Source: a virus. From it: DNA of 27,430 nucleotides. This document shows positions 1 to 27,430 of this stretch, one piece after another. Position 1 is the first letter of the stretch. The number at the start of each line of letters is the position of its first letter. The translations under genes were made by a program, and so were the position numbers. Location of the stretch: positions 1 to 27,430 of the IMG/VR virus record IMGVR_UViG_3300048554_000033; one strand, written 5' to 3'. Below the pieces are notes generated by a model. That model was given only the letters and a program-made list of their open reading frames with translations, had not been told where the DNA came from and made no database searches.

Positions 1-1736
1 AGAGTAGAAAGTACATCACCATTTTCATCTTTATAATTTCTTGTAGCTGCCTCTAGTCTTGCGGCTAGATTAACAGCATCCCCAATTACTGAATAATCAA
101 ATCTTGTATCACTACCCATATTACCTACGATACATGTTCCTGTATTAACACCAGAACCTATATTGATGTCGGGCAGTCCTCTTTCTTTGAAATCTTGTTT
201 TAATCTTTTTGTTTCTTCAGCACATTCGACAGCAGTTTTTACTGCCATCTCAGCGTGGTCTTCACAATCAAGTGGTGCATTCCAAAATGCCATAATACAA
301 TCGCCCATATACTTATCAACTGTACCACCATTTTCTAGTACAATTTTTGTCATGCGATTAAGATAGTCGTTGATAACTTCAACAAGTCCTTCAGGGTCAT
401 CATTGTTTTTGTAGTGTTCTGATATCGGAGTAAATCCTACTATGTCCATAAAAAGAAAACTCATTTCTCTCCTTTCACCACCTAATTTTAATTTACTAGG
501 GTCTTTTTGTAATTCTGCAACTTGTCTTGGGTCTAGATATGTTTCAAATTGTTTTCTTATTTGTTGTTTTAATCTAAACTCTAATATAAATCTATTGAAT
601 ATACTATGCATACCCACAATAGTAATTACAATAATTATCCAACTTACATCCGATAATATTAAGTATTTATCAAATAAGAATTTTGAACCAAAAACACTTG
701 CACTATATAAAAATACTAGACTTAAACCTACAAACCAATAGGGTGTAAATCTACATATTAGTATAACAGTAAGTCCTAATATAACAGATAAAACTAATTC
801 TAAAAATGAACTTATATCATATCTGTTTATTTGTTTGCCATCTATCATAGTTTGTAATGTAGAAGCAGATAACATGTAATCATATTTTTCACCAACAGGT
901 GTTGCAATGATACTGTTTAATCCTTCTGCTGTTGTTCCTATGATTACAGTACGACCATTAAATTTTGAAAAGTCATCTTCTGAAGCTGATATAGTTTCAA
1001 ATGATTTATTCCATCTCAACCATATTCTAGCATTAGGGTCTGTTTCTATAATTGGAAAACCTGGTACTCTTACTGCTTGAACACCACCATCTCCTGCTTT
1101 AACTTGATAACTAGGATTGCCTGTTGCAACTCTGATAACTTCTAAACCAATTGTTGGATATGTTGCCTCACCTATTCTCATTATCAATGGTATTCTTCTT
1201 ACGACACCATCTATTTCTGGTGCTGTGTTTATAACACCTACACCATCAGCACTACTTCCTAACTCAGGTATTGGTCCTAACATACCTTCCCATTCAAACA
1301 GATAAGGTAATGGGTTGCCTATTTTTGCAACACCTCTTGGCACGGCATTTTTGTTTGTTTGTGATGTACCTGTTTGTGCAATGACTACACCATTATTAGT
1401 CAATACTCTTGCAAAAAATTCATCTGTACCAAATCTATCTTCTTCTGAAAATAATATAGGTAAAACAATTACACCAGCACCAGCTTGTCTTAGTTTAAGA
1501 ACTATCTCTGCTATTTTATCTCTTGACCACGGCCATTGTCCATACTTCTCTATAGACTTTTCATCTATTGTAACAATACCAATGTCTGTTGATAAACTTA
1601 TTTCTTCTTGTTGTATCAACATATCAAAAGATTTTAATTTTAATATTTCTTTGACAAATGGTTCTTGTAAACCATAGAATGTTAATGCAACTAAAGTTAC
1701 AAATGCGAATGTCCAATGTGTTATAAATTTCTTCAT
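1..1736 (-). CDS. CHASE2-domain class III adenylate cyclase, 3' end cut by window edge
   Basis: Membrane-bound cyclase predicted to make cAMP in the cytoplasm in response to an extracytoplasmic signal. I translated 578 codons. There is an N-terminal membrane anchor (about residues 5-22), then a CHASE2-like periplasmic sensor (about 35-300, with IVTIDEKS and YGQWPWSR), three closely spaced membrane helices (about 310-385) and the catalytic domain. Catalytic residues are present: metal-binding D431 (FMDIVGFT) and D479 (KYMGD), and transition-state N556 and R560 (GDAVNLAARLE). K475 plus a Ser before VIGD suggest ATP specificity, class IIIb. The frame is open at base 1, so only the last part of the catalytic domain is missing. 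The start overlaps the stop of the curlin-repeat gene as TAATG, making it the last visible gene of the curli operon. CHASE2 cyclases and FecR-domain proteins are often neighbours in bacteria. A cyclase in a phage is unusual. Confidence 0.9.
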   Translation of the reverse strand, partial: MKKFITHWTFAFVTLVALTFYGLQEPFVKEILKLKSFDMLIQQEEISLSTDIGIVTIDEKSIEKYGQWPWSRDKIAEIVLKLRQAGAGVIVLPILFSEEDRFGTDEFFARVLTNNGVVIAQTGTSQTNKNAVPRGVAKIGNPLPYLFEWEGMLGPIPELGSSADGVGVINTAPEIDGVVRRIPLIMRIGEATYPTIGLEVIRVATGNPSYQVKAGDGGVQAVRVPGFPIIETDPNARIWLRWNKSFETISASEDDFSKFNGRTVIIGTTAEGLNSIIATPVGEKYDYMLSASTLQTMIDGKQINRYDISSFLELVLSVILGLTVILICRFTPYWFVGLSLVFLYSASVFGSKFLFDKYLILSDVSWIIIVITIVGMHSIFNRFILEFRLKQQIRKQFETYLDPRQVAELQKDPSKLKLGGERREMSFLFMDIVGFTPISEHYKNNDDPEGLVEVINDYLNRMTKIVLENGGTVDKYMGDCIMAFWNAPLDCEDHAEMAVKTAVECAEETKRLKQDFKERGLPDINIGSGVNTGTCIVGNMGSDTRFDYSVIGDAVNLAARLEAATRNYKDENGDVLST

Positions 1737-3133
1737 TAGTTTTGTGTTACTGTTGCTGAACAACTTGCACTATTACAATTTTGTTCAAGGTAATAATTTT
1801 GGTCTGTTGAACTATCCTGTGTCAAAGTAACACTAGAACTATTACCACTTAAATTTATTGTTGCATTATGATTACCACTTCCGTCTTGTGTTACATCTAC
1901 ACTATGACTATCAGTTAGTGTGATATCTAAAAAGTGATTACCTGTACCTTTTTGGTCTACGGCAACATTATTAGAACTATCTATGTCTAACCACAATTTT
2001 TTATCTCCTGTTTCTGTCTGGTCTACATCAACATTATTATTACTACCAACTATCTTAACATTCATATAGTGTTCGCCTACATAATTAATTGCTGATTGGT
2101 CTAAGTCTACATTATTTGTTGAACCCAATATATCTAATATTGCTCTTTGGTCTTGATTTTGTGTAACTGCAACATTGTTTGATGAACCTATTATATCTAG
2201 ACCCAAAATATTATCATTACCTATTTGGTCTAAATCTAAAGCATTATTATCACCAGTTATTACAGCTGTTGAAGTTAAATCTGAACCTATAATTAAATTA
2301 TCATCACCATCTTGTAATATATTTAAAGTGTTATTATTTCCTGTTTGTGTAATGTATAACTGATTACCACTTATAGATTTATTTCTAGCTGCATTAAACT
2401 CTGTTGTTTGATTTGAAGTTATACCAGATTGTACTGTTGATGTGTATAATCCTTCTTCTTCCATTATTTTAAGTAAAAGGGCATCCATGTTAGCTGCATA
2501 TGTGTGAGTTGAAAGAAACTGACCATAGCCAAATGTTACATAAACTGAACCACCATTTGAACCATAATCCCATTTGTGTATAATAGAAATATTATTATTA
2601 GAAGATGAGTTAGCGGCTACAGTTGTACCGTTAGTTACATAATACATATATTTGTCTGAACCTGGTAAAGTATTTTCATTATTAGTGCTACTTGCATAAT
2701 CACCTTTTCTTACTGAATAATAACAAGCATTACATCCACCACCCTGTGTAAAACTACCCACACTCATCTTACTTTCAATTAATTGTTCTATGTTACTATT
2801 TCTGTTGGTTGCACCATTACTACCTACTATAAGCAATTCACCGCCACCAGATACATAATTGTCATAAACTGTCTTACAGTTACTACCACAGTTTGAAGAA
2901 CCTGTGATATCAATGACTAAATCTTTGCCTGATACATCAGTAGAACTAACTGTACCACTTGTACTACTAGATACAGTATAACCTAAATCTTCTAATTCAG
3001 ATTTTAAATTTGTGTATTGAGAACTAGTATTATAATCTCCACTATTTTTATAATATATAAAGGCAGTATCAGCCAATACAGAGGTACTAAAAAATAATAG
3101 ACTACTGACCAGACTGAATAATTGTAATCGCAT
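1736..3133 (-). CDS. Secreted protein: N-terminal alpha/beta domain plus C-terminal curlin-type repeats
   Basis: A 465-residue protein with a clear signal peptide (about residues 1-21, ending SVLA before DTAF). Residues 22-230 look like an alpha/beta fold (GKDLVIDITG, GGGELLIVGSNG, GGSVYVTFGYG); I do not recognise the family and see no catalytic motif. Residues about 250-465 carry Asn/Gln/Gly repeats of the curlin kind, such as ITQTGNNNTLNILQDGDDN, and the protein ends in TVTQN. Curlin repeats (QxGxxN) form stacked beta-arches that assemble into amyloid outside the cell. It is probably exported by Sec and then through the CsgG-like channel encoded upstream. The start overlaps the FecR gene by 32 bases but has a strong GGGGGAG ribosome site. 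Its job could be surface fibre subunit, fibre cap or adhesin. The repeats are certain; the function is inferred. Confidence 0.8.
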   Translation of the reverse strand: MRLQLFSLVSSLLFFSTSVLADTAFIYYKNSGDYNTSSQYTNLKSELEDLGYTVSSSTSGTVSSTDVSGKDLVIDITGSSNCGSNCKTVYDNYVSGGGELLIVGSNGATNRNSNIEQLIESKMSVGSFTQGGGCNACYYSVRKGDYASSTNNENTLPGSDKYMYYVTNGTTVAANSSSNNNISIIHKWDYGSNGGSVYVTFGYGQFLSTHTYAANMDALLLKIMEEEGLYTSTVQSGITSNQTTEFNAARNKSISGNQLYITQTGNNNTLNILQDGDDNLIIGSDLTSTAVITGDNNALDLDQIGNDNILGLDIIGSSNNVAVTQNQDQRAILDILGSTNNVDLDQSAINYVGEHYMNVKIVGSNNNVDVDQTETGDKKLWLDIDSSNNVAVDQKGTGNHFLDITLTDSHSVDVTQDGSGNHNATINLSGNSSSVTLTQDSSTDQNYYLEQNCNSASCSATVTQN

Positions 3134-4199
3134 TTTCTACTCCCCCTATTTCGTAATCTATTATTTCATAATCACCTTGTACAACATTTAAAACATAATT
3201 ATATTCTTTATCTAATCTTAATTCAATATAATTTCCAGAGGCGTCTTCTCTACTCCATAACCAATTTGGGTCTTCATCTAATAAAGTGATACCTGTTTCA
3301 GGGTCTTTACCTAATCTTATACCATCTCGACCTTTGTCAAATTCATTTCTCATTGACTTTGCTAATTCAGCATTAATTTGGTCTAATATGTTTACTAAGA
3401 AATTTTGTTCTAAGAAATCTATGTCTAATCCTGTTGCCCAATTTTCAGTTTCTTCTTCTAGATAATCCACTTCCAAATCATCAAATTCTAAAAAATCAAT
3501 ATCTAGTGCGTTGGCAACTTTTATAAAATCCTCTTTACTTTGTTGCTCTTCTATCTCTCTTGGTTTTGATATGATTAATAAGTTACCTATTAAGTTTTCA
3601 TCTATATCTAGAATGACTGGTTTCATAGGATTACTTGCAACTGTTTCTACAACTGTGGCTTGAAATGCCTGATTTAAAATTACTTGACCAGCATCCGATG
3701 TTACATCTATTTCTCCTACATAACAATTACCATTTGTATCACATGAAGGTAATAATATAATTGTAGAACTTCCGACTTCATCTATTGTCATTGTAAAGTC
3801 TGTTCCACGAACACCGATTGTTGCTGTTGGTGTTTTTATCTTTACATTTTGTTTTGAGTTTTTTGCAATTTGACCTGAAGCATACCTAACAGTACCTAAG
3901 GATGCCTTTAATGATAAGGCACCTGTTTTTGAATTTGGGTCATAAACAAATTCATCTATTATTAGTTTAGAATGTTCTGTTACATCTACTCTAGTATCAT
4001 CAATAAACTCAATGGCAGTTTTACCTTTTCCGGTTCTAACGGTGTCGTAAGAAAAAATATCTAAATCTTTTTCAGACTTAAACTCATCTCCTTCTTTTCT
4101 TTCAACGACACCATTACCTTCTTGTAAAATGACATCTCCGATACTTGCACCAAAAGTGTTAGTGCTAAACAACAACATCATAATAAAAAACTTTTTCAT
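3102..4199 (-). CDS. FecR-domain secreted protein in the curli operon
   Basis: A 365-residue protein with a signal peptide (about residues 1-18, ending NTFGA). Residues about 45-140 match a FecR domain: YDTVRTGKGKTAIEF, then a beta-rich stretch with LGTVRYASG and ending KTPTATIGVRGTDF, a hallmark of FecR proteins. In bacteria such domains act in the periplasm as sensors or regulators, often next to CHASE2 or adenylate cyclase genes. The C-terminal half is acidic and unfamiliar, and its last residues (NAITIIQSGQ) look like a single curlin repeat. The start lies one base after the stop of the upstream curlin gene, so translation is probably coupled. It may link secretion of the curlin proteins to the CHASE2 cyclase two genes downstream; that is inference. 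Confidence 0.85.
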   Translation of the reverse strand: MKKFFIMMLLFSTNTFGASIGDVILQEGNGVVERKEGDEFKSEKDLDIFSYDTVRTGKGKTAIEFIDDTRVDVTEHSKLIIDEFVYDPNSKTGALSLKASLGTVRYASGQIAKNSKQNVKIKTPTATIGVRGTDFTMTIDEVGSSTIILLPSCDTNGNCYVGEIDVTSDAGQVILNQAFQATVVETVASNPMKPVILDIDENLIGNLLIISKPREIEEQQSKEDFIKVANALDIDFLEFDDLEVDYLEEETENWATGLDIDFLEQNFLVNILDQINAELAKSMRNEFDKGRDGIRLGKDPETGITLLDEDPNWLWSREDASGNYIELRLDKEYNYVLNVVQGDYEIIDYEIGGVENAITIIQSGQ

Positions 4200-4200
4200 T

Positions 4201-4884
4201 TTAATCTCGTTGTATTATATCTATATCGTGATTATCTCCAGATGTTGTTAGTGTAATCATGTTATCATAGATACCACTTTGAGTTATATCTACATCTGCG
4301 ATAGAACCTGTGTGTGTATGAATGTAAGTATGTCCTGCACTATCACCATTACCATCTATATCAACTAAGAAGTTATTTGTATCTCCATTAACTGATAATG
4401 TTAGTATTGCTGAGTTACCATCTATTGTACCTAAGATTGTGTTACTATCACTACCACTTGCACCAGTAATTCCAACTGTTGCTGAAGTAGCAGATGATGT
4501 TTCCCCAATGTCTATGTCAATATCGTTAGATGAACCTACCCAAACAATAGAAGCTGTTGCTGTACCACAAGAACTATTATTTCCTGCACTATCACAATTA
4601 AAGTCTATATTGTTACTATCACCTGTTACAGAAAATGTGCCTGTATAGGTTGCACCATTGACATCAAAGGTCATAACATTACTATCACCTATTTGTGTAA
4701 TTGCCAAATTTGTTGTTGCACCAATAACACTAGAGGCTGTAGTCGCATTACCTACTGTGTTATTCTGACCATCTTGTGTTACATCTAAATCTAATGTAGC
4801 ACCAGATTGGTTTATATAAATGTCATTTGCATGTACTGATAACGAAATAAAAATCACAGATAATATAGTGATTATTTTTTTCAT
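4201..4884 (-). CDS. Curlin-repeat (CsgA/CsgB-like) secreted subunit
   Basis: A 227-residue protein from the ATG at 4884. I prefer this start to the ATG at 4899 because it overlaps the csgG stop as ATGA and has GGAG nine bases upstream. A signal peptide covers about residues 1-20 (ending SVHA). The mature part is rich in Asn, Asp, Ser, Thr and Gly with periodic repeats such as INQSGATLDLDVTQDGQNN, ITQIGDSN, VTGDSNNIDFN and VNGDTNN, ending DIDIIQRD. This is the QxGxxN pattern of curli subunits with Asp often in place of Gln. E. coli CsgA is about 150 residues, so this is longer and more degenerate. It is the most likely substrate of the CsgG channel encoded just upstream. Whether it forms amyloid cannot be told from sequence. 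Confidence 0.82.
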   Translation of the reverse strand: MKKIITILSVIFISLSVHANDIYINQSGATLDLDVTQDGQNNTVGNATTASSVIGATTNLAITQIGDSNVMTFDVNGATYTGTFSVTGDSNNIDFNCDSAGNNSSCGTATASIVWVGSSNDIDIDIGETSSATSATVGITGASGSDSNTILGTIDGNSAILTLSVNGDTNNFLVDIDGNGDSAGHTYIHTHTGSIADVDITQSGIYDNMITLTTSGDNHDIDIIQRD

Positions 4885-5696
4885 TCTTTTACTCTCCATT
4901 TTTTAAACTTCCAATAGTCTAACTGTTCGCCCTTTTCAACCATTTTTAAAACGCCATATTCTATGGCAGAACGAATAGCATAATCTGTTGGTTCATTAAT
5001 AGCTGCACCTGTTTCTATCTCTAATGCTTTAGTCCTCAAATCAAAGAATCTAAATACATCAGCACCAGTTTGATAACTTGCAATAGTTTTACTTGCTGAT
5101 ATTGTCATCAATACTTCTCCTGTCTGTACTGCTATTACTCTTAAAGCAACAGTTACTTGGTCTGTTCGATATTGTTTGGAAGCTCCAATACCGAATACTC
5201 TTGCACCTTCGCCACCACTTACGGTATTTGAATCGTAACTGACAACGCCCCCCTCTATAATAAGACCTGCAAATATTAGTGGTTTTAATACTGTACCTGC
5301 ATCTTTTTCACCATCATATAATTCTCTTGTAGACCTAACCAATTGTCTTTCTTTGACTAGGTTATTTAATCCTTTTCTTTCTACTACTGTAAACCAATCA
5401 CCACCACTTACCATTTTAAGTGCTTGTATTAAGTACACTTCAGGTCCTTGTGTAACTGCCGTACTTAATTGAGAAAACTTATCACTAGGTTTTCTTTGTC
5501 CTGTTCTATCAGGAAAATCATAAATCGCAATCGTAATCTTATCTTGGTCTAAATCAGGTACACCTTTTAATAAATCCGATGTAGCAGGATTTTGTATAAA
5601 TGGCTTCTGAGACATCTCAACATAATTGCCCATTGTTGTCGAACAACCTGACAGGCACATGCCCATTAAAAATATTAATACATAAGTCCAGCTCAT
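4881..5696 (-). CDS. csgG: CsgG-family curli secretion lipoprotein
   Basis: Outer-membrane secretion channel of the curli (type VIII) pathway. The product has 271 residues, close to E. coli CsgG (277). A lipoprotein signal ends in the lipobox L15-S16-G17-C18. Family landmarks are present in order: IAIYDFPDRTGQ, WFTVVERKGLNNLVKERQ, FAGLIIEGGVVSYDSNT, TDQVTVALRVIAVQTGEVL, and a C-terminal segment with ETGAAINEPTDYAIRSAIE. Nine copies of such a protein form a ring with a narrow pore that passes unfolded curlin subunits. It lies between csgF and a curlin-repeat gene, the expected neighbourhood. AGGA precedes the start. No csgE, csgC or csgD is visible. CsgG in a T4-like phage is unusual, and the intact motifs suggest it is functional. 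Confidence 0.93.
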   Translation of the reverse strand: MSWTYVLIFLMGMCLSGCSTTMGNYVEMSQKPFIQNPATSDLLKGVPDLDQDKITIAIYDFPDRTGQRKPSDKFSQLSTAVTQGPEVYLIQALKMVSGGDWFTVVERKGLNNLVKERQLVRSTRELYDGEKDAGTVLKPLIFAGLIIEGGVVSYDSNTVSGGEGARVFGIGASKQYRTDQVTVALRVIAVQTGEVLMTISASKTIASYQTGADVFRFFDLRTKALEIETGAAINEPTDYAIRSAIEYGVLKMVEKGEQLDYWKFKKWRVKE

Positions 5697-5704
5697 AGTT
5701 TATC

Positions 5705-6187
5705 CTAAAAAATAAAATCTCCAACTGGTACAGTCAATGATGATACTGTTCCTGTTGGGTCAGTTATTGTCAATGTTATTATATCTGTTGAGGTATCTTT
5801 TACCCAATAAATTTGAGAACCTTCTACTTCTGCCGTTCCACTTGTTGCACAATTTTCTGTACAACTCGTTCCAAACATATTATCAACTAATTGTTTTGAT
5901 AAGTTAGCATAGATACGACTTTCTACATTGGCAATAAATTTATTGATTGTTTTGTTTTTTTCATCTCTTTCTGCTTGAGATAAAGCAGACTTCTCATCTT
6001 TAATTCTGTCATTTTCTCTAGTGTATTGTAGCTGCTCTATTGATAAGGCATGCTGGGAATAACCCTCTTTACTAAAAGCAGGGTTACCAAACTTGTGGGT
6101 AAGTTCACTTGCTGTGCTAGTATGAATCAAACAAGTGCATAATAGAAAGGATACTAACACTATTTTGTTTAAATCTAGTGTTTTCAT
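5705..6187 (-). CDS. csgF: CsgF-like curli assembly factor
   Basis: A 160-residue secreted protein with a signal peptide (about residues 1-26, ending TSTA before SEL). Three blocks match the CsgF layout: LTHKFGNPAFS resembles the mature CsgF N-terminus that plugs into the CsgG channel; FIANVESRIYANLSKQL resembles the central helix; and the end, TLTITDPTGTVSSLTVPVG, resembles the final beta-hairpin. In E. coli CsgF caps CsgG and couples secretion to fibre nucleation. Here it is the first gene of the cluster, eight bases ahead of csgG, and a T4 late promoter box ends six bases before its ATG. Because the match is by motif order rather than high identity, I am surer of the family than of detailed function. 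Confidence 0.8.
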   Translation of the reverse strand: MKTLDLNKIVLVSFLLCTCLIHTSTASELTHKFGNPAFSKEGYSQHALSIEQLQYTRENDRIKDEKSALSQAERDEKNKTINKFIANVESRIYANLSKQLVDNMFGTSCTENCATSGTAEVEGSQIYWVKDTSTDIITLTITDPTGTVSSLTVPVGDFIF

Positions 6188-6192
6188 ACTAG

Positions 6193-6200
6193 TATTTATA
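6193..6200 (-). promoter_or_regulatory. T4-type late promoter for the curli operon
   Basis: Minus strand reads TATAAATA, the exact T4 late promoter box recognised by the gp55 sigma-like factor. It ends six bases before the csgF ATG, so with the usual late start site the transcript would begin at or very near the start codon. Confidence 0.8.
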
Positions 6201-6218
6201 AGATTTGACTTGTAGAAA

Positions 6219-6482
6219 TTACTTCTTGGTAGGGGTTTTCTTTGATTTTTCTTTGAGTTCTAAGACTGTATTGACTTTACTTCTTAGTCTAATTAGGTCA
6301 TTATCTAGCATTCTTACTCTATCAATCAATGCAATAAGTACAACATTCATCTCACCTAATTTTTTCATTATTTCTTCAGTTACATATTTGTATATGAAAT
6401 GAATAAACCATCCCATGCCGATAGCGGCTATGGTTGCAAAACCGTACTTATTTAATAGGTCGATTAATTTTAAAGTTTCCAC
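6219..6482 (-). CDS. Small one-pass membrane protein with coiled coil, holin-like
   Basis: An 87-residue protein starting with GTG, the G shared with the stop of the upstream gene (TAGTG). One membrane helix (about residues 13-33, GFATIAAIGMGWFIHFIYKY) is followed by an amphipathic, probably coiled-coil segment (LIALIDRVRMLDNDLIRLRSK) and a Lys-rich tail. It is a paralogue of the gene just upstream. The layout resembles small phage holin-like proteins (UviB/BhlA type) and membrane proteins found near structural genes in marine T4-like phages. A lysis or membrane role is possible but not shown. It ends 18 bases before the late promoter of the curli operon. Confidence 0.7.
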   Translation of the reverse strand: METLKLIDLLNKYGFATIAAIGMGWFIHFIYKYVTEEIMKKLGEMNVVLIALIDRVRMLDNDLIRLRSKVNTVLELKEKSKKTPTKK

Positions 6483-6763
6483 TAATCACGCCTCGCATCC
6501 TTTTTACCATCAGCTCTTGCAATTCTATCTTCATCAGGTTTTAAATCTAAAGCGTGTGATATAAGTAAATCTAATTTTATCATATCGTTGTTCATGGACT
6601 TAACTCTATTGTCTAGTGCTGAAATAATACCACTCATACCTTTAACTTTACTTACAACTCCACCTAAAATATATTTTATAAGTGCATAGATAAATATTCC
6701 CATTACAATTGCGGCTGCAACAGGTAAACCAAACTCAACTAATATTTTTAAAAAACTATTCAT
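6482..6763 (-). CDS. Small one-pass membrane protein, paralogue of its downstream neighbour
   Basis: A 93-residue protein with one membrane helix (about residues 10-32, FGLPVAAAIVMGIFIYALIKY) and a following helix (ISALDNRVKSMNNDMIKLDLLI), then a charged tail. The pattern G-x3-AAIxMGxFIxxxxKY and the spacing to DNRVKSMNND repeat those in the next gene (IDRVRMLDND), so the pair probably arose by duplication. Its ATG directly follows the TAA of the 39-residue gene upstream. Holin-like function is a guess from size and topology. Confidence 0.7.
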   Translation of the reverse strand: MNSFLKILVEFGLPVAAAIVMGIFIYALIKYILGGVVSKVKGMSGIISALDNRVKSMNNDMIKLDLLISHALDLKPDEDRIARADGKKDARRD

Positions 6764-6883
6764 TTATTTTTTTATAGATTTTCTTCTAAGTTTTTTCTTT
6801 CTTACTACTTTCTTTTTAGCAGGTTTTTTAAGACCAACTTTTACTAATAAACTTTCTACTAGTGATTTTATTTTATCAATCAT
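6764..6883 (-). CDS. 39-residue basic protein of unknown function
   Basis: A short frame starting MIDKIKSLVESLL, with a very basic second half (KKPAKKKVVRKKKLRRKSIKK). Support comes from position rather than homology. An excellent ribosome site (AAGGAGA) precedes the ATG, the start overlaps the previous gene by eight bases, and the TAA is followed at once by the ATG of the next gene. An amphipathic helix with a basic tail could bind nucleic acid or membrane. I do not recognise a family. Confidence 0.6.
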   Translation of the reverse strand: MIDKIKSLVESLLVKVGLKKPAKKKVVRKKKLRRKSIKK

Positions 6884-7520
6884 TCTGTTTCTCCTTAGTT
6901 ATTTTTTTCATTTTCTCTATATAAGTTCTATACACATTAGCTTCTTTAGTTTTACCCATTTCTCTTGCTCTTTGTTCCATTGCAACAGCAGCTTGTATCT
7001 TGTGTGCATGTTTCTTACCAGAGTTCTCTATTTTTTTGACACTATCTTGAGCGTCTTTTACAGTTGCAAATTTTAATCCATGAATTGTACCTTTAGGATT
7101 TTCATCTGTATATAAGTCTGAATGTTTTTTAGAGTTTGCCTTTTGTCCTTTCTTTCTAGGTATTCTAGGATTGTCTTCTATAATTTTATTTAAATAGTTT
7201 TCTAATTCTGTTTCTTCTTTCTTTCCTTGACAATGTGCCTTCTGTGAAAACCCTTTAGGGTTACTACAATCTATTGAATCTTTATACTTTTTAGACCACT
7301 TTTCTTTCTTAACAGTTTTCTTTTTTTGTGCCTTTAAGAAAGGTTTCATTGTTCCAGCAGCTTGTGATGTATAAGCTGCATTGATACCTACACCTAGACT
7401 TTGTTGTCCAGCAGGTCTATTAGGTGCCTTATCACCTAGACTTGCCATAGGTTTCATTGTAGGAAAAGAACCTAATCTAAAACCACCTAGATATTCATTT
7501 AACTGTTTAAATGTTTTCAT
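6876..7520 (-). CDS. Modular basic capsid-interior protein with targeting-like leader
   Basis: A 214-residue protein beginning MKTFKQLNE, close to the T4 capsid-targeting leader with an LxE protease site at residues 7-9. Two modules follow that I recognise as recurrent in marine T4-like phage proteins. One is a short Cys module around WSKKYKDSIDCSNPKGFSQ and AHCQGKK (about 73-100). The other is a C-terminal domain (about 135-205, with GTIHGLKFATVKDA, HAHKIQAAVAMEQRAREM). Both are of unknown function. The protein is strongly basic, which would suit contact with packaged DNA. The start lies inside the end of the upstream gene (14-base overlap). Packaging in the head is inference. Confidence 0.75.
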   Translation of the reverse strand: MKTFKQLNEYLGGFRLGSFPTMKPMASLGDKAPNRPAGQQSLGVGINAAYTSQAAGTMKPFLKAQKKKTVKKEKWSKKYKDSIDCSNPKGFSQKAHCQGKKEETELENYLNKIIEDNPRIPRKKGQKANSKKHSDLYTDENPKGTIHGLKFATVKDAQDSVKKIENSGKKHAHKIQAAVAMEQRAREMGKTKEANVYRTYIEKMKKITKEKQND

Positions 7521-7740
7521 CAGATTTCATTGCAGCTATGTAGTCTGCCATACCATCTAGTTTATTAACTGCAACAGCAACCTTGTTTGTCCACCAAGTC
7601 GGTAATGAATCACTATCATTTAGTTTATTCATCTCACCATCCATTTTTTCTAAGGCTGACTTAGCAATTTTTATTTGTTTTTTAACTGAAGCAACATCTT
7701 CATGTCCGTCTTCTTTCATATAAGACTTAAATCTTTTCAT
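7507..7740 (-). CDS. Small protein with capsid-targeting-like leader
   Basis: A 77-residue protein starting MKRFKSYMKE; residues 8-10 (MKE) fall where T4 internal proteins have the IxE cleavage site. The body is helical, with a module around LPTWWTNKVAVAVNKLDGMADYIAAM that recurs in structural-region proteins of marine myoviruses. Start and upstream stop overlap as ATGA. The exact function is unknown; it is probably an internal or core protein of the head. Confidence 0.7.
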   Translation of the reverse strand: MKRFKSYMKEDGHEDVASVKKQIKIAKSALEKMDGEMNKLNDSDSLPTWWTNKVAVAVNKLDGMADYIAAMKSDENI

Positions 7741-8510
7741 TTTCCTACTCCAAATTTATCACTAAATGTTTTATACTCTTTCTTTTCTTCAAATTTTATT
7801 TCATTATCTATTCCACTTACTTCATCAATCTTACTTTCTAATAAGTCTAATGTCTGATTAACACCTTTTAACATAACATTATTATTGTCATCATTTTCTT
7901 TGACCATTTGTCCTATCTTTTTCATTCTTCTTAATGTTTCTTTTTCATTATCTTTTCTATATTTGTTATATGACTTTGATAATGGGTGTCTAGCATTAGG
8001 TGCCATATCTACACCACCTGCTGATACAGAATTAGTTGGGGCGTCTTCACTCATTCCTGCTCTATCTTGCCACTCAGTTGATATAGTGTCTTTTACGATT
8101 GGTCCACCCTTTGCCCATGTATCACATGTTCTTGCACTATGACACTTGAAATGGTGCATCCAGCAGTATCCTAGATGACCATCCTTATCACTTATCGGAC
8201 CAGGCATACATTCTTTCATTCTTGGTGAGATGTCAAATGCAACACAATTTCCACAAAGAGATTTCTTTGCAGCTTCTTCAGATGTGTCCCATTTATCAGC
8301 AATCTTTTCCCAATAATCTGCTGGTTCATCTACATTAAGTGGGCCGTACATATGATTTTTAATTGTAGAGTTTCTGTTTTTAGTATTTAAATCTACATCA
8401 CCTGCAGCTGGTGGACAAGAAGGTGCCTCACTTACTTCTTCAGACATTTTATTTACAATGTCCTCTGTTGTGTGTTTTCTTAAAAATTCTTTATACTTTT
8501 GATTTGGCAT
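7737..8510 (-). CDS. Cys-rich putative metal-binding virion-region protein
   Basis: A 257-residue protein. After a low-complexity N-terminus, residues about 55-140 hold a Cys/His-rich module: LCGNCVAFDISPRMKEC, GYCWMHHFKC, then TCDTWAKGGP. The regular Cys spacing suggests a metal or iron-sulphur site. I recognise this module from T4-like cyanophages, where it is annotated as unknown. The C-terminal 100 residues are charged and helical, including NQTLDLLESKIDEVSG. It overlaps the gene upstream by 20 bases and the next as ATGA. No enzymatic motif is evident. Confidence 0.75.
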   Translation of the reverse strand: MPNQKYKEFLRKHTTEDIVNKMSEEVSEAPSCPPAAGDVDLNTKNRNSTIKNHMYGPLNVDEPADYWEKIADKWDTSEEAAKKSLCGNCVAFDISPRMKECMPGPISDKDGHLGYCWMHHFKCHSARTCDTWAKGGPIVKDTISTEWQDRAGMSEDAPTNSVSAGGVDMAPNARHPLSKSYNKYRKDNEKETLRRMKKIGQMVKENDDNNNVMLKGVNQTLDLLESKIDEVSGIDNEIKFEEKKEYKTFSDKFGVGK

Positions 8511-8982
8511 ATTCTTTTTCTTCTACAATGTTATTATCTATCTGATAACAGTCTATTCCGAAACATGTATTAATAGGTTTATCTTCTAAAGGTACATTAC
8601 CTATAATATGTCCTTCTTCTTGTAAAAGTTCTTCGTAAAGTTTTTGTTCTTTTAAATACTTTACTATTGTACTTTCTATAAGTTTTTGATGTTGTTCAAA
8701 CTCTTTATGTTCTCTTATCAATGTTGCTAGTGCGACAGCAAAAGTTCCTAGTCTACCACCTAGACCTGCCTTTTGTAATATTCTTTTTAGATTAAAAACA
8801 AATCTATGAAGAATTGTGTATGACTGTTTTTCTTTCGTATCAGTAATAGTTCTAAATGGTTTTAAAACTTTACCTTGTTTATCTATAATACCATACTTAA
8901 ACGCCTCTTGTTTATCAAAAGGTGTTACTAATAATTTCATTATTCTGTATGTTATTAATAAATCTACAGCTCTACTTGCCAT
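8491..8982 (-). CDS. Conserved T4-like phage protein, function unknown
   Basis: A 163-residue protein beginning MASRAVDLLITYRIMKLLVTPF, followed by EAFKYGIIDKQGKVLKPF and a helical segment (FVFNLKRILQKAGLGGR). I recognise this N-terminal pattern as conserved in marine T4-like phages beside head genes, but know no assigned function. The C-terminal third is Glu/Lys-rich with a Cys pair (NTCFGIDCYQ). The start shares bases with the stop of the upstream gene, indicating coupled translation. Confidence 0.75.
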   Translation of the reverse strand: MASRAVDLLITYRIMKLLVTPFDKQEAFKYGIIDKQGKVLKPFRTITDTKEKQSYTILHRFVFNLKRILQKAGLGGRLGTFAVALATLIREHKEFEQHQKLIESTIVKYLKEQKLYEELLQEEGHIIGNVPLEDKPINTCFGIDCYQIDNNIVEEKEYAKSKV

Positions 8983-9347
8983 TATAGTTCCTCTAACATC
9001 TTTGTAATCTTTTCATCTTCAGCAATATCATCTAATTCATTCGGGTACAAATAGTTTAAGTAACTCAAAATTGACTTTAAGATAGGCCAATATACTCGGT
9101 CTATCTTAAACAATAGTAAAGTAGTAGCAGTATCCGTATTAAAAACATTGTGTAATACTACAATGTGATTAACTGCTAATCTCACTTTCATATTTCCTGT
9201 CAATTCATACTTACGAAATAATCTTTTTAGATATTTAAATCTTTTCAAATCATCATTAAACTCTACATCTTTTTCAAGTGTAGGGTTATCATAATGTTTC
9301 ATTGCATAACTAAGCCAATTATCATTCGTAATTGTTTCAAAAACCAT
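8982..9347 (-). CDS. Conserved T4-like phage protein, function unknown
   Basis: A 121-residue all-helical protein. YAMKHYDNPTLEKDVEFNDDLKR followed by KYLKRLFRKYE and LAVNHIVVLHNVF matches, as I recall it, a small protein conserved next to the preceding family in marine T4-like phages. It could be a nucleic-acid or core-assembly partner; no catalytic residues stand out. AAGG lies just upstream of the ATG, and 17 bases separate it from the upstream gene. Confidence 0.75.
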   Translation of the reverse strand: MVFETITNDNWLSYAMKHYDNPTLEKDVEFNDDLKRFKYLKRLFRKYELTGNMKVRLAVNHIVVLHNVFNTDTATTLLLFKIDRVYWPILKSILSYLNYLYPNELDDIAEDEKITKMLEEL

Positions 9348-9364
9348 AATATACCTTAATTAAA

Positions 9365-9802
9365 TTAAATTAATTTTGCATAAACTTTAGATGAACCTGT
9401 TTCTAGTCTTTCATGTTTGACTTCAAGTTTTAACCCACCTTCTTTTTGGTGAGAAATTCCATCATCATTGATGTCAGAACCATCTGTATCTTTACCGAAA
9501 CGGCCACCATGTCTTACAACATCACATGTTTGTGTACCTTTATCACCTTCTAACTGGCAATTCATATGTAGTCCTATTCTAGATAGTTTTTCTATTAGTT
9601 CATCTACAGCATGTTGTGGATTTAAATATTCCTTACAACAAATACTTTCGACAAAACCATTGACTACTTTTAGTACATCTTCATCTTGTATGTTGTGAGC
9701 ACCGATTTGGCTGTCTTCAACAGATTTACCATCAACAGTTGTTCCAACAGCAGCCGCTGTTTTAACACCACTCTCTGATATATGTTGTTTAAAAGTTTTC
9801 AT
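9365..9802 (-). CDS. Capsid-interior candidate with targeting-like leader
   Basis: A 145-residue protein whose first residues, MKTFKQHISE, align closely with the T4 capsid-targeting leader, including IxE at positions 8-10. The remainder has a helical middle (EDVLKVVNGFVESICCKEY, AVDELIEKLSRIGLH) and a beta-rich end (KLEVKHERLETGSSKVYAKLI). I do not recognise the family. The ATG overlaps the stop of the small gene upstream (ATGA), with GAGGAAG as ribosome site. Confidence 0.75.
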   Translation of the reverse strand: MKTFKQHISESGVKTAAAVGTTVDGKSVEDSQIGAHNIQDEDVLKVVNGFVESICCKEYLNPQHAVDELIEKLSRIGLHMNCQLEGDKGTQTCDVVRHGGRFGKDTDGSDINDDGISHQKEGGLKLEVKHERLETGSSKVYAKLI

Positions 9803-9915
9803 TTGTCTTCCTCGTTAATTTCAGATTCATCGGCGCTCTCTTCCTTCGCCAATAAATCCTCTTCAAACTCTTTCAAGTCTTGTTCTTCTTCTATATGTTT
9901 TTTAAGCGACTTCAC
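9799..9915 (-). CDS. 38-residue acidic protein, prohead-core-like
   Basis: A GTG-started frame (MKSLKKHIEEEQDLKEFEED, then very acidic). It overlaps the upstream gene by 14 bases, has AAGG in front, and its TGA overlaps the next ATG as ATGA, so it fills an otherwise empty gap exactly. The start resembles the capsid-targeting leaders of its neighbours, with IEE at residues 8-10. T4 has small acidic prohead core proteins (gp67, gp68); this may be an equivalent, but similarity is only in size, charge and location. Confidence 0.6.
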   Translation of the reverse strand: MKSLKKHIEEEQDLKEFEEDLLAKEESADESEINEEDK

Positions 9916-10138
9916 TTGCCTTGTCTGCCTCTTGTCTAGACTTTGACTTGTTACCTTCTTTCGACATAACTATCAATTTGTCTACTTGTTGAACCGCCCC
10001 ATAGATAGCGTTAAGATTACTTCTTAAATTACCTAGTTCTTTTTCAATCATTTTTATTTTTTCTTCAGTAGATTTATAATCCTCTTCTAAAGTTTTTCTC
10101 TCTTCCATTAATAATTTTTCATCAATTGTTTTCGCCAT
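9902..10138 (-). CDS. Short coiled-coil protein
   Basis: A 78-residue protein, almost entirely a predicted coiled coil (EERKTLEEDYKSTEEKIKMI, EKELGNLRSNLNAIYGAVQQ), ending in a charged tail. A good ribosome site (TAGGAG) precedes the ATG. It lies between structural-type genes; a scaffold or tail-associated role is possible. No family recognised. Confidence 0.7.
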   Translation of the reverse strand: MAKTIDEKLLMEERKTLEEDYKSTEEKIKMIEKELGNLRSNLNAIYGAVQQVDKLIVMSKEGNKSKSRQEADKASEVA

Positions 10139-10159
10139 GATTTAACTCCTATAATATAA

Positions 10160-10621
10160 TTATGATGTAGTATAGCCGTTACCTGCTATAATGTTCCAGT
10201 TTGAATTTTTAAATAGTAATGTTACTGTTTCACCTTCTGCATTTAAAAGAACATTTGTATATCCTCTTAGATTACTAGGTGTGATTGTAACTACATTTGT
10301 GTTACTTGTAGATGTGTTGATGATAGTCTTTATTTGACCGTCAGCACCATCTGCTAGTGAACATGAAGATGTCGCTGATGTAGCGTCAATCTCTGTTACT
10401 GCTGTTGTAACATTAATTGCGATAGTTGTTGAACCATCTGCTGTTTCTGACTGTGAAGTTTGTTTTAAACCTAACCATGAAGGTACATTGTTAAAAACAT
10501 CTTCAGCAGCTATCTTTTTATTAACTGGTGTACCACTTGGGTCATCTACAACATGAAATAAATCAGCTGAAGCTAATGAATCTCCTAGGTCAGTTAATGC
10601 TGTTATTTTTTTATCTGCCAT
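10160..10621 (-). CDS. Putative virion structural protein, beta-rich
   Basis: A 153-residue protein beginning [20 protein letters not shown], a start typical of phage tail-fibre or tail-tip related proteins in marine viruses. A Ser/Thr-rich beta segment follows ([20 protein letters not shown]), then a C-terminal strand pattern ending [17 protein letters not shown]. That layout is common in C-terminal domains of phage fibre proteins. An AGGAG site lies ahead of the ATG, preceded by a structured intergenic stretch. The exact place in the virion is unknown. Confidence 0.7.
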
Positions 10622-10679
10622 TTTTTTCTCCTAAACCCTTTCGGGAATGCTACTCCATGCATACACATGGACCAAAGTA

Positions 10680-10712
10680 AGAGGGAAGTCTGCACGAAAG
10701 TTCCTTCCCTCT
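10680..10712 (-). terminator. Hairpin between structural genes, possible terminator
   Basis: A perfect 9-bp inverted repeat (AGAGGGAAG with CTTCCCTCT) and a 15-base loop, just downstream of the 10729-11028 gene. There is no long T-run after it (TACTTTGG), so it may be a processing or attenuation hairpin instead. The rest of the gap (10622-10679) holds a short CCATG/CATGG repeat and a CCC-GAAA-GGG mini-hairpin just before the ribosome site of the next gene. Confidence 0.5.
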
Positions 10713-10728
10713 CATTCATTATTTAGTA

Positions 10729-11028
10729 TTAACTGTCTGCACTATTTGTCAAACATACTAATGTTTCGTATGATACTCTAGAAGCACGACCACCTGTACC
10801 GGTTGTTTTTAAACTCCAACCTGCATGGGCACCTTTTTCAACTTCACTATCTTTTAAATTAAATAAACCAATAGTGATACCGTTGATAAGATTGTCTTCT
10901 GTTGCATTGTTAAAAAGTTTTCCAGAACCTGCAGCTCCCATATTTGCAGCTGTAGGTGCTTTATTTACTTGTGCCAATGCAAACAAAGGCGCACTTGTAT
11001 GAGCATCCGTATTTAACCATCCTGACAT
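10729..11028 (-). CDS. Small virion structural protein
   Basis: A 99-residue protein: MSGWLNTDAHTSAPLFALAQ at the start and a C-terminal block AHAGWSLKTTGTGGRASRVSYETLV. I recognise this combination from small proteins encoded in virion regions of T4-like cyanophages and pelagiphages; no enzymatic role is expected. It has its own T4 late promoter about 55 bases upstream, consistent with an abundant late product, and a strong hairpin downstream. Confidence 0.8.
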   Translation of the reverse strand: MSGWLNTDAHTSAPLFALAQVNKAPTAANMGAAGSGKLFNNATEDNLINGITIGLFNLKDSEVEKGAHAGWSLKTTGTGGRASRVSYETLVCLTNSADS

Positions 11029-11083
11029 TATATTCTCTCCTCTAAATGTTAATTAAAGTACTCACCTTTTTAATCTATGGTAC

Positions 11084-11091
11084 TATTTATA
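11084..11091 (-). promoter_or_regulatory. T4-type late promoter
   Basis: Minus strand TATAAATA, exact consensus, in the 74-base gap before the 10729-11028 gene. It would give a leader of about 50 bases. Confidence 0.8.
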
Positions 11092-11102
11092 AAGAATTGT
11101 CT

Positions 11103-11570
11103 CTATAAACCTAGTTTTTTAAGTTCTGAGATTGTTTGACTTGCTGTTTTGTGTCGTATACCTTCACCACCTCTTGCCTTAAACTCTCTAATGTTCTTGG
11201 CATAATCATCTATTAGTATAGTATTTTTCTTCGCATATTGCTGTTTTTCTACTCTTTTGACTAAATGAATTTTAGCACTAGATATTGATACATTCTTTTG
11301 TAGCCATTGTCTTTTACCTAACATACAGTTAGGGTCTGATGATGAATATGCTGATAAGATTCTTACATCATATTTCTTAATATAGTTCCATAACATTCTA
11401 CCATCACCTTTCCAAGGCATAGTAGACCAATACCCACCATGTTTTCTAACAGGTTCCCACCTATCATGCATGTTGAGTGATGAAAATTTTGAAAATGGCA
11501 TTTTTGCTGTTCGAGCCCATTGCCTTTCAAAGTCGCAAAGGACTCCATCCATATCACAGTATATTATCAT
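11103..11570 (-). CDS. HAD-superfamily phosphatase, 5'-nucleotidase-like
   Basis: A 155-residue protein with the HAD nucleophile motif at the N-terminus (YCDMDGVLCDFE, D6 and D8), a Ser-bearing strand (VRILSAYSS, motif II), a Lys region (HLVKRVEKQQYAKK) and the acidic motif ILIDDYAKNI (motif IV). This is a short C-cap-type HAD hydrolase like the 5'(3')-deoxyribonucleotidases, often carried by phages to adjust nucleotide pools. W-rich residues between motifs I and II (HGGYWSTMPWKGDG) fit that group. The start overlaps the upstream stop as TAATG. Substrate is inferred from family only. Confidence 0.82.
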   Translation of the reverse strand: MIIYCDMDGVLCDFERQWARTAKMPFSKFSSLNMHDRWEPVRKHGGYWSTMPWKGDGRMLWNYIKKYDVRILSAYSSSDPNCMLGKRQWLQKNVSISSAKIHLVKRVEKQQYAKKNTILIDDYAKNIREFKARGGEGIRHKTASQTISELKKLGL

Positions 11571-12385
11571 TATTTATCGTATTCTACTTCTGGTGTTGTA
11601 TCTACTTTAGTAGCAGGTGAACCAGTCATAGCTTTTTTCTTTCCGTCTTTATCTTCACTTTTACTGTTTAATGAAGCGCCACAGTTAGAACATTTATGAG
11701 CGTCAGCGTCATTCATATGACCACAGTTAGGACATTTAATTTTTTCTTCAGTTATGCTTTTTTTTTCTTCAGTCTTTAACCACTTAGCGTCATCTTCTCT
11801 TTTTTCTTCTTCTGAAGCAGCCTGATTCCAAATGTCATGTACTGTGTCTCTTAAAGATTTAACTTCTTCTTCTTCTGATTCTTCCTTGACTTCTTTCTTA
11901 TCTTGTTTGTCTTTAATTGCTTTTTGTAAAGCAGGTGGAAGTTTCTTTTGACCAGCAGTTAGTTCTTCATTTACTCTGTAATAAATCTTTTTGATTTCTT
12001 GAGCAGTTAAACCCATTTGACCATAATATTTTTTGATTAAGTCATTTAAACTCATATCAGAAGCGTCATCTTCAACATCCATTAAGAAGTCTTTGACACC
12101 ACCTTCATCTAGTTCTACTGATTCTTTTACGATAGTTTCGCCTGAAGATTTCTTAACATTCATCTTTTGAACCTTTTTAGAATCTTCATTTTTTGCCTTA
12201 TGTTTTTTGTCTATATTATTAAAGAAAGCTTTCTTTTCCATGTCTGACATAGAACCAATTCCCTTACCAGTCTTTTCAAGTTCTTTCTTAAATAATTGTT
12301 TGTAATCTTCGGATTGTTTGCCTTCGGTTACGCCTGCTACCATATCCTCTAGACTACCTTTTTTAGTTTCTAAGTATTTACTCAT
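11570..12385 (-). CDS. Modular core/scaffold-type protein with zinc ribbon
   Basis: A 271-residue charged protein. It begins MSKYLETKKGSLEDMVAGVT and carries the module MEKKAFFNNIDKKHKAKNED (about residues 48-67), both of which I recall from marine T4-like head-region proteins. Probable protease-type sites follow (SVELDEGG), then a module KKLPPALQKAIKDKQDKK. A zinc ribbon near the C-terminus has two CxxC pairs ten residues apart (CPNC, CSNC). The many charged linkers suggest a polyprotein or scaffold. TAATG couplings occur on both sides, and AAAGGAG precedes the start. The role of the zinc ribbon is unknown. Confidence 0.75.
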   Translation of the reverse strand: MSKYLETKKGSLEDMVAGVTEGKQSEDYKQLFKKELEKTGKGIGSMSDMEKKAFFNNIDKKHKAKNEDSKKVQKMNVKKSSGETIVKESVELDEGGVKDFLMDVEDDASDMSLNDLIKKYYGQMGLTAQEIKKIYYRVNEELTAGQKKLPPALQKAIKDKQDKKEVKEESEEEEVKSLRDTVHDIWNQAASEEEKREDDAKWLKTEEKKSITEEKIKCPNCGHMNDADAHKCSNCGASLNSKSEDKDGKKKAMTGSPATKVDTTPEVEYDK

Positions 12386-14553
12386 TACTTCTCTCCTTTT
12401 AATAGTCTGTCTACAAGGTTTCTAGCACCCTCGTATCCATCAATGTTTAGTTTTTTCTTAACAATATTAGTAGCAGTTCCGAATTTAACATTATCGGCGT
12501 CTTTACCATATCGTTTTTTGAAATCATCTTTAGGTAATTTGTCTGCGACTTTTTTTACCATATCTACTTGTTTGTCTGTTAAGTTTGCCTCTTCAAGTTC
12601 TTCATTCTTTGGCACACAGTTAGGTACTCTCTTACCACCTTTCATTTTGAAACCTACTTGTTTGTGTGTATCCCAACATGCCTCATTTTCTGTATCTTCA
12701 GCTTGTATATATCCTTTTGACTTATACTTTTCAAAATCAGATTTATCTATAACTATTACTTTATTATTTTTAACAACCATCATTTCTTTTTCTTTATCTT
12801 TTAGTTGTCTTGATTCTTCTACTGATTCTGCAGCTCTTACTTTTTGTGCAAGGTCTTTATCTGCCTTACCCCATGTACCAGATGATTTAGTTACAAAAGA
12901 ATTTACTCTTGCAAATGCCCATTGTTGTTGTGTTGCACCAGGTCTATGTCCACCTTTCCATGCGGCCATACCTCTATCGTATACTTTCTTTAAGATACCA
13001 TATGGCATGCCTGTTTTCTTTGCCTTTGTTTCTAATCCTTTTATTTTCTCTGTAATATATTTGTTAGTGTCTTCTTCTAGTTCTTCACCTAAAATTTTAT
13101 TTGTAGGCATGATACCTACACTATTTAATTTTTTCAAGAAGTCTAAATGGTCATTGCCTGTACCTTTCAGTACATATACACCTTTCAATTTAGGTCCTAC
13201 ATTTTTCATTTTCTTGCCTGTCTTTGTACCAGCAAGTGTCTTATCAAATAAATCTGGATTTCTTGTGTAAGTATATTTAACAGTCATTGGTTTATTCATA
13301 CTAGGTAAAGACATCTCATCTAATGATTTATCTTCTATTGGTTCAAAACTTTCTTTTGTAACTCTTACACCAAACTTTGCCTTTACTTTATCTGCAAGTT
13401 CATGAGCATTTTTACCTTCAAACTCTATGTTGCCACCAGCGTCATCATCTACATAATCAATACCTGATTTGTTTTTCTTAATGAAGTCTGCAATTTGTTT
13501 CTTGTCTGAATGTACTGTTGCAAAATATTCTGTAAGTTCTGTTTCTTCTTTAAGTGAATATCCTATCATTGAATCATTAGTAGTTGGTTTTTTTAATTTA
13601 ACAATTTTTAAAAAACCTCTATTTCTATGATGTACACTCATTTTTAAATCTTTTTCATCAGAAGACAAAGAAAGGACTTCGTTATCTTTAGAGGTATCTA
13701 CGAGAGCATACTTAAATTTAACTGATTCTTGTACTTCTTCTTTAGATATAATTCTTTTAATATCCATAGGACTTAAATTATGTTTTTGAGAAAGTCTACT
13801 TCCTGCTAGTGTACTAACAAAAGGTATGTCTGCCTTGTATAGTGTAATCAAAGCATCCTTGTTACTATCAATCTTATCAAATATTTTCATTAAAGGTTCA
13901 GGTGCTATTCTTTTGCCTCTTAAAGGTTCATATGCCTTTTTAAGTTTATCAACCATAGCTTTGTTAAAGGTCGCTTCATCTAATTCTATTTCTTCTGTTT
14001 TAACTTCTTTCTTTTGTTTGTCTTTTAAATATTTGTGTGCGACACCTACTGTTAGAGGTACTTCACCTGTATCAGGATTAGGTTCTGGTTTTACAGTAGC
14101 ATTCTTTTCGTTTTCTAATTCTAGTTTTAATCTTTGAATCTCATTTTCTAAAGACTTAACTCTGTCTTCACCAGATGTTTTACCTGTGCTACCATGTTTC
14201 TCAACATTTCTTTTGTTAGTATCTTTCCAATCTTCAGATTTAAGACCATAACTTTTCAGTTTCTTTTCAAAGTCATGTGCATGTTGTCTGTAATCAAATA
14301 CTCTAGCTTTTCTTGTACCATCTTGTGTTTTATAAGAAACAATATATTGACCAGTAGGAACTCTTTCTACTTTTTCCATTGCAATTTCTTCACCCAAAAC
14401 TCTCTTAACTGTTTTAGCATCCAGTTTAAGTTTCTTAGCAATTTCTTCTGCACTATCGCCAGCAAAAGCCATGTTATATATGTCTTTCATTTTGCCTTCA
14501 AACATTCTTACTTGTTCTAACAGTTCGCCTGTTGTTTTTCTATATCTACTCAT
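12385..14553 (-). CDS. Large modular polyprotein with repeated (L/I)xE sites
   Basis: A 722-residue protein made of small domains joined by acidic linkers. I see an N-terminal helix-turn-helix-like segment (about 30-55, AEEIAKKLKLDAKTVKRVLG), a coiled coil (about 130-150), and further small domains at about 195-270, 275-330, 342-400 and 425-490. A domain I recall as DUF5824-like lies at about 503-575 (LKKVYDRGMAAWKGGHRPG). A short Cys module (CWDTHKQVGFK to VPNCVPK, 626-649) and a C-terminal domain (657-720, LPKDDFKKRYG) follow. Sites of the T4 prohead protease type sit at junctions: L191DE, L334KE, L340TE, L411DE, L488GE, I500TE and L653EE. This suggests cleavage into peptides inside the prohead. 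Domain functions are unknown. The start overlaps the 38-residue gene as ATGA. Confidence 0.78.
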   Translation of the reverse strand: MSRYRKTTGELLEQVRMFEGKMKDIYNMAFAGDSAEEIAKKLKLDAKTVKRVLGEEIAMEKVERVPTGQYIVSYKTQDGTRKARVFDYRQHAHDFEKKLKSYGLKSEDWKDTNKRNVEKHGSTGKTSGEDRVKSLENEIQRLKLELENEKNATVKPEPNPDTGEVPLTVGVAHKYLKDKQKKEVKTEEIELDEATFNKAMVDKLKKAYEPLRGKRIAPEPLMKIFDKIDSNKDALITLYKADIPFVSTLAGSRLSQKHNLSPMDIKRIISKEEVQESVKFKYALVDTSKDNEVLSLSSDEKDLKMSVHHRNRGFLKIVKLKKPTTNDSMIGYSLKEETELTEYFATVHSDKKQIADFIKKNKSGIDYVDDDAGGNIEFEGKNAHELADKVKAKFGVRVTKESFEPIEDKSLDEMSLPSMNKPMTVKYTYTRNPDLFDKTLAGTKTGKKMKNVGPKLKGVYVLKGTGNDHLDFLKKLNSVGIMPTNKILGEELEEDTNKYITEKIKGLETKAKKTGMPYGILKKVYDRGMAAWKGGHRPGATQQQWAFARVNSFVTKSSGTWGKADKDLAQKVRAAESVEESRQLKDKEKEMMVVKNNKVIVIDKSDFEKYKSKGYIQAEDTENEACWDTHKQVGFKMKGGKRVPNCVPKNEELEEANLTDKQVDMVKKVADKLPKDDFKKRYGKDADNVKFGTATNIVKKKLNIDGYEGARNLVDRLLKGEK

Positions 14554-14666
14554 TTTTTCCTCTCTTTTTTCATATAGGTTTTAACATCTTCAAATGTTTT
14601 TGGTTTTGGCGGTACTTCTTTTGCCTCTAATCCATATGACTTCTTTGTAAATTCTTTATAGTTCAT
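14550..14666 (-). CDS. 38-residue protein linking two polyprotein genes
   Basis: A short frame starting MNYKEFTKKSYGLEAKEVPP and ending in a basic tail (MKKERKK). It fits exactly between its neighbours: its ATG overlaps the upstream stop (TAATG) and its TGA overlaps the next ATG (ATGA). The first residues resemble the MK-x-F/Y-K leaders nearby, though no (L/I)xE follows. No family recognised; the case rests on coupling and position. Confidence 0.55.
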   Translation of the reverse strand: MNYKEFTKKSYGLEAKEVPPKPKTFEDVKTYMKKERKK

Positions 14667-15007
14667 TAGTCTAAATCCGATACTTTAGTTTTAGCAGTCC
14701 ACATTCTGCAAGACCAATATCTTGCTGATGTTTTATCTTTGGCAGTATCACATTTGTGTCTTGCCCTAAAACTCTTTCTTCTCTCTGGGTCATCTCTTTT
14801 GATACTCAATCCTGTTGTATCACCAAAAGATACTTTGACCACATTACCCTTATCATTCTTAACATATACATAAAACTTCTTACTACCACCTCTTATTGGG
14901 TCGTTGAGTTTTACTTTCTTTCCTTGATATTCTGCCTCTGTAATCTCTAGTTCTTCGTCCAGATGTGCATATATATCATCTTCTGCATACTCTTTGAATG
15001 TTTTCAT
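14666..15007 (-). other. Possible separate product from internal start with its own late promoter
   Basis: In frame with the end of the polyprotein, the sequence MKTFKEYAEDDIY begins at 15007, exactly the type of leader that opens neighbouring genes. It is followed by HLDE and EITE sites and a compact domain with VKLNDPIRGGSKKFYVYV and HKCDTAKDKTSARYWSCRMW. AAAGGA lies upstream of this ATG and an exact late promoter box lies 27 bases upstream. The resulting product would have 113 residues. Confidence 0.5.
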
Positions 15008-17155
15008 CTTATATTTATCCTTTTGTATATCTTTATTTATACTGTTTTCTGGTGTTCTTAATTTAGAATCAACAGGTTTTTCATCTGGTGTCTCTCCAGG
15101 TGTCATTTCTTTAGTATGATTGGCATAATCTGCCCCTATTTCATATGATTCTTTACTGACTTCACCATACATTTGTTTATATTTTTTAGTATGTTTAGAT
15201 GTTTTAGTCTTTGCTGTGTCATCGCCAGGCGCTGGTTTGTAACCAGGTTTTGTAGTATCTTGTTTCTTAAAAAAGTCTGCCCTCTTTTGTTTTACATCTT
15301 TACTTAATGTCTTATAATATTTCTTTGGCTGAGTACCTGGTTCTTTTCTAACATCAGGATCCTGTGCCAATTTTTTCTTTTCTTTCATGTCTCCCTCCGA
15401 TACAGCCTCAAAGCCATAATCTATGTCTAAATTAAACTCTCTAATTGCAACCTCTTTATCTGCTGAATCAGGTACACAATCATATATCCATGCCTTGTGT
15501 AAGTTTTCTTCTGAATCTTCAAGTACAATATAGTTCGTACTTCTTCTGACAATCTTGCCATGTATATCTTCTTTAACATAATGTACTTTGTCATTTATAT
15601 TAAAGATAACTTCTCTAATATATAAATCTCTCAATTGTTTCTTTTCAAATGCTTCTAAACTTGCCATAGGTTTAAAGTTATAACCCATGTGATTATTTGT
15701 ATTAGCAGCTAATGACTTTTTAAATGATACTTTCATACCTTTTGCAACATCTCTAAATAATGACTGTACATCTCTAAATCCTGAAGGTAAACCTTTTTCA
15801 AATGATTTTATATCACCTTGTGAAACAGCGTTTCTCATTTTACTTGCACTCATACCTGTAGCGCCTTCGGCGTCTGGGTCTCTTTCACCTGCACTTGTAA
15901 CTTTAATATCTAAGAAATCATAAAAACCGTGTCTCGATTTTACATTATTATATTTGTTTAGTATTGTTTTAAATTCTTGTACTCTATCACTACCTACAAC
16001 CATGTTAATATTTTTATAACCTTTGTTGTACAATTCTGTTGCAACATCTAGTATCATATTTGAGGCAGGTATTCTAAACATACTTCTATGTTGTGGAAAC
16101 ATCCTTCTCATATATTGAATCTTTTGTGTAACTGTTAAAGGATTTTTTTTAACATCTTGTGATTTACTTAAATAAACATATTTAAAATCACCAGGTGTCT
16201 GTGCAACTTTTCTTATAAGTTTTTCATGACCTATTGTTGGAGGATTAAATCTACCAAATGTAAACACAGCAGTTCCTTTAGAATGTTCAGGTGCTTCTTT
16301 TAGAGAATCTATCTCTTGGTCTGTAACTTTATCATCTTCTAATATATCTTTTAGTTTTTTATAAAACTTCATGTAGTGATATTTTTCTAACATCTTATAG
16401 ATTACATTTTTAGGTAGTTTGTTTTGTTTACCAAACTCTCTAATTTCATCAGGTGTCATTTCTCTACTAAAGATATCTCTCCTATCGTTTGTAAGTTTAT
16501 CACCTATCTCTTTTAATCTTCTAATTGATTCTTCTATTTCTTCTAGTTTTTCATTGACTAATGCTTGTAGATTTAAGACATCATTATTAGATAATTGTTT
16601 TAGTTCTGTATAATCTATAATATCTCTTTTTAGTTCACCTTTAATAATATCAAGTTCTTGTACTTGTTTTCTAAAATCTGCCTCATACTTTTCAGGCTCA
16701 AATGTATCTTCATCTGGTTTTTTAATCCACTTGTTATCTTTTATAGAGAAGATACCATCTGCCTTTTTGTTATTGTTTTCTAAAACTTTAGGGTCTGTAA
16801 TCACATAGTAGTTTACAGGATGTTCTGTGCCTGGCACATTTTTACCATTGATATCTCTTAATAGTTTAGAGTATTGTTCTCTCCTTTCTTCTTGTTCATC
16901 TTCAGGTACATCAAATAATACATTGATATCCAAGTCAGCGTCATTACGATATCTCTTTGTAAGTATAGAACCTATTAATGATGTTGATACAACAGGTGCA
17001 AGTTTTTCAAACTCTTTAATCTGTTTGTCAATCATATCTAAAACTTTTTGTTTTAGTTTAGGATTTTCAGTATCAGCGTCATCAAATACACCAGGTGCAT
17101 AATCTTTTCTAGGTATATCAATTACTGATTCTATTAAGTCTTTATAAAATTTCAT
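14666..17155 (-). CDS. Polyprotein: Pol-beta-type nucleotidyltransferase plus HxGH adenylyltransferase plus small modules
   Basis: An 829-residue protein starting MKFYKDLIE, a targeting-like leader with LxE at residues 7-9. Domain 1 (about 30-160) has the Pol-beta-type nucleotidyltransferase signature: G62-S63, then D74-L-D76 (NDADLDINVLF). A coiled linker leads to SLKE at 284-287, a possible protease site. Domain 2 (about 294-460) is a cytidylyltransferase/NMNAT-type fold: FGRFNPPTIGH (T307-H310) and S436ASKMR441 in place of ISSTxxR. A beta domain (about 535-600) is followed by small charged modules (DDTAKTKTSKHTKKYK near 680) that recur in marine phages. Residues from 717 on may also be made separately from an internal start. 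Likely actions are nucleotide transfer or NAD-type metabolism, possibly after injection; substrates are unknown. Confidence 0.82.
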   Translation of the reverse strand: MKFYKDLIESVIDIPRKDYAPGVFDDADTENPKLKQKVLDMIDKQIKEFEKLAPVVSTSLIGSILTKRYRNDADLDINVLFDVPEDEQEERREQYSKLLRDINGKNVPGTEHPVNYYVITDPKVLENNNKKADGIFSIKDNKWIKKPDEDTFEPEKYEADFRKQVQELDIIKGELKRDIIDYTELKQLSNNDVLNLQALVNEKLEEIEESIRRLKEIGDKLTNDRRDIFSREMTPDEIREFGKQNKLPKNVIYKMLEKYHYMKFYKKLKDILEDDKVTDQEIDSLKEAPEHSKGTAVFTFGRFNPPTIGHEKLIRKVAQTPGDFKYVYLSKSQDVKKNPLTVTQKIQYMRRMFPQHRSMFRIPASNMILDVATELYNKGYKNINMVVGSDRVQEFKTILNKYNNVKSRHGFYDFLDIKVTSAGERDPDAEGATGMSASKMRNAVSQGDIKSFEKGLPSGFRDVQSLFRDVAKGMKVSFKKSLAANTNNHMGYNFKPMASLEAFEKKQLRDLYIREVIFNINDKVHYVKEDIHGKIVRRSTNYIVLEDSEENLHKAWIYDCVPDSADKEVAIREFNLDIDYGFEAVSEGDMKEKKKLAQDPDVRKEPGTQPKKYYKTLSKDVKQKRADFFKKQDTTKPGYKPAPGDDTAKTKTSKHTKKYKQMYGEVSKESYEIGADYANHTKEMTPGETPDEKPVDSKLRTPENSINKDIQKDKYKMKTFKEYAEDDIYAHLDEELEITEAEYQGKKVKLNDPIRGGSKKFYVYVKNDKGNVVKVSFGDTTGLSIKRDDPERRKSFRARHKCDTAKDKTSARYWSCRMWTAKTKVSDLD
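15034..15041 (-). promoter_or_regulatory. T4-type late promoter inside a coding region
   Basis: Minus strand TATAAATA, exact consensus, inside the 14666-17155 gene and 27 bases ahead of an in-frame ATG. A chance match is possible in such AT-rich DNA, but the position before a leader-bearing start supports it. Confidence 0.55.
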
Positions 17156-17832
17156 CTTCTTTTAATCTTTAATTGTCTATCTATCCATTGTTTTGCAAGA
17201 TAATTATGTGGTTGATTCATAGTTCTTCTAACTATACTTGCACATTTATTTAGTGTTAATGTTACTAATTCCTTTTCACTTTGACTGTTGTCTATAATAT
17301 GAAAGTTTGCTGGTTGAAATAGTTTTTGAAGTCTTCCCATATTTCCTTGAACAGTATTCCAATTTGTTTTAACTATATTTTGTGGTACACTTCTATCTCT
17401 TTTTTCATTTCTTTCTAATGCGACATCTAAACTTGTATTAACAAATAACATGGTAGTTTGATATCCTAAAATTTTTAAAAATCTTTGTTGTCTAGATATT
17501 GTAGCAAAGTCTCTAGCAGTACCATCTATTATTAAACCAAGTCTACCTGCAATGTATAAATCCATTCTTGACGCTGTATTTATTTTTGCCTTCTGTCTGA
17601 TTTCATCTCTTTTTTCTTTTTCTTTCTCAGGCATTTTCATAGACAATCCTTCATCTTTTAAATACTTTTCAAATATACTATCTGAGTTTACAAGTTTTAA
17701 ACCTAAACCTGCAAATGCAGCCTTTGTTACAAATGTTTTACCAGAACCTGGTCCACCTGCAAGAAAGTATGCCTTAAATATACCAGGGTCATAAACTCCT
17801 TCTGTTATTAAAAATGTTTTATAGTCTTTCAT
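17152..17832 (-). CDS. P-loop kinase (zeta-toxin/polynucleotide-kinase-like) with targeting-like leader
   Basis: A 226-residue protein. Its leader MKDYKTFLITE has IxE at residues 9-11 immediately before the enzyme domain. A Walker A motif follows (FLAGGPGSGKTF, K32), then VNSDSIFEKYL (Asp as in zeta-type kinases), LIIDGTARDF, TTMLFVNTSLDVALERN and the arginine-rich RNEKRDRSVP. This order matches zeta-toxin/AAA-33-type small-molecule kinases, which phosphorylate nucleotides, nucleic acid ends or sugars. It sits between adenylate kinase and a nucleotidyltransferase polyprotein, with overlaps of 14 and 4 bases. Substrate unknown. Confidence 0.82.
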   Translation of the reverse strand: MKDYKTFLITEGVYDPGIFKAYFLAGGPGSGKTFVTKAAFAGLGLKLVNSDSIFEKYLKDEGLSMKMPEKEKEKRDEIRQKAKINTASRMDLYIAGRLGLIIDGTARDFATISRQQRFLKILGYQTTMLFVNTSLDVALERNEKRDRSVPQNIVKTNWNTVQGNMGRLQKLFQPANFHIIDNSQSEKELVTLTLNKCASIVRRTMNQPHNYLAKQWIDRQLKIKRR

Positions 17833-18418
17833 TTATCTTACTTATTATTTCTGCGGCTATGTCTTCTATAACTTCACCACCTTTTGCTTTGATAGTTATA
17901 AGTTTGTCTTTATAATAATCTACAACAGGTTGTGTTTGTTTTTTATAAACTTTAATTCTATTTTTTATAATGTCTGGTTTATCATCTGCACGACCTCTAG
18001 ACATTAATCTTCTAATGACTTCTTCTTCTGCAACATCTAGATATACAACATGGTCATAACCGATATTTCTTTTTTCCATTTCTTTAACTTGTTCCATACT
18101 TCTAGGAAAACCATCTAATACATATCCTTTTTCTGTATCTTTTCTTTGTAATCTGGCCTGTAGTGTATCTAATACAATTTTTGTATCTACATAATCACCT
18201 TTTTCTAATGCACTTCTTACTTTACGGCCTGTTGGTGTATCTTGTTTTGCTAAATCTCTCATCATATCACCTGTATACACATGAGGTATTTGATATTCTT
18301 TTGTTAAGAATTTAGAGTAAGTAGATTTACCAGAACCAGGTCCACCTAACATAATAATTCTCATAGGCATTGTTGCCTCTTTTAGTTTTGCAAAAATATA
18401 TTGTTTAAATGATTTCAT
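17819..18418 (-). CDS. adk: Adenylate kinase with N-terminal capsid-targeting-like leader
   Basis: A 199-residue enzyme catalysing ATP + AMP to 2 ADP. The core starts at MPMRIIMLGGPGSGKST (Walker A), followed by VYTGDMMRDLA (AMP-site), GYVLDGFPRSMEQ, DHVVYLDV, RLMSRGRADDKPD and IKVYKKQTQPVVDYY, all in adenylate kinase order with the short lid. Normal enzymes begin almost at the P-loop strand; here 15 extra residues (MKSFKQYIFAKLKEA) precede it, ending in an LKE site. Removing them would restore a standard N-terminus. Its start overlaps the upstream structural gene and its end overlaps the next kinase by 14 bases. Packaging in the head is inferred. Confidence 0.9.
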   Translation of the reverse strand: MKSFKQYIFAKLKEATMPMRIIMLGGPGSGKSTYSKFLTKEYQIPHVYTGDMMRDLAKQDTPTGRKVRSALEKGDYVDTKIVLDTLQARLQRKDTEKGYVLDGFPRSMEQVKEMEKRNIGYDHVVYLDVAEEEVIRRLMSRGRADDKPDIIKNRIKVYKKQTQPVVDYYKDKLITIKAKGGEVIEDIAAEIISKINERL

Positions 18419-19146
18419 TAGTTACCACTCACTTGCATTGTTCTTGGTACATCTAAAACAATTAATTCAAAACCTGCACTTACGGCACTTGTTGCACTTG
18501 ATTTTGCTCTAACTTCTATATCATATTTTTCATCTATCTCTACAGGTAGAGCATAATTTTTTGTATGAAAACCACCTCTTATAGAGATAAATTCTTTTGT
18601 TTGAAATACATTACCACTACCATTTCTAACTACAAGTGTAATTTCATTTTCTAAATCTTTTTGACTGCCAGCATCCAATTGCACTAAGTATCCTTTTTTA
18701 CCTCTTGGTATTGTATAAATTGCCATTAGTGTTTGACCTCTAGCAGGACTTATAATTGCAGCTGATGTACTATCAACGGTAACTGTAACTGTTCCTACAT
18801 TTGAACTGCCTGTATTTGCTGTTTCTAAAACTGCTCTAAATACTCTATAAAAAGATTGTGAACCAGCAGAACCACCAATTGTTAAAGTCTCTTGGACTAA
18901 ATCATAGTTAGCGTCTAAACCATAAACTGTAACTGTGCCACCATTATCTGAAGATGTATCACTTGATGTAACTGTTGCTGTACCAGCACTAGAAATGTAA
19001 GTATATAGATTTGAACCATCCCATATTGTCTCATATGCATTTGAAGGTACTGCACTATTATATCCAAATTTATTTACAGAATAAGCCCCTCTTATCAGGC
19101 CTCTACTGATTTGTAAATTTTGTTCTGTTATGTAACCTACTGCCAT
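18418..19146 (-). CDS. Beta-rich virion structural protein
   Basis: A 242-residue protein with MAVGYITEQNLQISRGLIRG at the start, then GYNSAVPSNAYETIWDGS, and long Ser/Thr/Val strands. PARGQTLMAIYTIPRGKKGYLVQL and the C-terminal IEVRAKSSATSAVSAGFELIVLDV complete a beta-sandwich-like pattern. I recall similar proteins in the structural regions of T4-like cyanophages, where they are virion components of undefined place. No signal peptide or catalytic motif. It lies four bases downstream of the ligase-fold gene and is probably co-transcribed from the 20426 late promoter. Confidence 0.75.
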   Translation of the reverse strand: MAVGYITEQNLQISRGLIRGAYSVNKFGYNSAVPSNAYETIWDGSNLYTYISSAGTATVTSSDTSSDNGGTVTVYGLDANYDLVQETLTIGGSAGSQSFYRVFRAVLETANTGSSNVGTVTVTVDSTSAAIISPARGQTLMAIYTIPRGKKGYLVQLDAGSQKDLENEITLVVRNGSGNVFQTKEFISIRGGFHTKNYALPVEIDEKYDIEVRAKSSATSAVSAGFELIVLDVPRTMQVSGN

Positions 19147-19149
19147 TTA

Positions 19150-20361
19150 TTATCCCCACTCCTTATCCATCGTGAAGTTTGCACGACTAAATTCTAATCT
19201 ATCTACAAGTTTAACTGCACCGGCGCTTCTATCTACTGCGACAAAACCTTCAGGTGATGTTACTCTATATCCGTTTGGTGTTTTTAGGAAGTGTCCTATA
19301 CTTTGTATTTGTGATAGTTTACTTACTAAGAAATTCTTTGCATTTGCCAAACTGACATGACTTGCAATTGCCATGTATAATGCACTTTGATTTTTGTCTA
19401 TAAATTTTAAATTATCTTTTTTCGCCTGTATAAATTTTTGTTTACCTGCTGTTGTCTTTCTAGCAGATATTTCTGCATTAATAAAACTTTCGTAATACTC
19501 TCTAAATTGTCCTTGTAATGTTTTAACTTTACCCATACCACCTGTACTGTTTCTAATTACAGAATTGAAAAATGTTTTTAATCTATATCCTACTGATGTT
19601 GGGTCTCTACTGTCCATTTGATTTAACATAGGACCTGCTTTTGATAATGAACCTTTTGCCATTCTAATTAATGAATCAAATCTTGATAATTCTGTTGATG
19701 TAAATTTAGATGAACCGGAAGTATCTCGGTATCCTGCTGAGGCAAGATAAACATTTCTGCCACCCCCACCCGTAACTGTTCCGAATCCTGCTCGTAAATC
19801 TTGCATTGTTTTGCCTGAATATTTTGTATGAAAGACTATACCTAATTTTGCACTTGCAATTTTTCTACCCACATTTGAGTTTACAGGCATTGCATATGTA
19901 ATTGTGTTAGGTGTAAATGTAATCATAGATTCGCCATCTATATCTGTTTTCTTTTTATCACCCGATGTAAATAATAAATCGCCTTGATAAACACCATTAG
20001 TAACAATTCTACGGAGATAAGTTAAACATGCTGATAGTTTTTCTGCAACAACACCTGAATGATTTCTTCTGATGTCTGCACTTGTATAATTAATCTTAGG
20101 TACTTTATTAAATACTGACTTAGTACCTACAAAGAATCTGCCGTTCTCTGGATTTATACCACAGATAATCGCTGGGGCACCATCCCACTTAACAGTCATA
20201 TTGACTTTTTTACTTGACCTACCAGCTAGCATGTTGCGAATTGCAACCAAGAAGTTTACAGCATTTTGACCACCCTTTGAACCTTCATCTATAATCTGGT
20301 CCTCTAGATGTTCTAAGTGCTTATTCTTGGCCTTAGTCTGATATCCTTTAAAACTAAACAT
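19150..20361 (-). CDS. Nucleotidyltransferase/ligase-fold protein with KWDG motif
   Basis: A 403-residue protein. MFSFKGYQ at the start and IIDE at residues 23-26 resemble the targeting leaders and cleavage sites of neighbouring genes. The core has VKWDGAPAIICG, where K58-W-D-G61 matches motif I (KxDG) of the covalent nucleotidyltransferases that include DNA and RNA ligases. Later blocks (GVYQGDLLF, GIVFHTKYSG) resemble motifs III and IV. I recall related proteins (DUF6267-type) in T4-like marine phage structural regions. Ligase or adenylation activity is inferred from motif order only; no known accessory domain is seen. A late promoter lies 65 bases upstream and GGGAG precedes the ATG. Confidence 0.7.
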   Translation of the reverse strand: MFSFKGYQTKAKNKHLEHLEDQIIDEGSKGGQNAVNFLVAIRNMLAGRSSKKVNMTVKWDGAPAIICGINPENGRFFVGTKSVFNKVPKINYTSADIRRNHSGVVAEKLSACLTYLRRIVTNGVYQGDLLFTSGDKKKTDIDGESMITFTPNTITYAMPVNSNVGRKIASAKLGIVFHTKYSGKTMQDLRAGFGTVTGGGGRNVYLASAGYRDTSGSSKFTSTELSRFDSLIRMAKGSLSKAGPMLNQMDSRDPTSVGYRLKTFFNSVIRNSTGGMGKVKTLQGQFREYYESFINAEISARKTTAGKQKFIQAKKDNLKFIDKNQSALYMAIASHVSLANAKNFLVSKLSQIQSIGHFLKTPNGYRVTSPEGFVAVDRSAGAVKLVDRLEFSRANFTMDKEWG

Positions 20362-20387
20362 GTGTCTCCCAATTGTTCCATATATAT

Positions 20388-20442
20388 AACGAATCCATAA
20401 ATGTACTATTCAAAATCGACAATACTATTTATAAGATTCGTT
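20388..20442. repeat. 8-bp perfect inverted repeat around a late promoter
   Basis: AACGAATC at 20388-20395 and GATTCGTT at 20435-20442 are exact reverse complements, with a 39-base interval that contains the TATAAATA box. It could be an operator-like pair or a hairpin at the end of the endonuclease transcript. Confidence 0.4.
20426..20433 (-). promoter_or_regulatory. T4-type late promoter of the structural block
   Basis: Minus strand TATAAATA, exact, in the gap before the 19150-20361 gene. It would start a transcript with a leader of about 59 bases and probably serves the whole overlapping run that follows. Confidence 0.8.
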
Positions 20443-20466
20443 TTATCTATATTACAATATATTTGT

Positions 20467-21756
20467 TTAGTTATCCCATTTGTCTTTTTGGGTCTCCATT
20501 TCTTCAACAATAAGAGTTATATCTTTGTATATACTTTCATCGGTAGCATTATCAAATATGTTTGATAATATCTCTCTATTATTAGTATCATACTTTTTCC
20601 AATCTTTTTGATATGATTCTGATGGATGATGAATTACAACATGGTAAGTATCAATCTTTTTGCCAGATTCGATTAGTTCTTTAATCTTTACTAGTCCATG
20701 TGTTATCAAATCATTTTTACCACTAGAAAATTGTTTAGCGTAAATATTAGGTTCTAAATTAAGAGTATCAATTTTAGTCTGTAATTGTTTCTTATAACCT
20801 GCCCCTTGCCAATTAATCCAGTTCTTATCTTCACCTGTCATATCTGAAACTAATTGTTTAACTTTATTAATTTCTTTTTGAGTTAAATGATTTTCTTTAA
20901 AAACAAATTGTACAGATTCACTATTGTAAGATAAACCTTTTTCTATCTCTTTATAAACGCCTTGTGCAATTGTTGTTAAATTAGTTTGTTTTTTTGGTGT
21001 TTTTTCTCTAGGGTTTAGATATCTACCAAGCCACTCAATTTCTTCATCATTCCAATCTTTATGAATGTGTTCTGGTATAATTAATGTTCTAATAGATGTT
21101 GCATTAGACATTTTAAATGCATTGTTAGAATGATTTCCGTTTACACCTAAATTCACAAGTTTACCATCTACTTCCCTATTTTCTAAAATAGTACATAGCA
21201 ATTCTTCTGTTGCATATTTACCAAAAGATTCATTTATTTTATCTTTCAATTTTTTCTCATGAACATCATCTGTGGTTTCATCTCTTACTTGTAACCATCT
21301 TGTATTATTCATGTAGTTTTTATCTTTTAGTTCTTGTGAACATCCTGTGAAATTACATGTTTTAGTAATTGTATCAGCAATATCTTTTATTAATGGATGT
21401 CTTACAATTTCAATAAATTGATTAAACCCATTTGATTTATTGTAATACTTATCATTATCTTTAGCATTTACTTTTGTTAGTTCGTTATATTCATATTGTT
21501 GGCAAAATTTATAACCTGCCCACATTATAACTTTATAAGTCCACTTAATATTATCATCATGCAAGTCTTGTAAAAATTGTTTATCTTCTGATGAAGTGAT
21601 GTAATCGGTACCAGCCTCAGATGATTTTTTTATACCTAGATATTTTTTGCCATTTTCACGATTTGTCCATTCATAAACGAATGCCTCAGCATTGTCCTGA
21701 TTTGCCGGAATCTCTGTCATGATTCTGTCATTTGTTGATTCTTGCCATTTACTCAT
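20467..21756 (-). CDS. GIY-YIG-like endonuclease, probably homing type
   Basis: A 429-residue protein. Residues about 25-110 fit the degenerate GIY-YIG layout seen in phage homing endonucleases: FVYEWTNRENGKKYLGIKKS, then DYITSSEDKQF, WTYKVIMW, and QYEYNELTKVNAKDN with a conserved-type Glu and the following YYNKSNG. The rest (about 120-429) is charged and mainly helical with a short Cys pair (CNFTGC) and unknown DNA-binding content. Unlike its neighbours it has a perfect sigma70-type promoter and a CAGGAGA ribosome site, so it is probably expressed early. It stands alone between a terminator-like hairpin and a late promoter. The assignment rests on motif pattern; the C-terminal region is unrecognised. 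Confidence 0.6.
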   Translation of the reverse strand: MSKWQESTNDRIMTEIPANQDNAEAFVYEWTNRENGKKYLGIKKSSEAGTDYITSSEDKQFLQDLHDDNIKWTYKVIMWAGYKFCQQYEYNELTKVNAKDNDKYYNKSNGFNQFIEIVRHPLIKDIADTITKTCNFTGCSQELKDKNYMNNTRWLQVRDETTDDVHEKKLKDKINESFGKYATEELLCTILENREVDGKLVNLGVNGNHSNNAFKMSNATSIRTLIIPEHIHKDWNDEEIEWLGRYLNPREKTPKKQTNLTTIAQGVYKEIEKGLSYNSESVQFVFKENHLTQKEINKVKQLVSDMTGEDKNWINWQGAGYKKQLQTKIDTLNLEPNIYAKQFSSGKNDLITHGLVKIKELIESGKKIDTYHVVIHHPSESYQKDWKKYDTNNREILSNIFDNATDESIYKDITLIVEEMETQKDKWDN

Positions 21757-21792
21757 TTCATTTGTCTCCTGATTTATTCAATTTACACTATA

Positions 21793-21821
21793 ATTATAGG
21801 ACATTTTACGGTATTTGTCAA
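21793..21821 (-). promoter_or_regulatory. Consensus sigma70-type promoter for the endonuclease gene
   Basis: Minus strand TTGACA (21816-21821), 17-base spacer, TATAAT (21793-21798), a perfect match to consensus. An A-run upstream (AAAAAAAGC) could act as an UP element. Confidence 0.88.
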
Positions 21822-21873
21822 GCTTTTTTTCGGTTATTTGCTCGCCTAAGTTATTGATTTTTTGTGAATGGTA

Positions 21874-21905
21874 TACGACATTTTGTGCATGTAAAGGCTG
21901 TCGTA
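21874..21905. repeat. 7-bp inverted repeat in the alkB-endonuclease gap
   Basis: TACGACA (21874-21880) and TGTCGTA (21899-21905) are reverse complements with an 18-base loop. It sits between the alkB downstream hairpin and the endonuclease promoter. Purpose unknown. Confidence 0.4.
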
Positions 21906-21928
21906 CTAAAATATGGGGGTTTTAAGTA

Positions 21929-21956
21929 GGAGAGGCCCTTGTCGGCAGACCTCTCC
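21929..21956 (-). terminator. GC-rich hairpin downstream of alkB, likely terminator
   Basis: GGAGAGG and CCTCTCC form a perfect 7-bp stem, extendable by wobble pairs, with a loop of about 14 bases. It starts 18 bases after the alkB stop. It is strikingly GC-rich for this DNA. T-runs are short on both sides (TACTTAAAA on the minus strand), so strength is uncertain. Confidence 0.6.
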
Positions 21957-21973
21957 CTAGTTTTAAAAACTAT

Positions 21974-23203
21974 TTATTTTTTTGCAGAACGAAGACCTAA
22001 GTCTACATTTCCAGCGTCTTGTAATACATCTCCAACAAAAGGTGTTCCTTCATAACCTACTTCTTTGTTGATTCTGTTTGCAATTGCTTTTTCTTCATCA
22101 GTCGCAAAGTGTTCATCCCATGCAGCCAATCTTTTTCTCATATACCAATGCCAAATTGGTGGTACTAATGCGATAAAGAATACCACAAAGTAGCCCCAGC
22201 CTGTATTTGGACATCCGACATTTTCGAGTTCCCAGAAATGAGTTTCTCCTCTGTCATGATGGTCAGCCTGTCTGCCGATTTCAATAAAGAACCAAGCAGT
22301 GAAAGCTGTTGAGTTATCCCAATTGTGTCTGTAATCAATTGGTTGGTCTTTTACACGGATTAGACCATAATGCTCTAGATAGTTAAGTGCTTCTAGCTCG
22401 AAGTTTGAGATTCCCCAAATTGTTGCTAGTACTGCCATACCTATCCAACCACCAGCTGCAAAGAATAATGCTACTGTTGGTACTGCCATTAGATATCCTC
22501 TTATCCAACGGTTTTGCCAAGAAATGAATGATACACCCATTCTTGATAGTCTTTCTTTTTCCATGTTGAAAAGAAATTTTGATTGACCTAGGTATGAAAG
22601 TGGATAATGACCATAGATTGTTCTACCACGAGGTGCAGTAGCTGGGTCATCTTCACTTGCAAGTTCTAGATGATGGTTGTACACATGAGCGTAACAGAAA
22701 TGTGCTGAACCAGATAGTGCCATCATTAATCTAGAGATTACGAATCCAAATCCTTTTGTGTGAGATAGTTCGTGACCATAGATGATTCCGATACCAATAA
22801 AGATACCAGAAGATAATGTAGCGCCGATTAGGTTAACTGCTGTTATACCTTCGTGCATTACTAATATTCCAGGAATGAGTTCCATGATTACTGCACCTTC
22901 AGCTCCACCTAGTGCCATGAATGTATAAAGTCTCCATGCCATTACTAGTTGAAACAAAACGAATACAGGTAACATGAAATACATTGTTAGGTTTTGAAAA
23001 GTTGGCCAACCTAAAGATTCGCCGTTTTCATCATAACCTACACCTGTTGTTTCAAATTTTGTAGCGATATCTACAAGCAGACCTACGAATAGCAATGCTA
23101 CTCCTAACCAAGCCATGATACCACCCAAAAGAACGCCAGCACCAGCTACGATTATAAGAATCGGCGCTAATAGATAGCGTGCATTAAGTAAGATTTGTCC
23201 CAT
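21974..23203 (-). CDS. alkB: Alkane 1-monooxygenase-like membrane di-iron hydroxylase (AlkB/XylM family)
   Basis: A 409-residue integral membrane enzyme. The family hydroxylates terminal carbons of alkanes or alkyl side chains using O2 and electrons from rubredoxin. I choose the ATG at 23203 because AGGAGG lies nine bases upstream; an in-frame ATG at 23257 would overlap the promoter region. About six membrane helices are visible. Histidine boxes: H144-E-L-S-H148, H173-V-Y-N-H177-H178 and D314-H315-H316. The AlkB hallmark NYLEHYG is at 274-280. Box 1 reads HELSHT where many AlkBs have HELxHK, and box 3 lacks the usual LQRHS, so it is a divergent member. It has its own sigma70 promoter and downstream hairpin. 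Sampled lines look higher in GC (roughly 32-40%) than flanking genes, suggesting acquisition. Rubredoxin and reductase are not in the window and would have to come from the host. Confidence 0.9.
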   Translation of the reverse strand: MGQILLNARYLLAPILIIVAGAGVLLGGIMAWLGVALLFVGLLVDIATKFETTGVGYDENGESLGWPTFQNLTMYFMLPVFVLFQLVMAWRLYTFMALGGAEGAVIMELIPGILVMHEGITAVNLIGATLSSGIFIGIGIIYGHELSHTKGFGFVISRLMMALSGSAHFCYAHVYNHHLELASEDDPATAPRGRTIYGHYPLSYLGQSKFLFNMEKERLSRMGVSFISWQNRWIRGYLMAVPTVALFFAAGGWIGMAVLATIWGISNFELEALNYLEHYGLIRVKDQPIDYRHNWDNSTAFTAWFFIEIGRQADHHDRGETHFWELENVGCPNTGWGYFVVFFIALVPPIWHWYMRKRLAAWDEHFATDEEKAIANRINKEVGYEGTPFVGDVLQDAGNVDLGLRSAKK

Positions 23204-23238
23204 TTGATTTTTCCTCCTATCAAATGTTATATACTTGG

Positions 23239-23267
23239 AGTATATCGTAAGGAACAACTAAAGTCAA
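23239..23267 (-). promoter_or_regulatory. Sigma70-type promoter for alkB
   Basis: Minus strand TTGACT (23262-23267), 17-base spacer, TATACT (23239-23244). Predicted start near 23232 leaves a leader of about 29 bases containing AGGAGG. The remaining gap to 23392 shows no gene. Confidence 0.8.
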
Positions 23268-23392
23268 GCGTGAGTTGAATTTAACTGAGGGACGATTTAC
23301 ATACCTTTCCAAGTAACTGTTATTATTTAGTAGTTTGGTAACTTGTGTATTGAATTATTTTCTGTGTTTCACTTTATAATAATATACTAATG

Positions 23393-24571
23393 TTATTTTG
23401 CAATTACAAACTGTCCTGATAGAGGTGTTCTTGATGTAATATATTCATACATCAATCTAATAAACTTATCCTTTTTTGTTCCTGATTTGAAAAACTTTTT
23501 TAAGTCTGGCATTATTTCATTAATAATATAAATGGCACTTATAGCGCCTCTTTCAAAATCAAATCTTTTTTTATCTTTTCTTAGATACTCAATTTTTTCT
23601 AATGCCTTAAAATACTTTTCCTCACCTGCTTTATATTTTCTTAAAGTAGAGTTGGCTAACCCTTTATCAATAAATGCTAGTAATTCACAGAATACTTTTA
23701 TAGAACCTATTGAACCACCTCTTGCCTCTGCCTTACTAAAAATTGCCTCTGCAACAAATCTTTTTGCTGAAGGGTCATGTCTTAATTTTATTTCACCACC
23801 AGATTCTAACATTATTCTCATATCTCTAGTTTCTGCTTTTTGGCCATACTTTACTTTTTTATATTTTTTCCAGTCTGTTACATTTTTTACTTTTACTTTA
23901 TTGATAACTTTTATTTCTTCTTTTCTATCAAAGTTTACTAACTGTAATATGGGTTCTGTTTTCGTTACCTTTTTTAATGACAATGGTAATAAATCTCCAC
24001 TATCAATTAAATTAGATACTAAAGAATTTAAACTAGGAAAGTCATAATAATTTTCATTTTGTGCTTTGATTAAATTCTGTCTTATAGTTTGTTTTGCTTT
24101 ATTACTTCCTAAATAGATATCTGCCGGTGACCATTTATTTACATTACCAAATTTTGCTTGTGATGTATATTTTTGTTTGTTGGCATATTTAAATAGGTTT
24201 TCTATATTACCCATTATTTCATCATCGCCTCTAAAATAAAATAATTTTTGAAAACCTGCAGCCTCTATCTTTAAATCTTTATCAATATCTCCTATATCAT
24301 TAACTAATTTTTTTGCAATTTTTACTGAAGATATATACCAAGAATTATCCTCTGTTAAAAATGTTTCTATCATATCACCAGATACACCAGGTGTAACTAT
24401 TCTTTGTAGTGATTTATTAATTTGATTTTGACCTACTTTTGCTCTGAAATCAGCATACTCTGGATAAAGTTTTTCATCAAATATTTGATTTGATTTTGTC
24501 TTACCCAATAAATCTGCTATTGCACATAGTAATGCTTGAGCGCTTTCTGCTAATGCTGTTTTGTCTGCCAT
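23393..24571 (-). CDS. Conserved viral protein of unknown function, late-promoted
   Basis: A 392-residue soluble protein. NVNKWSPADIYLGS (about residues 143-156) is a signature I recall from large marine virus proteins of unknown role. It is followed by FPSLNSLVSNLIDSGDLLPLSLKK and a basic central part (WKKYKKVKYGQK, GGEIKLRHDPSAKRF). No catalytic motif or membrane segment is evident. The start is set by a late promoter ending six bases upstream of the ATG, inside the stop region of helicase 41. Thus it is timed differently from the replication genes before it. No clear terminator follows. Confidence 0.78.
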   Translation of the reverse strand: MADKTALAESAQALLCAIADLLGKTKSNQIFDEKLYPEYADFRAKVGQNQINKSLQRIVTPGVSGDMIETFLTEDNSWYISSVKIAKKLVNDIGDIDKDLKIEAAGFQKLFYFRGDDEIMGNIENLFKYANKQKYTSQAKFGNVNKWSPADIYLGSNKAKQTIRQNLIKAQNENYYDFPSLNSLVSNLIDSGDLLPLSLKKVTKTEPILQLVNFDRKEEIKVINKVKVKNVTDWKKYKKVKYGQKAETRDMRIMLESGGEIKLRHDPSAKRFVAEAIFSKAEARGGSIGSIKVFCELLAFIDKGLANSTLRKYKAGEEKYFKALEKIEYLRKDKKRFDFERGAISAIYIINEIMPDLKKFFKSGTKKDKFIRLMYEYITSRTPLSGQFVIAK

Positions 24572-24577
24572 ACATAC

Positions 24578-24585
24578 TATTTATA
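24578..24585 (-). promoter_or_regulatory. T4-type late promoter overlapping the helicase stop codon
   Basis: Minus strand TATAAATA, exact, containing the TAA of the helicase gene. The expected start site is at or one base before the ATG at 24571, giving an almost leaderless message. Confidence 0.78.
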
Positions 24586-25957
24586 ACTGAAAATCAGAGA
24601 ATTTGTCGTATGCTACATCTGGTGTTATTTGTTCTTCTTCTTCAGTCTGATTACTATCAACAATGTTCTGAGCAGAAGCTTCTACATCAAATAGTCTCAT
24701 TTTGGAACGGTCTACACCTATGATAAAAGAACGATTCATACTTGGGTCGCCGAATCTGTTCTTTAATTGTTTGACTTTTAATTGATTCAATTGTTCTAAC
24801 TCATCATTAGAGATTAGTGCAAACATAAAGTCTGCTGTTGCCGGCAAACCAAATGATTCTGCCGTATCTTCTAAACCGATATCTGTTGAAGTAAAACCAC
24901 TTCTTGTTGTTTGAGTAGCAGAGAAGATTGGTAAATCAAATTCAACTGCAAGACCACGAAGCTCTTCTGCAATTGCCTTGATGTAGAAATATGATGAGAT
25001 ATTTCCACCTTTGAACCTGCTACTCGCACATATATTGAGGTAATCTATAAAGACTACATCAGGTTTAAAAGTTTTCTTTAACGATAATTCATTTAGTAAT
25101 GCTCTGAAATGACCACTATGAGCAGAAGCAGTAGGATATTCTTTAATAATTAATTGACCTAATGTTTTATTTTGTAACTTCTTAACTTTGTTTTCATACA
25201 TGTCTTTTGGCATAACATGTAAATCATCTATAGTTACATCAAATAAATTAGCGTCTACTCTTTCTGCAATTCTTTCTTCTGCCATTTCAAGAGTAATGTA
25301 TAAAACATTTTTACCTTGTATCAACCAGTTTGAGGCTGCATGACACATGAATAATGATTTACCAACGCCGGTGCCTGCAAGTGCAATATTTAAAGTTTTA
25401 CTTGGGACACCGCCTTTGGTGATACGATTAAAATAGTTTAAATCAAACTTAAATCTTTTTTCTTTTTTATGATAAAAATCAAATCTAGATTGAGCATCCT
25501 CTATATAATCATGCCCAACATGATTGTCAAAAGATACTGCAAGTGCCTCTGATAAAATTTGAGGTATCGCCTCTGGATTTTGTTTCTTATCTTTACCATC
25601 TAGAATCTGAATACCTGATAAGACTGCATTATGTACTGCACGGTCTTTACAAAACTTTTCTGTTGTATCTAATAACCATTGTAATTCTACTTCTTCATTA
25701 TTTAAACCGTTTACAATAGTTTTAATTTCAGTTAATTCATCTTCTTTTAAATCTTTTCTTTTATTTAATTCTACAAGTATGGTTTCTTTTGTAGGTAAAT
25801 TTTTATATTTGTTTACAAATTCATTTACTTCACCAAATAATGTTGATTCACTATGATTAGAAAAAAATTCAGTTTTAATAAAAGGTAAAGCTTTTCTTGT
25901 AAAGTCTTCATTGTAAAATAAATTTCTTAATATTATTCTTTCTATTCTATCAGTCAT
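24581..25957 (-). CDS. 41: Replicative DNA helicase, gp41/DnaB family
   Basis: A 458-residue hexameric helicase that unwinds the fork and hosts the primase in T4-type replication. The N-terminal helical domain (about 1-160) is followed by a RecA-like motor: Walker A G195TGVGKS201 (H1), YITLEMAEERIAERVDANL (H1a), DVVFIDYLNI (Walker B, H2), and a later block with FSATQTTRSGF (H3) and DFMFALISND. A basic Arg segment near the end (LKNRFGDPSMNR) fits H4. Length matches T4 gp41 (475). Its neighbourhood beside uvsX is as in T4. The start overlaps the small upstream gene by eight bases. Confidence 0.93.
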   Translation of the reverse strand: MTDRIERIILRNLFYNEDFTRKALPFIKTEFFSNHSESTLFGEVNEFVNKYKNLPTKETILVELNKRKDLKEDELTEIKTIVNGLNNEEVELQWLLDTTEKFCKDRAVHNAVLSGIQILDGKDKKQNPEAIPQILSEALAVSFDNHVGHDYIEDAQSRFDFYHKKEKRFKFDLNYFNRITKGGVPSKTLNIALAGTGVGKSLFMCHAASNWLIQGKNVLYITLEMAEERIAERVDANLFDVTIDDLHVMPKDMYENKVKKLQNKTLGQLIIKEYPTASAHSGHFRALLNELSLKKTFKPDVVFIDYLNICASSRFKGGNISSYFYIKAIAEELRGLAVEFDLPIFSATQTTRSGFTSTDIGLEDTAESFGLPATADFMFALISNDELEQLNQLKVKQLKNRFGDPSMNRSFIIGVDRSKMRLFDVEASAQNIVDSNQTEEEEQITPDVAYDKFSDFQL

Positions 25958-26285
25958 TTATATCCTCAAATTTTAAATCTAATTTACCTGTTGCTAATTG
26001 TTCTTCTACTAAATCTATTAATATATCACCTATATGGTCGATAAACTCTTGTTCATCAATGTCTATATCTTTAGGATTTTTTAGAATATTATAATCGAAT
26101 ATTACTGAAAGTTTTTCTGAATCTTCTACTTCTTTGAATCCAACATTGCCATACTTGTAGATTATTTCTGCATACTTACCTTCAGTAAGTTTTATGCAAG
26201 TATAATCATCATCAGGTCTTTGTGCAAAGACATAAGGTTTAGTCTTCTTCTGTTCCGTAGGTGAATTTTCTTTTTGTGTACTCAT
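25950..26285 (-). CDS. Small acidic protein between uvsX and helicase
   Basis: A 111-residue protein from the ATG at 26285; a TTG one codon upstream is possible. It overlaps uvsX by 47 bases, unusually long here, and the helicase gene by eight. The N-terminus is Lys/Gln-rich, followed by [37 protein letters not shown] and an acidic helical end. T4 has gene 40 at this position, but I see no similarity. It is probably a replication or recombination accessory protein by context only. Confidence 0.7.
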
Positions 26286-27264
26286 CAATCTTCTCTAATA
26301 CTTCTTTTTTGAAATATTTTTCAGGTTCATTATTTATTGTTTTTGCATATTGTTTGTTGCCATCTGGTAATTCATATCTTGTTGATACTTTTTTAAACAA
26401 GCCACATTCTTCTGCTAATTCTAAAAGACCATAGTATTTGTCAAGACCCCTTTTGTATGTAAGTCTAACATCTACTTGTTCATTTTCTTTTGTAATTCTA
26501 GACTTGTAATTTTTACAACGAATTATATTACCGACAACTTCTGTTCCATCTTTTTCTTTTCTTTTACCAAGATATACAATACTTGAAGCTGCATATTTAA
26601 GACCAGAACCACCACCCATTTCTTTTTGTGGGAACATAGAACCAATCACATCATATGTATGATTAGTCATAATCATTGGTACATTTGCCTGACCTAGTTT
26701 TAAAGTTAAAACTCTAAATGCTGATTTGACAATTTGACTTCTAGTCATGTCTCTTGTTTCTTTACCTTCAGCAGTATCTTCCATTTCTTTTGTAGTAGAT
26801 AACATGCCTAAGGAATCAAGTACAAACATGATAGGTTTTCTTTTGTCTGATTCTTGTTCTAGATACTTGTCAATAATTTTTATTGATTGTGTTCTAAACT
26901 CTTGTACTGTTGCAACTGGTACAACAACAACTCTGTTTACATCTATGCCTCTTTGTTCTAGCATATCTTTAGATACTGCATTTTCTGATTCAAAATAAAT
27001 CACACCAGCATTCTTATCTTTATCTAGAAAACTTTTACATACACCCAATGCAAAGAAAGTTTTACCTGTAGCGGCCTCACCTGCAATTGCTGTTATACGA
27101 TTACCTGGTAGCCCACCGTAAATACTGCCTGACAATAAGGCGTTGAAAGCATATGAACCAGTGTCAATAAAGCTATCAACATCACCACCTGTAACACCGT
27201 CGGATGCTAAAGTAGCATATTCATTGCCTGTTTCTTTAATTATATCTTTTAAAAAATCACTCAT
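26239..27264 (-). CDS. uvsX: UvsX, RecA-like recombinase
   Basis: A 341-residue strand-exchange ATPase for phage recombination-dependent replication and repair. The core shows [20 protein letters not shown] with Walker A G62EAATGKT69, [11 protein letters not shown], the Walker B strand [12 protein letters not shown], and [31 protein letters not shown] (loop 2 region, quoted in part: [10 protein letters not shown]), then YLGKRK. T4 UvsX is 391 residues; this is shorter, as in marine relatives. A perfect sigma70 promoter and GAGG ribosome site precede it. Confidence 0.95.
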
Positions 27265-27287
27265 AATATTACCTCAATATGAAAATC

Positions 27288-27316
27288 ATTATACACCATC
27301 TAGAAGAAATTGTCAA
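27288..27316 (-). promoter_or_regulatory. Consensus sigma70-type promoter for uvsX
   Basis: Minus strand TTGACA (27311-27316), 17-base spacer, TATAAT (27288-27293): a perfect match. It overlaps the 3' end of the gene entering from the right edge. Confidence 0.9.
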
Positions 27317-27430
27317 GTGTGGTTACTCTTGAATGTCTAAATAAATCTAAGTCGGAATGTACAGAATGAAAACACCATACATTTTCTATGAACAACATAT
27401 TCATAAACTCATTCAATTCTTCTTTTGTTT
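27300..27430 (-). CDS. C-terminal end of an upstream gene, cut by window edge
   Basis: An open frame enters from the right edge and stops with TAG at 27300-27302, giving 42 residues that include NMLFIENVWCFHSVHSDLDL and end VTTLDNFF. It is the only minus-strand frame open through this stretch, and its end overlaps the uvsX promoter spacer, fitting the tight packing. Too short to identify. Confidence 0.5.
   Translation of the reverse strand, partial: TKEELNEFMNMLFIENVWCFHSVHSDLDLFRHSRVTTLDNFF

Follow-up and report, generated by a model that had tools for sequence, protein, structure and literature searches.

A membrane di-iron monooxygenase gene shared by T4-like phages and bacterial mtoX operons is a candidate for the first step of dimethylsulfide oxidation

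What does an AlkB-like membrane oxygenase do in the genome of a T4-like phage? The question arises from a gene in IMG/VR record IMGVR_UViG_3300048554_000033, of which the first 27,430 nucleotides (the window, meaning the whole stretch of DNA that was analysed) are considered here. An earlier note on this DNA had read the gene as a phage-borne alkane hydroxylase of the AlkB/XylM type that could oxidise alkanes or membrane-derived alkyl chains in the infected cell. Our analysis retains the phage auxiliary gene and argues for a different substrate. We think it somewhat better supported than not that the gene was derived from the mtoX (methanethiol oxidase) operon of sulfur-oxidising marine Gammaproteobacteria and that its product is a membrane di-iron monooxygenase demethylating dimethylsulfide (DMS), a reading in which we infer the substrate, product, electron donor and benefit to the phage.

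The open reading frame is intact, with an ATG at 23203 and a stop at 21974, and its product of 409 amino acids matches Pfam FA_desaturase (PF00487, E 2e-28); no NCBIfam or PHROGs model matches it at E 0.001. L073 and L129, whose matched stretches contain stops at the ends given, were left out of a first alignment for folding. Sequence relatives of the protein in the PDB are two AlkB structures only. A search with the AlphaFold model (pLDDT 75, pTM 0.81) likewise returned AlkB structures as the sole significant matches (8f6t, E 6e-9; 8sbb, E 5e-7), so that the predicted fold is that of AlkB, and desaturases gave a significant structural match neither in the PDB nor among the viral proteins in BFVD.

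The irons of FtAlkB are held by nine histidines and one glutamate, with His311 as an Fe2 ligand (PMC10113152), and the iron-binding histidines of AlkB have been described as invariant (PMC10110569). The phage protein keeps eight of these histidines and the glutamate, Glu277, which lies within NYLEHYG (residues 274-280) and is conserved as in AlkB. However, the AlkB motif RHSDHH is replaced by RQADHH, which puts Gln312 at the position of His311, and the protein thus departs from the nine-histidine set of AlkB. The earlier view that all histidine boxes and NYLEHYG are intact therefore holds for NYLEHYG and the eight ligand histidines but not for this position. Glutamine is found here in all 79 viral and all 74 bacterial members that have the residue (153/153), as opposed to histidine in all six AlkB- and XylM-type references. 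Because every member tested has glutamine in place of an Fe2-ligand histidine, we regard the family as a distinct subfamily, and Gln312 is a trait of that subfamily common to bacteria and not decay in the phage. Loss of the histidine could alter the chemistry altogether, but hydroxylation itself by the phage protein remains likely.

Phylogenetic analysis (155 rows, SH-aLRT supports) places the window gene and the type A and B phage copies in one 66-row clade (SH-aLRT 100) in which the sole host genes are of the mtoX-operon type. Thirteen bacterial genes of this one operon type, and no other host group, interleave with the window gene and most phage copies, and the nearest host copy is 98% identical. 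Next out from this clade is a paralog located beside an ammonium transporter, and a second phage branch is more distant at 62-66% identity. Genes passed between host and phage several times, as well-supported branches force at least four changes for type A phages and likewise for the mtoX-operon host group. The AlkB and XylM references fall across a supported branch (SH-aLRT 99), with outgroup rooting that is coarse because only six references were used. The suggested phylogeny against AlkB and XylM sets the protein outside both branches; the concern that it might sit in a clade of non-hydroxylating homologues is justified in part, in that the clade is other than that of true alkane hydroxylases. 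Additionally, members of a second family branch (L107-L125) are oriented divergently to an upstream gene for a MerR-like regulator, past which there is a FabA-like gene, and the function of this branch may differ from that of the mtoX-linked branch.

Table 1. Features at and around the phage monooxygenase gene, in window coordinates.
Feature	Position	Strand	Evidence
Membrane di-iron monooxygenase, AlkB fold, RQADHH variant of third histidine box	21974..23203	-	Pfam, PDB, alignment, predicted model
RNA hairpin CAUUUGAU-AGGAGGAAAA-AUCAAAUG, Shine-Dalgarno in loop, AUG in 3' arm	23201..23226	-	Covariation among phages
Sigma70-type promoter TTGACT-17-TATACT	23239..23267	-	Sequence
Downstream stem-loop, 11 bp stem, 8 nt loop	21928..21957	-	Folds well
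Phage gene	19150..20361	-	Pfam and PHROGs searches
Flanking phage ORF weakly matching SegE (GIY-YIG), possible homing endonuclease	20467..21756	-	Pfam; differs between phages
Flanking phage ORF, phrog_1462, function not assigned, variable between phages	23393..24571	-	PHROGs
DnaB-like replicative helicase, anchor gene on one side of cargo site	24581..25957	-	phrog_19, E 9e-126
UvsX-like recombinase	26239..27264	-	phrog_97, E 3e-99

The gene lies on the minus strand, the orientation of all annotated-looking genes in the window, and Pfam and PHROGs searches mark the window as T4-like phage by its helicase, UvsX, DUF6267 and other PHROG families (Table 1). PHROGs matches of the neighbours confirm the earlier description of flanking phage genes on the same strand. 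The proposed expression signals were also located, namely the promoter and an AGGAGG ribosome site (23218-23213), and counterparts of the promoter with 10-12 of 12 consensus positions occur upstream of the gene in other phages that have it at the helicase/DUF6267 locus. The downstream hairpin does exist and folds well, and nearly every phage copy is followed by sequence of comparable folding energy, but the hairpin lacks a U-tract and a terminator scan made no call; it is possibly a transcript 3' end or a stability element. The reported elevation in GC is likewise real, with a gene value of 0.397 (GC3 0.27) against 0.28-0.35 (0.15-0.21) in five neighbouring genes. Different phages have different cargo ORFs beside the gene, which makes this site in the window a variable cargo slot, and these variable ORFs together with the SegE-like neighbour suggest a homing-endonuclease cargo site. 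The SegE-like ORF has a perfect 12/12 promoter of its own (TTGACA-17-TATAAT, 21821-21793). Elsewhere in the window there is a curli-type secretion set (CsgG-like transporter, FecR-domain protein and curlin-like repeat proteins, 1736-6187), as well as an adenylate-kinase-like phage gene (17819-18418) adjoining a second, P-loop kinase-like ORF (17152-17832).

The ribosome site of the phage copies is enclosed in an RNA hairpin. The stem covaries across phages: paired cells make up 95.7% of its alignment, whereas shuffled alignments reach 79.5% and a slid stem no more than 57%, and the covariation score is 0.42 versus 0.12. By a stem test that counts G-T pairs and was devised post hoc, after the motif had been seen, a stem of at least 5 is present in 49 of 50 type A/B copies versus 35 of 644 other phage ORFs. 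The same loose test is passed by 20 of 74 bacterial copies drawn from all branches, and in the listed copies from host operons the ribosome site is simply CTGGAGGTAAAG or CTGGGAGGT and the hairpin was not seen. The hairpin suggests that translation of the phage copy is regulated.

Surveying viral contigs for this locus, as had been suggested, reveals that the gene is both widespread and recurrent. Relatives are encoded in 198 viral stretches of IMG/VR, and an independent 44-kb contig is identical across the locus. The helicase/DUF6267 site holds the gene in 17 contigs of the set, many with anchor genes just 70-95% identical to those of the window. A second site, flanked by the genes for major head protein gp23 and tail tube protein gp19, is occupied in about 49 other contigs, and in a third phage type, of another lineage, the gene is near DUF6267. 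Each of the phage groups has a median dN/dS within 0.08-0.13. Relative to host copies, the window copy has a dN of 0.04-0.09 and a dS of at least 1.5, too high for a fragment recently taken from a host. Searches with MtoX and the reductase, made as for the hydroxylase, recovered no viral relatives, which speaks against host contamination, and none of six operon partners is present in 80 viral loci; phages take the hydroxylase gene alone from the operon. A Fer2 (2Fe-2S) ferredoxin was encoded in one of 13 phage records checked (L003, contig positions 21865-22107), these records, like most viral ones, being fragments; as the ferredoxin is confined to that record, phages generally appear to be without their own electron donor. 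Phage records of GenBank contained only two weak matches, both from an Acinetobacter 'phage' record with host-type genes. That record (L168, CAKLQH020000011.1) encodes ppiD, acyl-CoA dehydrogenases and alkB1 and looks like a mislabelled bacterial chromosome. Occurrence among phage genes in independent viral contigs and at the same position in diverged phages, purifying selection (dN/dS about 0.1) and a host-derived homologue give strong support to the original proposal that phages carry it as an auxiliary metabolic gene and that it has expression signals of its own.

The host orthologs indicate which pathway this gene is drawn from. Two loci (L161 and L162) begin with the hydroxylase gene, followed in order by those for a GST-like protein, 2Fe-2S/FAD reductase (BenC/MmoC type), a 90-aa membrane protein, FadL/TodX-type outer-membrane porin, mtoX, a SCO1/MauG fusion and a thioredoxin-like (TlpA-like) protein. 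The mtoX product matches NF052453 with 716 bits (cut-off 650). The GST-like name reflects weak NCBIfam matches to GST-fold proteins, and the porin is named from Pfam PF03349 on the Methylophaga homolog, with which the L083 copy, itself without a Pfam match, was clustered by BLAST. On one side of the operon are formylmethanofuran dehydrogenase subunits and an H4MPT formyltransferase; on the other are SCO1 and an NAD-linked formate dehydrogenase. The host assemblies are gammaproteobacterial and about 1 Mb in size, dsrA is present in 7 of 8 host genomes with the operon, and searches of these genomes for methanol dehydrogenase gave sub-threshold matches only. This neighbourhood is not that of AlkB. 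For example, a Rhodococcus AlkB has rubredoxins alongside, a XylM relative has alcohol and aldehyde dehydrogenases as neighbours, and a 36%-identical plasmid relative adjoins genes for a GMC oxidoreductase, an acyl-CoA ligase and an aldehyde dehydrogenase, whereas the host operon lacks rubredoxin and combines a 2Fe-2S/FAD reductase with mtoX and C1 genes.

Linkage to methanethiol oxidase, as would be expected of a DMS monooxygenase, is evident both within the operon and from co-occurrence. In an evenly drawn sample of 369 gammaproteobacterial genomes, mtoX is present in 11 of 13 with the hydroxylase versus 22 of 356 without it (Fisher p = 4e-11, a value inflated by shared ancestry even though the branches are diverse), and one of the two exceptions (G037) contains an mtoX fragment. 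Genomes chosen from other family branches have mtoX in 21 of 25 cases. Some members do occur away from mtoX, such as the ammonium-transporter paralog and the branch beside the FabA-like/MerR-like pair. Within Methylophaga the hydroxylase is found in 2 of 24 genomes, M. thiooxydans and M. sulfidovorans, and mtoX is found in the same two; the family gene is absent from the rest of these 24 genomes. These are the two species in which DMS-metabolism genes have been identified (PMC6548844; PMC9563715). M. aminisulfidivorans, on the other hand, has been reported to use DMS but is without mtoX (PMC6548844), which counts against the DMS reading.

Methylophaga is a well-studied marine DMS degrader in which the first-step enzyme has not been identified (PMC6548844). 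Krober and Schafer found no dmoA homolog in six Methylophaga genomes, noted that the first DMS enzyme is missing in M. thiooxydans and considered a monooxygenase possible; a methyltransferase had been proposed for this step by Boden et al. 2010, as cited in their paper (PMC6548844). Among the transcripts that their study found to be strongly raised on DMS relative to methanol is that of MDMS009_226, annotated as a 'fatty acid desaturase', for which lipid repair was suggested (PMC6548844). M. thiooxydans has only two PF00487 genes, and its ortholog of the phage gene shares scaffold ...268 with mtoX, at a distance of about 8 kb; the mto cluster there has tags 140, 211, 261, 274 and 284. As tag 226 falls within this block of tags it is most likely on the same scaffold, and MDMS009_226 is therefore most likely the ortholog, an identification made from scaffold and tag block and not read from a table.

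We propose that the enzyme would hydroxylate a methyl group of DMS (CH3-S-CH3 + O2 + NADH -> CH3-S-CH2OH), the product of which would break down to methanethiol and formaldehyde. The likely source of electrons is the XylA-like 2Fe-2S/FAD reductase of the host, which phages do not carry. Methanethiol would then be split by host MtoX to formaldehyde and sulfide, and energy would be gained through the H4MPT pathway for formaldehyde, formate dehydrogenase and reverse dissimilatory sulfite reductase. The phage may thereby keep a first, perhaps labile, step going during infection, as with cyanophage psbA. The carriage of damage-prone or limiting subunits by phages (psbA, pmoC) provides a precedent. 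Direct support exists for the phage location, the AlkB fold (from a predicted model), purifying selection, origin in the mtoX-operon clade and mtoX linkage; the choice of DMS as substrate is argued from gene company, and a FadL/TodX-like porin is odd for so small and volatile a compound.

Alternatively, the substrate could be another small methylated or volatile compound, such as dimethyldisulfide, a methyl halide, another thioether or a short hydrocarbon, from which methanethiol or formaldehyde would be released. C1 genes adjoin family members in two lineages (L161 and L133-type), L133-type loci include 4HFCP synthase and dihydropteroate-synthase-like genes, and the presence of several paralogs per genome suggests several substrates. 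However, mtoX linkage singles out methanethiol as a product and the probable M. thiooxydans ortholog is induced on DMS, which leaves this alternative unlikely. Slightly less probable still is an acyl-chain hydroxylase or desaturase that repairs membranes under peroxide stress from methanethiol oxidation and that phages would carry to alter the membrane. This would agree with the Pfam match, with Krober and Schafer's reading of MDMS009_226 (PMC6548844) and with the family branch that adjoins a FabA-like gene, but the fold search yields AlkB and no desaturases, the succession of reductase, porin and mtoX is a catabolic layout, and 22 of 24 Methylophaga, likewise membrane-bearing, lack the gene. 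That the enzyme is a true alkane hydroxylase, through which the infected cell would gain carbon from alkanes or alkyl chains, we consider very unlikely. In its favor are the AlkB fold and sequence relatives, Glu277 and the FadL/TodX-like porin. Against it, as against the lipid version of the original proposal, the family branches apart from AlkB and XylM and uniformly has glutamine for a ligand histidine described as invariant in AlkB; furthermore, host orthologs are strongly tied to mtoX and to formaldehyde and formate oxidation genes, and the alcohol and aldehyde dehydrogenases, acyl-CoA ligase and rubredoxin found by the XylM and AlkB relatives examined are missing from the host operon. Finally, mis-assembly of host DNA into viral contigs, a chimera that the raised GC and the 96-98% protein identity to some bacterial genes might suggest, is rejected with near certainty given many independent contigs (including the identical 44-kb one) at two conserved loci in diverged phages, operon partners in no viral locus, no viral MtoX or reductase, the high dS to host copies and a phage-type hairpin at the ribosome site, which the listed sequences from host operons did not show.

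No natural source supplies more sulfur to the marine atmosphere than DMS, most of which microbes consume before it escapes. The present gene is a candidate for the first step that is common to Methylophaga, small-genome sulfur-oxidising gammaproteobacteria and widespread phages and, if the reading is right, it brings both a new enzyme to the sulfur cycle and a point of viral control over that cycle. For DMS consumption a 2026 review lists only DmoA, DdhA, DsoB and Tmm (PMC13360808). On the broader view, T4-like phages throughout the ocean would encode the enzyme still missing from the start of bacterial DMS oxidation, with a Gln-substituted iron site, and viruses would thereby directly tune a marine sink of this climate gas; this view seems to us evenly poised. 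No report of this gene was found among papers on phage alkB or DMS auxiliary genes in the literature searched, the scope of which excluded preprints and most subscription journals.

Comparison with known systems defines how this family differs. With AlkB (FtAlkB, 8f6t, 8sbb) it shares the fold (TM about 0.65-0.69), eight of nine ligand histidines and the glutamate beside the NYLEHYG histidine, but identity is only 23-30%, glutamine replaces His311, and its linkage is to a 2Fe-2S/FAD reductase and mtoX instead of rubredoxin. XylM of TOL plasmid pWW0 similarly has a paired 2Fe-2S/FAD reductase and an outer-membrane transport protein in the same cluster; however, it is 28% identical, retains the histidine, has glutamine for glutamate in NYFQHYG and is clustered with alcohol and aldehyde dehydrogenases. 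DmoA shares the proposed reaction of DMS to methanethiol and formaldehyde, feeding methanethiol oxidase, but is a soluble flavin enzyme of another family. Lipid desaturases are known from cyanophages. Phage-borne fatty-acid desaturases share the broad superfamily PF00487, from which the present protein is set apart by having no significant structural match to desaturases. The T4-like phages of Baikal methylotrophs that carry methanol dehydrogenase, and a phage-borne acyl-CoA desaturase, have been described (PMC7678222). Like phage pmoC, amoC, psbA and methanol dehydrogenase, the gene would place one key host energy-pathway function on a phage; those systems involve other enzymes and pathways, whereas here a proposed methyl-sulfide monooxygenase is carried with its catalytic subunit complete.

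Follow-up and report, generated by a model that had tools for sequence, protein, structure and literature searches.

Does a gene for an alkane hydroxylase-like protein belong to the genome of a marine phage, and if so, which compound would its product oxidize in the infected cell? We addressed these questions for the complete IMG/VR record IMGVR_UViG_3300048554_000033, which is classed as a linear fragment (27,430 bases; hereafter the window, meaning the whole stretch of DNA analyzed). A first-pass annotation, made from the sequence alone, had described an alkane hydroxylase gene of the AlkB/XylM type, flanked by phage genes on the same strand and equipped with its own promoter, ribosome site and downstream hairpin. 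The window is a marine T4-like virus of bacteria, a Kyanoviridae-type myovirus. The closest phage relatives of its backbone are OM43 phage Melnitz and SAR11 phage HTVC008M, both Kyanoviridae, with UvsX identities of 70% and 69%, respectively. The flanking genes proved to be phage genes as described, and UvsX, the DnaB-like helicase, the phrog_1462 gene and DUF6267 all lie on the minus strand, like the AlkB-like gene. The features of the locus are:

26239–27264, minus strand: phage UvsX recombinase, 70% identical to Melnitz phages
24581–25957, minus strand: phage DnaB-like replicative helicase (gp41 type)
23393–24571, minus strand: phage gene of the phrog_1462 family, upstream flank of the AlkB slot
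23287–23296, minus strand: upstream block ATCGTCCCTC, a possible regulatory element, nearly invariant in 14 replication-slot loci and found at a single site in the window
23239–23267, minus strand: sigma70-type promoter TTGACT-17-TATACT within the conserved block TTGACWTT-N5-TTCCTTACGATAYAMT
23213–23218, minus strand: ribosome-binding site AGGAGG, invariant in 14 aligned replication-slot loci
21974–23203, minus strand: predicted AlkB-like membrane di-iron monooxygenase, 409 amino acids with an ATG start (from the reading frame, Pfam, nearest structures, motifs and model)
21928–21957, minus strand: downstream hairpin with an 11-bp stem, a possible terminator or RNA stabilizer
20467–21756, minus strand: GIY-YIG-like gene (SegE-like, sub-threshold) adjoining the AlkB-like cargo, with its own consensus promoter at 21821–21793
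19150–20361, minus strand: DUF6267 phage gene, downstream flank of the AlkB slot

In HTVC008M, the gene preceding DUF6267 overlaps the DUF6267 gene with no cargo between them, and so the AlkB-like and GIY-YIG-like genes of the window have been inserted into a conserved replication module. Unlike the window, neither HTVC008M nor Melnitz carries an AlkB-like gene in this slot. The promoter of the GIY-YIG-like gene is a perfect TTGACA-17-TATAAT, and this gene could help to move the AlkB cargo.

The AlkB-like reading frame is intact. Its likely start is the ATG at 23203, just after the AGGAGG, giving 409 amino acids; an alternative TTG start at 23257 would give a 427-amino-acid version that overlaps the promoter. 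Both the promoter and the ribosome site named in the first reading are present. The promoter block occurs in 18 loci, all of them replication-slot phage loci, and in no host locus. Because the 4.2-kb stretch around the promoter holds 28 promoter-like sites against 21.4 expected, the match alone proves little, and it is the conservation that makes this promoter more than chance. AGGAGG or a close variant precedes most viral copies. The claimed downstream hairpin is present (−21.5 kcal/mol, z −2.7) and its structure is kept in relatives with different sequence, but in the window it has no U-run and was not called as a terminator. Upstream of the promoter, the interval 23204–23392 contains two more blocks, TACTAAATA and ATCGTCCCTC, that are conserved in the 14 aligned replication-slot loci.

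A survey of viral contigs for the same locus, which had been proposed as a check, found 208 stretches in the viral collection, 198 of which encode relatives of the AlkB-like protein, and we fetched 80 viral loci for comparison. The relatives sit in independent T4-like contigs at two positions. Slot 1, the window type, lies in the replication module between the phrog_1462 gene and DUF6267; slot 2 comes immediately after the major head protein gene and precedes those for the tail tube and UvsY. Between close phage copies dN/dS is 0.03–0.12, which indicates strong purifying selection. Four loci of the viral collection (L070–L073) branch with cellular genes and are probably misfiled host fragments.

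The main threat to a phage origin is that the contig is a host-phage chimera or an assembly artefact. The GC content of the gene exceeds that of its flanks (0.396 versus 0.318), as had been noticed at the outset, and the protein is 97.6% identical to the copy in a host metagenome-assembled genome (MAG). DNA identity to that copy is just 82%, however, with dS about 1.65, and the synonymous sites of the window gene are nearly saturated relative to host copies. In the DNA tree, 50 of the 51 phage copies of the 409-amino-acid type form one clade (support 100), inside which the two slots are mixed; in the protein tree, host and phage copies are intermixed. Given the occurrence of the gene in the same slot across many independent contigs, the presence at both slots, the purifying selection, the divergence from the host, the viral DNA clade and a phage-specific promoter that host loci lack, we rejected the chimera, which had been named as a possible refutation and to which we now give a negligible probability. 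The AlkB-like gene is real and phage-borne: it sits in genuine phage genomes, is related to host genes and is under selection. Since nearly all phage copies fall into one DNA clade, we do not claim repeated host-to-phage transfer. A capsid-slot phage copy (L038, 4720–5961) groups with host copies and is a possible fresh acquisition from a host.

The 44-kb record of the window's sister phage, whose protein is 100% identical, contains slot 1 and slot 2, yet the AlkB-like gene occupies the replication slot only. We had considered that each phage might carry two copies, one per slot, and rejected this on the evidence of that record. The gene thus appears to have moved between slots. In place of AlkB, the capsid slot of the sister phage (L194/L195, record G410) has some four small genes that resemble 2OG-Fe(II) oxygenases by eye, and cargo seems to be exchangeable at both slots. 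Among isolated phages there were only two matching records, both labeled 'Acinetobacter phage MD-2021a'; their AlkB is of the cellular type, 33% identical and not a close relative. A literature search found no description of an AlkB-like auxiliary gene in phages; several of the papers that it returned do no more than refer to work on alkanes.

What kind of enzyme does the gene encode? The sole Pfam match is FA_desaturase (2.1e-28), and searches of PHROGs and NCBIfam returned no family. The nearest solved proteins in phmmer are AlkB itself, FtAlkB 8sbb (6e-29) and AlkB-AlkG 8f6t (4.5e-26). An AlphaFold2 model (pLDDT 77.7, pTM 0.82) aligned to the two structures over about 357 residues at 2.8–3.0 Å (VIA Z 37.9 and 34.8); for 8f6t the values were Z 37.9, 357 residues and 2.8 Å. 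Foldseek likewise matched the model to the AlkB fold (E 9.8e-13). The predicted fold is therefore that of AlkB. A Foldseek search of the viral proteins in BFVD found none matching the model fold at E ≤ 0.001.

All histidine boxes had been described as intact, but they are not. Box 1 (HELSH), box 2 (HVYNHH) and NYLEHYG are canonical, and the phage protein thus has the HExxH, HxxxHH and NYxEHYG motifs in common with AlkB, at about 25% identity. Box 3, however, reads RQADHH where AlkB has RHSDHH, with Gln in place of the first His. The form RQ[AGC]DHH occurs in 78 of 78 viral rows and in every cellular family row with a readable box, whereas the sampled AlkB and XylM proteins have His at this position. 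The family also has an extra His, H322 (GETHFWEL), that is nearly invariant and distinguishes it from AlkB. A QxxHH box is a working variant in front-end lipid desaturases, and the change therefore points to a separate subfamily rather than to an inactive protein. In a tree with seven AlkB/XylM references, few in number and on long branches, the family stands apart (SH-aLRT 97).

The QxxHH box and the Pfam match raise the possibility of a lipid-modifying enzyme, an acyl-chain hydroxylase or desaturase that would remodel the membrane of the infected cell. Against this, stearoyl-CoA desaturases match the model with a Z of only about 5, far below the 37.9 for AlkB. A true alkane hydroxylase, through which infected cells would oxidize n-alkanes with the help of host rubredoxin, would agree with the AlkB fold and the retained NYLEHYG, but not with the loss of the box 3 His or with the placement of the family apart from the AlkB and XylM references.

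Evidence on the substrate came from bacteria that carry the same gene. Among 84,980 species genomes scanned, 147 relatives turned up, and we fetched 80 of these loci. Where classified, nearly all are Gammaproteobacteria, many of them marine and from sulfur-oxidizing or methylotrophic groups (Thiothrix single-amplified genomes (SAGs), Porisulfidus, Thiodiazotropha, Thiogranum and Methylophaga sulfidovorans). The closest host clade has genomes of about 1 Mb, and three of its loci (L087, L090 and L091) lie on contigs of 240–820 kb. Based on Pfam annotation of representative neighbors, the host operon runs alkB-like – [globin] – 4Fe-4S ferredoxin – GST-like – Fer2/FAD/NAD reductase – small protein – FadL/TodX porin – SBP56 (mtoX) – SCO1/MauG, where the globin is a bacterial globin, the small protein has no Pfam match and SCO1/MauG is a fusion. 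SBP56, SCO1 and MauG together make up the published methanethiol oxidase locus (PMC5739008). The mtoX gene lies downstream in all six closest-clade host loci that reach far enough. Physical linkage is mainly a property of this clade; outside it, mtoX is in the genome but mostly beyond the fetched region, and in the Methylophaga genome G046 it is about 8 kb from the AlkB-like gene.

The link to SBP56/MtoX also extends to whole genomes. In a sample of 369 Gammaproteobacteria, 51 of which have an SBP56/MtoX-family gene, the gene is present in all 13 genomes with the subfamily (at least 57% identity) and in 38 of the 356 others (Fisher p 1.6e-12), a p-value that is only a guide because related genomes are not independent observations and PF05694 takes in SBP56 proteins other than methanethiol oxidases as well. 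Genomes with distant AlkBs only have SBP56 in 7 of 31 cases. Within Methylophaga, the AlkB-like gene occurs in 2 of 24 genomes and SBP56 in the same two (2/2 versus 0/22, p 0.0036).

These patterns weaken the alkane reading. Its genomic support is the FadL-type porin of the host operon and the rubredoxin genes found elsewhere in 19 of 24 host genomes, which make an AlkB-like electron path possible. The annotated cellular operon, however, contains no rubredoxin (and thus no counterpart of the AlkG partner of AlkB), no alcohol or aldehyde dehydrogenase and no acyl-CoA ligase, and has a Fer2/FAD/NAD reductase instead. The family is tied to mtoX, whereas distant AlkBs have a weak link. We therefore consider it quite unlikely that the phage enzyme is an alkane hydroxylase. 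The first-pass annotation was largely right in seeing an auxiliary gene of the phage that has an expression cassette of its own and a product with the AlkB fold, as the many viral loci, the conserved promoter and the model indicate. Its alkane reading is probably wrong, given the separate branching, the lost His, the operon with mtoX and a XylA-like reductase, and the co-occurrence with SBP56; judged from gene content and motifs, a phage-borne methyl-sulfide monooxygenase is the stronger hypothesis.

Published expression data point in the same direction. When M. thiooxydans grows on dimethylsulfide, a 'fatty acid desaturase' (MDMS009_226) is strongly induced, and so are both mtoX genes, an NAD(P)H flavin reductase and a porin for long-chain fatty acids (PMC6548844). 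According to the authors, the enzyme that opens dimethylsulfide degradation is missing, with a monooxygenase as one option, and they found mtoX in M. thiooxydans and M. sulfidovorans only, among six species (PMC6548844). This distribution fits the AlkB-like/SBP56 pattern that we found. From genome content we take G046 to be M. thiooxydans and infer that MDMS009_226, a cellular gene, is the AlkB-like gene, which would place it probably in the same subfamily; G046 has two PF00487 genes, and its AlkB-like copy is 90% identical to that of M. sulfidovorans. The same authors interpreted the induced 'desaturase' as membrane repair (PMC6548844), which favors the lipid-modifying enzyme considered above. 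The operon and genome partners, however, relate to methylated sulfur and not to lipids, and only 2 of 24 Methylophaga species have the gene, so that we regard lipid modification as improbable.

The host operon also resembles the xylene system of pWW0. There, the oxygenase gene xylM is followed by a Fer2-type reductase gene, with an outer membrane transport protein nearby, and the Fer2/FAD/NAD reductase of the host operon, which we saw in cellular loci only, resembles XylA. The enzyme could accordingly be a monooxygenase of the XylM or alkene type that oxidizes some other small, hydrophobic substrate, in which case the GST-like proteins would deal with a reactive epoxide; GST-like genes occur in 33 of the 80 cellular loci, often in several copies. 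The phage protein is 28% identical to XylM but lacks its NHxxHH (NHINHH) and FQHYG motifs, and the phage carries no reductase. The genome-wide SBP56/MtoX tie and the published induction by dimethylsulfide also speak against this possibility, which we rate as unlikely. The FadL porin and GST-like proteins are nevertheless compatible with larger hydrophobic or epoxide-forming substrates too.

Bacteria keep the same gene beside genes for methanethiol breakdown, so the virus probably aids its host in using methylated sulfur gases, which matter for climate, and not oil-like alkanes. Taking the conserved metal-binding motifs and gene neighborhoods together, we lean toward the phage gene being an auxiliary dimethylsulfide (methyl-sulfide) monooxygenase from an AlkB-like subfamily whose third box is QxxHH. 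In the proposed mechanism, electrons from NADH would pass through the XylA-like reductase, perhaps via a small ferredoxin, to the di-iron centre. The non-haem di-iron membrane enzyme would then hydroxylate a methyl C–H of dimethylsulfide, or of a methyl sulfide very similar to it, and the unstable hydroxymethyl sulfide product would break down to methanethiol and formaldehyde. MtoX would take the methanethiol, and enzymes for formaldehyde and formate (C1) would regain reducing power. The phage would supply the oxygenase only, from its own sigma70-type promoter, with reductase and ferredoxin provided by the host. In this way infected cells might sustain or even increase the flow through the first, oxygen-requiring step, to the presumed benefit of the phage.

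The proposed reaction, dimethylsulfide to methanethiol and formaldehyde, is the one carried out by DmoAB. DmoAB is a soluble flavin enzyme, whereas the phage protein is a predicted membrane di-iron protein. Virus-borne amoC and pmoC, which encode copper-enzyme subunits, likewise place one component of a membrane monooxygenase in a phage and leave the rest to the host, but those phages carry a subunit only and here the whole catalytic protein is present. The gene thus adds a complete catalytic monooxygenase, beyond single subunits, to the marine-virus genes that steer host metabolism. Of the biogenic sulfur gases that escape from the ocean, dimethylsulfide is the main one; if the proposal is true, viruses take a direct part in its removal there. 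The phage gene is also a concrete, testable candidate for the enzyme that starts dimethylsulfide breakdown in Methylophaga and its relatives. More broadly, we see an even balance for and against the family being an unrecognised class of membrane di-iron dimethylsulfide monooxygenases, the missing first enzyme in Methylophaga and marine sulfur-oxidizing Gammaproteobacteria, that widespread T4-like phages carry and express. No AlkB-like enzyme figures in a 2026 paper's overview of the enzymes acting on dimethylsulfide, which names Dso, Ddh, Tmm and DmoAB (PMC13310141).

The phage records tested contained no mtoX. A Fer2 ferredoxin was present in 1 of 12 phage records, which otherwise had no Fer2 ferredoxin or reductase. 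In the viral locus L004, whose AlkB-like protein is nearly identical to that of the window, a 2Fe-2S ferredoxin gene (1036–1296) lies upstream of the DNA polymerase gene and is a possible phage-encoded electron donor. Another viral contig with an AlkB-like gene (L080, 5626–7421) encodes uroporphyrinogen decarboxylase and porphobilinogen deaminase of the haem pathway, and in both L074 and L080 a ribose-phosphate pyrophosphokinase-type gene lies near the AlkB-like gene. The window itself has an adenylate kinase-like gene at 17819–18418 (PF00406, 6e-43) and, at 3–6187 on the minus strand, a curli-like module with CsgF (2.7e-14), CsgG (8e-49), a FecR domain protein and a CHASE2-cyclase. Studies of related phages describe CsgF and CsgG, but no curlin subunits (PMC7029224, PMC9004378). 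The module of the window does include candidate curlin subunits: a protein with a curlin repeat at 1736–3133 (PF07012, above the cut-off) and a second CsgB-like repeat protein at 4201–4899, a weak match.
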